From: Sporosarcina pasteurii
Lineage (GTDB): Bacteria > Bacillota > Bacilli > Bacillales_A > Planococcaceae
Assembly (NCBI RefSeq): GCF_041295575.1
Contig: NZ_CP160452.1
Span: 1,054,001-1,118,000 of the forward strand
Length of the DNA stretch: 64,000 nucleotides
Direction: 5' to 3'
Every line of letters starts with the position of its first letter. Position 1 is the stretch's first letter. Position numbers and translations under genes: made by a program. Positions 1 through 64,000 of the stretch are shown here, piece after piece. The notes beneath the pieces are model-generated. The model was not told where the DNA came from and searched no databases. It was given only the letters and a program-made list of their open reading frames with translations.

Positions 1-526
1 GAGAAATCTTCTAATCACTAGCGCTTTACTTTGATGCATTAATGAAGGAATCATGTAGGTATGTAACAAATTTATAGTGGAATACCTTCAATCATAATAA
101 AATTCATTGATTAGACATAATCCTATTTATTCTATATATGGAATTAATTAACTGGAAATAGAATTGATAGACATATAACCCATTTAATTCCAGTATGCAT
201 AAAGTGTGTTGCTAAATTAACAAATAAACATTCTTTTTATTGATAAATGATATAAACATGATAAGTGATTGGGTTGTAAATTTATCTAATTTTCCAGTAA
301 AAGATTTGCTTTTAATCCGAATTTCCAGTATTTCTAGATAAAAATAAAAGTTTTTTATTTATTTTTATAATCGTGATGAGTGCCTTAGCTACGTAGGTTT
401 AAAGAAGCTTGACTTTTTCAGAAACGTCTGTTTTTAAACGAAAACGATTTGAAGTTTAAAAATAGCTATGTTAAGTTTTTAAACATACACAAATTGCTTG
501 TGTCGAATACAAACAGGGGGAGAAAC
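1..526 (+). promoter_or_regulatory. AT-rich upstream region of the ehu operon with repeated TTCCAGT motif
   Basis: There is no convincing gene in this stretch. It is very AT-rich and carries the octamer TTCCAGTA three times on the plus strand (188-195, 292-299, 323-330), plus a related ACTGGAAA in reverse orientation at 151-158. Such spacing could be operator copies for a regulator of the ectoine uptake genes, but no regulator gene is visible in the window, so this is inference. A weak catabolite-control-like palindrome lies at 439-452 with two mismatches and is not claimed. The open frame upstream of 527 has no ribosome binding site and was excluded from ehuB. Confidence 0.35.
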
Positions 527-1408
527 ATGAAGAAGATTTCTTTGGGAATTATGATGTTCACGCTACTGTTATTCGTAGCAGCGTGTGGCAATGGTGATGG
601 AAATGCGTCAGGGGAAAAGAATGTCTTAGAAGAGCTTCAAGAAAAAGGAAAAGTCACAGTCGGTTTTGCAAATGAAAAACCGTATGCATATGAAGAAGAT
701 GGGGAATTAAAAGGTGCAGCTGTTGAAATTGCAAAGGAAGTATTAGGAAATTTAGGGATTGAAGAAGTGGAAGGTCAACTATCTGAATTTGGGAACCTTA
801 TTCCCGGTTTAAATGCCGGAAAATTCGATCTAGTTACTGCTGGAATGGCGATTACACCAGATCGTTGCGAAAATGTGGCTTTTGGAGAACCTGAAATTCA
901 GTACGGGGAAGGGTTAATTGTAAGCGCTGGCAATCCGGAAAATCTTTTTAGTTATAAAGATATTGCTGCTAATCCAGATATTAAAGTTGCAGTCATGAGT
1001 GGTGCAACAGAAATAGATTTTTTACTTCGTGAAGGAGTGGAAGATCGTCAAATTGTTAGAGTTCCAGATATACCAGCATCGTTCTCCGCTGTTGAATCGG
1101 GGAGAGCCCATGCGACAACTGGTACTGAGATGACCATTAAAATGGCTTTAGAATCGGCAAACGCTGACAAACTTGAATTTGTCGAAGGCTTCGAACAACC
1201 GGAAATCGAGGGGGTTCCAAGTTACGGTGCTGCTGCATTCCGTACAGATAATGAAGACCTGAGAAAAGCGTATAACGAAGAATTAGCTAAATTGAAGGAA
1301 GCAGGTAAAATTGCAGAACTAATTGAGCCTTCTGGTTTTAGTGCAGAAATGAATGTAGTGGACAATGACCTAACAACTGCAAGTATTTGTAGTGGTGAAA
1401 AATACTAA
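527..1408 (+). CDS. ehuB: ectoine/hydroxyectoine ABC transporter substrate-binding lipoprotein EhuB
   Basis: This 293-aa lipoprotein is the extracytoplasmic receptor of an importer for the compatible solutes ectoine and hydroxyectoine. The start at ATG 527 follows a GGGGGAG box and gives a lipoprotein signal peptide with lipobox VAAC near residue 20; the frame is open back to 449 but lacks a ribosome binding site. The mature part is a family-3 solute-binding fold (GKVTVGFANEKPYAY at the start, LIPGLNAGKFDLVTAGMAI in the middle). The C-terminus, with the LTTxxxCxG pattern, is typical of EhuB rather than of general amino acid receptors. It is the first gene of four in EhuBCDA order. The substrate call rests on recalled family resemblance; a polar amino acid receptor is the alternative. 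Confidence 0.82.
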   Translation: MKKISLGIMMFTLLLFVAACGNGDGNASGEKNVLEELQEKGKVTVGFANEKPYAYEEDGELKGAAVEIAKEVLGNLGIEEVEGQLSEFGNLIPGLNAGKFDLVTAGMAITPDRCENVAFGEPEIQYGEGLIVSAGNPENLFSYKDIAANPDIKVAVMSGATEIDFLLREGVEDRQIVRVPDIPASFSAVESGRAHATTGTEMTIKMALESANADKLEFVEGFEQPEIEGVPSYGAAAFRTDNEDLRKAYNEELAKLKEAGKIAELIEPSGFSAEMNVVDNDLTTASICSGEKY

Positions 1409-1416
1409 TTGCTTTT

Positions 1417-1448
1417 AAAGGGTCATGCCAGTTTAGGTCTGACCCTTT
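1417..1448 (+). other. intercistronic stem-loop between ehuB and ehuC
   Basis: A perfect 9-bp inverted repeat (AAAGGGTCA at 1417-1425, TGACCCTTT at 1440-1448) with a 14-base loop lies just after the ehuB stop. There is no long T run behind it, so it should be at most a weak terminator. In importer operons a hairpin placed after the binding-protein gene commonly protects the upstream mRNA and lowers downstream expression, giving excess receptor over membrane subunits. That role here is inference from position. Confidence 0.6.
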
Positions 1449-1481
1449 CTTGCATTGATAAGGGAAAATGGGGATGTGTTT

Positions 1482-2144
1482 ATGAGCACGATAAATGAAA
1501 TTTCACTCGTTTTACTGAAGGGGATAAAAGTTACACTGATTGTGTTAGTTTTTTCAATTCTATTTTCAACATTGATTGCGCTGATTGCTGGTCTTTCCAG
1601 GTCGTCTAGCAATTTGCTCATCAATAAATTTACTGGGTTTTACGTAGAAGTATTCCGCGGCACCTCCTTAATCGTTCAGTTATTTTGGTTTTCTTATGCG
1701 TTGCCTGGTTTGTTTAATATCCATTTGGGCAGTGACATTTGGGCAGGAATTCTTGCAATCTCTTTAAACTATGGTGCCTATATGTCCGAAATCGTGCGGG
1801 GATCAATCGCCGCAGTAGCACCAGGGCAAACAGAAGCATCGATTGCACTGAATATGTCAAAATTCCAACGGATGCGTATCGTTATTTTACCGCAAGCTGT
1901 CCGTATGATGCTTCCGGAATACGGAAACTACTTAATTCAAATTTTAAAAGCAACCTCATTAGTGTCACTGATAGGCTTAACGGACATTTTATATTACGGT
2001 AATATTTACCGGAGCACGCATTTGTCTGAGGCGCCTGCTGTCTATTTGGTTGTTCTCGTATTCTATTTCATCTTGGCACTCCCGTTAATCGCATTTACAC
2101 GCAAGATGGAAGTTGTGTCTAAGAAAGGAGTTGCTCAAGGGTGA
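1482..2144 (+). CDS. ehuC: ectoine/hydroxyectoine ABC transporter permease EhuC
   Basis: This 220-aa inner membrane permease of the polar amino acid (HisM/GlnP) type forms the channel with EhuD. ATG 1482 was chosen because GGGGATG precedes it; an in-frame TTG at 1455 has no ribosome binding site and lies in the 3' arm region of the preceding hairpin. About five membrane helices are visible, the first near residues 12-40. The EAA-loop for contact with the ATPase appears as EASIALNMSKFQRMRIVILPQA around residues 118-139. It overlaps the next permease gene by 4 bases, indicating coupled translation. Paralogy with EhuD is typical of the family. Confidence 0.8.
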   Translation: MSTINEISLVLLKGIKVTLIVLVFSILFSTLIALIAGLSRSSSNLLINKFTGFYVEVFRGTSLIVQLFWFSYALPGLFNIHLGSDIWAGILAISLNYGAYMSEIVRGSIAAVAPGQTEASIALNMSKFQRMRIVILPQAVRMMLPEYGNYLIQILKATSLVSLIGLTDILYYGNIYRSTHLSEAPAVYLVVLVFYFILALPLIAFTRKMEVVSKKGVAQG

Positions 2145-2830
2145 TTTGGAGTTGGGAAGTATTTTTTGATGTGATTCCTATTATATTTAAGGGCATGTGG
2201 ATAACACTTGGTTTGACAATCGCTTGTTACCTCTTTGCTGTCATCTTCGGATTCTTCTGGTTGCTTATGGACCAAGTTCCTTCAAAAGTGTTTAGATGGA
2301 CTGTCAGATGGATTGCAGAATTCATCAGGTCAACACCTCCACTTGTACAATTATTTTTTATTTACTATGCATGGCCAATGGTGCCCGTTGTCGGCGTTTC
2401 ACTGAATCCTTTCGCAGCCGCAATTTTAGGGCTTGGTATTCATTTTAGTACGTATTTATCTGAAGTGTACCGGTCCGGAATTGAATCCGTTGAAAAAGGA
2501 CAATGGGAAGCGGCGACAGCACTTAATTTATCAACAAGTCAAAAATGGTTAAAGGTGATTTTACCGCAAGCCATTCCACCGACAATTCCAATGCTCGGAA
2601 ACTATTTAATAATCATGTTCAAAGAAGTTCCGTTAGCTTCGACTATTGGCGTTGTTGCCATGCTGCATTTAGCAAATGATTATGGCGCGCAGTATTACAA
2701 ATATGTAGAGCCATTAACAGTCGTGGCGCTGTTCTTCTTATTATTAAGTTATCCATCGGCTTTACTTATTAAGAAATTGGAAATTAAATTTAATCGACGT
2801 TTTGATAAAAAATATGTGACCGAATCATAA
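2141..2830 (+). CDS. ehuD: ectoine/hydroxyectoine ABC transporter permease EhuD
   Basis: This 229-aa second permease subunit has multiple hydrophobic helices and the EAA-type loop EAATALNLSTSQKWLKVILPQA near residues 125-147, which docks on the ATPase EhuA. The GTG start at 2141 overlaps the ehuC stop (GTGA) and is preceded by AAGAAAGGAG at 2121-2130, a strong site. It shares the HisM-type inner membrane domain with EhuC. Its place directly before the ATPase gene fits a complete EhuBCDA importer. Confidence 0.8.
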   Translation: MIWSWEVFFDVIPIIFKGMWITLGLTIACYLFAVIFGFFWLLMDQVPSKVFRWTVRWIAEFIRSTPPLVQLFFIYYAWPMVPVVGVSLNPFAAAILGLGIHFSTYLSEVYRSGIESVEKGQWEAATALNLSTSQKWLKVILPQAIPPTIPMLGNYLIIMFKEVPLASTIGVVAMLHLANDYGAQYYKYVEPLTVVALFFLLLSYPSALLIKKLEIKFNRRFDKKYVTES

Positions 2831-2845
2831 GGAGTTTGAGTTTAT

Positions 2846-3634
2846 ATGGGAGCACCAATTGCAAAGTATCGCGATGTACACAAATCTTTTGGCGAAGTCG
2901 AAGTATTAAAAGGAATCGACCTAGACATTGGGCCTTCAGAGAAAGTTGCGCTCATTGGGCCAAGTGGATCAGGTAAAACAACCATCATTCGTTTATTAAT
3001 GACGTTGGAAGACCCAACTTCAGGCACAATTGAAGTCAATGGCAAAAACTTATGGCATATGGAAAGTAAAAACGGGCTTGTTCCAGCAAATGAGAAATAC
3101 TTGAGGGAAGTTCGTGGGGATATCGGGATGGTATTTCAGCACTTTAATTTATTTCCTCATATGACAATCTTGGAAAATTGTATGACTGCGCCGATTCATG
3201 TGAAGAAAGAAAGGAAAGAAACAGCAAAAAAGCGTTCACTTGAGATGTTGGAAAAAGTGGGGCTTGGGGATAAAGTAGACCTTTATCCGAACCAATTATC
3301 AGGCGGTCAAAAACAACGCGTGGCGATGGCAAGAGCTTTAGTTATGAAGCCGAAAATTATGCTGTTTGACGAAGTGACATCTGCATTGGACCCCGAATTA
3401 GTCGGTGAAGTGTTGGAAGTGATCCGGGACATTGCGAAAGAAGGGGAAATGGCGATGGTCCTCGTGACACATGAAATGGACTTTGCGCTCGATATCGCAG
3501 ACCGTGTCCTCTTTTTAAACGATGGAGTCATTGAAGCAGATGGTCCGCCATCGGAAATTATTGAAAATCCAGAGAGTGAACGTTTACAGGATTTCCTCAG
3601 TCGCTTTACGTCCAGTAATGGGAATCAATCTTAA
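2846..3634 (+). CDS. ehuA: ectoine/hydroxyectoine ABC transporter ATP-binding protein EhuA
   Basis: This 262-aa cytoplasmic ATPase powers the importer. Walker A is GPSGSGKT at residues 38-45, the Q-loop lies in VFQHFNLFPHM, the ABC signature LSGGQ is near residue 152, Walker B is IMLFDE with the following TSALDP D-loop, and the switch histidine lies in LVTHEMDFA. These are all intact and match the polar amino acid uptake (PAAT) class. The ATG at 2846 has AAGGAG at 2829-2834. It ends the operon and is followed within 10 bases by a strong terminator. Confidence 0.83.
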   Translation: MGAPIAKYRDVHKSFGEVEVLKGIDLDIGPSEKVALIGPSGSGKTTIIRLLMTLEDPTSGTIEVNGKNLWHMESKNGLVPANEKYLREVRGDIGMVFQHFNLFPHMTILENCMTAPIHVKKERKETAKKRSLEMLEKVGLGDKVDLYPNQLSGGQKQRVAMARALVMKPKIMLFDEVTSALDPELVGEVLEVIRDIAKEGEMAMVLVTHEMDFALDIADRVLFLNDGVIEADGPPSEIIENPESERLQDFLSRFTSSNGNQS

Positions 3635-3641
3635 AAAAATG

Positions 3642-3689
3642 ACAGCCTTGATTTGATGTTTTTTATTAAATTAAGGCTGTTTTGTTTTT
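3642..3689 (+). terminator. Rho-independent terminator of the ehu operon
   Basis: The inverted repeat ACAGCCTT(GATTT) / (AAATT)AAGGCTGT spans 3642-3680 and is followed by the T-rich tail TTTTGTTTTT. It begins 8 bases after the ehuA stop. Confidence 0.85.
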
Positions 3690-3763
3690 GGGGAAATAAG
3701 TTTCTTCCATATAAGTCCTAATATTCATGATCGTAGTGAGAGGAAAAGAAAAGAGGTATCACC

Positions 3764-3844
3764 ATGCGACAACAGCGTAGAATATACATAATAACGAATT
3801 CCTTTTACGATAAGGTGGTTATTTCCATCAATTTCATGCGATAA
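3764..3844 (+). CDS. possible 26-aa leader peptide upstream of dbpA
   Basis: A short frame, starting MRQQRRIYIITNSFYD, begins at ATG 3764 behind a good AAGAGGTATCACC ribosome binding site and ends 27 bases before dbpA. It is basic at the start and hydrophobic after. It could be a leader peptide coupled to dbpA translation, or chance. I recognise no homologue, and support is limited to the ribosome binding site and position. Confidence 0.25.
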   Translation: MRQQRRIYIITNSFYDKVVISINFMR

Positions 3845-3871
3845 TGGACAAAGAATGAGAGGTTAAAATAC

Positions 3872-5308
3872 ATGACATTTCGAGATTATCGTTTAAGTAA
3901 AGAAATTAGGAGAGCGCTGGATCAGCTTGGCTATACGGAACCGACAGAAGTTCAAGCGAAGGTGATTCCAACCGCGCTCGAGCGGACTGATTTGATTGTT
4001 AAATCGCAAACAGGAAGCGGGAAGACGGCGGCTTTTGCCATTCCAATTTGTGAAAAGGTGGCGTGGGAAGAGAACAAACCGCAAGCGCTGATTTTGACAC
4101 CGACGCGGGAACTTGCGGATCAGGTGAAGGAAGACGTGACGAATATCGGTCGTTTCAAGCGGATTAAGGCGGCGGCCGTATACGGAAAACATCCATTTCG
4201 CTATCAACAAGAAGAGCTACGGCAAAAATGCCACATCGTAGTTGGGACCCCAGGGCGTGTATTGGATCATATCGAACGCGGAACGCTCGTGCTTTCTGAA
4301 ATCGACTTTTTCGTTCTGGATGAAGCAGATGAAATGCTCAATATGGGGTTCATTGATCAAGTTGAAGCAATTATGAAGGCACTTCCAAAAGAGAGAACAA
4401 CGATGCTGTTTTCTGCGACGCTTCCAGAAGATATCGACAGATTGTGCCGTCAATATATGAAAGCACCAGAGAGTATCGAGATTGCGTCAACTGTCACGTT
4501 AACGGACCAGATTGACCATTCTGTAATCGTTGTGAAAGAGCAACAAAAGCCCGATTTATTACGCGATGTAACCGTCGTTGAAAACCCCGACAGCTGTATC
4601 ATTTTCTGCCGGACGAAAGATCGGGTTGATGAAGTGACCGAACAACTGGAAAAGCACCATTATCCATGCGACCAACTACACGGCGGGATGACCCAGGAAG
4701 ATCGGTTTGCTGTGATGGATGACTTCAAAAGCGGTGGGTTCCGCTATCTCGTTGCTACGGACGTAGCGGCACGGGGCATCGACATCGATCATATAACCCA
4801 TGTGATTAATTACGATATTCCGCTTGAAAATGAAAGTTACGTGCACCGTGTCGGCAGAACTGGACGCGCAGGCAGAAACGGGACGGCTATTTCATTCGTC
4901 ACACCCCGCGAAGATCACGTGCTAGCGGAAATCGAAGCATACATCGGTTTTGAAATCGAGCGCCGGGAAGCACCGACACCGCAAGCGGTTAAAGCAGCGA
5001 TGGACGCATTCACCGAAAAGTTGGAAAAACGTCCGCAATTGAAAAAGAGCAAAAGTGAACGGGTGAACAAGGATATTTTAAAGTTGTATTTTAACGGCGG
5101 CAAAAGGAAAAAACTCCGCGCATTCGACTTTGTCGGTACAATTACAAGTATCCCTGGGATTTCCGGTGAAGACATCGGTATTATCAAAATCCAAGATACC
5201 GAGACGTATATTGATATACTAAATGGCAAAGGGCAACTTGTTTTGGATGCAATGCAGGAGAAAACGGTAAAAGGGAAACAGTTGAAGGTGCATAAGGCTA
5301 GGAAATGA
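3872..5308 (+). CDS. dbpA: ATP-dependent RNA helicase DbpA (YxiN type)
   Basis: This 478-aa DEAD-box RNA helicase is expected to act on 23S rRNA during large-subunit assembly. The Q-motif glutamine lies in TEVQAKVIP (residue about 29), Walker A is QTGSGKT near 47-53, the DEAD motif is in VLDEADEML near 149, SAT is in FSATLP, and motif VI is [11 protein letters not shown] near 330. The last 75 residues (from [13 protein letters not shown]) form the DbpA-type RNA-binding RRM that recognises hairpin 92 of 23S rRNA. Length is as for Bacillus YxiN. ATG 3872 follows GAGAGG. It is monocistronic with a downstream terminator at 5415. Confidence 0.9.
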
Positions 5309-5322
5309 TTGGGAAATACTCA

Positions 5323-5392
5323 TCAGTGTCACCACTTAGTCATGCATAGTAGAACCGAGATTAATGCAGACCTTTTAAACTGACTACAGTAA
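5323..5392. repeat. 57-bp degenerate repeat, copy A
   Basis: The stretch beginning AGTGTCACCACTTAGTCATG in this interval aligns without long gaps to 9485-9541 (about 70 percent identical over 57 bases by eye), including shared blocks TCATGC, TAGTAG and TTTATAAACT/TTTTAAACT. Both copies lie between genes. No coding frame is conserved between them, so it is listed as a dispersed intergenic repeat of unknown role. Confidence 0.5.
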
Positions 5393-5414
5393 ATAATTAT
5401 CCAACTGGAAATTG

Positions 5415-5450
5415 AAGAACAGCTGTAATTAAAAGCTGTTCTTTTATTTT
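5415..5450 (+). terminator. Rho-independent terminator downstream of dbpA
   Basis: The perfect 10-bp stem AAGAACAGCT (5415-5424) / AGCTGTTCTT (5434-5443) is followed by TTATTTT. It lies about 105 bases after dbpA and before the XRE gene. Because both flanks are T/A-rich it may work in both directions. Confidence 0.8.
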
Positions 5451-5540
5451 GATCTACTGTCAAAAATACACACCTATTTGTCATGTATAATTGACACTTG
5501 TTAATGTATATCATACATTGAAAGTATTGGAGGAGATGTG

Positions 5541-5738
5541 ATGTCAAAGAATTTACGCTTAAAATCTGCGCGCGCGGCGAAAGATTTGTCGCAGGCGAAG
5601 TTGGCTGATGCGGTGGGTGTAACGCGTCAAACAATGAATGCGATTGAGAACGGTGACTATAACCCTTCATTGAATCTTTGCATTGCGATTTGTAAGACGT
5701 TAGGCGTTACATTGAATGATTTGTTTTGGGAGGAATGA
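5541..5738 (+). CDS. XRE-family helix-turn-helix regulator (YgzD/YozG type)
   Basis: This is a 65-aa stand-alone HTH protein of the Cro/CI class. It consists almost only of the DNA-binding domain: LRLKSARAAKDLSQAKLADAV, then the recognition helix GVTRQTMNAIENG, then NPSLNLCIAICKTLGVTLNDLFW. ATG 5541 was preferred to GTG 5538 because GGAGGAG at 5529-5535 is spaced better for it. It lies 3 bases before a small membrane protein gene, a pairing common in Bacillales where the regulator controls its own two-gene operon. The target is unknown. Confidence 0.85.
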   Translation: MSKNLRLKSARAAKDLSQAKLADAVGVTRQTMNAIENGDYNPSLNLCIAICKTLGVTLNDLFWEE

Positions 5739-5741
5739 AGA

Positions 5742-6188
5742 ATGAAAAATAAAGATTACGATGAATTTCAGCTTGCCAACAGACATCGCATTGCTTTTCA
5801 GACGCTATTTATTACGTTTGTAGTCATTATGATTAATGGCTATGTAAAATTTATTTATGGGAATTGGGCTGATCCTTTGCTTGAAATGATGATAACGGTT
5901 CTTATACCTGGTATGTATTTTACGATCATGTCCATTGCAAAGAATGCTTACTTACGACAGAAAGATCATCCAATTGTTTTTATTGTGATGATGGGAATGG
6001 CTACCATTCTCAGTGGCGCAGCAGTTATTTCGAGTATAATGAGTGGAATCTTAGAACTCGTCGAGGATGGACAACTGACAAATCAAGTCGGAAGTCTATT
6101 GCTCACAATATATGCCGGAAGTACGACAGTTGCTTTGCTTATGCGCAGTATGAAAAACAGGAGAGTTTTTGCGAATGAAGAATCGTAA
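5742..6188 (+). CDS. small integral membrane protein co-transcribed with XRE regulator
   Basis: This 148-aa protein has four predicted membrane helices (about residues 16-38, 46-65, 78-100 and 117-136) and short charged tails. ATG 5742 follows GGAGGAATGAAGA. It resembles the uncharacterised Bacillus membrane proteins that accompany small XRE regulators (DUF6773-like by memory; not certain). It has no catalytic motif I recognise. Its stop codon overlaps the start of a further small gene, so the three genes probably form one transcript. Confidence 0.7.
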   Translation: MKNKDYDEFQLANRHRIAFQTLFITFVVIMINGYVKFIYGNWADPLLEMMITVLIPGMYFTIMSIAKNAYLRQKDHPIVFIVMMGMATILSGAAVISSIMSGILELVEDGQLTNQVGSLLLTIYAGSTTVALLMRSMKNRRVFANEES

Positions 6189-6343
6189 TGAGTACTTATG
6201 CGCGATGCATGAGGGGAGAGTTTGACTGGAACTTATGGATTGTTTTGTTGATAGGTAGAACAATTGGTCATTTAGTAATCGCCTTTGTTAGAGAACCTAT
6301 TGAAGAAAATAAACACGATAAAAAACCTAGATATTCTAAATAG
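6188..6343 (+). CDS. 51-aa putative small membrane protein, translationally coupled
   Basis: The ATG at 6188 overlaps the preceding stop (TAATG) and opens a 51-codon frame; an internal ATG at 6209 gives a 44-aa alternative. The product has one hydrophobic stretch (WIVLLIGRTIGHLVIAFV) followed by a charged lysine-rich tail ending KPRYSK, a layout seen in many small Bacillus membrane proteins. There is no strong ribosome binding site, so expression would depend on coupling to the upstream gene. Function is unknown. Confidence 0.5.
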   Translation: MSTYARCMRGEFDWNLWIVLLIGRTIGHLVIAFVREPIEENKHDKKPRYSK

Positions 6344-6388
6344 TTTTCCAGGGGCTTGGTGCTGTCGCTATTTAAAGGAGAGAATATT

Positions 6389-7630
6389 ATGCTAGTTGAT
6401 GAATTTGATGTATTTTTGTTTGATTTAGATGGAGTGATTTATATAGGACCTGAACCACTTCCAGGTGCAGTAGAATCGCTCAAACGTCTGCGGCAAGATA
6501 AGAAAGATATTCGGTTTTTAACAAATAATCCAATTACAACACGTGAAAAAACGGCAAAAAGGTTAAATAGTCTTGGAATAGAAGCAAGCAGCGAAGAAGT
6601 AATTACATCAAGTTGGGCCACTGCTCAATATTTACAGAATGAAAAGATTAGAACCGCATTTGTTTTAGGTGATGAAAATTTAAAATGGGAATGTCAACAG
6701 GTAGGTATTAACATTGACGATCAAAACGATGTTGAAGCTGTTGTTGTCGGGTATGACAGTGATGTTTCTTTTCGAGACATCGAACATGCAACAAGATTAA
6801 TTTATAAAGGCGCAAAATTTGTTGCGACAAATGATGATCGAACATATCCGGCTCCAGAAGGTCCCTTACCTGCTAGTGGAACTATGGTAGAGGCGGTTCG
6901 AGTAGCAACAGGGAAGAGACCTGTTATTGTAGGAAAACCATACCCTTATATGTTTAATAAAGCCATTGAATCTTTCGCCCCGTCCTCTAGAATCGTAATG
7001 GTGGGCGACAATCCGTACACAGATGTTTTAGGGGCACATCAAGCAGGAATACCATCCATTTTAATATCAGATCAAAAGACAAATAAATTTCCATCTGCTA
7101 GGGATTTTCGTAATCCAGATGCTACAATACCGAATTTAAAAGGTTTATTTGATAATACTATTAAAATTAAAAAATGGATTTCTCCTGCCTTTTCTTGGCC
7201 TGATCATATTAAAGCGGGAGTAGCAGGCATTATATTTGATAAGACTCAGCGCGTTCTCCTAATGAAGCGTGCAGAAGACGGCTTATGGGGTATTCCTTCG
7301 GGCCGTGTAGAACCGGGAGAAACTGTAGAAGAGGCAATCATCAGAGAAATTAGTGAAAAAACGGGTTTAAAAGTTATAGTTAATCAGTTAATCGGAGTTT
7401 ATTCTGATCCTGTTTCCCAAGTGTTTTCGTATCCAAACGGGAAAGTAAGTCACTTTATTACAACTTATTTCGAATGTGAAGTTGTGGGAGGAACTCTAAT
7501 TAAGGAAAATGAAGAAATAGTAGATGTGAATTATTTTGATCTGAATCATTTACCGGAAAATCTCTCACGTATGCATCCAAGATGGCTTAAAGATGCATTA
7601 GATAAAGAACAAATTTCTTATATCCGTTAA
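6389..7630 (+). CDS. HAD-IIA phosphatase fused to a Nudix hydrolase domain
   Basis: This 413-aa cytoplasmic protein joins two hydrolase domains. Residues about 5-255 are a NagD-like HAD-IIA phosphatase: motif I FDLDGV with D12 and D14, motif II LTNN, the motif III lysine in VGKP, and motif IV MVGDNPYTD. Residues about 275-400 are a Nudix domain with box residues G305, E311, R319, E320 and E323, but the last glutamate of the usual EE pair is lysine (K324). ATG 6389 follows AAAGGAG (6374-6380); the upstream frame from 6356 lacks a site. HAD-Nudix fusions suggest cleavage of a nucleotide-type diphosphate followed by dephosphorylation; the substrate is unknown and Nudix activity may be weakened. 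Confidence 0.85.
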   Translation: MLVDEFDVFLFDLDGVIYIGPEPLPGAVESLKRLRQDKKDIRFLTNNPITTREKTAKRLNSLGIEASSEEVITSSWATAQYLQNEKIRTAFVLGDENLKWECQQVGINIDDQNDVEAVVVGYDSDVSFRDIEHATRLIYKGAKFVATNDDRTYPAPEGPLPASGTMVEAVRVATGKRPVIVGKPYPYMFNKAIESFAPSSRIVMVGDNPYTDVLGAHQAGIPSILISDQKTNKFPSARDFRNPDATIPNLKGLFDNTIKIKKWISPAFSWPDHIKAGVAGIIFDKTQRVLLMKRAEDGLWGIPSGRVEPGETVEEAIIREISEKTGLKVIVNQLIGVYSDPVSQVFSYPNGKVSHFITTYFECEVVGGTLIKENEEIVDVNYFDLNHLPENLSRMHPRWLKDALDKEQISYIR

Positions 7631-7716
7631 AAAACGTGAACACTGACTTTTGGAAGCTAAATAAATTTTTCGTACAGGTACCTTTTACTATTTAACAGGA
7701 AGGTGGATTCATTTAT

Positions 7717-9021
7717 TTGTCAAAGTTTGAAAGTGACGTAAACGCCGTGCAAACTAATTCTGCCTCGGTGAAAAAATATATAAATTCCCCACAAAAACAA
7801 CAACAACTTTACCGCCGGACTTTGTGGACTGTCATTTTTGCACAAGTTTTGGGAGGTGCAGGACTGGCAGCCGGTATTACAGTAGGCGCATTAATCGCTA
7901 TTGATATATTGGGAACGGATAGTTTTGCCGGACTGCCCATTGCATTGTTCACACTCGGTTCTGCCGGCGCAGCCATGGTAATTGGCCGATTATCGCAACG
8001 GTACAGCCGACGATTGGGATTAGCTGTCGGATTCATTACAGGAGGTATTGGTGCAATCGGTGTCATTCTTGCAACGATGACCCAAAGCATACTGCTATTG
8101 TTTGTTTCGTTATTGATTTATGGCTCAGGTACGGCTACAAACCTGCAGGCGCGCTATGCTGGAACAGATTTGGCCACGGCGAAACAGCGAGGCACTGCCG
8201 TCAGTTTGGCCATGGTGGCAACTACATTTGGGGCTGTTGCTGGTCCGAACTTGGTAGATGTGATGGGAGATTTTGCTGTATCGATTGGTATTCCATCTCT
8301 AGCAGGTCCATTTATTCTTGCTGCTGTTGCTTATATCTTAGCTGGTTTAGTTCCGCTTATTTTTTTACGCCCTGACCCATTAGTAGTATCGAAAGCAGTT
8401 GCTGCTGCACGTGCTACAGACAATCACAGCATGTCTACTGAAGAGGCTACTGCCGACGAAGGTACTGCCAATAAGCGCGGTGTCTATCTTGGGGCAACGG
8501 TTATGGTGATTTCACAGATCGTTATGGTGGCAATCATGACGATGACGCCAGTTCACATGGGCGAATATGGTTTCACGATGCAACAAATCGGCATGGTGAT
8601 CGGTCTTCACATTGCAGGAATGTATCTTCCATCACCGCTGACAGGGATATTAGTCGATAAACTCGGAAGGATGACGATGGCCGTTGTTGCGGGAATCACA
8701 TTATGTATCACTGGTCTTTTGGCTGCATTCGCGCCTGGTGACTCTTTACTATTCATTGCAATCGCGCTTATCTTACTTGGAATTGGCTGGAACTTTGGAT
8801 TGATTAGTGGAACAGCGCTCATTGTTGATTCGACCGTTCTTTCCACACGCGCCAAAACGCAGGGATCTGTCGATGTCTTCATCGCTTTGTCGGGGGCGAT
8901 AGGTGGTGCATTGTCCGGAGTCATAGTTGCTGCTGGTAGCTTTGAGATTCTGTCTATAGGCGGGGGGATTCTTTCACTCGTGCTCATTCCTGCTGTACTA
9001 TGGGCACGAAATTTTAAATAA
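7717..9021 (+). CDS. MFS transporter
   Basis: This 434-aa major facilitator protein has about 12 membrane helices in two halves separated by a hydrophilic loop (residues about 232-255, rich in Thr/Ala/Glu). The first half carries an MFS motif-A-like GRLSQRYSRRLGLA after helix 2; the second half repeats it as GILVDKLGRMTMA. The N-terminal 30 residues are unusually long and polar. The TTG start at 7717 is used because AAGGTGG lies 10 bases upstream and no ATG occurs before helix 3. The substrate cannot be told from the sequence; drug efflux or a small metabolite are both possible. Confidence 0.8.
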   Translation: MSKFESDVNAVQTNSASVKKYINSPQKQQQLYRRTLWTVIFAQVLGGAGLAAGITVGALIAIDILGTDSFAGLPIALFTLGSAGAAMVIGRLSQRYSRRLGLAVGFITGGIGAIGVILATMTQSILLLFVSLLIYGSGTATNLQARYAGTDLATAKQRGTAVSLAMVATTFGAVAGPNLVDVMGDFAVSIGIPSLAGPFILAAVAYILAGLVPLIFLRPDPLVVSKAVAAARATDNHSMSTEEATADEGTANKRGVYLGATVMVISQIVMVAIMTMTPVHMGEYGFTMQQIGMVIGLHIAGMYLPSPLTGILVDKLGRMTMAVVAGITLCITGLLAAFAPGDSLLFIAIALILLGIGWNFGLISGTALIVDSTVLSTRAKTQGSVDVFIALSGAIGGALSGVIVAAGSFEILSIGGGILSLVLIPAVLWARNFK

Positions 9022-9142
9022 ATTAGTGTCGCGGGTTCCGTTATCCCGTTGCTTGTTTATCTCAAGCCGATTGTTTTGGACTTGACTTGATTTGAGTTGA
9101 GTTGGATTCCTAAAGGTTTTAATTAAATAAATAATTAGTACG

Positions 9143-9187
9143 TGCCCGCTACTTACATTTAACTGTTTAAGTAGCAGGCATTTTTTT
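9143..9187 (+). terminator. Rho-independent terminator after the MFS gene
   Basis: The stem TGCC(C)GCTACTTA / TAAGTAGC(A)GGCA (9143-9180) is followed by seven T residues. It lies 120 bases after the MFS stop. Confidence 0.85.
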
Positions 9188-9312
9188 GTGTGTGCACTAT
9201 TTTTGAAGTCTTTTGAAACATTTTCCGGAATAATTCGTATTAGAGATAAGTATTGGGAATTAAGGTGACTATGAAATCGCCCAGATTGCATTAGAAAACT
9301 GGAGGTGTACAG

Positions 9313-9480
9313 TTGAAAAAGTCTATTTTTTATCTATTAATATTCCTGCTGTTTATTCTCCTTGTGCTTCTTGTAAAATACATAAATCCAGTCATTATTA
9401 TCACAATGATCGTTTGTCTAATCGTCTTTGGCGGAATAACGAAAGTTATAAAATCAATCAGAGAAAAGGACCGTAATTAG
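9313..9480 (+). CDS. 55-aa small membrane protein
   Basis: A TTG start at 9313 stands behind a perfect GGAGGTG box (9301-9307). The product begins MKKSIFYLLIFLLFILLVLL and has a second hydrophobic stretch (VIIITMIVCLIVFGG), then a basic tail IKSIREKDRN. Two membrane helices with positive inside ends are predicted. No family was recognised; it is isolated between a terminator and the acetyltransferase gene. Confidence 0.6.
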   Translation: MKKSIFYLLIFLLFILLVLLVKYINPVIIITMIVCLIVFGGITKVIKSIREKDRN

Positions 9481-9483
9481 TAG

Positions 9484-9545
9484 TAATGTCATCACCTATT
9501 CATGCCTAGTAGTTCCGCAATCATTGCGGACTTTATAAACTCGCA
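9484..9545. repeat. 57-bp degenerate repeat, copy B
   Basis: This is the second copy of the repeat seen at 5323. It contains a near-perfect short palindrome CCGCAAT-C-ATTGCGG (9515-9529) that copy A has lost or never had. It begins just after the stop of the 55-aa gene and ends before the acetyltransferase ribosome binding site. Confidence 0.5.
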
Positions 9546-9572
9546 ATTAAAAACAAAAAAGGATGGGATAAA

Positions 9573-10124
9573 GTGTTCCCGATTTTAGAAACTGAGAGGC
9601 TACTATTACGAGAAATTAAGAAGGAAGATGCAAAGGGAATATTTGCTTGTTTTTCTCATAACGACGTCACACGTTTCTATGGACAAGAAACATTAGAGAA
9701 TATTGAACAAGCAGAAGAGTTCGTAGACTTTTTCTCGAAAAACTATCGTGAAAAGAGAGGTGTACGATGGGGAATTGAGCGAAAAGGAACTAAAGGTATC
9801 ATTGGAACAATAGGCTTCAATGCTTGGTTACCTAAGCATAAGCGAGCTGAGATCGGTTATGAAATCCATCCAAATGAGTGGAGAAAAGGATATATAACAG
9901 AAGCAGTATTAAAGGTTATTTCTCATGGTTTTGAGGAAATGGGTTTAACGCGAATAGGTGCTGTAGTATTTATTGAAAATGAACCATCAAATAGGTTGTT
10001 AACTAAAATAGGTTTTCAAAGAGAAGGCGTTTTGAAAGACTATATGTATCAAAACGGGAAAGCACACGATACATATGTGTATTCATTACTTAAAATGTGT
10101 GAAAAAGGAATAGGAAGGAAATAA
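9573..10124 (+). CDS. GNAT family N-acetyltransferase (RimJ/RimL type)
   Basis: This 183-aa acetyltransferase transfers acetyl from acetyl-CoA to an amine, often a protein N-terminus in this subgroup. It opens with LETERLLLREIKKEDA, typical for RimJ/RimL-like members; the acetyl-CoA loop is EIHPNEWRKGYITEAV (Q/RxxGxG/A type), and the C-terminal part NEPSNRLLTKIGFQREGVLKD completes the fold. The GTG start at 9573 is preceded by AAAGGATGGG. The substrate is unknown. It stands alone, followed 23 bases later by the decayed dehydrogenase. Confidence 0.85.
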   Translation: MFPILETERLLLREIKKEDAKGIFACFSHNDVTRFYGQETLENIEQAEEFVDFFSKNYREKRGVRWGIERKGTKGIIGTIGFNAWLPKHKRAEIGYEIHPNEWRKGYITEAVLKVISHGFEEMGLTRIGAVVFIENEPSNRLLTKIGFQREGVLKDYMYQNGKAHDTYVYSLLKMCEKGIGRK

Positions 10125-10147
10125 AAATTAGTTACGAGGTGTTTACA

Positions 10148-10695
10148 TTGACTCAAAAGCATGCACTCGTCATAGGTGGCACAGGTATGCTGTCAGCTGT
10201 TTCTCTTTGGCTAACGGAAATAGGCTATCGGGTTTCTGTAATAGGAAGAAGTAAACAAAGACACCACCATTTAGTGAAGAAAGCGGCTGACCCTACTTTA
10301 ATCAATAGTTTGAGTTTGGATTACAACAACCATTCACAGTTAGAAGACAAGGTTAGAACGGCCATTCAACAAAACGGCCCGATATCATTAGTTATAAGCT
10401 GGATACCTTCCATGCAATCATTAGATATCGTAAATAAATTGGTTTCTGAATATATTGATGATTGGAGGCTGTAACAGGTAAAGGGAAGTAGAAGATATTT
10501 TATTGATGACATCTTAAATGTACCATCGAATTGTACGCATAGTAGTATTATTTAGGTTTTATTTTAGAAGGAAATCAGTCTAGGTGGTTAACAAATAATG
10601 AAATATCGGAAGGTGTAATCAAGAGCGTTCAAGATGAGAAAGCTGAGTCCATCATTGGAAGGCTTCACCCCTATGAAAAGCGTCCAAATTATTAA
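10148..10695 (+). pseudogene. short-chain dehydrogenase, broken by a stop and a frameshift
   Basis: The N-terminal part MTQKHALVIGGTGML carries the Rossmann GxxGxG-type loop, and the frame runs well to DDWRL, where TAA at 10472-10474 interrupts it. Beyond the stop the same frame continues with recognisable sequence (RRYFIDDILNVPSNC) and then shifts near 10545. The remainder in the new frame (LGFILEGNQSRWLTNNEISE to EKRPNY, stop 10693-10695) matches what is expected for the C-terminus of the roughly 180-aa Bacillus short-chain dehydrogenase family. TTG 10148 behind ACGAGGTG is the likely original start. Two independent lesions make a functional product unlikely. Confidence 0.8.
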
Positions 10696-10758
10696 ATGAT
10701 AAGCTGACAATAATCTGGCCATTTAATTGAATCAAGTACCTAGAAAAAGGTGAATGTC

Positions 10759-11289
10759 ATGGAGTATTTTACGGTTTTACCTATGTGGAATTATTCGGGG
10801 AAACAAATTGAAATTATTGATACAAATAGTGTGCGCGTCGGTTTTATCAAGAGAACGTATAAAAGTTTTTGGGATAAACTCCTTCATTACTTGCCTATAA
10901 CAATTTCCTTTTTGGAAACGATAAATATTGATGGTGAAAATAATGGTCATCAATTAAAGATTAGAGAGCAGTCTTTTAAATCAAATCTCTTGAAATTAAA
11001 ATGGGATATATTTTTAGAAGATACTGCTACGGAAAGCCAGTTTTTGTTAGAAGATAAAACGAAGATTAGTACGAATCCACATATGGTCTATCACAAAAAT
11101 AATAATGAATATGTTTTTAGAAAAGATCTATTTAATCGCACTTGTAAAATTAGTGTAAACGATGAAGTCTGTGCAACGATTAGAGTGGAGAAAAAAATTC
11201 CACTGTCGTTAAAGGCTGTCGTGAAGACGAATGACCTTACAATTTTGGAGTTACTTGGTATTTATTTTGTAATCAGTTTGGCTTATTAA
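10759..11289 (+). CDS. tubby C-terminal domain-like protein
   Basis: This 176-aa protein resembles the small Bacillus tubby-like/LURP-one-related proteins: alternating beta strands with IEIIDTNSVRVGFIKRTYKS at the front and a hydrophobic last helix (LTILELLGIYFVISLAY) that would sit in the core or the membrane. ATG 10759 follows AAAAAGG at 10744-10750. The fold is thought to bind lipid or act as a membrane scramblase-like barrel, but bacterial roles are not established. It stands alone in its strand context. The family call is from memory and moderate. Confidence 0.55.
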   Translation: MEYFTVLPMWNYSGKQIEIIDTNSVRVGFIKRTYKSFWDKLLHYLPITISFLETINIDGENNGHQLKIREQSFKSNLLKLKWDIFLEDTATESQFLLEDKTKISTNPHMVYHKNNNEYVFRKDLFNRTCKISVNDEVCATIRVEKKIPLSLKAVVKTNDLTILELLGIYFVISLAY

Positions 11290-11438
11290 TACATATTTTG
11301 AAATAGAATGGGTGCCTATGTGCTGGGCTTGCGTTCGAAAGAATTGTAAAAAGTGTTTGCAATCAGAGAAATGAGTGCGTATCACTTTTCGGAAAACTCC
11401 GTAGTATAATAAGGAAGATGGGGCAGGAGTTGAATAGA

Positions 11439-12023
11439 TTGAAAAAACTAATGATGGTAATGTTAGCGCTTGTTACATTGGCAGCGTGTTCGCCGGGTGG
11501 GAAAAAGTTAACGATTGAGCCGTACAAATTGAGCGAGAAAGAGCGACAGCTCATTCAACGAACGGGTGTATTCTCCATTGATTATTTCGAAATCAATGGG
11601 CACTTAGACGATGCCGATTTACAATTCTCCGTTGTAGTGTATGAGGATGGTAAGTTGAAAGAAGAACTGCTGAAGATGTACGGTATGCTGGATGCTAGTT
11701 TTAAAAACGAACTTATTTCCTTTGGCATGTTTGAGACGAAAAATGGGGAAGAAAAACAGCAGTTTACGCTTGAAGTAGGTACGCCGGGAGGTTCATTAGG
11801 AAGCTCGACTTATGAGACGGGGATGACGGCGAGTGTGTACGGTGCGCTGATTGACAATAAAGTAACGTTAGAAAAAGAACAGCCACTTTACCTAGCAGGA
11901 TGGGCTGGGACAACGAAAGATGTAATCCCAACATTACGAGGAGAAAATGGTCAATTGCCTGAAAATCTTGCTAGCTATGAAAGAGCGCTATTATTAAAAG
12001 TTCTTTGGACCGTCGAAAAGTAA
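11439..12023 (+). CDS. putative lipoprotein of unknown function
   Basis: This 194-aa secreted lipoprotein has a signal peptide MKKLMMVMLALVTLAAC with lipobox LAAC at residues 14-17. The mature part is mostly beta-strand-like and acidic, with no repeat or catalytic motif that I recognise. The TTG at 11439 was chosen because CAGGAG lies 9 bases upstream; the ATG at 11418 is only one base after AAGGAAG and would add eight polar residues before the signal peptide. It is expected on the outer face of the membrane. Confidence 0.65.
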   Translation: MKKLMMVMLALVTLAACSPGGKKLTIEPYKLSEKERQLIQRTGVFSIDYFEINGHLDDADLQFSVVVYEDGKLKEELLKMYGMLDASFKNELISFGMFETKNGEEKQQFTLEVGTPGGSLGSSTYETGMTASVYGALIDNKVTLEKEQPLYLAGWAGTTKDVIPTLRGENGQLPENLASYERALLLKVLWTVEK

Positions 12024-12207
12024 GGAGATTTTGTTGTTCAGTTTTTTATTCGGAACAGTGTATTGTCATAATTCAACCTTGCACAAGCACCCGATGCTAA
12101 GAAAAAGCTTCAAAATGTTTTTTAAAAGTTTATTTTTTGTCCTTTTCATGTTAAATTAATCATAGAGATTTTGTCGAAAATCGTTAAGAGGGAGCGGATA
12201 ACAACTT

Positions 12208-12774
12208 ATGAAGAAACTACTGAATTTATTGCTGTTATCCCTTTTTGCATTTGTCGCATTTCAATCTTTCTTATTCATAAAGGGCAATCTTGGATCATCG
12301 GGCCAAGTTGAATACGAAGTAAATGTAGAGACTCTACCAACTGAACTGCACCCCATTGTAGCTGAGAAGGTGGAGATTTTAAAAGAAAAAGCAGCAGAAA
12401 AAGAGATTACAATCCTGATTACAGATGATTACCGTTCGTTTGAAGAGCAGGACAAGCTTTATGATAAGGGCAGAAGAACTCCCGGAAAAGTAGTTACTCA
12501 TGCGGAGGGGGGCGAATCCTATCATAACTTTGGCCTTGCAGTCGATTTTGCTCTTCAGCTTGAGAATGGTAATGTGATTTGGGATATTGAATATGATGGG
12601 AACGGAAATGGTCAATCAGACTGGTTTGAGGTAGCAGAAATTGCAAAGGAGCTGGGCTTTCAATGGGGAGGAGACTGGCGCGGCTTTAAAGATTATCCTC
12701 ATCTTCAGATGGATTTTGGCTTAACCATTAACAATCTTCAAGAAGGAAAACGTCCCAAAATACCTCAGAGCTAA
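12208..12774 (+). CDS. M15-family cell wall peptidase (CwlK/VanY-like)
   Basis: This 188-aa exported peptidase probably cleaves peptidoglycan stem peptides (L-Ala-D-Glu endopeptidase or D,D-carboxypeptidase). An N-terminal membrane anchor or signal spans residues 2-25. The zinc site is complete: YHNFGLAVDF supplies His and Asp of the HxxxxxxD pattern, and GGDWRGFKDYPHLQM supplies the catalytic acid region and the third ligand histidine. DDYRSFEEQDKLYDKG is the usual substrate-side motif. Length matches CwlK. ATG 12208 follows AGAGGGAGCGG. A terminator follows at 12837. Confidence 0.82.
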   Translation: MKKLLNLLLLSLFAFVAFQSFLFIKGNLGSSGQVEYEVNVETLPTELHPIVAEKVEILKEKAAEKEITILITDDYRSFEEQDKLYDKGRRTPGKVVTHAEGGESYHNFGLAVDFALQLENGNVIWDIEYDGNGNGQSDWFEVAEIAKELGFQWGGDWRGFKDYPHLQMDFGLTINNLQEGKRPKIPQS

Positions 12775-12836
12775 TAACAAAGGGAACTGAAAAACGTTCG
12801 GTTTTTAAAGAATATTAATAGCCATACCAAAAATAG

Positions 12837-12880
12837 TCGACTTTAAAATTCTAAAATATGAATTTTTGGTCGTTTTTTTA
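12837..12880 (+). terminator. Rho-independent terminator after the M15 peptidase
   Basis: The stem CGAC...AAAATTC / GAATTTT...GTCG (12838-12872) is followed by seven T residues (12873-12879). Confidence 0.75.
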
Positions 12881-12955
12881 ATCTTAGAGGCTCGGATATC
12901 TTAAGCTAATTGGCACCATGTAGAAGAAAAGGAAATAGCGGAAGAAGATCAGTGT

Positions 12956-13375
12956 TTGTCACAAGAGGATATAAAGGAAGACTTCCTTAACCGCTCACCT
13001 GAGAAGGTAAAGGATAGCAGTAATTGGGATTTCAACCTATCCTTTGGTAAGTCTAAACTAAACAAGGATCTGATAAGGAGAAAGGATATATTCGGTTCGT
13101 CAATTGAAAAAATGAGGTCCATAATTCCGATAGCATTGGAAAGATTGGAACAAGAAATTGAGGTAGAGAATGGTTGGAAGGTTGCATTAGAAATAATAAA
13201 AATTACTGGTGTTGGAGATAAGGAATACCAGCGAATTGGACATGATGAAGTCGATAAATTAATTAGGGAGGAAGCTGGAGAAAGGTCGAAAAATGAACTC
13301 TTTTCATTAAATAATGATTGTATAATGGACGAATTACTAAATGATTATAAATACAAGTTAGAGCACTATGATTAG
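12956..13375 (+). CDS. hypothetical protein, possibly 5' truncated
   Basis: This is a 139-aa hydrophilic, mostly helical and charged protein with no motif that I recognise. The TTG at 12956 has no good ribosome binding site. The same frame is open upstream to 12905 and encodes a plausible acidic helix (HHVEEKEIAEED) without any start codon, which suggests that the N-terminus was lost. Codon use is AT-rich like the next gene. Its C-terminus overlaps the 5' arm of a terminator. It directly precedes the 949-aa membrane protein, but the terminator between them argues against one strict operon. Confidence 0.45.
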   Translation: MSQEDIKEDFLNRSPEKVKDSSNWDFNLSFGKSKLNKDLIRRKDIFGSSIEKMRSIIPIALERLEQEIEVENGWKVALEIIKITGVGDKEYQRIGHDEVDKLIREEAGERSKNELFSLNNDCIMDELLNDYKYKLEHYD

Positions 13376-13385
13376 TGCTCTTTTG
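13361..13385 (+). terminator. Rho-independent terminator overlapping the end of the 139-aa gene
   Basis: GAGCAC (13361-13366) / GTGCTC (13375-13380) with an 8-base loop is followed by TTTTG. The stem overlaps the last codons and the stop of the preceding gene. Confidence 0.6.
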
Positions 13386-13431
13386 TATTCTGTAGTACCT
13401 TAATTTGATATTATAAAGTTGGTGATAAAAA

Positions 13432-16281
13432 ATGGAAATAAAAGAGACGTTACAACAAACATTAAATTTATATCTTCCGAAAAAAAGTAAATTAGAGCCC
13501 AAAGAAAAAACTATTACCCGTTTAAGTAGTCCTACGCTAGGTCTATACTCAACACTATTATCTTTTCTAGTAATATCAGCAATTATTATATTTGTTCAAT
13601 TATATTTTGATTTGCACTTCTTTACAGTTAATCCTAGTTATTGGCAATCATTTGTGAATACTGGTTGGACGGTTCATTCATCAATTTTAGCTATTTCGAT
13701 TACATTAATAATATTTTTAGTTCAAGTCACTGGGGTTAATGCTTCCCAGAGAGTTATTATTCTTAATGAATTTGCTAAAAAAAGTTTGTTATACCCAACT
13801 TTATATTGGGCACTTCTTGGGGTTATTAGTTGGGGAGTAACTGCTGCTTATGCAACGAATCCTATTTATTCCGATATTTCTTCTGGATTATTAAATGTCT
13901 CTATATTTAATTCTGTAGTAACTATATATCTACTCATTAGGTGGTATAAAACAATTTTAAATGTTTACGATTCACAGTGGACCAGTCAGTTATACGAAAA
14001 GTCATTAGAGGAGAATATAAATAATGCCACAAGGAATTATGCAATAGAGCAAGTAATTAATGCAGCATTACTTATATTTAAAACCAATCATTCAAAAAAA
14101 ATCAAGACGGAAATAGGAATAAATAAGGACAATAAATTAAAGGTAATTAGTTCAAAAAAAAGTGGATACATAATTGATGTTAATTTCGATATGCTAGAAA
14201 AAATATTACAACAGTTTGAACATAATGAGTTTATTGAACTACATATTTCTTTTAAGAATAAGGTGATGAAGGGAGATAAACTCTTTTCAGTTTCAGAAAC
14301 TGTAGATGCCGGTATTAAATCAAGATTGTATAAGTGCCTTACTATTTCGAATAAAAGGTTATTTATTACCGATAATCAACTCGATAACTCATTAGATTCC
14401 ATTGACGCTATACTTTCTAGTGCTATAAGAGAACAAACAATCGCTAGTATTAGGCACGGTTTAAGCATATATATCAATGCTATCAATATGTTTTTCGAAT
14501 TTCAGAAAAAGGCAAATATTAATATCGAGAATATACCATTTCAAATTAGCCCTCTGGATTCGGTTATCAGACATATGTATAAACACATTAGGTCAATTGC
14601 TTATCAAAATTCTAATGACTTAAATTCAGAGGTTAGTTCGCTATTATCAAATTTATTAATAGAAAGTTTTCGCGAAAGAAATCTCCCTATGTTTAAGCAA
14701 GGATTAAAATTTTATCAATATTGGTTTCTATATGCTAAAAATCAACAACAACAGGCAAAGTACATATTGGAAAGAAGTCTGCGGATTACGTATGAACTTG
14801 TATGGTTTGATAAAGATTTTTCTGGGGATCTAGCTGACTTTAATAAAGAGTTATTATCATATTACAATAATATTTTCTACCATATATCTACAATGAACAA
14901 TATAAAATTATATGTAAGTGTTATTGATTCATTATTTGAATTAAAATATATAATTGATGAAAGACAAAAAGTAGACTTTGATATTAAATATATTCAATAT
15001 GGTTGGCTGTTTTGGTTGGTATTTCGATTAGAGAATAAGAAGCTTTCGATTGAAGATTTTAATCAACTATTACAAATTTTAGTCAAAGGTAATTATAATA
15101 AGTGGACTTTATTTCAGGATATAAATCAAGTTGTTTCCAATAATGGTGGGAGAGAGTTCTGGGATGAATGGGAAACTAATGAAAAAGAAACTGCTGATGA
15201 TATAATTAAATTAGGAGTAAGAACATATTCAAGTGATCCTTTGAATTTACCGACACGTTCTTATGCTTTATTAAGTCTAATAACTGAAAACGGTCGACAA
15301 CCAAGTAATGATGACTCACAATTCAAACCCTTAATCTATAGGCTAAAAGACGTTGAGAAATTTGCAAAAGATATGGTCGAGAGTGATTACTTAAAGCCAA
15401 TGTTCAAACAGGAAAAAGAAATATTAATAAATGAGCTTATTCGGTTTCATGATACTGTCAATGAATTATATGAGAAACAAGAAGCAAACTTAATTATTAA
15501 ATCACAAATATCACAGGAAGCAGTAATAGATTTTAATAACAAATTAAATGAAGTAATTTATAGGTTTCCTAGAGATTTATTTGAGAGATTCGGAATGTAC
15601 ATCCAAACTGAAAATAAAAATTACCAGAAAAAATTCTCAAGAACTTTATTTATGAATAAATCGCTTTTCATTAAAAAGCACCCCTTTATAGGAGTAGATA
15701 ATGTATTACGAGAATTTTATCCATTATTAGAAAAAAGTATATTTGAATCTATTCAGATAAATTGTAAAGGTTTTGCTTTTAATAATTCTCTAGCTGGAAC
15801 GATTGACAAAATGATAAGTAAAATGAAGATTGATGGAAACATACCTAAGCTTATTCTAGTACCTTGGGGAACTATGACGCATAGAGAATTTGAAGGTAAC
15901 GATAAATTTACTTTTTATTATAATTCCACGAGAACTGTTTATGAACACGGTCAGTATAATGGCTGTCCTATTTTATGGTTACCAGAGAAGCTTGGTAATT
16001 ATATTATCATAATAAATAGTACTAATATCGGCACTTGGATTCAGGGAGTTATAGAAAAAGCTAAATTAAATGTATCAGTAATATCCCTTGACAAATCGAC
16101 TGTGAATTCAATTATAAGGAAAAGAAAAAAGAAAGGAAATTATTCGGCTGGAAAAAGTGGAAATCATCACAAAAATTATCTTCAACAAAAAGTATTAGTA
16201 AGGATTGAAACTGATTATAATTATTATCCATATGAAGGAATAGATGGTTATTATAGTTATATAGGTGATTATTTATCTTAG
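13432..16281 (+). CDS. 949-aa membrane protein with DUF2254-like N-terminal region, unknown large C-terminal part
   Basis: Four membrane helices are visible at about residues 37-60, 80-101, 118-142 and 155-172. The region AISITLIIFLVQVTG plus the later SGYIIDVNFDMLEKI...MKGDKLFSV (about residues 248-290) is reminiscent of the DUF2254 membrane family, where a similar GY-x-D and GD-x-L pattern follows the helices. This is recalled similarity only. The remaining 650 residues are cytoplasmic, helical, Asn/Lys/Ile-rich and unrecognised. The last part (LILVPWGTMTHREF, then an Arg/Lys-rich stretch RKRKKKG and a Tyr-rich tail) could hold an effector or sensor domain. Base composition is clearly more AT-rich than the flanking housekeeping genes. 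It sits at the left edge of the defence-rich region. ATG 13432 follows GGTGAT. Confidence 0.6.
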   Translation: MEIKETLQQTLNLYLPKKSKLEPKEKTITRLSSPTLGLYSTLLSFLVISAIIIFVQLYFDLHFFTVNPSYWQSFVNTGWTVHSSILAISITLIIFLVQVTGVNASQRVIILNEFAKKSLLYPTLYWALLGVISWGVTAAYATNPIYSDISSGLLNVSIFNSVVTIYLLIRWYKTILNVYDSQWTSQLYEKSLEENINNATRNYAIEQVINAALLIFKTNHSKKIKTEIGINKDNKLKVISSKKSGYIIDVNFDMLEKILQQFEHNEFIELHISFKNKVMKGDKLFSVSETVDAGIKSRLYKCLTISNKRLFITDNQLDNSLDSIDAILSSAIREQTIASIRHGLSIYINAINMFFEFQKKANINIENIPFQISPLDSVIRHMYKHIRSIAYQNSNDLNSEVSSLLSNLLIESFRERNLPMFKQGLKFYQYWFLYAKNQQQQAKYILERSLRITYELVWFDKDFSGDLADFNKELLSYYNNIFYHISTMNNIKLYVSVIDSLFELKYIIDERQKVDFDIKYIQYGWLFWLVFRLENKKLSIEDFNQLLQILVKGNYNKWTLFQDINQVVSNNGGREFWDEWETNEKETADDIIKLGVRTYSSDPLNLPTRSYALLSLITENGRQPSNDDSQFKPLIYRLKDVEKFAKDMVESDYLKPMFKQEKEILINELIRFHDTVNELYEKQEANLIIKSQISQEAVIDFNNKLNEVIYRFPRDLFERFGMYIQTENKNYQKKFSRTLFMNKSLFIKKHPFIGVDNVLREFYPLLEKSIFESIQINCKGFAFNNSLAGTIDKMISKMKIDGNIPKLILVPWGTMTHREFEGNDKFTFYYNSTRTVYEHGQYNGCPILWLPEKLGNYIIIINSTNIGTWIQGVIEKAKLNVSVISLDKSTVNSIIRKRKKKGNYSAGKSGNHHKNYLQQKVLVRIETDYNYYPYEGIDGYYSYIGDYLS

Positions 16282-16352
16282 GATAATAACTAATCAACTT
16301 GAGACTGAATCACGCATTACGAAGATATTGATTGAATAAATTAAGCAATAAG

Positions 16353-16392
16353 AAATCCTTTACCTAAGATCCACTGGGAAAAGGATTTTTTA
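16353..16392 (+). terminator. Rho-independent terminator after the 949-aa gene
   Basis: AAATCCTTT (16353-16361) pairs with AAAGGATTT (from 16380), followed by a T run. It lies 70 bases after the stop. Confidence 0.75.
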
Positions 16393-16640
16393 ATGCTAAT
16401 TGATAAGTACCTGTGCACGGTGCAATTATGACAATTCAATGTTCTGTATAAGTATTAGAAAGGAATGTCTGTTAACATTGTTACAATCAACTTCATTTCA
16501 TAGACGTATACAATTGTAGCGTATAGTCTGAATAGTTTTTTGCACAGGTATCTTTCACTATGTGCCAAGATTCAACACGATTAGAATTGTTTTAGAACCG
16601 GGTACCTTTTAATGGTCAGATAGGTTTTGGAAGGAGGGAA
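16393..16640. repeat. gene-free stretch with GTACCTGTGCA / TGCACAGGTAT inverted repeat arms
   Basis: There is no gene here. AAGTACCTGTGCAC (16406-16419) and its inverse TGCACAGGTATCTTTC (16541-16556) form arms about 120 bases apart, and a further GGGTACCTTTTA follows near 16600. The same arms recur at 7.7, 40.35-40.43, 56.2 and 63.6 kb. Beside the left arm, TTATGACAATTCAATG (16426-16441) is the inverse of a sequence at 20338. These are probably remnants of a dispersed palindromic element. Confidence 0.45.
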
Positions 16641-16643
16641 TAA

Positions 16644-17287
16644 GTGAGGATGTTTTTAGATAAAATTAGAACACCAGGTAAAAGCTCTCTTTCAAGAAAA
16701 ATTGCCAATACGACCCTAATATTTATAGCAGGGTTAATTTTAGGTATCACTCCCAAGGCACTCAATGAGACTGCCAGTAATTTATTGCCGTATTTTCTTG
16801 AAGTGTTAGATTTAAGAAACTTCTTTTCCAATATGGGAATTTGGATTTTCCTTGCAATGTTAATAGCTATGTATAGTAATTCCCCATTTAGGTCCGCCAT
16901 AAATGTATTCTTGTTTTTTATAGGAATTGTTGGGAGTTATTATATTTACACTGTAGAGATGGCTGGTTTTTTCCTAAATCATATATGATGATTTGGGTAA
17001 CGATGACGATAATATCGCCATTTCTAGCTTTTGTATCTTGGTATGCAAAAGGAAAAAATAACGTTGCTATTTTCATATCATCTATCTTATTCGTGTTGAT
17101 TTCAAGATAGACTTTTGCCTTTGGATTTTGGTATCTTGATATTATTAATAACTTGGAGTTGTTACTATGGATTGCCACGATTTTAGTTTTATATGAAACG
17201 CCAAGACAAATCATGAAGGTGCTAGCAGTAGGAATTCCTCTCTTCTTCCTTACAGCTCATATTAATTTGTTTTGGGGAATGTTATAA
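16644..17287 (+). pseudogene. polytopic membrane protein, broken by a frameshift and a stop
   Basis: GTG 16644 has a strong AAGGAGGG site. The first 114 codons encode a membrane protein (RKIANTTLIFIAGLILGI and two more helices) and end at TGA 16986-16988. One base missing from the run GGTTTTTTCC just before this would restore FFPKSYMMIWVTM, and the restored frame continues as a membrane protein (WYAKGKNNVAIFISSILFVL). It then meets TAG at about 17108-17110 in place of a likely glutamine codon, and ends at TAA 17285-17287. Full length would be about 213 aa. The family is not recognised. A homopolymer frameshift could be a sequencing error, but the second stop argues for decay. Confidence 0.75.
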
Positions 17288-17433
17288 AAATTAACTTTAA
17301 ACATTTCTTATTCTGCTTCATCTAGCGTCCTTTTTTAGTTGAAGATGAAAGTGAAGTTTATTCCACAATCGCGACCGCTTCTAAACCTATCGTATAAAAG
17401 TACTAATCACTCACACAATTCAAAAAAAACTGT

Positions 17434-17479
17434 ATCCGTCCCCAAAATTATTTAATTCATTTTGGAGGCGGATTTTTTT
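17434..17479 (+). terminator. strong Rho-independent terminator
   Basis: The stem ATCCGTCCCCAAAAT (17434-17448) / ATTTTGGAGGCGGAT (17459-17473), with one or two mismatches, is followed by a run of T. It closes the region upstream of the phage replication genes. The stretch 17288-17433 holds no gene. Confidence 0.8.
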
Positions 17480-17617
17480 ATTTTCCCCAAAATGTATCCT
17501 TTTTCAAATGAACCGTCTATATAAAAGATGACAAGCACGATTCGTCTATGCAAAAAAACGTCATGCATGGCGAGAAACGCTTGATAGAAAAGTTTTTGAA
17601 AAAGGAAGGGGATCACT

Positions 17618-18406
17618 ATGAAATTATTATTGAATGAATCACCACTACAGGTGCTACCATCATTGTCAATCAAAATTGGGTTAAATGAGGCGATATTTTT
17701 ACAACAATTACATTTTAGATTGCTCATCTCGAAGAAAGTGCGGGATGGGCATATTTGGCATTATAAAACTTACGATGAATGGCATGTAGAAGAATTTCCA
17801 TTTTGGTCGACCACCACGATCAAAAGAATTATCCGCAAGCTAGAAAATGAAGGGTACATCATTTCGACATCCTCGTATAATCGCATGGTGAATGATAGGA
17901 CGAAATGGTATCGGATTGACTATTCGAAAATTGAACTTTTGGCAGACCAAAATGACCAAACGCATGGTCCACAATGCACCCTTAAGAAAGGTCAATGTGA
18001 CTCGTCTAGTGAGGCCAAGTTGGACCTACCTATAACCAAAGAGAATAAAAGAATTAAAAAAGATACTGTCGGGAAGCATCCCGACGTCGTGTCGATTATT
18101 AATTATTTGAATGAAAAAACCGGTAAGCATTTTAAAGCTTCTTCGAAAGCGACAGAGCGATACGTAAATGCCCGGTTACGTGAAGGGTACGAACTTGATG
18201 ATTTCAAAAATGTCATTGACTACAAAGTAAAAGAATGGCTGCACAATGCGCATTGGAATAAATATTTACGCCCGTCCACATTGTTCAATGCAACAAATTT
18301 TGAGAATTACTTGGAGGAGTACAGAGGGGCAACTGAAAAAAGAAATCCACCGGTACACACTGTAGCACAACCATTTGAACTAGATTTCAGTAAGGGGGAA
18401 GTGTAA
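17618..18406 (+). CDS. phage-type replication initiator/DnaD-like protein with conserved phage C-terminal domain
   Basis: This 262-aa protein is of the kind found beside phage helicases. Residues 1-110 contain a winged-helix-like region (LNEAIFLQQLHFRLLISKK, then FWSTTTIKRIIRKLENEGYI) typical of phage and plasmid replisome organisers. Residues about 155-235 (VSIINYLNEKTGKHFKASS to LRPSTLF) match the conserved phage C-terminal domain (Phg_2220_C). ATG 17618 follows AAGGAAGGGGA. It ends exactly one base before the helicase start, so the two are co-translated. It likely loads the helicase at an origin. No flanking structural or lysis genes are present. Confidence 0.75.
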   Translation: MKLLLNESPLQVLPSLSIKIGLNEAIFLQQLHFRLLISKKVRDGHIWHYKTYDEWHVEEFPFWSTTTIKRIIRKLENEGYIISTSSYNRMVNDRTKWYRIDYSKIELLADQNDQTHGPQCTLKKGQCDSSSEAKLDLPITKENKRIKKDTVGKHPDVVSIINYLNEKTGKHFKASSKATERYVNARLREGYELDDFKNVIDYKVKEWLHNAHWNKYLRPSTLFNATNFENYLEEYRGATEKRNPPVHTVAQPFELDFSKGEV

Positions 18407-19693
18407 ATGACGAAGCGTAGTGAACAAATTGAGAAAAGCGTATTAGGCACAATGTTGAACGAGAACTATTTAATTACTGACAGTGGGATCAAGGTGGATT
18501 TCTTCGTCAGTCAAATTCACAAACACATTTTTCAGTGCATGCAAGAATTAATCGCGAATCGACGTCCAGTTGACTATGTAACAATCCTAACAATAATGGA
18601 GCCTTCAGCCCTTGGTGGTGCGAATTACTTGGCAGATCTCACAAGTTTTACGAATCCAACGAAATTTGATAGCTATGTTGAAGTGATGCTAGAATCGTGG
18701 AAAAATCGTGAGAAAAACAAAATCCTTGTACAGGCGAGAGAAGAAGACTGGGAAATCGGGACAATCCAAAAAGCTTTTGAGGATCTAGAACAAGAAGGAA
18801 GTGCAGGTCTCGAAACGAGTATTAAAACGGATTTAGTGCGCATGGCTGAAAGGCCTTACGAACCGATGGAACATGTGCCAGGTGTGACAACGGGGTTATG
18901 TGACTTAGATAAAATACTCGACGGATTCCAACCAGCAGAACTCATTATCATTGCCGCAAGACCTTCGATGGGAAAGACAGACACATTAAATCATTTCGCA
19001 CTGCATGCCGGGTTAAACGGTTATAAGCCCATTATCTTTTCACTAGAAATGAGTAAGAAGTCAATGATCGACAGACTTATCGCCACGACAGGTGGGTATA
19101 ACCGGCTTCGTATGCGCGATCCCTATCAACATTTCTCCAAGGAGCAAAAGTCGACCTGGATGCCGGTACTCGCTCGATTGGACAAAGCCAATATCCATAT
19201 CGATGAACGGGCCGGGCTGAAAGTATCACAAATGAAAGCGGCAGCAAGAAAAATCATTAATACTGAACCACAATTGAAACCTATTATTTTCATAGATTAC
19301 TTACAAATTATCCAAGGTGATCTCCCATATGGCAACCGGACTGAAATCGTCGGACAAATTAGCAGTGACTTGAAGCAAATGGCAAAAGAATTTGACTGTC
19401 CCGTTGTTTGTCTTTCACAGCTAAACCGTGGTGTTGAAACACGAGATAATAAAAGGCCGATGATGAGCGACTTACGCGACTCCGGAAATATAGAACAAGA
19501 TGCCGATGTCATTGGGTTTTTATACCGAGATGACTACTACGACAAAGACACAGAAAAACCGAATCTATTAGAAATTAATATTGCAAAACACCGTAACGGA
19601 CCGACTGGAACGGTGACCGTGCGATATGTAAAAGAAACAGGCATGAAATATGAATTGGCATGCGGAAAGGATGGCGTAAAATGGCGACAGTAA
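18407..19693 (+). CDS. replicative DNA helicase, DnaB family, phage type
   Basis: This 428-aa hexameric 5'-3' helicase has an N-terminal DnaB domain (EKSVLGTMLNENYLITDS and PVDYVTILTIM) and a RecA-like core: Walker A ARPSMGKTD near residue 186, Walker B FIDYLQII near 303, and the arginine-finger/linker region in SDLRDSGNIEQDADV near 348. ATG 18407 abuts the previous stop and is preceded by AAGGGGGAAG. Length is slightly below the chromosomal DnaB (about 450). Together with the neighbour it forms a phage replication cassette. Confidence 0.85.
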   Translation: MTKRSEQIEKSVLGTMLNENYLITDSGIKVDFFVSQIHKHIFQCMQELIANRRPVDYVTILTIMEPSALGGANYLADLTSFTNPTKFDSYVEVMLESWKNREKNKILVQAREEDWEIGTIQKAFEDLEQEGSAGLETSIKTDLVRMAERPYEPMEHVPGVTTGLCDLDKILDGFQPAELIIIAARPSMGKTDTLNHFALHAGLNGYKPIIFSLEMSKKSMIDRLIATTGGYNRLRMRDPYQHFSKEQKSTWMPVLARLDKANIHIDERAGLKVSQMKAAARKIINTEPQLKPIIFIDYLQIIQGDLPYGNRTEIVGQISSDLKQMAKEFDCPVVCLSQLNRGVETRDNKRPMMSDLRDSGNIEQDADVIGFLYRDDYYDKDTEKPNLLEINIAKHRNGPTGTVTVRYVKETGMKYELACGKDGVKWRQ

Positions 19694-20166
19694 AAGAAGT
19701 GCTCGATTTAGCGATTGAAGTGGAATTAATTGGCCTCGCACACCGGGTTTTCTGGGCAATTTCAAAAGGGTTAGTAACTCTAAACGACCCTTCGGAAAGA
19801 TTAGATACGATTGACTATGACGAAAAAGTCATTGGGGATATAGTGGAGCGGAATTTTCTACAAATCGGGAAAATTAAACTATATATTATCGAAACCCATC
19901 ATCCAGACATCTATGCATTTTACTACTGTGAAAACGCCTTGGAAGCTCATTCACTCCATCAGGAAATGTTTCGAGAAGTACCGAAACGCTTAACGAATGC
20001 TTCTCATTTAATGACGAAGATCTTTCATTTTAATGAAACTGGTGATTCACAAATTTTATATTTTCAGCGCAAGCAAGTGGTATCGTATCCGTATTATTTG
20101 GGGCATGCACGAGCGGGGGAGCGGTGGTTGTATCGGGGGGGAGTGGTGCGGGATGATTTACAATAG
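19681..20166 (+). CDS. hypothetical protein of the phage replication cassette
   Basis: This 161-aa protein is of unknown family. ATG 19681 overlaps the helicase stop by 13 bases in another frame and has AAAGGA 11 bases upstream; an ATG at 19660 lacks a site. Visible features are an N-terminal helix (VKEVLDLAIEVELIGLAHRVFW), a beta-rich middle (IKLYIIETHHPDIYAFYYCEN) and a basic C-terminus. The surface-like HPD and paired YY motifs give no functional clue. Position suggests a replication accessory protein. Confidence 0.55.
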   Translation: MATVKEVLDLAIEVELIGLAHRVFWAISKGLVTLNDPSERLDTIDYDEKVIGDIVERNFLQIGKIKLYIIETHHPDIYAFYYCENALEAHSLHQEMFREVPKRLTNASHLMTKIFHFNETGDSQILYFQRKQVVSYPYYLGHARAGERWLYRGGVVRDDLQ

Positions 20167-20645
20167 GTGCCTATGCAAGAAGCTAGTCAGACAATATCGC
20201 AAAGTTGAATAACCTATCAGGAGAATACCGAACATATCCGAATACGATTGGCTTCCTTTAATCGATTTCTTCAAAAGGTTAAATTGTCATAAACCAACCT
20301 TATTTCATTGGCTTTCGTGATACGATTTATTCTTAACATTGAATTGTCATAAATTAACCGTGTATCGGCATCATGGACGATTGAAGTTGACTTAGGCAAC
20401 CAACACTAGGAGCGATTTTATCTGCGACCTTGGCTGATTATTTAGTGCGATGATTGCTGGGATGTTTCTATAATTTTTTTAGATGTTTTATCGCGAAATA
20501 ATGCAAAGAATATATTGAAAATGTATCTTGTATAGATACATTTTCAATTTAAATGAAGTGTCAAACAGACCTGGCTCTAGAATAAACGAGATCCTTCTAT
20601 ATATAGTCCTAATAATAGAACTGGCATTGTAGGAAAGTATTGCCG
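20167..20645. other. gene-free stretch with ATTGTCATAAA repeats
   Basis: No gene is supported. AGGTGCCTATGCA lies at 20165-20177 (dispersed arm, see 56.2 kb). The motif AATTGTCATAAAyyAACC occurs twice in direct orientation (about 20280-20298 and 20342-20360), and CATTGAATTGTCATAA recurs inverted at 16426-16441. These may be binding sites of the adjacent phage replication protein or fragments of element ends. Confidence 0.35.
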
Positions 20646-20674
20646 TTGAAAGTGACGCTTCTATATTATAAAAT
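20646..20674 (+). promoter_or_regulatory. sigma-A-type promoter ahead of the candidate structured RNA
   Basis: TTGAAA (20646-20651), a 17-base spacer and TAAAAT (20669-20674) make a good sigma-A promoter with a predicted start near 20681. No open reading frame follows in plus orientation; the transcript would run through hairpins to a terminator at 20951. Confidence 0.5.
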
Positions 20675-20680
20675 ACTAAT

Positions 20681-20951
20681 ACAAGCTGCATTGTTCGTAC
20701 CAACATTAAGTTTTAACCTTTAAGCTGTAAAAGGGAGTTTTATCATCGAAACTGGAATGGCAAGCCTCGTTCTTTTTATAAACAACGAGGACAGACAGGA
20801 AAGTTTCTGCGAACACCCACTTTGAGGAGTGGTGGTTTAAAACTTTCTAACGACGTACGGCAAAGGCGGCTCCTACATACTCATTAACAATTTAATTAAA
20901 CATGTATAAGCGTCCTACTACTCGGAAATTTCGACTAGAGGATGTTTTTTT
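20681..20951 (+). ncRNA. candidate structured RNA with own promoter and terminator
   Basis: About 270 bases without a coding frame contain, in order: hairpin CCTCGTT / AACGAGG (20765-20771, 20784-20790); a two-level hairpin with outer stem GAAAGTTT / AAACTTTC (20799-20806, 20840-20847) and inner stem CACCCACT / AGTGGTG (20814-20821, 20828-20834); a GC-rich single-stranded part (20848-20875); and a final hairpin CGTCCTACTACTCG / CGACTAGAGGATG (20911-20944) followed by seven T residues, a Rho-independent terminator. The section 20760-20880 is much richer in GC than its surroundings. I do not recognise the family. Options are a phage regulatory RNA, an antisense or decoy RNA, or the RNA part of a lost defence element. 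Confidence 0.45.
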
Positions 20952-21101
20952 ATTCGAATTAAATGAACAGACTCTGAGAAAAATAGATCCCCAAAAATTC
21001 AACTTTGCCTGCCTCTTATTCAGTGATTACCCGTAATGCACTGGACTTTTATTTGTTATTAAAAAAACTTTTTTAAAAAACGAAATCGACTGTTACATCA
21101 A

Positions 21102-21359
21102 TTGTTTACTTACGCCCCAAACTTTAATCCAAAACGACGAAGATTACCTACACCAAGACCTGATTTCGCGTTAATGAAAGGCGGTAAAGTCGTCAAACTA
21201 TTAGATGCAAAATACTGTGACTTGTGGGAGCGGAACTTACCAAGCGACATGCTATATCAATTGGCGATTTATGCGATAAGTGGAGTTGGGAATAAGACGG
21301 CGACGATTATTTATCCGGCGATGAGTGATGTGCCGACTGTGCAGAAGATTAGTATTTAA
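21102..21359 (+). pseudogene. fragment of an McrC-like restriction nuclease (C-terminal domain), copy 1
   Basis: An 85-codon frame lacks a ribosome binding site and encodes only the end of a larger protein. RPDFALMKGGKVVKLLDAKY is a PD-(D/E)xK nuclease core as found in McrC-type restriction subunits; LPSDMLYQLAIYA follows as expected, and the frame ends with PAMSDVPTVQKISI. A diverged, shorter copy lies at about 30930. The N-terminal domains and an McrB GTPase are missing. A terminator follows at 21416, so this marks the original gene end. Confidence 0.65.
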
Positions 21360-21415
21360 AGGAATGGTTGGTGAAGGTTTAAAGATCTACATCTGTATGT
21401 GTTTTTCATTCATAT

Positions 21416-21474
21416 ATGCTGCAGTTACCCCAAAAACTTGAATTGTATAGGGGATTGCAGCATTTTATTTTTTT
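21416..21474 (+). terminator. Rho-independent terminator of the lost McrC-like gene
   Basis: ATGCTGCAGTTACCCC / GGGGATTGCAGCAT (21416-21463) with a 20-base loop is followed by TTATTTTTTT. Confidence 0.8.
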
Positions 21475-21640
21475 ATGCGTTTTATTTTGGCTAACTTATT
21501 AGAATTGTTGTTTAATCTTAGGAAGGGCCAAGATTAATAACCATTACTGTGGTAAAATGAGTCCATAGTATCATACTTTATCCATTGATGGGGAAATATA
21601 AGTCCAGTAGAAAATTATAAAGCAAAAGTTGGTGTATCTA

Positions 21641-23572
21641 ATGATTATATATGAATCTACAAAAGAAGAATTTATTGGGGATGTAGTTAACGAGATTCTC
21701 GTTGACCGGCTTTATGATTCATATCAAGAGAAAATAGGACGTACATCTAAAGCTGAAATCCGTTCATGGGAAAATTCTTTGCAAAGGATGTCAAACGTAA
21801 TGCAAGATGAGGATATACCCAATGATGCGTCAGTTGCAATTGAATTTAATATTCCCAATACATCCAAACGTGTAGATTTTTTGGTTGCTGGTAACGATGG
21901 AAATCAAGATCACGTTGTTATTGTAGAGTTGAAACAGTGGGAGAGTGTCGAAAAGGTTTCATCAAGAGAAGGGCTAGTGAAAACCTATTTAGGTAAAGGA
22001 ATACGTAAAACTACGCATCCTTCTTATCAGGCATGGTCATATGCTGCATTAATTGAGGATTTTAATGAAAATGTACAAGAGCAAGAAATTAAGTTGAAGC
22101 CTTGTGCATATTTACACAATTATAGAAAAGTTAAAGAAGATCCTTTGACGGATTCACATTATAAAGATCATCTTGAAAAAGCACCTGTTTTCACGAAAGG
22201 TGAAATTCAAAAGCTACGCTCATTCATAAAGAAGTATATTCGAAAAGGCGATGAGAACGAATTAATTTACCAGATTGAAAATGGAAGAATTCGACCTTCA
22301 AAATCGTTGCAAGATGCTTTGAATAACATGCTAAAAGGTAATGAAGAATTTATTATGATAGATGATCAAAAAGTATTCTATGAAGAAGCTTTTCATCTTG
22401 CGCTAGATGCTATTAATAAGAATAAAAAACAAGTTATGATTGTAGAAGGCGGTCCAGGAACAGGCAAGTCCGTGTTAGCAATTAACTTATTGGTTAATCT
22501 AATCGACCAGGGACTTGTTACGATGTATGTAACGAGAAATTCTGCACCTCGAAATATTTATTCTACGAAATTAAGGGGAGATTTCAAGAAATCTCATATA
22601 GACAATCTTTTTAAGGGGTCGGGTAGCTTTACCGAGGTGGAGGAAAATGAGTTTGATGTATTAATAATTGATGAAGCGCATCGTTTAAATGAAAAATCTG
22701 GCCTATTTCGGAATTAAGGCGAAAATCAAGTTAAAGAATTAATAAAAGGTGCAAATTTTACGATTTTCTTTATCGATGAGAATCAAAAAGTAACTTTAAA
22801 CGATATTGGTAGCGTTGACTTAATTAGGCATTATGCAGATGAGTTTAATGCTGAAATCGTTTCCTATGAACTTACATCCCAATTTCGCTGTGATGGTTCG
22901 GATGGATACATAGCTTGGTTAGATGATGTACTGCAAATTAGAAATACTGCAAATATGCATGAGCTAGGCATGGATTATGATATTCGACTTTACGATGATC
23001 CAAATGAAATGCTTTCTGAAATTGAAAAATTAAATTTGAAAAATAATAAGTCTCGTATTATGGCAGGGTATTGTTGGGACTGGCCTACGAAAAATCGGCA
23101 AGATGTGAATCATCATGATATTACTATTCCAGAACATGACTTCGGTATTAGTTGGAATATCGAAAATACATGGGCGATTGAAGATTCCTCAGTTAGGGAA
23201 GCGGGATGTATTCATACCGCACAAGGGTTAGAATTCGATTATGTTGGAGTCATTATTGGAGATGATTTGCGGTTTGAAAATGGACAGATTGTCACTGATT
23301 ACACGAAACGAGCCAGAACAGATCAATCATTAAGAGGAATAAAGAAAATGGCAAAAGAAGACCCTGAGAAAGCCGAATCTTTGGCAGACCCCATTATACG
23401 AAACACCTATAGGACACTAATGACTCGGGGGCAAAAAGGATGTTTTTTATATTGTACTGACCCAGCTTTGCAACAGTACTTTAAAGAGAGACTTGAGAAG
23501 GTTACCTTTTATCGGAAAAAAAGACAGGAAATGTTGTATTTGATAGACGAAGGTGAAGGATATGGTTATTAA
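21641..23572 (+). pseudogene. nuclease-DUF2075 ATPase/helicase split by one in-frame stop
   Basis: The reading frame encodes a single protein of about 643 residues, interrupted only by TAA at 22715-22717 (context FRN-stop-GENQ, where a leucine TTA codon is expected). The N-terminal part holds a PD-(D/E)xK-like core (RVDFLVAG then VVIVELKQW, about residues 83-110). The DUF2075 part has Walker A GGPGTGKS near residue 272, Walker B VLIIDEAHR near 345, and after the stop the helicase motifs FFIDENQ, SQFRC, CIHTAQGLEFD and RTLMTRGQKG. Everything else is intact, so the lesion looks recent. ATG 21641 is the probable start. The family occurs in defence islands; the role here is inferred. Confidence 0.8.
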
Positions 23573-23817
23573 ATTCTACACAAATTAGTCTGGACAAGTA
23601 GCTTTTGAAGAAGGCACTGCAAGTTTTTAGACTGTCCATTTTATATATTGGCAAGCAATTCCCATCTATCCTGAAGTTAATTGTCACGTGCCTGGGTATT
23701 GAGTGTCGCGACCAATTATGTTAAATAGATAGACGAAAACACTATTCTGACAATACACTACAATTGTATGAATCTGGAGCGCTGCTGTATGCTTGGATTT
23801 CTATTAGTGTGATGAGA
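23573..23817. other. gene-free junction region left of the IS3 relic
   Basis: No gene is supported. The sequence ACTGTCCATTTTAT at 23633-23646 recurs at 24321-24334 at the far side of the transposase relic in the same orientation, and a CACGTGCCTGG arm lies near 23684. CACTATTCTGACAA (23741-23754) recurs at about 63364. It looks like overlapping remnants of element ends. Confidence 0.3.
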
Positions 23818-24334
23818 GGGATATCGCTGTTATCCAGGGCCTATATGATAAAAGTGGTGGAACCTATGGTGCCAAGCGAATTGCTGGTAAACTAAAGGTT
23901 TCAGGTCACGTGATTAACCACAAGAGAGTCGCACGATTGATGAAAGAACTAAACATCAAGTCGGTAATCCGTATTGCTAAACGAACAAAAATTGAGAAAG
24001 AGCAAGGTGCTGGATACGTTTACCCTAACTTTTTGGAGCGACATTTTGACGCTAGTTTAGCCAGTCAAAAGTGGGTAACTGATATATCAGAGTTGGTTGT
24101 GAATAACGTGAAACTCTTTATATCGGCAATTATGGATCTTCATAACCGAGAGATAATTTCGATTGTGATAAGCTACAGTCCGAACATGGATTTTATCGAG
24201 AAAACGATACGTACAGCAATGCAAGCCAGAGGTTTGGCTGACATGAAACAGATTGTTAGTGTATATCGATCCTTCAGACACCATTGTCTTATTTAGCTGC
24301 CATTTAGATACAATTGTTTAACTGTCCATTTTAT
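23818..24334 (+). mobile_element. IS3-family (IS150 group) transposase relic
   Basis: The frame from 23818 reads IQGLYDKSGGTYGAKRIAGK and continues through GTG 23910 to NHKRVARLMKELNIKS, the typical entry to the OrfB catalytic domain. WVTDISEL carries the first catalytic Asp, and FISAIMDLHNREIIS the second Asp. The frame stops at 24294-24296 before the third catalytic residue (Glu), and OrfA is absent, so the element is dead. The terminal sequence AACTGTCCATTTTATGG (24320-24336) may be its right end, lying against the integrase relic. Confidence 0.75.
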
Positions 24335-25115
24335 GGGGAATTGACCACATTTGGATAAGCTAACCGCATTGGAAATCCAGCATCCCACATTTTGTCTTAC
24401 ACGCCATTTGTTAAGCAGAGCTAGGGTCTTGGTATCCAAACTGATTAACCGCCTTGATTCCCTTGTCTTGGATGTTTGGAAGATAAATTCACCCTCATGA
24501 TGAAACAAGGTTTTATTTAACCGAATAGAGCCAGTTTCAAAGTCAATATCGTCCCATGTGAGAGCTAAGACTTCTCCTTTACGTGCACCAGTATAAATTA
24601 AGAGGTGAAAAAGTATATGATCACGAAAATCTAATTCCCGTTTTGTGATGGTAAGGAATTCTCGTATCTCTTCCTTTTTCCAATAATTGCGTCCATCCGC
24701 CTCATTTTCCTCATTAATAATTGTTTCGTTTTGTTGTCTTGGTATAGTTACATGTTCCAATGGATTCCTATCGATAATATCCATTTTCAAAGCATATTTG
24801 AAAACTTGATTAGCCTGTATTTTAATGTCATTAACTGATTTGATCATTTGGGCGATTTTATTGATCATCTTTTGGCAATAGGGCCTAGTGATCTCCTTTA
24901 TTTTCAATTTGCCGAAGCGGGGCAATTTGTGCTTATTGAATTTTGATTCAATGGCTTTCTTAGTGCTTAATTTAATTGTTTTTGAATGATTAGAAAACCA
25001 TTGGGCGTAAACGTCTTGAAAAGTCAGGCTGTCGTTCTTAATTGATATTCCGCTCAGCTAATTCTTGTTCAAGCTTAGCGGCGGCAACTTGTGCTTCATT
25101 AATGTCGTACAGTGA
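24333..25115 (-). pseudogene. phage tyrosine integrase, truncated at the C-terminus and frameshifted
   Basis: On the minus strand an AP2-like/SAM-like N-terminal part (DSLTFQDVYAQWFSNHSK, about 24965-25035) leads in frame into LPRFGKLKIKEITRPYCQ and the catalytic domain with the first active-site arginine in YTGARKGEVLAL. The protein then loses similarity after TLALLNKWRV, so the HxxR box and the tyrosine are missing, apparently removed by the adjacent IS3 relic. Near 25040 a frameshift separates a further N-terminal segment (INEAQVAAAKLEQELAERNI). It cannot be active. It indicates that an integrated element once ended here. Confidence 0.75.
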
Positions 25116-25157
25116 GACAATTAATAAATTGGTCGAGGCTGGAGTGGAATAGAAGAA

Positions 25158-25181
25158 GGGGCTCATTTTTGAGCCCTTTTA
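25158..25181 (+). terminator. Rho-independent terminator near the integrase start
   Basis: GGGCTC (25158-25163) / GAGCCC (25171-25176) is followed by TTTTATTG. It may have ended a host gene transcribed toward the element; a short tail frame ending GVE-stop precedes it on the plus strand. Confidence 0.6.
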
Positions 25182-25204
25182 TTGTGCTTTTTTGCGTAGG
25201 GAAT

Positions 25205-25228
25205 CGCTTGGGAACCGCTTGGGAACCG
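25205..25228. repeat. perfect 11-bp tandem repeat (CGCTTGGGAAC x2)
   Basis: CGCTTGGGAAC occurs back to back at 25205-25215 and 25216-25226, with a partial third unit (GGGAAT) just before. It lies upstream of the integrase relic, where arm-type integrase binding sites or an attachment site would be expected. That role is inference. Confidence 0.5.
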
Positions 25229-25479
25229 TGGCCATGCTTCGCAATTCTACAAAAAATTTCTATTAATTATGTAGGCGATCATAATTGCAACTTACTTCTA
25301 GCATTTCTGGAAGTATCGTTTATGGGTTTTAATCACTATTCTAGTTTAAATGAAACAAAAGAACCTTCTTAATTTATAAATGAGAAGTATAAGGGGTGGA
25401 AAGTAACACCATATATAGTAATATTTGTTTATTAAATGTAGAATGATAATAGATTACATATAAAAAAAGGGGGATTATT

Positions 25480-28203
25480 ATGTTGAACGGAGCAAAGTGG
25501 TGGAAATTTGATTTTCATGCTCATACACCTGCCTCACATGACTACGGGAAAGGGATGAATCAAGATGACTTAAAAAAAATGACACCAAAAGAATGGTTAT
25601 TGTACCACATGGAGAAGGAAATCGATTGTGTAGCTGTTACAGATCATAATTCGGGAACATGGATTGATATATTAAATCAAACTCTTCAGGCGATGGCTCA
25701 AGAGGAAGCTGAAGGATACAGGCCTTTACATCTCTTTCCCGGGGTAGAGATAAGTGTACATGGTGGCATTCACCTACTCGCTATATTTGATAAAGGGACT
25801 ACAAGTGAACATATTACTAAGGTTCTTCATTTAGCAAGATACAATGGTGTATTTGGTGAAACTAACAATACTACCGAGAGTACATTTTCCAAAGTCGTTC
25901 AAATAATAATAGAGAACAATGGGATTGCTATTCCAGCCCATGTAGATATGGAAGCAGGTATATTCGAAGAATCGTCGGGAATAACTTTGAAACAGTATTT
26001 AAGTTGTGAAGGTTTACTGGCTATACAGGTATGTGATTTAAACTACTCTAAGCCACAAATATATCGTGAATCCAAATTGAACCTTACAGAAGTTGCAGGC
26101 TCGGATAGCCACAGACCAGATCAAATTGGTAAAGATTTTACTTGGGTAAAAATGGAGCAACCCAATTTAGATGCTCTGAAATTAGCATTACATGATGGGG
26201 AAGATGGAGTCATTCATTCTGGAATAACTACACCCAATCCTAACGACCTGAAACTGAGATATTATATAAAAAGCCTAGAAATTAAAAATTCCTCTAAAGC
26301 AGGAAGGGAGCCTATTCCACTCCAAATCAATTTCAGCCCCTGGTTCTCTACCATCATTGGGGGACGTGGTTCTGGAAAGTCAAGTATTTTAGAGTTTTTG
26401 AGAATAGTGTTAAATAAGGAGGATGAGCTTCCTGAAACACTGCAATCACAATTCGCTGAATTTAAAAAAGTAGTGACTGGTAGGGGACAAACCGGAATGC
26501 TACTTGCTAATACCGAAATTAGATTAGAACTCGTAAAGGACGGTAGGGATATTGCACTTATATGGAATAATAATAATATTTCCGAACTTGAAAAAGATGA
26601 ATTTGGAAACTGGGTAAGTTCTGGGGTTACATCGGGGATATCAAAGCGTTTTCCCATTCGTCTATATAGTCAAAAGCAACTATACGAGTTGACAAAAGAT
26701 CCGGGCCTACTACTACAACTAATTGATAATCAATTCGATAAAGACAAGTGGAAACAAGATAAATTACAATATGAATCTGAATGGTTAGAGGTACGAAGGA
26801 AAATTAGAGATATAACTAATAAGCTAGGTCGTCAAAAGGACATTGAGCTACAGATAAATGATATAAATGCAAAAATAAAGTTGTTTGAAGAAATGGGACA
26901 TAGTGACGTTTTAAGTGACTTCCAAAACACAAAACTTGTTGATTCTACACTCCTTTCGATTACTGAGAAGGTCGATAGCCAAATCAATTCAGTCCAGAGT
27001 GCGTTAACTGTACTGGGGAAACTAGAGTTATCGGATGAAGCTAAACAATTTATAGATGTAGAATCCATGACAGTTCTATCTACTTCGTTTAGTAGTTGGA
27101 ATAATATAGTGAATGAATATCAAACATTAAACCAAAAACTAGAGGAATTTAAAGAATCATTTACAATAGCGATAGGCGATCTTCCTTGGAATGAACAAAA
27201 AGCCGATAAGGTAAACCGTTATAGAGGCCTGGTTGAAAAATTAGTTGAAGCAGGAGAATCAGATCCTCATTCTTATGAAAGATTATTGCAACAAAAACAA
27301 GACCTTCTAAATGAACAGAAAACTTTTATATCAATGAATTCGGAACTACGAAGTGAAAAGGTAAAAGCAATCGAGATCTGGGAGAAAATCCTAGACCATG
27401 AAAAACAATTAAGGCAACATCGAATGGACATAATCCATATGTGGAATAACAAAAATGACGATCTCAAAATTACCTTGTCCGAATTGGGAAACTCCCATCA
27501 TGCCGAGGAGTCATTAAGGGAGGCTTTGAGAAGGGAAGGGAACACCTTTGCACGTGATATTTGCGAAAGAGACGATAATGATAGATTACAAAGTGGTGTC
27601 ATTTATTCTCTTTATCAATTTGAAGATGATGTATGGAGCTCTAGGGATCGTATTGTGAAAGAACTAGCCAATCCCGCTAGTCTTGATGAAGGGAATTATA
27701 CCAAGAGGTTTAAGGATCATATAAAAAATGTTTATGCTAATAATCCGGAGGATATTGATAGGTTATTAATTTGGTTCCCTGAGGACTTAGTTACGTTAAA
27801 ACTATTAATAAATAGTAGAGAAGAAAATATCGACGTGGGATCCGCTGGGCAACGAACCGCAGCCATGTTATCTCTTTTATTATCAATCGATGATACTCCG
27901 CTCATCATTGATCAGCCTGAAGATGATTTAGATACTAGAAGGATAACTGATTTGATTGTTAAAGGACTTCGAAATTTAAAAAATAAGCAACAAATAATTG
28001 TGGTTACGCATAATCCTAATATACCTGTTAATGGTTCGGCAGAAATGATTATTCACTTGAATTTTGCAAGAGGACAAATTCGAGTGAAAGCTGCAGGTGC
28101 ATTGCAGGAAGTAGCTATTCGTAAAGCAGTTTGTGATGTGATGGAAGGGGGAAGCGAAGCACTTAACAACAGGTATTATAGAATTTTCAAAGCACTAGAA
28201 TAG
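25480..28203 (+). CDS. TrlF/Ppl-type PHP-SMC ATPase, probable anti-phage protein
   Basis: This 907-aa protein has an N-terminal PHP phosphoesterase/nuclease domain (residues 1-270) with a complete metal set: HAH at 13-15, AVTDHNS, PGVEIS, PAHVD and GSDSH. A split SMC/RecN-like ATPase follows: Walker A GGRGSGKSS near residue 292, a long coiled coil (about 420-720), signature VGSAGQRTA near 787, Walker B LIIDQPEDDLD near 809, and the H-loop VVTHNPN. This matches TrlF-family ATPases and the single-gene Ppl defence type (polymerase/histidinol phosphatase-like). ATG 25480 is preceded by AAAGGGGGAT. All catalytic residues are intact, so it should be active. The target (DNA or tRNA) cannot be told here. 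Confidence 0.85.
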   Translation: MLNGAKWWKFDFHAHTPASHDYGKGMNQDDLKKMTPKEWLLYHMEKEIDCVAVTDHNSGTWIDILNQTLQAMAQEEAEGYRPLHLFPGVEISVHGGIHLLAIFDKGTTSEHITKVLHLARYNGVFGETNNTTESTFSKVVQIIIENNGIAIPAHVDMEAGIFEESSGITLKQYLSCEGLLAIQVCDLNYSKPQIYRESKLNLTEVAGSDSHRPDQIGKDFTWVKMEQPNLDALKLALHDGEDGVIHSGITTPNPNDLKLRYYIKSLEIKNSSKAGREPIPLQINFSPWFSTIIGGRGSGKSSILEFLRIVLNKEDELPETLQSQFAEFKKVVTGRGQTGMLLANTEIRLELVKDGRDIALIWNNNNISELEKDEFGNWVSSGVTSGISKRFPIRLYSQKQLYELTKDPGLLLQLIDNQFDKDKWKQDKLQYESEWLEVRRKIRDITNKLGRQKDIELQINDINAKIKLFEEMGHSDVLSDFQNTKLVDSTLLSITEKVDSQINSVQSALTVLGKLELSDEAKQFIDVESMTVLSTSFSSWNNIVNEYQTLNQKLEEFKESFTIAIGDLPWNEQKADKVNRYRGLVEKLVEAGESDPHSYERLLQQKQDLLNEQKTFISMNSELRSEKVKAIEIWEKILDHEKQLRQHRMDIIHMWNNKNDDLKITLSELGNSHHAEESLREALRREGNTFARDICERDDNDRLQSGVIYSLYQFEDDVWSSRDRIVKELANPASLDEGNYTKRFKDHIKNVYANNPEDIDRLLIWFPEDLVTLKLLINSREENIDVGSAGQRTAAMLSLLLSIDDTPLIIDQPEDDLDTRRITDLIVKGLRNLKNKQQIIVVTHNPNIPVNGSAEMIIHLNFARGQIRVKAAGALQEVAIRKAVCDVMEGGSEALNNRYYRIFKALE

Positions 28204-28442
28204 TTTGAGGGCTGTATAGAACAATCCTCCTTCAACGCATCGATATCATTGACTACGAACACCTTAACAGGCGTATGTTGTGGAAGAACCGGGCAATCCT
28301 CCTCTTTGTAACTTGTATACAAATTGGGTTGTTTTGAGTAAAAGTTGAGTACATTTTCAGTTGTATCCCATAGGGAGATGAAGTGAACAATATTATTCTT
28401 GGATAATTCTTGAATTACTTGTTTATTAAGATGAATATACAT
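28176..28442 (-). CDS. 88-aa protein overlapping the end of the TrlF gene, unknown
   Basis: This minus-strand gene has an excellent AAAGGAG site about 8 bases before its ATG (28442), and its 3' end overlaps the last 28 bases of the TrlF-like gene. The product (MYIHLNKQVIQELSKNNIVH...) mixes beta strands and helices, has no membrane segment, and matches no family known to me. The tail-to-tail overlap means that the two transcripts are antisense at their ends. It could be a regulator or antitoxin-like partner, or an unrelated small gene. Confidence 0.55.
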   Translation of the reverse strand: MYIHLNKQVIQELSKNNIVHFISLWDTTENVLNFYSKQPNLYTSYKEEDCPVLPQHTPVKVFVVNDIDALKEDCSIQPSNYSSALKIL

Positions 28443-28797
28443 ATCTTATTCTCCTTTCCTATTAGTTAATATATTTCTTGAATAAAATTTTATGATAAAA
28501 GTGATTCGTCCTATACTTAAAGACAAACAAAGGATTAGGTAATTTGTTAAAGATTTATCGAGGTTTTTTAAGAACATAAAGAATATATTCCTAGTAACTC
28601 CCGACCATTTTGTTGGGAGTCTTCTTTATGTTTAGCGTGTTATTGTTTGTTTTCATATTAAATTAACAGGTGCAAGAGATGAAAATTATTGAATAGATCA
28701 ATAGATCTCTTGTGCAATAAAATAGGATTGTTTAAAAATATAACTGGTTGGTCAAGATATAAAGTAAATTAGATGTAAGGTGATGAGTTTATATATA
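28443..28797. other. intergenic region with a long two-level hairpin
   Basis: There is no gene between the divergent starts. The sequence 28573-28632 folds as an outer 11-bp perfect stem AACATAAAGAA / TTCTTTATGTT and an inner stem ACTCCC / GGGAGT (28596-28601, 28615-28620). It has no T run, so it is not an ordinary terminator. It may be a small palindromic insertion or a regulatory RNA in the leader of the zinc-ribbon gene. Confidence 0.45.
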
Positions 28798-30717
28798 ATG
28801 GCGACAACGTATACAATTGAAGATATAAAGAAATATGCGGAGGAGAGAGGTGGCTGGTGCTTATCTGACGAATATCGGAATATGAAAACGAAGCTCAAAT
28901 GGGTATGTGCTAATGAACATTATTTTGAAAAGACCTTCGAAAAGATTAAATATAAAAATAGTTGGTGTTGGGAATGTAGAAAGGAGGAGTTAGCGAAAGA
29001 AAGAAGAAAATACTCCATTAAGGATATGATGCAATTTGCTAACACTCGTAATGGTGAATGTATATCCGAGGGATTCACTAACACGAATTATAAACTCACA
29101 TGGAAATGTGAAAAGGGTCATGTATGGGATGCTAGTTATGAAACGGTGAAAAAGGGACATTGGTGTAGTGAATGTGCAGGTAACAACAAAAAAACCAAAG
29201 AATATATTTTGGAAATAGCGAAAAAGTTTAATGTACAATGGATACCTTCAGAATATCAAGGCGTTAAAGAGAAAATGCAGTGGCGATGTATAAAAGGACA
29301 CGTATTCAATAAAACGTTAGACCTTATACAAAGGGGTAGTGGGTGTCCAGAATGCTACGAAGAAGTTCGTGGAGAAAAAAGAAGAATGTACAGTATTGAG
29401 GATATTATGAGAGTAGCTGATGAAAAAGGCGGCAGGGTTATCTCGAAAGAATACAAGAATTACAATGAACAACTGATGTGGGAATGTGAAAAAGGACATC
29501 AATTCTCGATGAAATTTGGGCATGTGAAAGATGGACATTGGTGTAAAGTATGTGGTTATGAAAAGGTAGCCGAAAGCCGAAGGGTATACTCCATAGTCGA
29601 TATGAAGTTGTTAGCCAAAAAATATAATGGTGAATGTCTTTCTGAAAGGTTTATATCAACCAGTCATCCGTTGAAATGGAAATGTGCCAACGGTCATTAC
29701 TTTGAAAAAGCTTATGGTTATCTTCAAAGAGGACAATGGTGCTCTACATGCGGCCTTGGATTGAATGAAAGAAAAACCCGTTTCATATTTGAGAACATTT
29801 TTAGTGCCCCATTTCCAAAAACAAGAGAAGAGTTAGGTACAGGTCTGGAATTGGACGGTTATAACAAGAAGCTTCGGTTGGCATTTGAATACGAAGGAGA
29901 GCAGCATTACTACTTTATAAAGCTTTTTCATCGTGAAAAGGAGGGCTTTTTAGCTCAAAAGGCAAGAGATGAAGAAAAGAGAAAGCTATGTAAGGAGCAA
30001 GGCCTTAACTTGATTGAAGTTCCTTATTGGTTAGAAACAGATGAAGAAAAAATTGACTTTATTTTTGAGAAAATAAAAGGGTTAAATATAGATACGGAGG
30101 TTTCTGTTCCGTATGTGAAACGGAAAATGAAAGATTTCTATAATATATCTCCACAACTTGAGGAATTAAAGATATGTGCTATGGAACAAGGTGGAGAATT
30201 ATTATCAGATACCTATATTGCGTCAAATGTTAAATTGCTGTGGAGATGCAAAGAGGGACATAAATTTTGGAAAGTTCCAATCGAAGTCAAAAAGGGGCAA
30301 TGGTGCAAAAAGTGTGGGTATGAGTTGATGAAAAGGAAAATCACTATACATACCATTGAAGAAATGCGGCAGATCGCAAGGGAACATGGAGGAGAATGTC
30401 TTTCCGAGGAATATATTAATTCACGTTCTCACCTTACTTGGAAATGTAAAGAAGGACATGTGTTTAAAAAGAACCAAGAGAAAATAAAAGCAGGTCAATG
30501 GTGCCCTAAATGTCAGCAAAAAATAAAGCTGGAGAATATCCGTCGTAAGGGTTTTGAGAAGTGTTTGTCATTAGCAGAAGAGAGAGGAGGTAAATTAATA
30601 TCAGACACGTATGTCTCTTCAACTTCAAATTTGAAATGGCAATGTAAAATTGGACATACTTTTGAACGTTCAAGGACTATAGTTCAAATTGGGAAATGGT
30701 GTAAAGAGTGTTTCTAG
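28798..30717 (+). CDS. eight-repeat zinc-ribbon protein with an embedded Vsr-like endonuclease domain
   Basis: This 639-aa protein is built of about 55-65-residue units of the form (S/T)IEDI...A...GG.C.S..Y......L.W.C..GH.F......K.G.WC..C. Five units precede and three follow a nuclease-like domain (about residues 325-440). Each unit supplies Cys, His and a CxxC pair, a treble-clef/zinc-ribbon arrangement. The central part ELDGYNKKLRLAFEYEGEQHY then LCKEQGLNLIEVPYW resembles very-short-patch-repair/PD-(D/E)xK endonucleases (D, E, ExQ pattern). ATG 28798 was chosen because the first repeat begins there; GTG 28780 is the alternative, with AAGGTG in between. The family includes phage homing-type and defence nucleases. 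The exact role is unknown. Confidence 0.7.
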   Translation: MATTYTIEDIKKYAEERGGWCLSDEYRNMKTKLKWVCANEHYFEKTFEKIKYKNSWCWECRKEELAKERRKYSIKDMMQFANTRNGECISEGFTNTNYKLTWKCEKGHVWDASYETVKKGHWCSECAGNNKKTKEYILEIAKKFNVQWIPSEYQGVKEKMQWRCIKGHVFNKTLDLIQRGSGCPECYEEVRGEKRRMYSIEDIMRVADEKGGRVISKEYKNYNEQLMWECEKGHQFSMKFGHVKDGHWCKVCGYEKVAESRRVYSIVDMKLLAKKYNGECLSERFISTSHPLKWKCANGHYFEKAYGYLQRGQWCSTCGLGLNERKTRFIFENIFSAPFPKTREELGTGLELDGYNKKLRLAFEYEGEQHYYFIKLFHREKEGFLAQKARDEEKRKLCKEQGLNLIEVPYWLETDEEKIDFIFEKIKGLNIDTEVSVPYVKRKMKDFYNISPQLEELKICAMEQGGELLSDTYIASNVKLLWRCKEGHKFWKVPIEVKKGQWCKKCGYELMKRKITIHTIEEMRQIAREHGGECLSEEYINSRSHLTWKCKEGHVFKKNQEKIKAGQWCPKCQQKIKLENIRRKGFEKCLSLAEERGGKLISDTYVSSTSNLKWQCKIGHTFERSRTIVQIGKWCKECF

Positions 30718-30896
30718 TATTAACTACTGATATAAGTGTTTTTGTAAGTTTTGCATTTTATTTTTTTGTTTTTTATACGATTTTCGGAAGGTTTTGGGTG
30801 GACCAGCGTAAGTTATTTTAATCACATTTTGACCACAAAACATATATATCTATATATTATCTCATTTGCGTTCTTCTTAATTAAAAGTGGTTAAAC

Positions 30897-30926
30897 AAAA
30901 GGATTGGGGATGCCCAATCCTTTTTG
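30897..30926 (+). terminator. Rho-independent terminator after the zinc-ribbon gene
   Basis: AAAAGGATTGGG (30897-30908) / CCCAATCCTTTT (30913-30924) with a GATG loop and T run forms a perfect 12-bp stem. Confidence 0.85.
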
Positions 30927-30929
30927 TGC

Positions 30930-31035
30930 TTTACGACTCCAAATTCTAAAATCGAACGTTATTAAAAGACGGAAAAGTAGTCAAGTTAAAAGATGCAAAA
31001 TATCAGAACATATAGGACGGGAGATTACGAGTACC
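30930..31035 (+). pseudogene. fragment of an McrC-like nuclease, copy 2, heavily decayed
   Basis: One frame reads LLKDGKVVKLKDAKYQNI before a stop, closely matching the PD-(D/E)xK core in the fragment at 21102 (MKGGKVVKLLDAKY). At DNA level the match also extends upstream (TACGACTCCAAATTCTAAAA versus TACGCCCCAAACTTTAATCC), but about 30 bases are missing between the blocks. By eye the core is about 73 percent identical over 45 bases. It is a relic with stops and no start. Confidence 0.55.
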
Positions 31036-31586
31036 ATTCTTTGCAAATTTTTTCATTATATATAGTTATCTTTGTGACTTATCCACCAATATTTGTAATA
31101 GATTTGGGACTAAATCTTAGAGGGGCTGCAAAGAAAAATAGTCGTTAATATGTTAAAGTGGGACTATATCACGTATTGGAGGAACACCTTTTGGATCATG
31201 TGATATGATACGAAGAAAACATGTGTAACTTATAAAATGTTATCATTAGACTACAGCTTCCTAAACTTCAGATTGGGTTGATTGTTGGTGTAGCGGCTAA
31301 AAGTTAAAAGCTAGGTAAGCTGCTATCATTAAATTCATATGAAATATGTGTTTATAGTATATAAATAGACAGGGAAGCGCCTGTTTTCAAGAATTATGTT
31401 TGAAGCAAAATAATTGTTTAGTAGTCCTATTTGACTCCTTAATGAGGTACAGACAGGAAAAAGAAGATAAGTACATAAAAGCTGAGGAGCAACCGTCTCT
31501 TATTGGAATCATAGAGATACAGCTATCTAAAAATGGTTAGTGCTATCGAAAATAGCGCTTAATACTGATAAATGAGGAGAACGAAT
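31036..31586. other. gene-free stretch upstream of dptF
   Basis: No supported gene. A small hairpin AGTGCTAT / ATAGCGCT (about 31540-31560) lies just before the dptF ribosome binding site and might influence translation. The rest is AT-rich with many stops in all frames and may contain further decayed coding sequence. Confidence 0.4.
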
Positions 31587-33794
31587 ATGAATAAGAAAGT
31601 TTGGCATCCATTATTAGATTTTCTTGAACTGGATGCAGGTGAAGAATCAGGCGTATCTGAGTGGATAGATTCAGGAGAAACGGATTTATTAACAATGGAT
31701 GTAGTGGTTCAATTGCAAGGAGCATTTTTAGCAATATCTAAATATCGCATGAGGAATTTAGCGATGTTAAACCAAAAGCCACGGATATCAGACTCTTCCT
31801 TCCAACATAATAATCTATACCATACATGGTTAAATATACATAAGATGTATCATTGTTCTAAAGAGGAGTTAAGTGATGCATTAAAATTAAATGGTTTTTT
31901 TGAAGATATATTCACACTCCCTTTAACAAAACAACGTAAGGAAGAATTTGTTGAAACGTACGAACGTTTTTTACAAGCAGTATTTGAACTGGAGACATCG
32001 CAGAGTCAAAGAGAATCAGTGGAAAAAAAAGAACCCGAAGAAAGTATTCGACTTAAGCAGGAAGTGGAGAAAGAAACCGTTGCTTCATTGGAAACTACTG
32101 TTCTAGTTGAAGAATCATCAAGTTTACAGTCGCCAAAAACATTTATTGAACAATTAACAGTACTTCAGACTTCTTCAATTGAGTCTGTCGTACACGCAGA
32201 TGTCTTTACAAATTTTCAACATTATATGCATGTTGAACGGCCAATACAGAAGCAGTTTATTGCAGCATTAGAAACTGCCAAAAGATCATCAGTAGCGAAT
32301 CTAGTTATGTTGTGCGGTAGTGTCGGGGATGGGAAAAGTCATTTAATTTCCTATGTCCAAGAAGCATTCCCGCAATTATTAAATAATGAAACGTGTTTTA
32401 TTCATAATGACTCAACCGAGTCTTATAACTACTCAGAGGATGAGCTAGAAACGCTTGAAAGAGTACTCGCTCCATTTGAAGAAGGAGCGTTAGTGCCTAA
32501 AACTACAGTCATCGCAATTAACCTTGGTGTACTTCACAATTTCTATATGAAACACGAACATACAGGAGAATTCGAAAAAGTCCTTAGGGTCATTGAGAAA
32601 TCTGAAGTATTTACAACACAACAAGACTATTATTATGAAGAACATGATCATGCTACTTTACTAAACTTTGCTGGGGTACAACCTTATGAGCTATCAGTTG
32701 AAGGAATACATTCTAGTTTTTTCAATGACATAGTTGAAAGAGTTTCAAGACCATCCAATGAGAATCCTTTTTATCGTTTATGGGAAAAAGAGTGGAATGC
32801 GGGTGAACGAACAGCTGCTCATATAAACTACCACTTATTAAAAGATGAGGAAATGCGCCATGCGCTTGTGAAAGTATTAGTTGAAGCAATGGTAAAGAAA
32901 AAGCTCTTTTTATCAACACGTGCATTGTACAATCTACTTTACGACGTGTTAGTGCCGTTAGATAATAAGCATGCAGTTCAACCTGAGCAACTGTTGCCGT
33001 ATTTATTGTTTGAAAGACCTGATCGTTCGGACTTATTGCATGCGTTGCATGAGTTAGATCCGATAAAGCGAAGAGATGAGCGATTTGATGAACGGTTAAG
33101 TGAGTATATGTTAACTTCAGAACCTATCGCGATGATCAAGCAATATTTAACGGATGATGAATCCTATTTAAAGCTTTGGGAATCAGAAGATTATATGGAC
33201 GAAAGCTATTTAAAATTATTTCTCCGACATTACTATTTATTGAATCACGGTCATTTAAACGAACGTTACCATCAGTTTTTAAAATACCTCTATCATTACT
33301 ATATTGGTGAGGGTGGGGTAATTGGAGAATTTTTCGACTACCTAGATCAAGTCGTTGAAAGTTGGATTGGGTCACCAATCGACGGTTATTTATATATACA
33401 ACCGATATCCAAAAATGAGTATTCTGTGGCAGTACCCTTTAAAGGAGAGCAAGATATAGGCGACCAGTATGGACAGTTTCATAATAAAGAAACGCTCAAC
33501 AGGTTTATGCCAGAACTAACAGTAGGGTATAACGTAGAAGGTACCCCTGTATTAATATCATTAGACTATACTTTATTTGAACTTATCATTCATGTTGCTG
33601 AGGGACTTAGACCTGGTCAGCAAGACTACAATGAAGCGATTCAATTTATGGAGTTTTATAAGGACTTGATTCGTAATTCTGACCAAACGAATGATTTAAT
33701 TATTGTACATCGCGAAACAAATCATATAATGCGGATTAAGAAACCGCGTTTTGCTCGCGGAGGAAAAACGTATGAGGTGGAGACAGTAAAATGA
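31587..33794 (+). CDS. dptF: DNA phosphorothioation-dependent restriction protein DptF
   Basis: This 735-aa P-loop ATPase of the DndFGH/DptFGH restriction complex acts against DNA lacking phosphorothioate marks. Walker A is CGSVGDGKSH near residue 245. The region TVIAINLGVLHNFY with later RALYNLLYDVLVP fits the DptF family. ATG 31587 has GAGGAG 6 bases upstream; ATG 31572 has none. The N-terminal about 190 residues (a helical block ending near FELE, then an acidic coiled linker) exceed my recollection of the family length (about 500-550 aa). The gene overlaps dptG by 4 bases (ATGA). No dndA-E gene is seen nearby. Confidence 0.8.
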   Translation: MNKKVWHPLLDFLELDAGEESGVSEWIDSGETDLLTMDVVVQLQGAFLAISKYRMRNLAMLNQKPRISDSSFQHNNLYHTWLNIHKMYHCSKEELSDALKLNGFFEDIFTLPLTKQRKEEFVETYERFLQAVFELETSQSQRESVEKKEPEESIRLKQEVEKETVASLETTVLVEESSSLQSPKTFIEQLTVLQTSSIESVVHADVFTNFQHYMHVERPIQKQFIAALETAKRSSVANLVMLCGSVGDGKSHLISYVQEAFPQLLNNETCFIHNDSTESYNYSEDELETLERVLAPFEEGALVPKTTVIAINLGVLHNFYMKHEHTGEFEKVLRVIEKSEVFTTQQDYYYEEHDHATLLNFAGVQPYELSVEGIHSSFFNDIVERVSRPSNENPFYRLWEKEWNAGERTAAHINYHLLKDEEMRHALVKVLVEAMVKKKLFLSTRALYNLLYDVLVPLDNKHAVQPEQLLPYLLFERPDRSDLLHALHELDPIKRRDERFDERLSEYMLTSEPIAMIKQYLTDDESYLKLWESEDYMDESYLKLFLRHYYLLNHGHLNERYHQFLKYLYHYYIGEGGVIGEFFDYLDQVVESWIGSPIDGYLYIQPISKNEYSVAVPFKGEQDIGDQYGQFHNKETLNRFMPELTVGYNVEGTPVLISLDYTLFELIIHVAEGLRPGQQDYNEAIQFMEFYKDLIRNSDQTNDLIIVHRETNHIMRIKKPRFARGGKTYEVETVK

Positions 33795-35161
33795 CAAGCT
33801 ATACTATCCAAAGCGACCGCGTAAATCGATTAATGGGAGTAGACCTAGAACAGAAGAAATATAGTAATGGGCGTCGAGGAAGAGTACATTTACTCCCTTT
33901 TCCAACAAGAAATGATCGTACAGAATTTGAAAATGGTTTTATGCCAGTAGTTGCAGGTGCAATGCGTAAGTTATTTGGCGAAGAAATTGAGATTGAAGGA
34001 CATGCTACTCGGACAGAAGATGTATTACAAAGCATCCAATTTAGAGAAGAAACAACAGAACGAAGGTTTGAAAATTACTTAGAGAAAGAATTGCAAAATA
34101 TTTCTAGTGGACATATTCAGGATTTATCTCAATTAAAATTCATCCCATTATCTTCAGAAGAAAGGGCTAGAAAAGGGGAGCTCGATTTGGCTCATTTTGT
34201 ACATGATACGTTTTTAGCTCCCTATGCTGAAGAATTTATAGAAAAACTAAATGAATTAGAACCACAAAATATTTTGCTGAATTTACTTTCTACTGAAACG
34301 GAACAACCGACAAAAGGTGTAGATAAACTATATGGTAATCACTTACCACGTATCGTAGAGCAATTTAGAGAAGACTTTTTACTGTTGTTAAAACATCCAA
34401 GTTTTTGCATGCAGTATATTGACTTGTTATTTGTGCATTATACATACATTGTAATCACACAATTAGTCTTACAAGTAAGCCGATTCGAACAATTCAATGA
34501 GGAGAATTGGATTGATTTATATTTCTTCTATCAAGAAGAAAAAGCGGCACGTTGGAGAGATGGCTATAAGTGGGGATATCGTCGAGTTCAAACAGAGATG
34601 GCTAATTTCTTCGCCCACGAACACCTACTAAATATCGTTAGTGAAGTCAGTTTTTCAGATGAGCGTAATCTTCTTTATCATGATATTGCACAGCATTTAA
34701 AAGATGAAGAAGCAGAAGGTCAATATATTGAATCTGTAAATAAGTGGATGAAAGAAGTTTATATCCCTTTACGTGAAGTGTCACGTAATTATGAGGAATC
34801 TTCGACGCTTTCAGGCTTATTTCAAGAGATGTATGAACAAATTAAACCGAATATCTCTAATGAAATTAACAGTCGATATCCTAAAGGGCTAGATGAATTA
34901 TTCAATAAATATTTCTATAAGCACGGGGGATCGCTTGGTAAGTTAAATAGTTTGAACCAAAGCCAAGTACTCTTGCTTGTTGCAATATCTGTTGGAGAGA
35001 GTCGTTTAGAGTTAAATAGACTGTGGGATGAACTGGAAATCCGTGGTGTATACTTGGATCATAAAACTCGTGAAGTTTTTGTCGAGTTATTAGACGGATT
35101 AAATTATATCGAAAAGAAGAGTGATAGTGGAGATGCTCAATATGTCAAACCAATTTTATGA
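33791..35161 (+). CDS. dptG: DNA phosphorothioation-dependent restriction protein DptG
   Basis: This 456-aa protein is the middle member of the DptFGH set. It has no clear catalytic motif; it is helical and acidic with a C-terminal winged-helix-like stretch (LLLVAISVGESRLELNRLWDEL, then GLNYIEKKSDSGD). Its identity is based on position between DptF and DptH, length near the family norm (about 420-450) and general resemblance. ATG 33791 is spaced 8 bases from GAGGTGGA and overlaps the dptF stop; the 3' end overlaps dptH by 20 bases. Tight coupling implies a stoichiometric complex. Confidence 0.75.
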   Translation: MTSYTIQSDRVNRLMGVDLEQKKYSNGRRGRVHLLPFPTRNDRTEFENGFMPVVAGAMRKLFGEEIEIEGHATRTEDVLQSIQFREETTERRFENYLEKELQNISSGHIQDLSQLKFIPLSSEERARKGELDLAHFVHDTFLAPYAEEFIEKLNELEPQNILLNLLSTETEQPTKGVDKLYGNHLPRIVEQFREDFLLLLKHPSFCMQYIDLLFVHYTYIVITQLVLQVSRFEQFNEENWIDLYFFYQEEKAARWRDGYKWGYRRVQTEMANFFAHEHLLNIVSEVSFSDERNLLYHDIAQHLKDEEAEGQYIESVNKWMKEVYIPLREVSRNYEESSTLSGLFQEMYEQIKPNISNEINSRYPKGLDELFNKYFYKHGGSLGKLNSLNQSQVLLLVAISVGESRLELNRLWDELEIRGVYLDHKTREVFVELLDGLNYIEKKSDSGDAQYVKPIL

Positions 35162-38100
35162 ATATATTGCTGAACAATTGGTTGTTTTCTTTAAGAAGCA
35201 ATCTAGCAATCAAAAAATAGGGCGTTATTATTTACAATTGCCGTCAATTGAAACATCTGAAATTTTGTATGAAGCTTTAAAAATTGAAGAAGCATCATCA
35301 GCATTCTTTTACCAACATGAAAAAGGGAACGAACGTTATGAAACAATCGCTTTAACTTATCAAGGGTATAAGTTTGTAATCGCTATCGTAAATGAATCGA
35401 TCACAAGCTCATTTCTCGTTACGTTACGTAACGCAATGAGTTTACAACAAGGTGAATGGAAAAATGCTTCACTTATTTTATTAACTTCTAACTTACAAGA
35501 TTCCATTAAGGATGGAAGTATTAACTTAACTCACGAGGGTATGCCTTTACATGTTGAACAGTTTATAGGTAGCTTAGAAAAAATGATTGAGTTGCAAGTG
35601 AAAAATCCAATGAGCCGTAGAATTATCAAGCACTTTTTAGAGAGCAGGGAACGCGAATATGCACTTGAGAACACGACGTTTCTAGATTTTGAAGAAGTGT
35701 TAAATATCGCGAATAAAGAAGAGATAACGACAGAAGATTATCGTGAATTACATTACTTTCCTGACGATGAATTACGTCAGCTATTAAGTGAGCAAGAAAC
35801 GCTCCCAGTAAAATCGAGAGCATGGAATCAGAAAGAGAAAGAAATTCAACATAGGCTCAATAAAAACACGGAACTCCATCACGATATAGAACAAACACGT
35901 GAACAAGGAAGTGCGCGTGAAGAACTCGAAGCTCGTTTTGGTGCAGGAAGAAGAGACCTGGAACCTAAGAGTAATCCCGATAAAGATAAGTGGTATGAGA
36001 CCGATTTAACGAAAATTTTAAATTGGGAAGAAGACATTAAAAATACAACGAAAATCGAATTAATAAATGATGATATTAAGTGTGTGAATAAGCATATTGA
36101 GTTGTGGAAGCGTCCGAACGCAACGACAGCAGCAGGGTTACGAACATGGCATCTTATCGCTTTTGTATCTCCAGAAGAGGAAGCACAAGAAATAGAGGTC
36201 CGTATCCCATTTAGTCAACGTTTGAAAAAAGAACATATTTTATCACGTGCTCAATCTTATACGAATACATCCGGTAAGAATCTTGTGATAACTGCGAAAG
36301 TGGAAGAAGGGGCGGACTTTTATCGGAGCGTTTATAGGCATGAAGGAAAAACACCCTATACGTTTAACTTGCTGGTCTTGAAGTCAACATCTGAACCGTT
36401 TGAATCCATCCGTCATCACTATAAAATTCAAACCGGACAGAGGGCAAATTATGCAATTGAACTTCAAATAGACCACCAACATTTCCAACTAGGTACCGGA
36501 ACAGAAAGAGAAGTTGCAATCAAAGAAAATGAACAAGTAATCGTAAGTGACTTAGACGAAACACTTAAATTGGAAATTGAACCGAGCGCAAGTACCGATG
36601 ATCATTCGGTGAAATGTTTTATTCAAACACCGTCATTTACAGTGCCGATCGTCGTTAAAGACGAAGCCCTACGTATCCTTCCGAAGACAGCTCATCAAAT
36701 TTGGGTAGAGAAGTTTGAAAAGCAACAATCCATAGAACTAATAGAGGACGATAGTAAAGCGATCATTCAAGACTATCTATACACTACACATTTAAATGAG
36801 CGTAAGTATTTTAAGCTGGAAGAGCGTTGGGCTAAGAAAAAGTGGGCGTATGGTAAATATGAAGATTCAAATTTAGAAGCGATTACCTTAGCGATACCAG
36901 ATAGCGTAAAAGAAGCTTATCATGCTTATTTAGAAGCTGTCGAAGAACAAGGTACAATTCATTCTTTTACTTTCTATGATGAAGCTTTACGAGAGAAAGC
37001 AGAGATGTATGTAGAAGCATTTTTAACAGAAATAGAAAATATTGAAGTAGACTCTATTTTACAAGATGAAGTGCGTAATTTAATGAAGTTAGGTCGTATT
37101 GATATTAACGATGAACTAATATTTACAAGTTATGCACCGCTAAATGTCGCTTATCAACTAGAGCTACAAAAGACAATCAACGGAGAAGATATTGATAGAA
37201 ATACAATTGAACGTATGCAAAACTCACATTTTGCACCACTGATTGTCGAAGAAGGGATCACGTATAAACCAGTAGTACATGATCGTATGTCTGAATGGAC
37301 AATCTATCGTCCTAGCGATGAAGTGAATGTTGGGGAGTCTAATTTATACTTAGCACAACTTGTACAAGAGAAAATTGAGCAGTTCTATGAATACTACCCT
37401 TACTTATTTACAATAAGTGGTAATACTCCGTTACGAATCAGCATTGTAAATATTCCGGATGATCGTGAGATTGTTAAGGGACTTCTCAATATGTATTTGA
37501 AAGAAGTTAAGAAAGGAAAAGAATTACACGCTCTCCGACCAATTGAAATTTCAGCATATACGAGGGGATATCATGTAAGTCATTTTGAGATATTCCAGCA
37601 AATGGAAAACTATGAGGAAGTTGAACATTATTTCCAAGGACTATCGTTTAACAATAAGTATGACATACCTCGGGATGTATTTTATCAGTTACAACGTCTA
37701 ATTCGTTATTCCGTTCATTCAATAGAAGATCAGATTAAATATGCACATTTATCATTTTATAAGATGGATGGAAAGTCAGAAGTCGTACAACAAAAAACAC
37801 AAGATTTACCAGATAGTCTAGCTTTAAATGGTCTATTAACTTCTCCTACTTCGCAATTAACAGAAGAAGGTGGATATCGAATTGGATTTGGAACAGGCGG
37901 ACATCGAGTAAATAAAGAAAACTTACTTGAAAAAAGTATCCTAAAATGGAACGAATATGTTGCAAATATGATGACGAACGGCTTAAATCCTTACAATAAA
38001 GATATTGCATTATCAACACGTGTACATGCCTTAAATGAGCAGTTGCTGGAAGATTTATATAAACAAACAAATTGGGTTACCTTTATTAATCCTGAAGTAG

Positions 38101-40325
38101 ATTTACTTTATTTCACAGAAAGACGCGATGATTTAATCATAGTTCATTATAGTGATCAACTTAGCTCATCTCATGCGTATGATGCGATTACAGTCACAAA
38201 CAAATCAACTCAGTACGTGCAAGTCATTAAGCAGTTTTTAGAAAGTCGCGAAATCAAAACAACACAAAAGGAAATAGAAGAAACAATCAAAGCATTTAAT
38301 GTGTTTAATGGTGAATGGTTACTACGTGCTATTCAAAATAAGTCTCATGATCAGCGCGAAAAGATGAGTGTTTTGTCTGCAGTCAAGCTCTCGCTCAAGT
38401 ATTTTAAAGAAAAAGCACCAGAGGTTACTTGGATTCCTATCTCTATGGAAGAAATTGTACGGGTTTCTAATGCGATTCAATTAAATAAAAAAGATGGGCT
38501 ATTCTCTGGGAAGACAATTGGTCGGAGTGGAAACTGTAGTGACGACTTACTAATGATGGGCTTTAAAGTGGATGAACAAGATCAATTGATTCTATATCTT
38601 TACCCGATTGAAGTGAAAATCGGGCATAATCAATCAGGTGTCATTGATAAAGGGATTAGCCAAGTAAAAGAACTGAATCATCGTCTGAAAGAAGTATTAA
38701 ATGAATCTACATTTGATGCAAAATTTATGCGACACTTTTTCGCTCAGCGAATGATTACGGTCGCTCAAAAAATGGAACAACAACAGTTTTGGATTGACCA
38801 AGTTTGGATAACGGAACAGATTTCGCATCGATTATTAAATGGCGATTTTACAGTTGCTATTAATGGTTTACCTTCGTTTGGTGAAGGTGCTATATTCTCA
38901 TTTAAAAAAGAAGAAGTTAGCGAGAATAGTTCACGTATAGATAATGTGTTAGTTCTTGCTTATCCAGAGCAAATGGGCTATGAATGGTTAGCGAAGTCGA
39001 TGGATGAAGTTATGAAGTTCGATATGAAAATTGAGCTGGAAGTAGAAAATACTAAGAAACGTGAAGAATATTCACCGGAACAACCAGTAAAAGAATCATT
39101 TGAGCAAGCAAAACCTTCTGTCATGAATGAACAAGACATAGACAAAAGGGAAGAAGATGTTAAGACTCAGCAAGTGAAAGAAAAAACAGCTACTACACAA
39201 CCCCTAGTAGAAAAAGGTAAAGATAATTTTTCACGACCGTTAATTGGATATACACAATATGATTTGGCGCGACACTGGGAATTTGGTCATAAAGAATTAC
39301 CAAATCGCCATCTCTTAATCGGTGGACGTAGCGGACAAGGAAAGACATACTTTATACAGTCACTCCTAATGGGGTTAAGTTCAGCAAATCAGCCTTCACT
39401 AGTAATCGATTATTCTAGTAGCTATACAAAGACTCAACTTGAAGAAGACTTTGTGGCACATTTAGGAGATAGGTTGGTAGAGCATAGTGTGTACCGAGAC
39501 AAGATTCCAATCAATCCATTTGCAAGAAGAACACGTATTGTTTCAGGAAAAGAAGAACTTGAACCGATTGTTGAGACAGCTGGGCGCGTAATGGAAGTAT
39601 TTGCTTCTGTTTATAGATTGGGACCTCAACAAGAAATGGTGTTATATCGTGCGATTAAAAGTGGGATTGAAAATCATGGAAGCCAAATGACGATGAGCTT
39701 GCTTGAAGAAGAATTGTATAGCTTAGAAGGAGCATCCAAATCGGTTGTAGGTTCATTATTATCACGGCTCATTCAATTTATTCATTTAGATCCATTTAAT
39801 TATTCGACGGAACATAAATGGGACGATTACTTCCAAGATGATGGTCAAGTAACAATTGTTCAATTAGATGGATATTCACAAATAGAAATAAAGAAAATAT
39901 TAACGGAGTTCATATTATGGGACTTATGGTATTTTCGTTTGAGTAAAACTGAAGAAAACCCTATGGCAATTGTTTTAGATGAAGCACAAAACTTAGCATT
40001 CGGTGAAGGTACTCCAGCAAATTTAATTTTACGTGAGGGTAGAAAGTTTGGTTGGTCCGCATGGTTTGCTACACAGACTTTCACAAACTTCTCATCTGAA
40101 GAATTATCAACATTGCAAGGTGCGGCAACGAAAGTCTTTTTCAACCCTGCGGAAAGTGAAGTTTCCAGTATCTCTCGCAATTTAGGTGGAGACTATCAAG
40201 AGGCTTTGCGTAAATTAGTCAAAGGTCAATGTTTAATAACTGGCCAATTTATGGAGGAGGACGGCACTTTAAGTCAATCACAAGTTTATGTGGTAAGCGT
40301 ACCTCCTATGAACCAAAGAAATTAA
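35142..40325 (+). CDS. dptH: DNA phosphorothioation-dependent restriction protein DptH
   Basis: This is the large (1727-aa) ATPase of the restriction complex. The C-terminal 370 residues form an FtsK/HerA-type motor: Walker A IGGRSGQGKT near residue 1395, Walker B MAIVLDEAQNLAF near 1610, and a conserved ATQTFTNFSSEELSTL segment after it. Around residues 1130-1160, CSDDLLMMGF followed by YPIEVKIGH has the spacing of a PD-(D/E)xK nuclease core, a candidate for the cutting activity. The linker 1310-1360 is Glu/Lys/Gln-rich. ATG 35142 is 9 bases from GGAG; GTG 35121 lacks a site. Length agrees with the family (about 1,700). Confidence 0.8.
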   Translation: MSNQFYEYIAEQLVVFFKKQSSNQKIGRYYLQLPSIETSEILYEALKIEEASSAFFYQHEKGNERYETIALTYQGYKFVIAIVNESITSSFLVTLRNAMSLQQGEWKNASLILLTSNLQDSIKDGSINLTHEGMPLHVEQFIGSLEKMIELQVKNPMSRRIIKHFLESREREYALENTTFLDFEEVLNIANKEEITTEDYRELHYFPDDELRQLLSEQETLPVKSRAWNQKEKEIQHRLNKNTELHHDIEQTREQGSAREELEARFGAGRRDLEPKSNPDKDKWYETDLTKILNWEEDIKNTTKIELINDDIKCVNKHIELWKRPNATTAAGLRTWHLIAFVSPEEEAQEIEVRIPFSQRLKKEHILSRAQSYTNTSGKNLVITAKVEEGADFYRSVYRHEGKTPYTFNLLVLKSTSEPFESIRHHYKIQTGQRANYAIELQIDHQHFQLGTGTEREVAIKENEQVIVSDLDETLKLEIEPSASTDDHSVKCFIQTPSFTVPIVVKDEALRILPKTAHQIWVEKFEKQQSIELIEDDSKAIIQDYLYTTHLNERKYFKLEERWAKKKWAYGKYEDSNLEAITLAIPDSVKEAYHAYLEAVEEQGTIHSFTFYDEALREKAEMYVEAFLTEIENIEVDSILQDEVRNLMKLGRIDINDELIFTSYAPLNVAYQLELQKTINGEDIDRNTIERMQNSHFAPLIVEEGITYKPVVHDRMSEWTIYRPSDEVNVGESNLYLAQLVQEKIEQFYEYYPYLFTISGNTPLRISIVNIPDDREIVKGLLNMYLKEVKKGKELHALRPIEISAYTRGYHVSHFEIFQQMENYEEVEHYFQGLSFNNKYDIPRDVFYQLQRLIRYSVHSIEDQIKYAHLSFYKMDGKSEVVQQKTQDLPDSLALNGLLTSPTSQLTEEGGYRIGFGTGGHRVNKENLLEKSILKWNEYVANMMTNGLNPYNKDIALSTRVHALNEQLLEDLYKQTNWVTFINPEVDLLYFTERRDDLIIVHYSDQLSSSHAYDAITVTNKSTQYVQVIKQFLESREIKTTQKEIEETIKAFNVFNGEWLLRAIQNKSHDQREKMSVLSAVKLSLKYFKEKAPEVTWIPISMEEIVRVSNAIQLNKKDGLFSGKTIGRSGNCSDDLLMMGFKVDEQDQLILYLYPIEVKIGHNQSGVIDKGISQVKELNHRLKEVLNESTFDAKFMRHFFAQRMITVAQKMEQQQFWIDQVWITEQISHRLLNGDFTVAINGLPSFGEGAIFSFKKEEVSENSSRIDNVLVLAYPEQMGYEWLAKSMDEVMKFDMKIELEVENTKKREEYSPEQPVKESFEQAKPSVMNEQDIDKREEDVKTQQVKEKTATTQPLVEKGKDNFSRPLIGYTQYDLARHWEFGHKELPNRHLLIGGRSGQGKTYFIQSLLMGLSSANQPSLVIDYSSSYTKTQLEEDFVAHLGDRLVEHSVYRDKIPINPFARRTRIVSGKEELEPIVETAGRVMEVFASVYRLGPQQEMVLYRAIKSGIENHGSQMTMSLLEEELYSLEGASKSVVGSLLSRLIQFIHLDPFNYSTEHKWDDYFQDDGQVTIVQLDGYSQIEIKKILTEFILWDLWYFRLSKTEENPMAIVLDEAQNLAFGEGTPANLILREGRKFGWSAWFATQTFTNFSSEELSTLQGAATKVFFNPAESEVSSISRNLGGDYQEALRKLVKGQCLITGQFMEEDGTLSQSQVYVVSVPPMNQRN

Positions 40326-40344
40326 AGAAGTGTATCCTTAAAGA

Positions 40345-40430
40345 GTACCTATGTTAAAGACATTCAAGGTTATTTGAACAGACGTGAATGTTTAAATTAC
40401 CACGATGGGTTTGAGCACAGGTACTTTACA
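40345..40430. repeat. inverted-repeat element with GTACCTATG / CACAGGTAC arms
   Basis: GAGTACCTATGTT (40344-40356) and GAGCACAGGTACTTTAC (about 40413-40429) flank an inner pair CATTCAAGG...GTGAATG. This is the same arm type as at 16.4 and 56.2 kb and lies directly behind the dptH stop. Confidence 0.45.
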
Positions 40431-40460
40431 TTAAAAAAATGTCACCAAATATCCTAATAG

Positions 40461-40500
40461 AACATCCCCGAATCGTTTTTTCGATTGGGGGATGTTTTTT
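40461..40500 (+). terminator. Rho-independent terminator of the dpt operon
   Basis: AACATCCCCGAATCG / CGATTGGGGGATGTT (40461-40495) is followed by TTTTT. It lies 136 bases after dptH. Confidence 0.85.
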
Positions 40501-40523
40501 GATTATTGTGTTTGACGATGATT

Positions 40524-40660
40524 TTATAAATGTTTATGATTTAGCTTGGAATGATTTTTTTCGATTACTTTCTGAAAGATTTCCTTTATATGTTGAACTG
40601 CGTCCCAATCCTCTTCGGGATTTTCACCTATAAAAATTACTAAAAGCTAAAGTGCAAAAC
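40524..40660 (-). other. possible C-terminal gene fragment (minus strand)
   Basis: On the minus strand about 45 codons read as a plausible amphipathic protein tail (GENPEEDWDAVQHIKEIFQK ending NHKHL, stop at 40524-40526) with no start or ribosome binding site. It may be the remains of a gene cut by arrival of the neighbouring module. No family was recognised. Confidence 0.25.
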
Positions 40661-40670
40661 GAAAAAAGTA

Positions 40671-40697
40671 TTGACAAATATAAAGAGACAGTATAAT
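40671..40697 (+). promoter_or_regulatory. sigma-A-type promoter of the BCCT transporter gene
   Basis: TTGACA (40671-40676) and TATAAT (40692-40697) are perfect hexamers with a short 15-base spacer. The GntR-type operator begins 11 bases downstream of the -10 box, so a bound repressor would block the start region. Confidence 0.65.
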
Positions 40698-40707
40698 CTG
40701 AAAAAAA

Positions 40708-40726
40708 CTTGTATGGTACATGCAAG
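40708..40726. promoter_or_regulatory. probable operator of the FCD-type GntR regulator, site 1
   Basis: CTTGTATGGTACATGCAAG is a near palindrome. The core TTGTATGGTACATG recurs at 42557 and 49532, and a variant TTGTACCATGGTACATG at 42621. All four stand just before genes of the catabolic set, one of which encodes a GntR regulator. Binding is inferred, not shown. Confidence 0.6.
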
Positions 40727-40881
40727 ATTAGTATTAATAAAAACATTGTAATGAAAGCGTTTACAATTGTCAGGGGGTGATCCGCTAAGTGGGCTAAGTT
40801 GATACAGAAAATTGGCTGTTTTCGTTTAGTATGAAATTGTTTCTGGTAGTGGTTCAAAGACTAACCATTAGGGGGAATAAG

Positions 40882-42495
40882 ATGACCAAAAATTATTGGC
40901 GTCATATTAGGGAGAAAGTAGACTGGCCAGTATTTCTTTTGAGTGGTGGGGCACTCGTAGCGTTTGTGCTTTTATCGTTTTTACATGTCGATATGGTAAG
41001 CAAATACGTCAATATCGGTTTTGACTTGTCAATCCGTTATTTCGGTGCGTACTGGCAACTATTAATGATTGCAACTTTTGCAGTAGGTGCTGTGTTAGCC
41101 GTTTCGAAATATGGGAAAGTTCGGCTTGGAAATACGAATAAGCATGAAATAAGTTATTTTAAATGGGTCGCGGTCATCATTACAACTGGCCTCGGAGCAG
41201 GTGGTGTATTCTGGGCTGCGGCAGAGCCAATGTACTATTTTTTGGAAGTTCCGCCAATGCATAAGGGTATCCTTGCTGGAACGAAGGAGGCGATTGGCCC
41301 TGCACTTGCACAAAGTTATATGTCATGGGGGTTTACAGCATGGTCTGTGTATGGGGCCATTAGTGCAATAATATTAATTTACGCACATAATCATAAAGGA
41401 ATGCCATTAAAGCCTAGAACATTGTTGTATCCAATATTAGGAAAAAAGATTTTAACAAGCAAGTGGGGAACGGCTGCGGATGTATTTTGTATTATTGGTG
41501 CAGCGGCAGGAACAATTGGTCCAATCGGTTTTCTTGGTTTACAAGTGAGCTATGGAGTCAGCTCGGTATTTGGAATACCCGACGTATTCAGCACACAGGT
41601 CCTCATTATTGTTGGTCTGACAGCGGTTGTTTTAGTGTCGACCTTAACTGGGATTAATAAAGGGATTCAGTGGTTAAGTAAGCTAAACGTGAATATGATT
41701 GTAGTTATTGCGGTATTTTTGTTAATTTTTGGTCCGGGCATGTTCATTATAGATTCTTTCATGTCATCATTCGGAATGTATATGAGTGAATTCATCAACA
41801 TAAGTACATTTCGCGGTGATGAGGCATGGCTTGGTTATTGGATGCTTTTTTTCTTTGGTTGGTTTATTGGTTTTGGTCCGCTCGTTGCTTTGTTTGTGGC
41901 AAGAATTTCAAATGGGCGTAAAATTAGAGAAATATTTCTTGTCGTAGCAATCATTGCTCCGATTACGACAAATTTTTGGTTTACAGTTTTAGGTGGGACG
42001 GGAATCTTTTATGAATTGGGCAATAGGGGATCGGTAAGTGGTCCATTATTGGACGGGGGATTGCCGAGCGCAATTATCGCTATTGCCGAACAAATGCCGC
42101 TTGGATTTATTATGCCGACAGTCTTTCTCGTGTTAACGACTCTTTTTGTTGTGACAACTGTTGATTCAATGTCTTATTCCATTTCGATGGGGGTTACTGG
42201 TGATGGAAATCCGCCAAAAATAGTTCGTGTATTTTGGGCGTTAATTATGGCTGTAATTGCAACGATACTTATTAAAATCGGCGGGGGAGGAATTAGTGCA
42301 TTACAATCATTTATCGTCGTCGCTGCTGTTCCAATCTCCATTTTGATGTTGCCAATTCTTTGGTACGCGCCGAAAATAGCAAAGCAATTAGCGATTGAAC
42401 AAGGTATTGTAGAAGAAAAGGTAGACCTAAGTCCATCGACAATTAGCGAAGCAACTGCATCAACGGAAGTCGAAGTAAAGGGAACAAGGAGATAG
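40882..42495 (+). CDS. BCCT-family betaine/carnitine/choline-type transporter
   Basis: This 537-aa secondary transporter of the betaine-choline-carnitine family has 12 membrane helices. The glycine-rich unwound helix GLGAGGVFWAAAEPMYYF and the later aromatic-box segment around DEAWLGYWMLFFFGWFIGFGPLVA carry the Trp residues that bind trimethylammonium-type groups. ATG 40882 follows AGGGGGAAT; the longer frame from 40831 has no site. It has a consensus promoter and a GntR-type operator upstream. Its link to the downstream enzymes suggests uptake of a zwitterionic quaternary amine used as a nutrient rather than osmoprotection, which is inference. Confidence 0.85.
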   Translation: MTKNYWRHIREKVDWPVFLLSGGALVAFVLLSFLHVDMVSKYVNIGFDLSIRYFGAYWQLLMIATFAVGAVLAVSKYGKVRLGNTNKHEISYFKWVAVIITTGLGAGGVFWAAAEPMYYFLEVPPMHKGILAGTKEAIGPALAQSYMSWGFTAWSVYGAISAIILIYAHNHKGMPLKPRTLLYPILGKKILTSKWGTAADVFCIIGAAAGTIGPIGFLGLQVSYGVSSVFGIPDVFSTQVLIIVGLTAVVLVSTLTGINKGIQWLSKLNVNMIVVIAVFLLIFGPGMFIIDSFMSSFGMYMSEFINISTFRGDEAWLGYWMLFFFGWFIGFGPLVALFVARISNGRKIREIFLVVAIIAPITTNFWFTVLGGTGIFYELGNRGSVSGPLLDGGLPSAIIAIAEQMPLGFIMPTVFLVLTTLFVVTTVDSMSYSISMGVTGDGNPPKIVRVFWALIMAVIATILIKIGGGGISALQSFIVVAAVPISILMLPILWYAPKIAKQLAIEQGIVEEKVDLSPSTISEATASTEVEVKGTRR

Positions 42496-42517
42496 TTTAA
42501 AAGATTCTAAATATTTG

Positions 42518-42546
42518 TTGACATTTAAAAGTAATGATATTACACT
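42518..42546 (+). promoter_or_regulatory. sigma-A-type promoter of the regulator/catabolic operon
   Basis: TTGACA (42518-42523), a 17-base spacer and TACACT (42541-42546). The expected start is near 42553, directly before the operator at 42557. Confidence 0.6.
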
Positions 42547-42556
42547 AACGTTAGAC

Positions 42557-42578
42557 CTTGTATGGTACATGGTACATG
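42557..42578. promoter_or_regulatory. probable GntR operator, site 2 (tandem)
   Basis: CTTGTATGGTACATGGTACATG contains the site-1 core with an extra GGTACATG half-site in tandem, overlapping the predicted transcription start. Confidence 0.6.
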
Positions 42579-42620
42579 AAAAATAAGGAAGTTAGTGGGA
42601 GATTAATAGGTTACGAATAT

Positions 42621-42639
42621 TTGTACCATGGTACATGGC
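42621..42639. promoter_or_regulatory. probable GntR operator, site 3
   Basis: TTGTACCATGGTACATGGC is a more symmetric variant (GTACCATGGTAC palindrome) between site 2 and the regulator gene. Two sites before the regulator suggest autoregulation, possibly by looping. Confidence 0.55.
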
Positions 42640-42656
42640 ACTTTTATTAGAAAGGG

Positions 42657-43346
42657 GTGTTTACCATTACGAGTATTTTGACAACGAGTATTACGGCCCA
42701 AGTAACTGATGCGATCCGCACAGCTATCATTACGGGAGAATACGAACCTGGAAAGCAATTATCTGAAGCTGCTTTATCGCAGTATTTTAAAATAAGCAGG
42801 ACTCCGGTGAGGGAAGCGTTAAAGCAATTAGAACGAGAAGGGCTAGTGGAAATCATTCCACGAGTTGGAACATGTGTATTAAAACCGACTGAGAAAGAAT
42901 TAGATGAGCTATTTACAGTAAAGGAAGCGATGGAAGGGCTTGCAGCGGGAATACTTGCTGAAAAAGGAGATTTGAAAGTAATAGGTAAAGTACGAGAAGC
43001 TGTATCTTTCATGGAAGAAGCCGTACAGAAAAAAGATCATAATAAATTCGTCGAAGCGAATAATCTTTTTCACCAGGCAATCATGGACGGTGCTAATAAT
43101 TCCAAGCTGAGTTATGTGTTCAATTTACTGATTAATCAAATACCTTATAATCGCTATGTTTATCTAAGTATTGAAGTTCCAAATCGTCTAGAAATATCAC
43201 TGAAAGAACATCAAATTATTTTAGAGGCAATTTTAAGTAAGGACCGAGAAAGAGCTGAAAAAGCGATGAGAGAGCACGTTAGAGAAAGTGCGATTGGACT
43301 AAAAAAAGCAATTGCCAAAAGACTTTACCAAAAGACCGCAAAATAA
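42657..43346 (+). CDS. GntR-family (FadR/FCD subfamily) transcriptional regulator
   Basis: This regulator of up to 229 aa has an N-terminal winged helix (TAIITGEYEPGKQLSEAALSQY, then ISRTPVREALKQLEREGLVE, residues about 15-80) and an all-helical FCD ligand domain (residues 90-220). The FCD metal/ligand histidines are in NNLFHQAIM, LKEHQIIL and MREHVRESA. The start is uncertain: GTG 42657 overlaps the AAAGGGG box, and TTG 42678 is 20 bases away. It probably represses the BCCT gene and the operon that follows until an intermediate binds the FCD domain. Confidence 0.85.
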   Translation: MFTITSILTTSITAQVTDAIRTAIITGEYEPGKQLSEAALSQYFKISRTPVREALKQLEREGLVEIIPRVGTCVLKPTEKELDELFTVKEAMEGLAAGILAEKGDLKVIGKVREAVSFMEEAVQKKDHNKFVEANNLFHQAIMDGANNSKLSYVFNLLINQIPYNRYVYLSIEVPNRLEISLKEHQIILEAILSKDRERAEKAMREHVRESAIGLKKAIAKRLYQKTAK

Positions 43347-43361
43347 GGGGGAATAATAATT

Positions 43362-44510
43362 ATGAAGTTCGGAATATTCGCTAACTTGGCAGGGCCAGGT
43401 CGCCATGAGGAGTACGATAAAGTATTAGATGAAGCACGGGAGCAAGCGGTTTACTGTGATGAAAACGGTTACGACTCCATTTGGTATACAGAACACCACT
43501 TCGGTCATGAGGGGAATGAGTTGATTTCGAATCCTCTAATGATGGGAGTAGATATCGCCGCTCGAACAAAGAATATTCGAATCGGTCAGGCTGCAAACGT
43601 CGCAACATTTTGGCAACCGCTTCGTTTAGCGGAAGATATCGCAATGTTAGATCAGTTAAGCAAAGGGCGAGTAGAAGTCGGGTTAGCTCGCGGACTATAT
43701 GGTCGTGAGGCTGCTAATTTAAATGCGCTGGCAGATCCGAAAAATAATGATCAGAATCGCGCATTATTTGAAGAAACTGTGGAAGTAATGAAAAAGGCTT
43801 GGTCAAATCGTTTCTTTTCACACGATGGAGACATTTATCAGTTTCCACCTGAAGGCCTAAAGTGGACTCATCCTATGAGCCCTCAATCACCAGAGTTTAT
43901 GGACATGGAAAAAGGGGAAATCAATAAAATTTCAATCATGCCAAACACTTACCAAGGTCGAATGCCAAATTTATGGCAAACAATCGACTCCCCAAGTTCA
44001 ATCAAAATTGCTGCTGAAACCGGTATTAATGCTATTTTCTGGATGCCGACAGTGAAAGAGTTAAAAGGACGTTTTGAATTATATCGTGAAACAGCTTCGA
44101 AAGCGCGCGGCTATGAAGTTCCTCTTGGCGAAGGAATTGCGCTTGTACGTGATGTGTATGTAGCAGAAACGATGGAACAGGCTCGGGAAGATGCTGCTGA
44201 AGCAGTACTAAACACATATCGCTGGATTTGCCATTGGAGAGGGCTTGGTAATCTGATGGACCCAGGTGAAGAAGTAAAAGTCGGCCAAGAGTTAACATAT
44301 GAATTCCTTCACCCAAGAAACTTATTATTCGGAACACCGGAATATGTAACAGAAAAAATTCAAGAATTAAAAGAAGAGTTGAATTTACAAAATCTATTAC
44401 TTTGGAAAAATCATAGTCATTTACCACACGAAAAAGTGATGAACAGCTTAAAGCTATTTACAGAAGAAGTAATGCCAAATTTCACTAAAACAAAACAGGG
44501 GGTATTGTAA
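43362..44510 (+). CDS. LLM-class flavin-dependent monooxygenase (luciferase-like)
   Basis: This 382-aa TIM-barrel oxygenase uses reduced FMN delivered by a separate reductase (probably the one encoded at 51814). It opens with MKFGIFANLAGPGRHEEYDK and carries YDSIWYTEHHFGHEG (flavin and substrate side) and LAEDIAMLDQLSKGRVEVGLARG, the standard luciferase-like signature. ATG 43362 follows AAGGGGGAAT, 15 bases after the regulator. In the pathway model it makes the ring-opening oxygenation, like TgnA or RutA. It is a single complete domain. Confidence 0.85.
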   Translation: MKFGIFANLAGPGRHEEYDKVLDEAREQAVYCDENGYDSIWYTEHHFGHEGNELISNPLMMGVDIAARTKNIRIGQAANVATFWQPLRLAEDIAMLDQLSKGRVEVGLARGLYGREAANLNALADPKNNDQNRALFEETVEVMKKAWSNRFFSHDGDIYQFPPEGLKWTHPMSPQSPEFMDMEKGEINKISIMPNTYQGRMPNLWQTIDSPSSIKIAAETGINAIFWMPTVKELKGRFELYRETASKARGYEVPLGEGIALVRDVYVAETMEQAREDAAEAVLNTYRWICHWRGLGNLMDPGEEVKVGQELTYEFLHPRNLLFGTPEYVTEKIQELKEELNLQNLLLWKNHSHLPHEKVMNSLKLFTEEVMPNFTKTKQGVL

Positions 44511-44511
44511 A

Positions 44512-45090
44512 ATGTTAGAAATTCGTAAAGTATATACAGCTATTGAAGAAACGCGTATTGAGGGAGGCAAACAACTCGAAGACCCAATTAAGATGATTAC
44601 AACGATGTTAGTAATGAAAAATCCATGGGTTGAAAGAGGATTTGTTGAGGATTTAATGCCGGAAATTAACGAGTATGCTCCTGAAATTGGAGAGTTGCTA
44701 GTTGCAGAGTTGTTCAAGCATATCAGCTCAGCAGATGATGTTGAAGCATTCGGTAAAGCTGCGGTCGTCGGTGTAGACGGAGAAATGGAGCATGCTTCCG
44801 CCTTCATTCATACATTGAAGTTTGGAAACAAGTTCCGTGATGCGGTTGAAGGGAAAAGTATCTTGCCATTTACAAACAAGCGTGGAGGCGCAGGAACGGC
44901 AGTTTTAATCCCAATGGTCCACAAAAATGAAGATTCGAAACGTTCACACTTCTTGACGTTTGAAGCGACAATTCCAGATGCGCCGAGGGCTGATGAAATT
45001 GTTGTTGCAATCAGTGTTTCGACAGGAGGACGTCCGCACCCAAGAACGGGAGACCGTCACCAAGACATGCTGGAAATGGGTCTCGTCTAA
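44512..45090 (+). CDS. DUF1185 (AA_synth) family protein
   Basis: This 192-aa cytoplasmic protein is recognised as the DUF1185/amino acid synthesis family by MITTMLVMKNPWVERGF, the VVGVDGEMEHASAFIH segment and the C-terminal SVSTGGRPHPRTGDRHQDM. The family is found in catabolic clusters with luciferase-like oxygenases, but its reaction is unknown to me. The conserved Glu/His/Asp residues suggest a hydrolase- or lyase-like activity. It starts 2 bases after the oxygenase stop and overlaps the next gene by one base. Confidence 0.75.
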   Translation: MLEIRKVYTAIEETRIEGGKQLEDPIKMITTMLVMKNPWVERGFVEDLMPEINEYAPEIGELLVAELFKHISSADDVEAFGKAAVVGVDGEMEHASAFIHTLKFGNKFRDAVEGKSILPFTNKRGGAGTAVLIPMVHKNEDSKRSHFLTFEATIPDAPRADEIVVAISVSTGGRPHPRTGDRHQDMLEMGLV

Positions 45091-45902
45091 TGCCAAAGAT
45101 TACGTATGGTCAAAAGACCATTCATTATGAAGAAAAAGGAACGGGTGAACCGCTCGTTTTCATACATGGAGTCGGTTTGGATCATGCAATGTGGGAGCAA
45201 CAGGTGAATAGTTTGTCAGAATATTATCGAGTAATTGTGTATGACATGATAGGACACGGGGAATCTTCGCATCCCCCTGGTCCTTATTCACTTTCTAAGT
45301 ACGTTGAACAACTTGCTGCACTCGTGGAAAGTCTAAGTCTCGAAAAGATTCACCTTGTAGGATTTTCAATGGGAGGCATGGTTGCCCAGGCATATGCATT
45401 GTCAAATTCGGCGAAAATGAAAACGCTAACAATTATGAATGCAGTTGCGAATCGGACAGAAATGCAACGCCAAGCGATATTAAAACGGGTGGAAGAAGTA
45501 AGGGCAAACGGAGCTCATTCGACAATTGAACCTGCAATCCAACGTTGGTTTACAACCGACTATCTGCAAAATCAAGCAGACGTCGTAAATCGGATTCGTA
45601 CTCGTCTTCAGACTAATAATCCTGCTTCTTATTTAGAAGCATATTCGTTGTTTGCGACAGCCGATCAAGAACTTTGGGATAAACTAGATCAAATCACAGT
45701 TCCGACACTCGTCATTACGGCAGAAAATGACGTCGGTTCCACACCAGAAATGTCACAACAAATTCATCAGAAAATTTCTGGTTCTGAATTGTTAGTAGTT
45801 CCTGTCTTAAGACATATGCTTCCGATTGAAAGACCTGATATTATCCACGAGGCAATTCACTCATTTATTGAAAGAGCAGTGCTTGTAGGGGAAGGGAGAT
45901 GA
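45090..45902 (+). CDS. alpha/beta hydrolase
   Basis: This 270-aa alpha/beta-fold hydrolase has the nucleophile elbow GFSMGG near residue 92-97, the oxyanion HG in FIHGVGLD, the acidic residue in ITAENDVGS near 213, and the catalytic His in LRHMLPIERPD near 240. It is closest in style to 3-oxoadipate enol-lactonase/RutD-like enzymes. In the pathway model it would open a lactone or cleave a product of the oxygenase. Its ATG overlaps the previous TAA (TAATG), so it is translationally coupled. Confidence 0.85.
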   Translation: MPKITYGQKTIHYEEKGTGEPLVFIHGVGLDHAMWEQQVNSLSEYYRVIVYDMIGHGESSHPPGPYSLSKYVEQLAALVESLSLEKIHLVGFSMGGMVAQAYALSNSAKMKTLTIMNAVANRTEMQRQAILKRVEEVRANGAHSTIEPAIQRWFTTDYLQNQADVVNRIRTRLQTNNPASYLEAYSLFATADQELWDKLDQITVPTLVITAENDVGSTPEMSQQIHQKISGSELLVVPVLRHMLPIERPDIIHEAIHSFIERAVLVGEGR

Positions 45903-45906
45903 GGTT

Positions 45907-47403
45907 TTGACAGAATTAAAAACTGAGCTTAAAACTTTCGATATGTATATTAATGGGGAATGGACAGCATCGTCAAGTGGAGAGTATTTTCCAAGTTATA
46001 ATCCAGCAACGGGAGAGGCTTGGGCACGTGTAGCAAAAGGAACAGCTGAAGATGTAAATCGAGCAGTGCAAGCTGCACATCAAGCGTTTGTAAATTCTGA
46101 GTGGACTAATATGACTTATACGGAAAGAGGAAAACTTGTCAGGAAACTCGGCGATCTCATTGCTGAAAATGTGGAAGAACTTGCACAGTATGAGACGATT
46201 GACAACGGAAAATTGATACGAGAAATGCGTGGTCAATTAAATTACTTGCCGGAATTCTTCTACTATTACGCAGGTCTTGCCGATAAAATTCACGGTCATA
46301 CGCTTCCTTTGGATAAACAGGATATGTTTGCTTTTACAACGAGGGAACCCCTTGGCGTTGTAGCTGCAATTACACCTTGGAATTCACCGCTTTATTTAAC
46401 GACATTGAAATTAGCGCCCGCACTTGTGGCTGGAAATACAATTGTGATAAAACCATCAGAAATGACATCCGCTTCTTTGCTTGAACTTATGAAGTTAGTG
46501 GAAGAAGCTGGCTTCCCGCCTGGTGTTGTTAACGTAGTGACAGGTTTTGGATTACCAGTTGGTGATACATTGACAGCACATCCACTCGTTAGACGTGTTG
46601 CTTTTACTGGAGGAGCTGAGTCTGCTCGCCATGTCGTAAGAAATACAGCAGAGAACTTCGCACAATTATCACTAGAACTCGGAGGAAAGTCGCCAAACAT
46701 TGTCTTTGAAGATGCGGACCCTGATAATGCAGCGATGGGAATTATTGCCGGTATATTTGGTGCCACTGGCCAAAGTTGTGTTGCTGGATCACGAGCATTT
46801 TTACACGTAGATATTTATGACAAGGTGATGGAAAGACTTGTTGACCGTGTTTCAAACATAATGATTGGTGACCCTCTTTCGGACACTACTGAAATGGGAC
46901 CGCTTGCTACAGAGGAACAATTGAAACGTGTTGAAAAGTACGTAAAGCTCGGGAAAGAGGAAGGCGGAAAAATCATAATCGGTGGTAAAAAGCCTGAACA
47001 CTTAGAAAAAGGATGGTATTTTGAACCGACGATATTCGAACATACTGACAATAACGCGCGTATTACAAGAGAAGAAATCTTTGGTCCTGTTTTAAGTGTC
47101 ATCCCATTTAAAAATGAGGCTGAAGTAATTGAGATGGCAAACAGTACTGACTATGCATTGGCGGCTGGAATTTGGGCGAGTGATATAGCAAAAGCCCACC
47201 GTGTGGCCAAGGCGATTAGAGCAGGTATTGTTTGGGTGAATACCTACCGGAGCATATCGCCTATTGCACCAATCGGAGGTTCCGGGTTAAGCGGGTACGG
47301 AAGAGAAAGCGGTTTTGATGCAATTTATGAATATACTCAAAGTAAAGTAGTTTGGGTGAATACATCATCTGAAGCGATACCTGATCCATTCATTATGCGC
47401 TAA
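45907..47403 (+). CDS. NAD(P)-dependent aldehyde dehydrogenase, first of two
   Basis: This 498-aa ALDH oxidises an aldehyde to the acid. The general base Glu is in LELGGKSPN (about residue 260), the nucleophilic Cys in GQSCVAGSR (about 291), the cofactor-binding lysine in IVIKPSE, and the ALDH Glu signature REEIFGPVLSVIPF is near 395. The TTG start (45907) follows GGGAGATGAGG, five bases after the hydrolase stop. By analogy with tgn clusters it may oxidise the ring-cleavage aldehyde. Confidence 0.88.
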   Translation: MTELKTELKTFDMYINGEWTASSSGEYFPSYNPATGEAWARVAKGTAEDVNRAVQAAHQAFVNSEWTNMTYTERGKLVRKLGDLIAENVEELAQYETIDNGKLIREMRGQLNYLPEFFYYYAGLADKIHGHTLPLDKQDMFAFTTREPLGVVAAITPWNSPLYLTTLKLAPALVAGNTIVIKPSEMTSASLLELMKLVEEAGFPPGVVNVVTGFGLPVGDTLTAHPLVRRVAFTGGAESARHVVRNTAENFAQLSLELGGKSPNIVFEDADPDNAAMGIIAGIFGATGQSCVAGSRAFLHVDIYDKVMERLVDRVSNIMIGDPLSDTTEMGPLATEEQLKRVEKYVKLGKEEGGKIIIGGKKPEHLEKGWYFEPTIFEHTDNNARITREEIFGPVLSVIPFKNEAEVIEMANSTDYALAAGIWASDIAKAHRVAKAIRAGIVWVNTYRSISPIAPIGGSGLSGYGRESGFDAIYEYTQSKVVWVNTSSEAIPDPFIMR

Positions 47404-47433
47404 ATCATGCTAAATAGGAAGGGAGAAATCGAC

Positions 47434-47736
47434 GTGACTATCGAAAAATTGATTCACTTACCGGATTTATCCTTCATTCGTGTATGTAACGAAGACTATG
47501 GCATAAATAGAGGACTCTATAATACAATTGATAAATTCTTTTACGAACGAGGATTTGAACGAATTATCGATCGAAGAAAGAATATCCTTTACTTTCTCGA
47601 CTATGTTCAAAAGGATGCTGATTTAAATAATAAGCGCCCCAAATTTGGAAGTGGCGGGCTAAAGATTAAAATCGAGGAATATCTATTGGAGATAGAAAAA
47701 AATAATAATCATAAAATGTGGCAATTAGCTAAATAA
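47434..47736 (+). CDS. hypothetical 100-aa protein within the catabolic operon
   Basis: GTG 47434 lies 8 bases after AGGAAGGGAG, better than ATG 47407, which precedes that box. The product is a basic mixed alpha/beta protein (LIHLPDLSFIRVCNEDYG, then ERGFERIIDRRKNILYFLDY). I recognise no family. It is compact in the operon between two aldehyde dehydrogenases, with 24 bases to the next start, so it may be a small subunit or a binding protein of this pathway. Confidence 0.5.
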   Translation: MTIEKLIHLPDLSFIRVCNEDYGINRGLYNTIDKFFYERGFERIIDRRKNILYFLDYVQKDADLNNKRPKFGSGGLKIKIEEYLLEIEKNNNHKMWQLAK

Positions 47737-47760
47737 GCCTATATAGGAAGAAGGTTAATC

Positions 47761-49206
47761 ATGACGAAGCTTAATACTAATGTAAAGAAACAACATCTTC
47801 TTATTAATGGAGAGTGGGTCGCGGCGGAGGAATACAGTCCGCTTCAATCTCCATATTCAGGTGAAGTTATCGCGGAGGTCCCGTTGGCTTCAATTGCTGA
47901 AACTGATTTAGCAATTGAAGCAGCTGTAAATGCCCGAAAAGTGATGGCGAGTATGCCCGCTTATAAACGTGCGGAAATCTTGGAAAACCTCGTTCATGCT
48001 TTGCAAGAAAGAGCTGAAGAAGCAGCTGAAATTATTGCATTAGAAGCAGCAAAGCCGATTACGACAGCAAGGGGTGAAGTTAGTCGTACGATTGAAACGT
48101 ATAAGTTTGCAGCTGAGGAAGCAAAGCGCATTCATGGTGAAACACTTCCACTTGATGCGGCTCGCGGCGGTGAAAATCGACTAGCTTATACGGTACAAGA
48201 ACCAATCGGTACCATTGGCGCAATTACACCTTTCAATTTTCCGATGAATTTAGTTGCCCATAAAGTTGGTCCTGCTATAGCAAGTGGGAATACAATCGTC
48301 TTAAAACCAGCTACACAAACACCGTTATCCTCATATTTTATTGCGGAACTTCTTCTTGAAGCAGGATTGCCAAAAGGAGCCCTAAACGTAGTTACTGGAA
48401 GCGGCAAGGTGACGGGAGACAAACTTGTTCAGGATAGCCGAATCAGCATGATAACTTTCACGGGAAGCCCAGAGGTGGGCATCGAAATCCGAGGCAAGGC
48501 TGGCTTGAAAAAAGTTACTTTAGAACTTGGATCCAATGCAGCAGTAATTGTTGATAAAAACGTCGATCTTGATAAAATTATCCCGCGTTGTGTAACAGGG
48601 GCATTCGCTTTCCAAGGTCAAGTATGTATTTCCTTGCAACGCGCATACGTTCATGAAGATATTTATGAAGAGTTTGTAACTAAACTTATTGAAGAAACGA
48701 AAAAGTTAGTTGTCGGAAATCCCCTTGATGAACTAACAGATGTATCAGCACTTATTTCAGCGAAGGATGTAGAGCGGACACAAAGTTGGATAGAAGAAGC
48801 GAAAAAACAAGGAGCAAAAGTTGTAGCAGGCGGTAATACAGAAGGAAATATTCTTTATCCAACGATTATTCTGGAAGCAAAATCTACGCTGAAAGTATGT
48901 TGCAATGAAGTGTTTGCTCCGATTATTGTTGTAAATAAAGTGAAAAACGTCGAGCAGGCAATTGACCAAGTGAATGATTCACGTTATGGATTGCAAGCAG
49001 GAATCTATACAAATGATATTACTACAGCGCTGAATGCAGCAGAAGAGTTGTATGTTGGCGGAGTAATGATTAACGATATTCCAACATTCCGGGTGGATAA
49101 TATGCCGTACGGCGGTGTAAAGGAAAGCGGAACAGGCCGTGAAGGTTTGAAGTACGCGATTGAAGACATGACTGAGATGAAACTCGTAGTTTGGAACCGT
49201 AATTAG
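47761..49206 (+). CDS. aldehyde dehydrogenase, second (semialdehyde type)
   Basis: This 481-aa ALDH has the Glu in LELGSNAAVI near residue 258, the Cys in GQVCISLQR near 289, the NAD(P) loop FTGSPEVG near 235, and the C-terminal PYGGVKESGTGREGLKYAIEDM. The LELGSN variant and overall style resemble semialdehyde/lactaldehyde-type dehydrogenases of Bacillales. It would finish degradation, for example succinate- or malonate-semialdehyde oxidation (as TgnE), which is inference. ATG 47761 follows AGGAAGAAGG. Confidence 0.87.
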   Translation: MTKLNTNVKKQHLLINGEWVAAEEYSPLQSPYSGEVIAEVPLASIAETDLAIEAAVNARKVMASMPAYKRAEILENLVHALQERAEEAAEIIALEAAKPITTARGEVSRTIETYKFAAEEAKRIHGETLPLDAARGGENRLAYTVQEPIGTIGAITPFNFPMNLVAHKVGPAIASGNTIVLKPATQTPLSSYFIAELLLEAGLPKGALNVVTGSGKVTGDKLVQDSRISMITFTGSPEVGIEIRGKAGLKKVTLELGSNAAVIVDKNVDLDKIIPRCVTGAFAFQGQVCISLQRAYVHEDIYEEFVTKLIEETKKLVVGNPLDELTDVSALISAKDVERTQSWIEEAKKQGAKVVAGGNTEGNILYPTIILEAKSTLKVCCNEVFAPIIVVNKVKNVEQAIDQVNDSRYGLQAGIYTNDITTALNAAEELYVGGVMINDIPTFRVDNMPYGGVKESGTGREGLKYAIEDMTEMKLVVWNRN

Positions 49207-49217
49207 GAGGTAAAGGG

Positions 49218-49484
49218 ATGGGGTATTATGCGGCACTATTACACATGATGGATGCTGAGAAAAATGCTGAAGTTCTTCCTCGTCATATCGCTTATTTGGA
49301 AGAATTAGAAGCGGAGGGAAAAGTGTTTGCAAGAGGCCCCTTTACAGATGGAACGGGCGGCCTTATTGTCTATATTGCTGATTCTTATGAAGAGGCTTTG
49401 GCATTCGCAGAGGCAGATCCACATGTTGTTGAGGGAGTACGGCGACTAGAGCTAAAAGAGTGGGGAGCACTTACAGTTAAATGA
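49218..49484 (+). CDS. YciI family protein
   Basis: This 88-aa dimeric alpha-beta barrel-like protein carries the typical YciI pattern: RHIAYLEELEAEGKVFARGPFTDG, then IVYIADSYEEALAFAEADPHV. YciI-like proteins are putative lyases or dehydrochlorinases using a His-Asp pair; here the conserved His (RH near residue 22) and Asp (ADPH near residue 71) are present. ATG 49218 is 7 bases from AGGAGG. It ends the first part of the operon and is followed by an operator-like site. Confidence 0.8.
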   Translation: MGYYAALLHMMDAEKNAEVLPRHIAYLEELEAEGKVFARGPFTDGTGGLIVYIADSYEEALAFAEADPHVVEGVRRLELKEWGALTVK

Positions 49485-49531
49485 ATTGTAGCAATAAAAC
49501 GTATTTTTTTGGAGATGTTTTTCACTAAAAT

Positions 49532-49550
49532 CTTGTATGGTACATGGTAA
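49532..49550. promoter_or_regulatory. probable GntR operator, site 4
   Basis: CTTGTATGGTACATGGTAA repeats the core of sites 1 and 2 and lies 16 bases before the hydrolase gene. It implies an internal regulated promoter for the hydrolase-permease-reductase group; I could not identify convincing -35/-10 boxes. Confidence 0.6.
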
Positions 49551-49565
49551 TTTGGAGGTGTGAAA

Positions 49566-50231
49566 ATGGATGTGAAAAACACTGCTTTACTTTTAATTGA
49601 CCTTCAAAAGGAAGGCGGGACGTCGGACGTCGTTGGCATGGATGGAATTATTGAAAAAACAGCAAGTCTTATAGAGCAATGTCGACAAAAAGGAATCCCA
49701 GTCATTTATACGCGCCATTTAAACAGGGGTGATGGTATTGCACTTGGGAATCGGGAGCCGGTGAATGAAAAAGGGGAACCTCTTTATTATCATACAGGAA
49801 CTGATGCAATTGAAATCATGGATGAAATTAAGCCTGAGCCTGGTGATATTATCGTTGATAAGTATAGGTATAGCTGTTTTCATGAATCCAGCTTGGATTT
49901 GATGTTAAAGAGTTTAGGAATAAAGCATTTGATCATTGGCGGTGTTTTGACAGACGTTTGCGTAATTTCAACAGCGATGGATGCTTATTATCGTGATTAT
50001 CAAATTAATCTCGTTAAAGACATATGCGGTACAACAACTGAAGGTGCCCATATGGCAGCAATTCTAATGATGGCGAATTGGGTTTATGATATTGAAATCT
50101 ATGATGCAAATCAACTTAGCAACAAGTTATCGGGAGAAGATTATAAAGTATGGAAATCTGAGGGACCTGATGAGTTACAATTTACACCTGAAAACTTACG
50201 TGAAGTTTTTGGAAGATTGACAGTTGAGTGA
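49566..50231 (+). CDS. isochorismatase-like cysteine hydrolase (amidase type)
   Basis: This 221-aa amidohydrolase has the catalytic triad Asp in LLLIDLQKEG (about residue 13), Lys in IIVDKYRYSCF (about 98) and Cys in GGVLTDVCVISTAMD (about 135), with the usual cis-peptide before it. The group includes ureidoacrylate amidohydrolase RutB and N-carbamoylsarcosine amidase. Here it may cleave the amide or formamide made on ring opening. ATG 49566 is 7 bases after GGAGG (49554-49558), better than GTG 49560. Confidence 0.85.
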   Translation: MDVKNTALLLIDLQKEGGTSDVVGMDGIIEKTASLIEQCRQKGIPVIYTRHLNRGDGIALGNREPVNEKGEPLYYHTGTDAIEIMDEIKPEPGDIIVDKYRYSCFHESSLDLMLKSLGIKHLIIGGVLTDVCVISTAMDAYYRDYQINLVKDICGTTTEGAHMAAILMMANWVYDIEIYDANQLSNKLSGEDYKVWKSEGPDELQFTPENLREVFGRLTVE

Positions 50232-50297
50232 CATCTTGAGGACTACTACACGACGCTTTCTGTAACAATTCTAATTCAAATAAAAGGGGAAAAAAAT

Positions 50298-51740
50298 ATG
50301 AAAGCTGCAGAAAAAGTAGAAGCAAGTATCGAGGTAGAGGCTTTTGACCAAGTTGTTAGTGGCCAAGATGTAGTCACAGAAGAACATTATGCGACCGAAG
50401 AAGTTCCAATGAGTCAACGAAATATTAATTTTTTTGACATGATAGCGATCTGGGTAGGGGCAAACTCAAACAATGCGTCCTGGTATGTAGGGGGAACGGT
50501 AGCTGGGATGGCTTTTGCAGGTGCCATTGCAGTCACGTTAATTTCCAATCCCTTTGCCTATCTTGTACTTGCTCTTGTTGGGTACATGGGTTATAAAGTT
50601 GGGACGTCCACCATGGCACTCACAAGACCAGCTTTCGGAATTAGGGGAAGTCTTCTCCCAACGGTGTTAAATACGATTGTCTTTTTAGGATGGGCTGTTG
50701 TTAATACGTTTATAGCTGTCATTTCGATGAGTTTTATATTAAAAGATTTATTTGGATGGCCGGCTTTTGGGGAGCCGGGAAGTGCGGGTCCAATGATTTT
50801 AGGTATTGTTTTCATGAGCTGCTTGAATTTATCTGCGGTTTCACTGGGAAGAAATTCTATTAAAATAGTTGAAAGAATCGGGATTGTTTTAGTCCTTGCA
50901 CTAGGTATTTGGATTACGATTGTCGTTTTGAGCACGCATTCATTTTCAGCAATTTTGAGCTGGAGGCCACCTGCCGAATCGGTAATGCCTGTCGGAAAAG
51001 CGGTAGATATTATGGCTGCATTTAGTTTAGCGTGGGTGCTAGGAATTGCCGAGTTTACACGTTACACACGTTCAGCGAAAACAGCAACAGTTGCCCCGTT
51101 AATCGGTGCTTGCGTTTCACTCATGTGGTTTGCGTTTATCGGCATTATCGCAACAATCGGTTCAGCAATTACGACAGGCGTTTACAATCCAGAGAATTCA
51201 GATCCAAGTTCACTCGTTACAAATCTTGGGCTTGGCTGGTTTGCGCTACTACTTATTGTCGTAGCATGTGTGACAACAAATGTCGTCAATTTGATGGCTG
51301 CGGGTATTTCAATAACGAATGTAACAAAGAAAATTAAACCGCTTCACTCTATATGGCTCGTCACAGTTTTAGCTGGTGTATTCATGCTTGTGCCACTTTA
51401 TCTTGCTAGTTTCTTAGATACCTTTATGGGCTTTTTAGAATATATCGGTATGGTACTGAGTGCGTTACTTGGCGTGTTAGTTGCCGATTATTACTTTGTT
51501 AAAAAGCGCTCCTATGATGTAAAGGAATTTGAAAAAGTAGGCGGGAAATATTGGTATACAAAAGGAATTAATATAAGAGCAGTAGCAGTTTGGACATTCG
51601 GAGTCATATTCTTTTTATTGGTTCGTGACTCTGCCTTGTTAGGAAGTTCAATTGGTGCTGTCTATCCAACCATTTTGATAACTGCATTGCTCTATACGCT
51701 AATCTCAATGCCAAGGGGAAAAACTTCTAAATTATATTAA
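50298..51740 (+). CDS. NCS1-family permease (cytosine/allantoin/hydantoin-type)
   Basis: This 480-aa nucleobase-cation-symport-1 protein has 12 helices. NINFFDMIAIWVGANSNNAS (residues about 43-62) is the conserved NCS1 opening helix region, and MALTRPAFGIRGS and FLGWAVVNTF are also typical. An acidic N-terminal tail of 35 residues precedes helix 1. ATG 50298 follows AAAGGGGAAAAA. NCS1 carriers take up purines, pyrimidines, hydantoins, allantoin or pyridoxine-like rings, supporting a nitrogen heterocycle as pathway substrate. Confidence 0.85.
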   Translation: MKAAEKVEASIEVEAFDQVVSGQDVVTEEHYATEEVPMSQRNINFFDMIAIWVGANSNNASWYVGGTVAGMAFAGAIAVTLISNPFAYLVLALVGYMGYKVGTSTMALTRPAFGIRGSLLPTVLNTIVFLGWAVVNTFIAVISMSFILKDLFGWPAFGEPGSAGPMILGIVFMSCLNLSAVSLGRNSIKIVERIGIVLVLALGIWITIVVLSTHSFSAILSWRPPAESVMPVGKAVDIMAAFSLAWVLGIAEFTRYTRSAKTATVAPLIGACVSLMWFAFIGIIATIGSAITTGVYNPENSDPSSLVTNLGLGWFALLLIVVACVTTNVVNLMAAGISITNVTKKIKPLHSIWLVTVLAGVFMLVPLYLASFLDTFMGFLEYIGMVLSALLGVLVADYYFVKKRSYDVKEFEKVGGKYWYTKGINIRAVAVWTFGVIFFLLVRDSALLGSSIGAVYPTILITALLYTLISMPRGKTSKLY

Positions 51741-51813
51741 TTAAAGAGAATCGGTACTTATTCAATGCCTGTTGTCGGATTTATAAATATGAATGAAAAA
51801 GGAGAGAGCTATT

Positions 51814-52329
51814 ATGCAAAAAGTAGAGAAACAAGACTTATTCAAGCAAATTATGGGGAATTATCCAACAGGTGTGACGGTTGTAACGACAACTGGAGCA
51901 GATGGCAAGCCAGTCGGATTGACAGTGAATTCTTTTGCTTCCGTATCATTAGATCCGCTTATGTTGCTATGGTCTATTGATCATCGTGTATCGTCATTGA
52001 AGGAGTTTATAGAAGGTGGAAAGTTCGCGGTACATGTTTTACATGGTCATCAACAAGAACTTTGTAAAACGTTTGCAAGTAAAGTTGAAGATCGTTTTAG
52101 CAACTGTGACTGGAGTTTTTCTGAAAATAATTTACCGATTATCGATGGTACATTTGGGGTTTTTGAATGTAAAACGTTCAAAGCAATTGAGGCTGGGGAC
52201 CATACCGTTTTAATTGGTGAAGTAATTGACCTTCAAATTGATCAGAGCAATGATCCAATGCTTTACCATCGCAGAGTGTTTGGACCAATTCCGGAAGAGT
52301 TTTATAAGCAAAAACAACCAGTATCATAA
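51814..52329 (+). CDS. flavin reductase (two-component monooxygenase partner)
   Basis: This 171-aa protein is of the flavin reductase-like FMN-binding family (HpaC/RutF/TgnB type). The family pattern is clear: GNYPTGVTVVTTTGADGKP, then LTVNSFASVSLDPLMLLWSI (flavin contact) and FAVHVLHGHQQELC. It would supply FMNH2 to the luciferase-like oxygenase at 43362. ATG 51814 is 8 bases from AAAGGAGAG; the upstream ATG 51793 lies before that box. It is the last gene of the set and is followed by a terminator. Confidence 0.85.
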   Translation: MQKVEKQDLFKQIMGNYPTGVTVVTTTGADGKPVGLTVNSFASVSLDPLMLLWSIDHRVSSLKEFIEGGKFAVHVLHGHQQELCKTFASKVEDRFSNCDWSFSENNLPIIDGTFGVFECKTFKAIEAGDHTVLIGEVIDLQIDQSNDPMLYHRRVFGPIPEEFYKQKQPVS

Positions 52330-52365
52330 TTGTAAATATGTATTTGAAATAGAGGAAGACATAAT

Positions 52366-52410
52366 CCCCTTGGACTCTTTGTGAAGAGGCCAAGGGTATT
52401 AGGGTTTTTT
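52366..52410 (+). terminator. terminator at the end of the catabolic set
   Basis: CCCCTTGG...CTCTT / AAGAG...CCAAGGG (52367-52396) is followed, after TATTAGGG, by TTTTTT. The T run is displaced, so efficiency is uncertain. From here to 52590 no gene is supported; a short tail ending VVLSQELAVE-stop (to 52501) looks like a coding remnant. Confidence 0.55.
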
Positions 52411-52607
52411 AAAAAAGGTGATTTCTACATCTACTTAGTTTGCTAACGAGATTGAAGAAGTGGATGAGGTTGTGTTGTCACAGGAGCTAGCTGTCGAGTA
52501 ACAAAGGATCCATTCAGGTGATTGGTACCATTTACATTTACCTGAATATTCCGGTAAACTGTTATTGATGTGTAACACTAACTATATTTTAGGAGGCTAG
52601 ATTTAGT

Positions 52608-53987
52608 ATGAGAAGAAAACCGATCCTTGCACTATTGATGGCAACAAGTTTAGTAGTTGGGTCTCCAGTAGCGAATGCAAATGAAACGCCTGGTTCACCC
52701 CCACAAGCACAGCAAGCTTTTGATAATAAAATTATCAAAAGAATCAATGTTGATAACATTTATGACGACATTGCGCATCTTTCCAGCGAACCGCGTGTTG
52801 CGGGTACAGAAGCTGAATGGAACGCCGTTCAGTATATCGACGATAAATACTCTTCATTTGGATACGATACAGAAATTCAGCCGTTTACTTTTGAAAGTTA
52901 CCAAACACCAGAAGTTTCCGTTAATGTAGCGGGCGAACCCCTATCATCAAATAGCTTTACGTATACACCGAATGGGGAAGTGTCAGGTGAAGTGGTTTAT
53001 GCAGGTTTGGCAACAGAGGATGATTTAGCAGGTATTGAGCTAGGAGGCAAAATCGCTTTAATCAAAAGAGGAGATATATCCTTTGCGGATAAGGTGTTAA
53101 ACGCTGCTCAAGCAGGAGCATCAGCGGTAATGATTTATAATAATACTTCCGGTTCATTATCTGGAACGCTTGGTGCACCTAATGAAGCATTTGTTCCTGC
53201 CGTTTCCCTTTCACAAACCGATGGAGACAGGCTAGCAACATTACTAGCTGAAGGACAAACTATCGAGGCGACTGTCAATGTAACAGGCGGTGGTATTTCA
53301 CAAAAAACTTCTCATAATGTTGTGGCTGTCAAAGAAGCTACTAATAAAAAGAAAGATACTAACCAGATCATTGTTGTAGGTGCCCATCATGACTCCGTTC
53401 CAGGATCTCCGGGTGCTAATGATGATGCTTCCGGGGTAGCTGCCTCCATTGAGTTGGCTCGTGTAATGGCGAATATGCCGACTGATACAGAACTTCGTTT
53501 CGTAAGTTTCGGCGCGGAAGAATTAGGACTTTTAGGATCCTATCATTATGTCGAAACTTTATCTCAAGATGAGCGCGACCGGATTGTTGGTATGTTTCAA
53601 ATGGATATGGTCGGAAGTAGGGATGCTGGAGAACTGGTAATGTTTACAGTAGATGGAGAGAAAAATGCCGTCACTGATCTCTCGGCAGCTGCTGGCGTGA
53701 GAACAGGAAATCCATTAGGGTATGGACAAGAAGGCCGAAGCGACCACGTGCCGTTTTATTATGCAGGCATCCCGGCTGCCTTATTTATTCATAGTCCTAC
53801 TGAGCCTTGGTACCATACACCAGAAGATTCACTTGATAAAATCAGCAAAGAGAAACTCCAAGAAACAGCAGAAATCGTTGGGGCGGCAGTCTATCAGGTT
53901 GCACGTCCAGACACGCCTGCTTTGGAGAGAGCAAAAGTCTCACCAAAACCAGTTGATTATGAGCGAATCGTTGGGGGACTCCAATAA
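52608..53987 (+). CDS. secreted M28 aminopeptidase with PA domain (YwaD-like)
   Basis: This 459-aa exported di-zinc aminopeptidase has a signal peptide (MRRKPILALLMATSLVVGSP, cleavage probably after VANANE). A protease-associated domain sits at about residues 125-225 (VVYAGLATEDDLAGIELGGK). The M28 core follows: VGAHHDSVPGSPGANDDASG gives His and bridging Asp, GAEELGLLGS the catalytic Glu and zinc Glu, FQMDMVGSR an Asp, and EPWYHTPEDS the last His. All ligands are present. Length matches B. subtilis YwaD. ATG 52608 is preceded by AGGAGG. It is monocistronic. Confidence 0.87.
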   Translation: MRRKPILALLMATSLVVGSPVANANETPGSPPQAQQAFDNKIIKRINVDNIYDDIAHLSSEPRVAGTEAEWNAVQYIDDKYSSFGYDTEIQPFTFESYQTPEVSVNVAGEPLSSNSFTYTPNGEVSGEVVYAGLATEDDLAGIELGGKIALIKRGDISFADKVLNAAQAGASAVMIYNNTSGSLSGTLGAPNEAFVPAVSLSQTDGDRLATLLAEGQTIEATVNVTGGGISQKTSHNVVAVKEATNKKKDTNQIIVVGAHHDSVPGSPGANDDASGVAASIELARVMANMPTDTELRFVSFGAEELGLLGSYHYVETLSQDERDRIVGMFQMDMVGSRDAGELVMFTVDGEKNAVTDLSAAAGVRTGNPLGYGQEGRSDHVPFYYAGIPAALFIHSPTEPWYHTPEDSLDKISKEKLQETAEIVGAAVYQVARPDTPALERAKVSPKPVDYERIVGGLQ

Positions 53988-54000
53988 GAAATTCAGACAA

Positions 54001-54028
54001 AAAGCGGGAGAAAGCTTCCTGCTTTTTT
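54001..54028 (+). terminator. Rho-independent terminator after the M28 peptidase
   Basis: AAAGC(G)GGA / TCC(T)GCTTT (54001-54025) with an internal GAAAGCT loop is followed by TTT. Confidence 0.65.
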
Positions 54029-54182
54029 CTATTTGATTTTGTAGGGATTCAATCAATTTGAATGTTTAGGTGGCATTCGTATATCTGAAATTGGTAAACT
54101 CCATTTCTACTAGACTGAATGAATTCCGGTGATGCCACTGTTTCGATGTTTTCTTAGCGGGTATGAGGAGGTTTTTAATATT

Positions 54183-54212
54183 AAAAAAACCATGCCGCAT
54201 AACACGGCATGG
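54183..54212 (-). terminator. Rho-independent terminator of ggt (minus strand)
   Basis: CCATGCCG / CGGCATGG (54190-54197, 54205-54212) is a perfect 8-bp stem, and the A run at 54183-54189 gives the T tail on the minus strand. It lies 19 bases beyond the ggt stop. Confidence 0.85.
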
Positions 54213-54230
54213 CATCTTTCTTAATTAATC

Positions 54231-55991
54231 CTACTTATTTTTTCCGTTCCCATGTTTCCAAAACCCGATGGCTGAACCTTCACGGCTGGAATCAGCTGCT
54301 CCATAATAAAGCCCTGTATCTGGATCTACCATAATTGCTTGCACGTTACCAATTTCACCGGGTGCTGCATTCCACCTATGTCCCATTTGAGTTAAGCGTT
54401 CGCGTGCTTCATCCGGAACGCCTTGCTCCCAGCGAATATTTGGATATTGGTTACTGTAAATTCTCGGTTCTTCAATGGCATCTTTCAAGTCCAAGTCATA
54501 ATCTACTACGTTCAAGATTGTTTGCAAGACAGATGTGATGATAGTTGGTCCACCCGGTGAGCCGACTGATAAATAAGGCTTGCCATCTTTCAACAGCATA
54601 GTTGGTGACATACTGCTAAGTGGGCGTTTATTTGGCTGTACTTCGTTAGAACCACCAGGCACCGCATCAAAGTCAGTCAACTCATTATTTAGCATAATTC
54701 CATATTCAGGTACCATAATCCCCGTACCGAAAAGTTGTTCAATTGTCGTTGTAAAGGTAACGAAATTTCCCCATTTATCTGCGACAGCAAAGTGAGTGGT
54801 TTGTCCAATCGCTTTTTCATCGTTCTGTTCTATGTTAGAAGGTGTCCGGCCATCTTCGTATTTCCAAGGATTTCCTGGTTGTACGTTAGTGTTAGCCTGA
54901 TCCAAACTGATTAAGCTGCTTCTCTCAGCAATATAATCCGGATGCAATAATCCTTTAGTAGGAACATCGATATATTCAGGGTCACCCATATATGCACCTC
55001 TATCTGCATACGCAAGATGCATGGCTTCTGCTAATAGGTGATATTTTTCCGGCGAGCGGATGCCATACTGGCTAATGTCAAATGGCTCCAACAACTTTAA
55101 GATTTGTAAAACTGTCAGACCACCAGAACTCGGAGGCGGCATCGAAGCAACCTCGTACCCTTTATAGTCCGCGTAAAGTGGCTCGTCAATTGTTAATTCA
55201 TAATTATTCAAGTCATCCAACGTCATGCTACCGCCAAAATCTTGTACAGTACCGGCAATCGCCTCTCCAATTTCTCCGTTATAAAAAACGTCCAGTCCTT
55301 GCTTTTGAATGAGCTTGTAAGTTTTCGCCAAATCTTTTTGAACGAGAAGGTCTCCTTCTTTCAATGGCTGTCCATTTGGTAAGAACACGTCCTTGGCAGC
55401 AGATTTTGCGAGTTTGTCCTTGTTATCTTCAATTGACTTTGCCAATGGCCAGTTAACTTTGACACCTTTGTCTGCGAGCTTAATGGAAGGTTGAATTAAC
55501 TGGTGAAACTTTTGCGTTCCCCATTTTTCATGCGCTTCATACAATCCCGCCAATGTCCCAGGAACCCCAACAGCGTTACCGTGGATATGGCGTTCTGCAA
55601 ATGGAATCGGTTTTCCGTTTTCATCAAGAAACATGTCTGGTGTCGCTCCTGCTGGTGCACGTTCTCGACTATTGATAATCGAAACGTCCTCCGTCTTCGC
55701 GTCATATACCATCATGAAACCGCCGCCGCCAATTCCTGACATCTCTGGCTCCGCTACATTCAGCGCAAACTGAATCGCAATCGCGGCATCCACCGCATTT
55801 CCACCGTTCTGTAGAACTTTGGCTCCGATTTTAGATGCTTCTGGATGTGCTGTAACGACCATCCCATCTTTTCCAACAGCCGTCTCATGCGATGCATCAA
55901 AATTGTTGGCGCTCGCAAATGATTGCGGATAAATCGGCACAAGCATGAGGGCAAGCAACAGAGACAGAAATGAAAAGCCCAATTTTCTCAA
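54231..55991 (-). CDS. ggt: secreted gamma-glutamyltransferase
   Basis: This 586-aa precursor cleaves itself to large and small subunits and hydrolyses or transfers gamma-glutamyl groups (glutathione, glutamine, poly-gamma-glutamate). A signal peptide covers the first 28 residues. The self-cleavage Thr starts the small subunit in IGQTTHFAVADKWGN. Substrate motifs are NSRERAPAGAT (glutamate-binding Arg), LNNELTDFD and RPLSSMSPT (oxyanion Ser-Ser). The TTG at 55991 was chosen because GGAGGAG stands 5-7 bases before it; the longer frame from 56030 begins before that site. It is followed by its own terminator. Confidence 0.88.
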   Translation of the reverse strand: MRKLGFSFLSLLLALMLVPIYPQSFASANNFDASHETAVGKDGMVVTAHPEASKIGAKVLQNGGNAVDAAIAIQFALNVAEPEMSGIGGGGFMMVYDAKTEDVSIINSRERAPAGATPDMFLDENGKPIPFAERHIHGNAVGVPGTLAGLYEAHEKWGTQKFHQLIQPSIKLADKGVKVNWPLAKSIEDNKDKLAKSAAKDVFLPNGQPLKEGDLLVQKDLAKTYKLIQKQGLDVFYNGEIGEAIAGTVQDFGGSMTLDDLNNYELTIDEPLYADYKGYEVASMPPPSSGGLTVLQILKLLEPFDISQYGIRSPEKYHLLAEAMHLAYADRGAYMGDPEYIDVPTKGLLHPDYIAERSSLISLDQANTNVQPGNPWKYEDGRTPSNIEQNDEKAIGQTTHFAVADKWGNFVTFTTTIEQLFGTGIMVPEYGIMLNNELTDFDAVPGGSNEVQPNKRPLSSMSPTMLLKDGKPYLSVGSPGGPTIITSVLQTILNVVDYDLDLKDAIEEPRIYSNQYPNIRWEQGVPDEARERLTQMGHRWNAAPGEIGNVQAIMVDPDTGLYYGAADSSREGSAIGFWKHGNGKNK

Positions 55992-56030
55992 TAAATACTC
56001 CTCCTTATTGTTAGTTCTTCTCAATTTCAC

Positions 56031-56551
56031 AAAAACTTCTGAATAATGACATGAGGAGAAAAGGATAGGTGAAATGCATGAGAGGGAAGGGGAGCTTTAT
56101 AAAATAGTCATAAGAACTTTCCAAGAAATGGGCGATTTATAAGAGGGACTTGGAAATTAGACCTAAGATTGCCAAATATGATGCTACTTAATCGAAGGGA
56201 GTTTAGTGAAAGGTGCCTGCGTAAAAATCGATTTGGACAATAAACTACAAGTGCATTTGCCATAGGCACCCTACATGAATTGAAAGTGGACCTTTTCCTG
56301 TGGAAGAGATTTTGAGAATAATCTACTGTGTTCCAAAATATAAGTTATTCGACAAAAATAGAACTTGTTTGGTGCATAAATCGACAGAATACTCACTCTG
56401 GGTAAGGTATGATATATCTACCAGATTAAATTCCTAGAAATTATAAACAGGCGCGGCTGTTTGCTTACTAATTTAATGATAGTTTATTAAATTTGTGCGC
56501 CTGAACGAAATATTAAAAAACAAAAAGGTAGTTTAACTACTTATTATAAAA
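56031..56551. repeat. gene-free stretch with a clear inverted repeat (56211-56270)
   Basis: No gene is supported. AGGTGCCTGCGTAAA (56211-56225) and TTTGCCATAGGCACC (56256-56270) form the best example of the dispersed palindromic element also seen at 16.4, 40.35 and 63.6 kb. The rest is AT-rich and presumably holds the ggt promoter near its left end. Confidence 0.5.
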
Positions 56552-56792
56552 ATTTGGCGGGCGCGGAGGCGGCAGGAGAAGCTGGAATTGGAGAAGATAT
56601 TAATTTCCACTTAGCGATTGCAAAGGCTTCAAACAACCCGCTTTATTGGAGATGATGATATTGATATCCAATCGCGTGGAAGTCTTTTTTATTCAGAATA
56701 GACCTAAAACTTTAATGGAAAATGAGCAAATAGAATATGTGAGTCATTTACAATCTTTGAAAGAACTTCATATTTACGGGCAAGGGATCTAG
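56552..56792 (+). pseudogene. C-terminal relic of an FCD-type GntR regulator upstream of glcD
   Basis: GEDINFHLAIAKASNNPLYW is a signature of the FCD ligand domain (helix with a metal-binding His). After a frameshift near 56652 the sequence continues as MMILISNRVEVFFIQNRPKT, MENEQIEYVSHL and ends at TAG 56790-56792. The DNA-binding domain is missing. It lies two bases before glcD, so the ancestral regulator was probably the local control gene of glycolate or lactate oxidation (GlcC/LldR type). Confidence 0.7.
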
Positions 56793-56794
56793 GA

Positions 56795-58213
56795 ATGGAA
56801 AAGCTAAGAGAAAAAATCATTGAAGAGCTTATTCGTGCGCTAGGGGATCCATCGAGAATACTAACCGAGGATTTCGACTTATTTAGTTATTCATTCGATG
56901 CATCATTTGGGGTTTTTAAACCCGATTACGTTTGCCAGCCTCTTGAAACAGCTGAGGTCGTGTCTATTATTAAGCTAGCAGGAATGTATGAGATTCCAGT
57001 TGTGGCGAGAGGCACTAGTACTAGTTTAAGTGGAGGCCCGCTACCGATAAAAGGTGGTATTGTACTAGATTTTTCCTTATGGAATACTAAGCTGGAAATT
57101 GATCCGGAAAATTTAACAGCCATTGTTTCTCCAGGCGTTATTACAGCCGATATTAATGAAAAAGCTGACGAGTTTGGATTGTTTTATCCGCCCGATCCGA
57201 GCAGTGCCCATGTATCAACAATTGGCGGTAATCTTGCTGAAAATTCCGGGGGTCCAAGAGGGTTAAAATATGGGGTGACAAGAGACTACGTTTTAGGGTT
57301 AGAAGTAGTAACTGCCAAAGGAAAAGTCATTCGAACAGGTGGAAGCACTGTAAAGAATGTAACAGGATTTGATTTAACAAATTTAATAGTTGGTTCTGAA
57401 GGAACTCTTGGAATTATTACGGAAGCAATCTTACGGCTTATTCCAAAACCGGTCGCAACGAAAACAGCTATGGTCTCGTTTGATGACCTTGTAGATTCAG
57501 GTCGTGCTATTTCTAAAGTGCTTCGTTCAGGGATCATGCCGTCAAAGATGGAAATCATGGATCAGCATTCGATTATAGCCGTAGAAGAGCATGCTTTGCT
57601 TGGATTGCCTACTGATGTTGAAGCGATATTGCTCATTGAATTGGATGGACATCCATTGGCATTAGAAAAGGAAATGGAGCTTGTTTCAAATGCTTGTATG
57701 ATGGTGAATGCCAGACATGTGCAAGTAGCAAAAGATGATCATGAAGCAGCACAATTTTGGCGAGCTAGAAAGCTCGTTTCGCCAGCAATCGCGAAAATAA
57801 AGCCAACGAAAATTTCAGAGGATGCTACTGTGCCGCGAAGTAAAATTCCGGAAATGTTTCAACAACTGAAGAGGATTAGAGAAAAATATAATCTTCATCT
57901 TGTCGTCTTTGGACATGCGGGGGACGGGAACTTACATCCGAATATCATTGCTGACGCACGTGATAAGGATGAAATGCGGCGTGCTGAAAAAGCAGTTGAA
58001 GAGATATTTGAAACTGCAATCCGACTGGGCGGGACGTTGTCAGGGGAACACGGCATCGGAAATATGAAATCCCCATTTATGGAGATGGAATTAGGGAAAG
58101 ATGGACTTCATATGATGAGGCTCATTAAAGAGGCATGGGATCCGCAAAATATATTAAATCCCGGAAAGATTTTTCCTGAACCGGGTCAAGGATTTGAGTT
58201 GAGTCATGACTAG
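56795..58213 (+). CDS. glcD: glycolate oxidase FAD-binding subunit GlcD
   Basis: This 472-aa flavoprotein oxidises glycolate (or D-lactate) to the 2-oxoacid. The N-terminal PCMH FAD domain carries VVARGTSTSLSGGPLPIKGG and TIGGNLAENSGGPRGLKYG. The FAD-oxidase C-terminal domain has VFGHAGDGNLHPNI and LSGEHGIGNMK with the catalytic His. ATG 56795 follows AAGGGATC. It overlaps glcF by 8 bases. The GlcE subunit of Gram-negatives is absent, as usual in Bacillales. D-lactate dehydrogenase is the alternative reading. Confidence 0.86.
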   Translation: MEKLREKIIEELIRALGDPSRILTEDFDLFSYSFDASFGVFKPDYVCQPLETAEVVSIIKLAGMYEIPVVARGTSTSLSGGPLPIKGGIVLDFSLWNTKLEIDPENLTAIVSPGVITADINEKADEFGLFYPPDPSSAHVSTIGGNLAENSGGPRGLKYGVTRDYVLGLEVVTAKGKVIRTGGSTVKNVTGFDLTNLIVGSEGTLGIITEAILRLIPKPVATKTAMVSFDDLVDSGRAISKVLRSGIMPSKMEIMDQHSIIAVEEHALLGLPTDVEAILLIELDGHPLALEKEMELVSNACMMVNARHVQVAKDDHEAAQFWRARKLVSPAIAKIKPTKISEDATVPRSKIPEMFQQLKRIREKYNLHLVVFGHAGDGNLHPNIIADARDKDEMRRAEKAVEEIFETAIRLGGTLSGEHGIGNMKSPFMEMELGKDGLHMMRLIKEAWDPQNILNPGKIFPEPGQGFELSHD

Positions 58214-59498
58214 TGAAACGGGGTTAAGAGAGAAATTAGCATATAACGAAACATTTAGCTGTGTCCAGTGCGGGTATTGTTTACCTGCATGTCCAACATA
58301 CATTTCATTTGGAAAAGAAACTCATTCTCCGAGGGGACGAATCAACCTTGTGAAAATGGCGGCAGAAGGGAAAATTTCCATTCATGACATGGCAAATCCG
58401 ATTGATCTTTGTTTAGGTTGCCGTGCATGTGAAACTGTATGTCCTACGAATGTTGAGTACGGGAAAATTCTAAGTTCTGCAGTTGATGTATTGGCTGAGT
58501 ATAGGAAGAAAGAGAGAAGTAGGAAGAGTAGATTGATGAGGAGTATTATTCTTCATCATACTTTACCGAATAAAAAAATATTAAAGTTGATTGGGCAAGG
58601 GCTCTATGTTCTTCAAAAGACGAAAATGACAACTGTTTTAAGGAAATCTAACATTATGTCGGCATTTCCTAAAGCTATTGAAAGTATGGAAGCAATTACA
58701 CCGGAAATAGTACTTCCGGTGAAAAGAAAGCGTAAAGGGAACAGTGAGATTCGCGATAAGCAATTGAGAATCGGCTTTTTTCCGGGATGTGTGATGGATA
58801 CATTTTTTGCTCATGTAAATGATCTATCTATTAAATTATTAGAGTCTGCTGGATGTGAAGTCATAACTATTCAGGAGCAAGGCTGCTGCGGCGCTCTTCA
58901 ACATCATGCAGGAGAGAAAAAACAAGCGATTTCACTCGCTAAACAAAATATTGAAGCCTATGAAAAATATGATTTTGATTACATCGTGAACGCAATCGGC
59001 GGTTGCGGGGCTGCACTTATCGAATATCATTTGCTATTTGATAGTACGGATACTTGGCATTCGCGTGCTAAGAAATTTGTAGAAAAGAACAAAGACATAA
59101 GTGAAGTTTTATCTATGTTAGATTTGTCATTCAAAAAAGACATAGATAAAGTTGTCTCTTATCAGCCATCTTGTCATTTAACAAATGTGCAAGGTGTTGT
59201 TGAAGAACCAATACAACTATTGCAACGTATTCCTGGAATTACTTATGTAGCAATGCAACAAAAAGATATGTGCTGCGGATCGGCTGGAATATACAACATT
59301 GTTCATCATGAAGAATCACTTCTTATCCTGGATAACAAGATGAAGTATGTGAAGAAAAATGTCCCTGACGTAATTGTTACGACAAATCCAGGTTGTCATC
59401 TACAGATGTTATTAGGGATTAAGCGAGAAGGTATACAAGATAAAATTAAAGTTGTTCATCTGGTTGAACTTATAGCGGAAGCGTGTGATGTTGGGTGA
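58206..59498 (+). CDS. glcF: glycolate oxidase iron-sulfur subunit GlcF
   Basis: This 430-aa electron-transfer subunit has two 4Fe-4S clusters (CVQCGYCLPACP at about residues 18-29 and CLGCRACETVCP at about 69-80) and two CCG domains (FPGCVMDTFF with QGCCGALQHHAG; YQPSCHLTNVQG with MCCGSAG). It passes electrons from GlcD to the respiratory chain. ATG 58206 overlaps the end of glcD and has AAGGAT upstream. Confidence 0.88.
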   Translation: MTSETGLREKLAYNETFSCVQCGYCLPACPTYISFGKETHSPRGRINLVKMAAEGKISIHDMANPIDLCLGCRACETVCPTNVEYGKILSSAVDVLAEYRKKERSRKSRLMRSIILHHTLPNKKILKLIGQGLYVLQKTKMTTVLRKSNIMSAFPKAIESMEAITPEIVLPVKRKRKGNSEIRDKQLRIGFFPGCVMDTFFAHVNDLSIKLLESAGCEVITIQEQGCCGALQHHAGEKKQAISLAKQNIEAYEKYDFDYIVNAIGGCGAALIEYHLLFDSTDTWHSRAKKFVEKNKDISEVLSMLDLSFKKDIDKVVSYQPSCHLTNVQGVVEEPIQLLQRIPGITYVAMQQKDMCCGSAGIYNIVHHEESLLILDNKMKYVKKNVPDVIVTTNPGCHLQMLLGIKREGIQDKIKVVHLVELIAEACDVG

Positions 59499-59543
59499 AG
59501 AGAAAATGGCAGGGAATATAGATGGTTTCTTCTGTATATATAA

Positions 59544-59582
59544 ACCCTATAGAGCAGTCTTCATTTGTCTGCTCCATAGGGT
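59544..59582. other. strong hairpin between glcF and the convergent nupC
   Basis: ACCCTAT-AGAGCAG / CTGCTC-CATAGGGT (59544-59582) forms about 13 base pairs. There is no T run on either side, but its place between converging genes suggests a bidirectional transcript end or stabilising 3' structure. Confidence 0.6.
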
Positions 59583-59610
59583 GATAGTATAACATTGTCA
59601 AACTCGTTCT

Positions 59611-60825
59611 TTAAATTAACATACCAGCAATTGCTGCACTTAATAGGTTCGCCAACGTTGCAGCAATAATTGCTCGCATTCCAAGCTCCGCAATATCCTG
59701 TCTTCTTGACGGCGCCATTGCACCTAATCCACCGATTAACATGGCGAGTGCTGAAAGGTTTGCAAAGCCACAAAGTGCAAAACTAATCATCGCTACACTT
59801 TTAGGAGATAAGTTTGCAATTTCAGCGGCAAATGAAGTGTAGGCAACAAACTCGTTTAGTACAAGTTTTTGACCAATAAAAGAAGCCGCTTGTAATGCTT
59901 CTTCCCACGGTACGCCAATGAGAAGGGCAAGGGGGAAGAATAGATAACCTAAAATCTGTTCTAGTGTCAATGATTCAAGTCCGAAAATTCCGCCTATTGA
60001 CCCGATAATTGTATTCGCTAAAAAGATAAGCGAGATAAAAGCAATTAATAACGCCCCAACACCGACTGCTATTTTCAGTCCATCCATAGCGCCGCGAGAA
60101 GCTGCGTCGACAATATTTCTCGATTCCTCGTCCTTAACCATGACTACACTTTCATCTGTATCGATCTTTTCAGTTTGGGGAACGATTATTTTTGCGAATA
60201 ATAATCCTGCTGGAGCGCCCATAAATGCTGCAGCTAGTAAATAATTAATCGGAACACCGAGCATCGCATATCCACCTAAAACGGCACCTGATACACACGC
60301 CATTCCACCGACCATAACGGCAAATAATTCGGATTTAGTCATTTTCTCGATATATGGCTTAACGACCAATGGCGCTTCAGTTGGACCTAGAAAAATATTT
60401 GCGGCAGCTGACATGGATTCAGTATTACTAGTCTTAAGTGCTTTTGCCAAAAGTCCACCGATGACTTTCGTTGCAAACTGCATGATCCCGAGATAATAAA
60501 GTACAGAAATTAATGAAGCGAAGAAAATGATGATGGGTAGTACTTGAAATGCAAAGGTAAAGCCTGCGCCTTCTATGTTCAAGACGCCCCCGAATAAAAA
60601 CTGAATACCAGCATTAGAGGAGTCAATCACTTTTTGAACAATCCCTGAAAGAGCTTCAATGATTGTTCTTCCAAATTCCCATTTCAATACGATAAATGCA
60701 AAAACAAGTTGAATCGCTAAAGCGCCAAAAACAGTTCTTGGATTAATAGATTTACGTGCTGTAGATAATGCGAATGCGATTGCTAAAATTCCGATAATCC
60801 CTACTATTCCAGATATATACTGCAT
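59611..60825 (-). CDS. nupC: NupC-family concentrative nucleoside transporter
   Basis: This 404-aa CNT carrier imports nucleosides with protons or sodium. Family landmarks are LNIEGAGFTFAFQVLPIIIF (before the gate), the GPTEAPLVVKPYI segment with substrate-binding Glu, and the C-terminal LCGFANLSALAMLIGGLG. ATG 60825 is 6 bases from GGGGAG on the minus strand; 27 extra residues upstream lack a site. It lies 129 bases after the nucleoside hydrolase gene in the same direction, and both would be read from the purine riboswitch promoter. The substrate is probably purine nucleosides. Confidence 0.85.
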   Translation of the reverse strand: MQYISGIVGIIGILAIAFALSTARKSINPRTVFGALAIQLVFAFIVLKWEFGRTIIEALSGIVQKVIDSSNAGIQFLFGGVLNIEGAGFTFAFQVLPIIIFFASLISVLYYLGIMQFATKVIGGLLAKALKTSNTESMSAAANIFLGPTEAPLVVKPYIEKMTKSELFAVMVGGMACVSGAVLGGYAMLGVPINYLLAAAFMGAPAGLLFAKIIVPQTEKIDTDESVVMVKDEESRNIVDAASRGAMDGLKIAVGVGALLIAFISLIFLANTIIGSIGGIFGLESLTLEQILGYLFFPLALLIGVPWEEALQAASFIGQKLVLNEFVAYTSFAAEIANLSPKSVAMISFALCGFANLSALAMLIGGLGAMAPSRRQDIAELGMRAIIAATLANLLSAAIAGMLI

Positions 60826-60954
60826 AATTTCTCCCCAATCTATGTGTATGAAATATATATAAATAAGTTCTAAATTTTTATGAGTAAATGACTTCTGTTG
60901 TTTCAAATCGGCAGGAGTCTAAACTTCCGCTGATTTAAACAATCGGATTTAAAA

Positions 60955-61911
60955 TTATTTAGAATTCTCGCCGGTTACTCGACGAGCCAATTCCGTCATG
61001 TAATCGAAGAAAGCATCGCGATCTACATCATACACAACATTTACCGGTCTACCATCAGCTGTTTCAACTGTACGTCCTTGACTTGGGCCATCCGTGATAA
61101 CAGTACTGTTAATTGTTTCTACTTTCACAAGATCTTTTTTGCCGATTGTTGCAGTCGTTAGCACGTCCCATAAATAGTAAGTTGAGTTCGTTGAGAAATG
61201 CACGAGCGGCGGTACCATCGCATAACATTGACCGAGGAAGTCCACCCCGATATGGCTACGCTCTTTTGCCCAACGTTCACGTACATCTAATGTTAATGGC
61301 ACTTGGTTTGTACTTTCGAGTGCGACTAAATCGATTTCAATATCTGTTTCCCATACGCGACCCGCAGCTTCTGGATCCCAGAATACGTTCCATTCAGCCG
61401 TTCCATCATGTTCAGGTTCTGCCACATTGCCTGCCTCTCTAAACGTACCGCCCATCCAAATGAGTTTTTCAATTTTCTCTTCGATATCCGGTGCGATGTC
61501 TAGTGCGCGTGCAAGGTCTGTCAAAGGTCCTGTAAATAATAGAGTCGTTTTTTCATCTCTGTTACGAATTGCATCGATCATATGCAGATGTGCTGGCTTT
61601 TCTGCTACTGGTGTGCGTATTTCTCCAGATTCGTTTAAAATCGGTAGCGCATCTACGTAAAAAGCATGCATACGCCAATCTTTTGGAAAAGGATTTTTAC
61701 CACGTGAATTTGACTCTGATACATCTAGGCCGCCGTTTCCAAAGCGGTCGATAATTTTACGACTAGCAAATACCGCTGGCTCTAAATAGCAATCGGCGGG
61801 AATTACGGATACACCTGTCAATTCTACGTTATCCATTTTAAGTAATAAAAATAGTGAAACGAGATCATCCACTCCACCATCATGATTGAAATAAATAGGT
61901 TTCTTTGTCAT
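60955..61911 (-). CDS. nucleoside hydrolase (IUNH family)
   Basis: This 318-aa calcium-dependent enzyme splits ribonucleosides to base and ribose. The DxDxxxDD motif appears as NHDGGVDD (residues about 9-16) with the first Asp replaced by Asn; the two Asp that hold calcium are kept. TGPLTDLARAL and WNVFWDPEAAGRVW, and the terminal DRDAFFDYM, fit the family. ATG 61911 is the first start on the minus strand, with AGGAAGCG upstream. The preceding purine riboswitch indicates a role in purine nucleoside salvage, together with NupC. Confidence 0.83.
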   Translation of the reverse strand: MTKKPIYFNHDGGVDDLVSLFLLLKMDNVELTGVSVIPADCYLEPAVFASRKIIDRFGNGGLDVSESNSRGKNPFPKDWRMHAFYVDALPILNESGEIRTPVAEKPAHLHMIDAIRNRDEKTTLLFTGPLTDLARALDIAPDIEEKIEKLIWMGGTFREAGNVAEPEHDGTAEWNVFWDPEAAGRVWETDIEIDLVALESTNQVPLTLDVRERWAKERSHIGVDFLGQCYAMVPPLVHFSTNSTYYLWDVLTTATIGKKDLVKVETINSTVITDGPSQGRTVETADGRPVNVVYDVDRDAFFDYMTELARRVTGENSK

Positions 61912-61949
61912 TCAAATTCGCTTCCTTTTCACTTGGAATTATATTGCCG

Positions 61950-61990
61950 AAAATAATAAAAGAACCGAGATAGATTTCTCTACCTCGGTC
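61950..61990 (-). terminator. riboswitch-controlled terminator (minus strand)
   Basis: ACCGAGGTAGAG / CTATCTCGGT (61964-61989) with the T-rich tail TTCTTTTATTATTTT on the minus strand. It lies between the purine aptamer and the nucleoside hydrolase gene and is the likely expression platform terminator; on the plus strand it also ends in CTTTTT. Confidence 0.75.
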
Positions 61991-62009
61991 CTTTTTACAT
62001 TTAGAAATA

Positions 62010-62044
62010 CTGGAATTGTATTATTAAAAAATAATACATTCCAG
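62010..62044 (-). other. AT-rich hairpin within the riboswitch expression platform
   Basis: CTGGAATGTATTATT / AATAATACAATTCCAG forms a long stem between aptamer and terminator. It may be an extra regulatory stem or pausing hairpin; in classic purine riboswitches the antiterminator uses part of P1, so its exact role is open. Confidence 0.55.
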
Positions 62045-62047
62045 TCG

Positions 62048-62125
62048 TTCTTCATGTAGTCCGGTCTTTTACGGTTACCAGGTAGAAACGCTTAGACCAT
62101 ATTTCTAAGCATATACATTCAAGAA
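62048..62125 (-). promoter_or_regulatory. purine riboswitch aptamer (guanine/hypoxanthine type)
   Basis: On the minus strand the conserved purine aptamer is readable: P1 TTCTTGAATG / CATGAAGAA, J1/2 TATAT, P2-L2 GCTTAGAAATATGGTCTAAGC split as stems around the loop AATATGGT, J2/3 GTTTCTAC, L3 ACCGTAAA, and J3/1 ACTA. P3 has one bulged U. The J3/1 pyrimidine at the position equivalent to C74 of the xpt aptamer is C, which predicts guanine/hypoxanthine binding rather than adenine. Ligand binding should stop transcription of the nucleoside hydrolase-nupC genes. Confidence 0.88.
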
Positions 62126-62297
62126 GCTTCTATTCAGTTTTTCGACTTTTATAAAGTAGCATCCTATTTTAAACGGGTCAATAGATAGTGTAGATGTTAT
62201 TTTATTTCGATAATTGCACATCACTTGACGAATAGGAGTAAAACAACATGTATGCGTATTCAAATATTTTTTTTGTTTGGGAAAGTGGCGGCAATTG

Positions 62298-63248
62298 TTA
62301 ATCACTTATGAAAGGCTGTATCCATTGCAAAATAGTATAAATGATAGGGAGGGTAATAAAACAGAGAAGTGTAGTGAGGATAACGCCGAATGATGCAAAA
62401 GAAGTATCTGCACCAAATTTTTGTGCATAAACAGAAGTAGTTGTCGCACTCGGCATGGCAGCTGTCAGTATAGCAACGATGATTAGCGAATGTGGAACAG
62501 ACAGAAAAATAAAAACAAGTAAGCTTAAAGGAACTATCATTAATTTAAGTATGGCCGCGATCCAAATATACTTGTTTTTCCCATACTGTATAAAATCTTT
62601 TATTCGAATATCTGCAAGAAAACTCCCAATCAAAATCATCGATAAAGGAACCGTCATTTTCCCAACATTTTCAAATGTCGTCAAAATGATGTCCGGCCAA
62701 CTAAGCGGAAGAAATAGCATACATACGCCAACAAGTGTTGAAAGGATCCCGGGATTGAAAAATAACATACGCCAATTTACACTTCGGTCATGCATCGTAA
62801 ATATATAAATCCCATACGTCCAAATTAAAATTAAGTAACAAATATTAAATATCGTTAAGTAAATAACTCCTTGCTCAGCCATCAAAATATGAATAACGGC
62901 AAACCCAATAAATCCTTGATTGCCGAAGATAATTAAGCTCTCAAATACGCTTTTTTGTTCGTTAGGAAGTGCGGCTCTTTTTCGTAGTCTAGCCGCAATG
63001 AACACGGATAGAGAAAGTACAAAAATAGACATCATGACAAGCCAAATAAAATCGATTAACAATTCAATGGAATAAGTCGTTTGAAGCGAGAACAAGATTA
63101 GGGCAGGCAAAGTAACATATAGCATGAGCTGTGTCATGACCTGATTTGCATGTTGATTGAATACGCGTAATTTGCGAGCAGTAAAGCCAATAATCGCCAT
63201 CATATAAAGCGGCATCATCGCTAACACAAAATCGCTAATGGGTAGCAA
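62298..63248 (-). CDS. AEC (auxin efflux carrier) family transporter
   Basis: This 316-aa membrane protein has ten predicted helices in two repeats. MMPLYMMAIIGFTARKLRVF opens the first repeat, and VPLSMILIGSFLADIRIKDF and AMPSATTTSVYAQKFGAD (crossover helix before the end) are typical of the family. Bacterial members export or import organic acids such as malate or malonate. The TTG at 63248 was chosen because AAAGGAG is 8 bases before it; the longer frame begins with unrelated polar sequence. The substrate is unknown. Confidence 0.8.
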   Translation of the reverse strand: MLPISDFVLAMMPLYMMAIIGFTARKLRVFNQHANQVMTQLMLYVTLPALILFSLQTTYSIELLIDFIWLVMMSIFVLSLSVFIAARLRKRAALPNEQKSVFESLIIFGNQGFIGFAVIHILMAEQGVIYLTIFNICYLILIWTYGIYIFTMHDRSVNWRMLFFNPGILSTLVGVCMLFLPLSWPDIILTTFENVGKMTVPLSMILIGSFLADIRIKDFIQYGKNKYIWIAAILKLMIVPLSLLVFIFLSVPHSLIIVAILTAAMPSATTTSVYAQKFGADTSFASFGVILTTLLCFITLPIIYTILQWIQPFISD

Positions 63249-63516
63249 AACTGTAGCTCCTTTAGACTGTTTTTGTAATTTATGGTTACAGAAGAGAAAA
63301 GGTGAAAAGAGTGATGGGTATCTGTAGAACCTTGATTGGTGACAGTCACTCACACAACTTAAGCACTATTCTGACAACGTTGATGGAGTGGTTACGAAAC
63401 TTCGATTGAGGAGGTTTTGTTGGCACGCTCTTAGTGGTTCTTTTTCTGCTAAATTACGGGGACTCGTGCAAGACATGATTCAGGAAATGAACACAATTGT
63501 ATATAAAAAATTAAAA

Positions 63517-63544
63517 GGCCAATCAATTTAATATTTGATTGGCC
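63517..63544 (-). terminator. Rho-independent terminator for the gene at the window end
   Basis: GGCCAATCAA / TTGATTGGCC (63517-63526, 63535-63544) is a perfect 10-bp stem; the A-rich stretch 63503-63516 gives the T tail on the minus strand. The 63545-63601 part holds TTGCGTAGGCACC, another dispersed arm. Confidence 0.85.
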
Positions 63545-63601
63545 TATGTTTGTATGGTTACCTTAAGTTAAAGATTATAATTGCACTTTGCGTAGGCACC
63601 G

Positions 63602-64000
63602 TTATTCATCACGCTTAAGTGAATATCTGTTTTCCGCATAAGACAACTCTAAGTTTTCTCGTAATGTAGTCCCTTCGTATTCTGTCCGGAATATTCCACG
63701 CTTTTGTAGGATAGGAACAACTTGATCAACAAATGCAGTTAATTCGCTTGGCAAATTAGCAATTAACATAAAACCATCTGCCGCGTTCTGCTCGTACCAC
63801 GCTTCGACAAGATTCGCGACTTGCTCAGGTGTACCCATAAAAGGTGTGCGGGGTGTCGCTTCTCTAAACGCTACTTGACGAAGGGTTAAGTTTTGCTCGC
63901 GTGCTTCAGACTTAATGCGGTCCGTATCGCTTCTGAAACTATTTTTGCCAATGCATCCTATATCCGGGAAAGGTTCATCCAATGGATATTGGGAAAAATC
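63602..64000 (-). CDS. LLM-class flavin-dependent oxidoreductase, NtaA/DmoA type, C-terminal part only
   Basis: The frame is open to the window edge, so the gene is cut by the window. The visible 132 residues (FPDIGCIGKNSF, then TPRTPFMGTPEQVANLVEAWYEQNAADGFML and LTAFVDQVVPILQKRGIFRTEYEG) match the C-terminal end of NtaA/SnaA/DszA-type FMN-dependent monooxygenases, with the closing arginine-rich FRTEYEGTTLRENL motif. The substrate is unknown; the group covers sulfonates, nitrilotriacetate and thioethers. It is a different subgroup from the oxygenase at 43362. Confidence 0.8.
   Translation of the reverse strand, partial: DFSQYPLDEPFPDIGCIGKNSFRSDTDRIKSEAREQNLTLRQVAFREATPRTPFMGTPEQVANLVEAWYEQNAADGFMLIANLPSELTAFVDQVVPILQKRGIFRTEYEGTTLRENLELSYAENRYSLKRDE

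Follow-up and report, generated by a model that had tools for sequence, protein, structure and literature searches.

We describe an apparently tightly regulated cluster of 12 intact genes on the chromosome of Sporosarcina, a soil and water bacterium, that resembles the gene set for trigonelline degradation (tgn) but has a very different ring-opening oxygenase, and that probably serves the breakdown of trigonelline or its marine isomer homarine. Our favored reading, which we consider likely, is that GntR controls a catabolic regulon whose substrate is an N-methylated pyridinium carboxylate (pyridine betaine), with FMNH2-dependent opening of the ring between C5 and C6. The gene families, the operon and regulon structure, their conservation and the relation to tgn were read directly from the sequence.

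Gene order and putative operators

All of the genes lie on the forward strand of the window (the 64,000-nucleotide stretch of DNA that was analysed) between 40831 or 40882 and 52329 (Table 1). The genes named in the earlier note were all found intact on this strand, and the start that it gave for the BCCT gene, 40882, is plausible because AGGGGGAATAAG precedes it. Intergenic gaps in the main unit are 1–75 bases; at 45090 an ATG and a stop codon overlap. Complete catalytic motifs were seen in ALDH1 (Cys in GQSC, Glu in ELGG), ALDH2 (GQVC and ELGS), the alpha/beta hydrolase (GFSMGG) and the isochorismatase (D-K-C).

Table 1. Genes and putative regulatory sites of the cluster, in window positions.
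Feature	Position	Strand	Basis or remark
Putative GntR operator copy 1, CTTGTATGGTACATG	40708-40722	+	Ten bases past -10-like TATAAT
BCCT transporter, likely betaine-substrate uptake	40882..42495 (longest ORF from 40831)	+	PF02028, 464 bits
Promoter-like site TTGACA-N17-TACACT	42518..42546	+	Position and operator spacing alone; scan total not above shuffles
Putative GntR operator copy 2	42557..42571	+	Second ATGGTACAT overlaps at 42569; third ATGGTACAT at 42628
GntR/FCD repressor (predicted)	42657..43346	+	PF00392, PF07729
Luciferase-like FMNH2-dependent oxygenase (type 1), putative TgnB-like ring-opening role	43362..44510	+	PF00296, 164 bits
PF06684/DUF1185 protein, TgnF family, putatively accessory	44512..45090	+	Pfam match, AF2 model
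Alpha/beta hydrolase (PcaD-like), putative TgnD-like role: N-formyl/enamide hydrolysis	45090..45902	+	PF00561
Aldehyde dehydrogenase 1 (ALDH1), putative TgnC-like role	45907..47403	+	51.6% to R. etli tgn-type ALDH; tree
RibR C-terminal-like domain, 109 aa, proposed FMN-riboswitch antagonist	47407..47736	+	Flavokinase fusion in relative L018
Aldehyde dehydrogenase 2 (ALDH2), putatively accessory, Bacilli only	47761..49206	+	36% to R. etli SSADH
YciI family protein	49218..49484	+	PF03795
Putative GntR operator copy 3	49532..49546	+	Before isochorismatase gene
Isochorismatase-superfamily amidohydrolase, Asp-Lys-Cys triad	49560..50231	+	PF00857, motifs
NCS1 transporter	50298..51740	+	PF02133
Flavin reductase, putative TgnA-like role	51793..52329	+	PF01613; 38.7% over 137 aa to R. 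etli tgn-type reductase

The 15-base putative operator CTTGTATGGTACATG has three perfect copies in the 3.30-Mb genome, all in this cluster, where they precede the BCCT, GntR and isochorismatase genes. A copy with one mismatch at 765460 is intragenic and was taken as a chance occurrence. Upstream of the GntR gene the operator core was kept in 26 of 31 Bacilli loci. Judged by these sites, the twelve genes form a single predicted regulon under GntR control.

About 30 loci in Bacilli share the core of LLM (luciferase-like) oxygenase, PF06684 protein, alpha/beta hydrolase and ALDH, as do Actinobacteria (Streptomyces relatives) and SAR11. The grouping is not due to chance because the order recurs in Bacilli loci of different genera and the three operators are confined to the cluster. 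The combination had been described as unlike any cluster in Bacillales, which proved wrong, as many Bacillales carry it.

Relation to the trigonelline pathway

The trigonelline genes tgnABCDEF of Acinetobacter baylyi and the Sporosarcina cluster have in common a flavin reductase, an LLM oxygenase, an ALDH, an alpha/beta hydrolase and a PF06684 protein. The reductase and the oxygenase (PF01613 and PF00296) make up a two-component system within one regulon. The earlier note had seen the trigonelline logic but missed that DUF1185, or PF06684, is the family of TgnF (PMC7913881); all six TgnA-F families therefore have a counterpart in the cluster, which makes the case stronger than had been claimed. 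The TgnE family is represented, although ALDH2, which scores below the SSADH model cut-off, does not appear to be a clear TgnE orthologue; a bona fide SSADH is encoded elsewhere in the genome (1192991-1194331).

We found a tgn-type set, in the order PF06684 - hydrolase - reductase - LLM - ALDH, in Acinetobacter baumannii, A. venetianus, S. meliloti pSymA (where it adjoins nodL/noeA) and R. etli. SSADH lies nearby in A. baumannii, S. meliloti and R. etli; none was found in the A. venetianus stretch. Transport is by NCS1 in the Acinetobacter operons and by a spermidine-type (Pot-like) ABC system in the rhizobial ones, and a further operon type, at relative locus L208, has a BCCT gene. The Sporosarcina cluster is like these operons in its GntR regulator and in the NCS1/ABC/BCCT range of transporters, but it has the order LLM - PF06684 - hydrolase - ALDH, adds the RibR-like gene, ALDH2, YciI and the isochorismatase, and lacks a clear TgnE. 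Identity to the R. etli tgn-type proteins is 57% for PF06684, 52% for ALDH1, 39% for the reductase, 32% (31.9%) for the hydrolase and 25% for the LLM. The type 1 LLM is 24.7% identical to the tgn-type (type 2) LLMs, which stood in for A. baylyi TgnB in the comparison, and forms a deep, separate clade; by this measure it is not orthologous to TgnB. When plasmids were searched with the LLM of the window, only relatives of 32–37% turned up, and they were uninformative on function.

The AF2 model of the PF06684 protein (pLDDT 91.7) matches 3byq/2qtp. Its reading as an amidohydrolase akin to cyanuric acid hydrolase was rejected, as Foldseek matches were significant only for PF06684 structures, and a viral scan for PF06684 gave no match.

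The proposed analogy to the Rut pyrimidine pathway, with which the cluster shares the LLM oxygenase, isochorismatase, alpha/beta hydrolase and flavin reductase superfamilies, was not borne out. The cluster has no RutC, the RutA equivalog model gave no match, and RutB (81 bits against 378), RutD (90 against 239) and RutF (78 against 255) were far below cut-off. The isochorismatase best matched biuret hydrolase, RutB and N-carbamoylsarcosine amidase; given these matches, and since visual inspection revealed no clear metal-site motif, nicotinamidase was rejected.

The homologues of all TgnA-F families and the tgn-type transporter families thus support the suggestion, made in the earlier note, that a zwitterionic and probably N-methylated heterocycle is broken down. 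From these families we infer the chemistry, the substrate and what each protein does. BCCT and NCS1 would import the pyridine betaine, and the flavin reductase would feed FMNH2 to the oxygenase, which would cleave the ring between C5 and C6 to give an N-methyl-N-formyl enamine with a terminal aldehyde. ALDH1 would oxidise this aldehyde. With help from the PF06684 protein, the alpha/beta hydrolase would free formate and the nitrogen part. Trigonelline would yield succinate semialdehyde and methylamine; homarine would yield N-methylglutamate, or 2-oxoglutarate and methylamine. The ring substrate may differ from that of tgn because the oxygenase is just 25% identical to the tgn-type enzyme. The scheme does not account for ALDH2, YciI and the isochorismatase.

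A RibR-like protein and FMN supply

The protein noted earlier as a 100-aa unknown is 109 aa long and indeed matches no Pfam or NCBIfam family, but it resembles the C-terminal half of RibR, an FMN-riboswitch regulator (PMC7693651), a likeness read from domain architecture and not from the B. subtilis sequence. A 245-aa protein at relative locus L018 carries PF01687 at residues 20-139 followed by a C-terminal domain homologous to the 109-aa protein by alignment; in the 109-aa protein the flavokinase half (PF01687) was not found. Its AF2 model is helical, and PDB and Foldseek searches gave no useful match. As with RibR of Bacillus subtilis, the domain lies C-terminal to flavokinase in relatives and adjoins FMN-dependent LLM genes, and the genome has FMN riboswitches (two, RF00050 above cut-off), one before a ribU-like gene and one before ribD-E-BA-H. 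It differs in standing alone and in belonging to a betaine/heterocycle operon rather than a sulfur operon. A paralogue of the domain in the same genome also adjoins an LLM oxygenase (DmoA/NtaA-type), an LLM gene lies within ~5 kb in 13 of the 19 sampled relatives of the RibR-type domain, and sister clusters include RibB-RibK fusion and FMN_red genes. Given the flavokinase fusion in relatives and the two riboswitches, the 109-aa protein probably raises the FMN supply of the oxygenase; it would keep the riboswitches ahead of the rib operon and ribU in the open state during production of the oxygenase, which has a high demand for FMN.

Candidate substrates

We lean slightly, and tentatively, toward homarine (N-methylpicolinate) over trigonelline because the enzymes that would see the carboxylate, the oxygenase and the hydrolase, diverge most, whereas the ALDH, which would see the common CH2-CHO end, is conserved. 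The cluster would then be related to the pathway for homarine described in 2026. This fits SAR11, where the type 1 core is the single PF06684/LLM cluster, and would not require an SSADH; it fits poorly with the many soil-dwelling hosts of the type 1 cluster, and homarine is mainly marine. Roseobacters are said to carry hom genes, yet the type 1 oxygenase was not found in 298 genomes sampled from the family to which G652, a probable roseobacter, belongs. Homarine catabolism (Ferrer-Gonzalez et al, 2026, Nat Microbiol 11:1531) possibly involves the same chemistry on a regioisomer, the likeness lying in this chemistry and in the SAR11 core; PMC13390433 cites (reference 55) a report of a homarine pathway, including an N-methylglutamate dehydrogenase, "in environmental bacteria". 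Trigonelline is slightly less likely; type 1 would then be the Gram-positive/SAR11 counterpart of tgn with an oxygenase that is not orthologous, and the part of TgnE would fall to ALDH2 or to the SSADH encoded elsewhere on the chromosome. The full set of Tgn families, the bona fide SSADH and the soil hosts agree with this, and the type 2 oxygenase was not found in 300 Bacillota genomes, which together with the absence of type 1 from the 298 genomes is expected of two solutions to one task. The low identities and separate clades of the LLM and the hydrolase argue against it, as does the failure to find an SSADH-like gene in the actinobacterial and SAR11 clusters. This last point is weak evidence for homarine and no proof of it, because the tgn-type stretch of A. 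venetianus is likewise without SSADH.

It is unlikely, in our judgement, that type 1 represents a third route for pyridine betaines, distinct from both tgn and the published hom, which SAR11, Bacilli and Actinobacteria would share through an oxygenase lineage recruited independently of TgnB and which in Bacilli would be tied to vitamin B2 control by a stand-alone protein that overrides FMN riboswitches in response to substrate demand. We give still less credence to another N-heterocycle (hydantoin, pyrimidine, N-methylnicotinamide or a non-methylated pyridine carboxylate). The NCS1 gene adjoining the isochorismatase amidase points that way, and PF06684 is found elsewhere beside molybdenum hydroxylase and amidohydrolases, but the Acinetobacter tgn-type operons likewise use NCS1, several sister clusters have BCCT without isochorismatase and NCS1, and the Rut scores are low. 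SsuD, DmoA and luciferase are LLM family members and the other RibR-domain paralogue has its DmoA/NtaA-type neighbor, but a role of the oxygenase in sulfonate, sulfide or aldehyde oxidation is very improbable, as its partner genes are the tgn set, a betaine transporter is present and the cluster has no sulfur transport or regulator genes.

The pyridine-betaine regulon that we favor is a concrete candidate for the degradation of these compounds in Gram-positives and SAR11, to which trigonelline and homarine serve as nutrients, and would show the same downstream enzymes being served by two very distant oxygenase lineages. It also suggests a general link in which RibR-type domains that stand alone accompany luciferase-like oxygenases that consume FMN, apparently so that control by FMN riboswitches is relieved as flavin demand rises.

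Gene content and distribution of the cluster

The gene cluster proposed in the earlier note was borne out by gene calls and profile searches, which found all twelve genes intact and in succession in a 3.30-Mb, single-contig genome whose near relatives are Sporosarcina. The window spans 1054001-1118000 of this genome. In order, they encode a BCCT transporter, a GntR/FCD regulator, a luciferase-like monooxygenase (LLM), a PF06684 protein, an alpha/beta hydrolase, an aldehyde dehydrogenase (ALDH1), a 109-aa protein, a second aldehyde dehydrogenase (ALDH2), YciI, an isochorismatase, an NCS1 transporter and a flavin reductase.

LLM relatives were sought in one genome per species; 323 were found and 80 of these retained. 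The core LLM-PF06684-hydrolase-ALDH1 (type 1) is conserved in Bacilli (LLM identity 69-93%) and is shared by Actinobacteria (~62%), which have two PF06684 copies, and by Pelagibacteraceae/SAR11 (~58%). This recurrence contradicts the earlier view that the cluster is unlike any known in Bacillales. Actinobacterial clusters also contain a reductase, a GntR gene and either NCS1 or BCCT. Bacilli have added ALDH2, YciI, isochorismatase and the gene for the 109-aa, RibR-like protein, and some of their clusters lack these. In SAR11 (L074, L078 and other loci, at about 4-10 kb), genes for a Pot-like ABC transporter, a protein of the M24 peptidase family and an arylmalonate-decarboxylase-like protein lie divergent to the core.

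A complete DptF-DptG-DptH (DndFGH) restriction module lies directly upstream of the cluster; a scan of the neighbouring genes detected no model match to DndBCDE. The TrlF/Ppl-type gene, part of the same defence island, is followed by one for a 645-aa protein with no PADLOC match and no NCBIfam match above cut-off.

Coordinates of the features discussed (window positions unless another locus is named)
Feature	Position	Remark
Protein weakly similar to AbiO/Nhi helicase-type defence models	21629-22717	
TrlF/Ppl-type anti-phage protein	25480-28203	907 aa
DptF-DptG-DptH module	31572-40325	
TATAAT, -10-like	40692-40697	
CTTGTATGGTACATG copy	40708-40722	before BCCT
Twelve-gene cluster	40831-52329	+ strand
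TACACT, -10-like	ends 42546	
CTTGTATGGTACATG copy	42557-42571	before GntR
CTTGTATGGTACATG copy	49532-49546	before isochorismatase
RibB-RibK fusion (PF00926+PF01687)	L038 14643-15638	another genome; inside catabolic cluster
Second RibR-type C-terminal domain	within G000:1003001-1016000 (L221)	own genome; 138 aa

A probable shared operator

The 15-mer CTTGTATGGTACATG has three perfect copies genome-wide, all inside the cluster, and 0.07 occurrences of the 14-base operator core are expected in the window. The BCCT and GntR copies start exactly ten bases past a -10-like hexamer, the placement expected of a repressor site. By our count, 26 of 31 Bacilli loci have the core ATGGTACAT in front of GntR; it also precedes isochorismatase in 9 of 10 and BCCT in at least 10. 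Because three copies are present and ATGGTACAT is kept across Bacilli, these sequences indicate that the BCCT, GntR-to-YciI and isochorismatase-NCS1-reductase units are very probably co-regulated, with the GntR protein as the putative binder of CTTGTATGGTACATG.

Relation to tgn-type operons and the substrate

DUF1185, an odd piece in the earlier note, is present but no longer unplaced: its family, PF06684, includes A. baylyi TgnF, the stimulator of the TgnE step (coumarin degradation paper, PMC7913881). A PF06684 search in Pseudomonadota yielded a second operon type with GntR, PF06684, hydrolase, reductase, LLM and ALDH genes. Downstream are NCS1, a porin-like protein and succinate-semialdehyde dehydrogenase (SSADH) in A. 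baumannii, and a cytosine permease in A. venetianus (no SSADH in the stretch examined). The R. etli operon and that of S. meliloti pSymA, which adjoins nodL/noeA, have an SSADH gene and ABC transporter genes of the spermidine type downstream. Trigonelline catabolism is located on the symbiotic plasmid of S. meliloti, and we therefore take the second type as the probable tgn (trigonelline degradation) operon.

Window proteins match their R. etli counterparts at 57% (PF06684), 52% (ALDH1), 39% over 137 aa (flavin reductase), 32% (hydrolase) and 25% (LLM), and ALDH2 matches the R. etli SSADH at 36%. In trees, type 1 and tgn-type LLMs form two deep clades and tgn-type hydrolases split off from the remainder, whereas the ALDHs are intermixed by taxon with no clean split by type.

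The tgn route, established for trigonelline, cuts the ring at C5-C6, yielding a product that bears an N-formyl group and ends in CH2-CHO. The same cut in homarine, a regioisomer, would leave an identical CH2-CHO end with the carboxylate at C2; the group met by ALDH would be unchanged and that met by oxygenase and hydrolase changed. Because conserved ALDH with divergent oxygenase and hydrolase is the pattern predicted for homarine, we lean slightly towards this substrate, although many hosts come from soil and type 1 LLM was not found in 298 genomes sampled around a probable roseobacter. A conserved homarine pathway with N-methylglutamate dehydrogenase is reported in a recent paper, as cited in PMC13390433. 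Trigonelline is nearly as likely. The genome has a genuine SSADH outside the cluster, and the absence of this gene from type 1 clusters counts little against trigonelline because the A. venetianus tgn-type stretch lacks one too.

Four mixed operons (L182, L184, L189, L208) have hydrolase, ALDH and PF06684 nearer type 1; in L189 and L208 the LLM is ~50% to tgn-type, and L208 has BCCT. They are possibly a third substrate class. At L215 and L216, a tgn-type operon with SSADH lies on rhizobial symbiotic or other plasmids, with a NIPSNAP gene at the place of YciI in Bacilli. Tandem PF06684 genes occur with molybdenum hydroxylase and amidohydrolase genes or with a PnrA-like ABC transporter (L175, L177), neighbours from which PF06684 may serve further heterocycle pathways.

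The 109-aa protein and its proposed role in flavin supply

Profile searches with the 109-aa protein gave no Pfam or NCBIfam match, and its AlphaFold model is helical, with no match among solved structures. It has 20 relatives in the sister clusters (alignment A2). In Neobacillus vireti, the homologous domain forms the C-terminal half of a longer protein (245 aa) with riboflavin kinase (PF01687) as its N-terminal half; at the level of domain architecture, this matches the two-domain layout of B. subtilis RibR. At the same position, sister clusters carry PF03358 FMN reductases and the RibB-RibK fusion (L038 and five other Bacilli loci). By interfering with FMN riboswitches, RibR allows expression of the rib operon when FMN is high (PMC7693651).

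Two FMN riboswitches occur in our genome and precede a RibU-like transporter gene and ribD-E-BA-H, respectively. The second RibR-type domain of this genome adjoins a 458-aa DmoA/NtaA-type LLM and metNPQ-like (methionine-type) ABC genes. In a sample of Bacilli loci, an LLM gene lies within ~5 kb in 13 of the 19 places with a RibR-type domain, some of them sister clusters. Because of the kinase fusion, the riboswitches, the FMN-related neighbours and this LLM proximity, we propose that the 109-aa protein would raise FMN supply for the oxygenase. Overall, the cluster belongs to an ordinary class of catabolic operons but is an unusual example: it would combine tgn-like chemistry with another lineage of oxygenase and a proposed regulator of flavin supply, and its conservation extends from Bacilli to SAR11.
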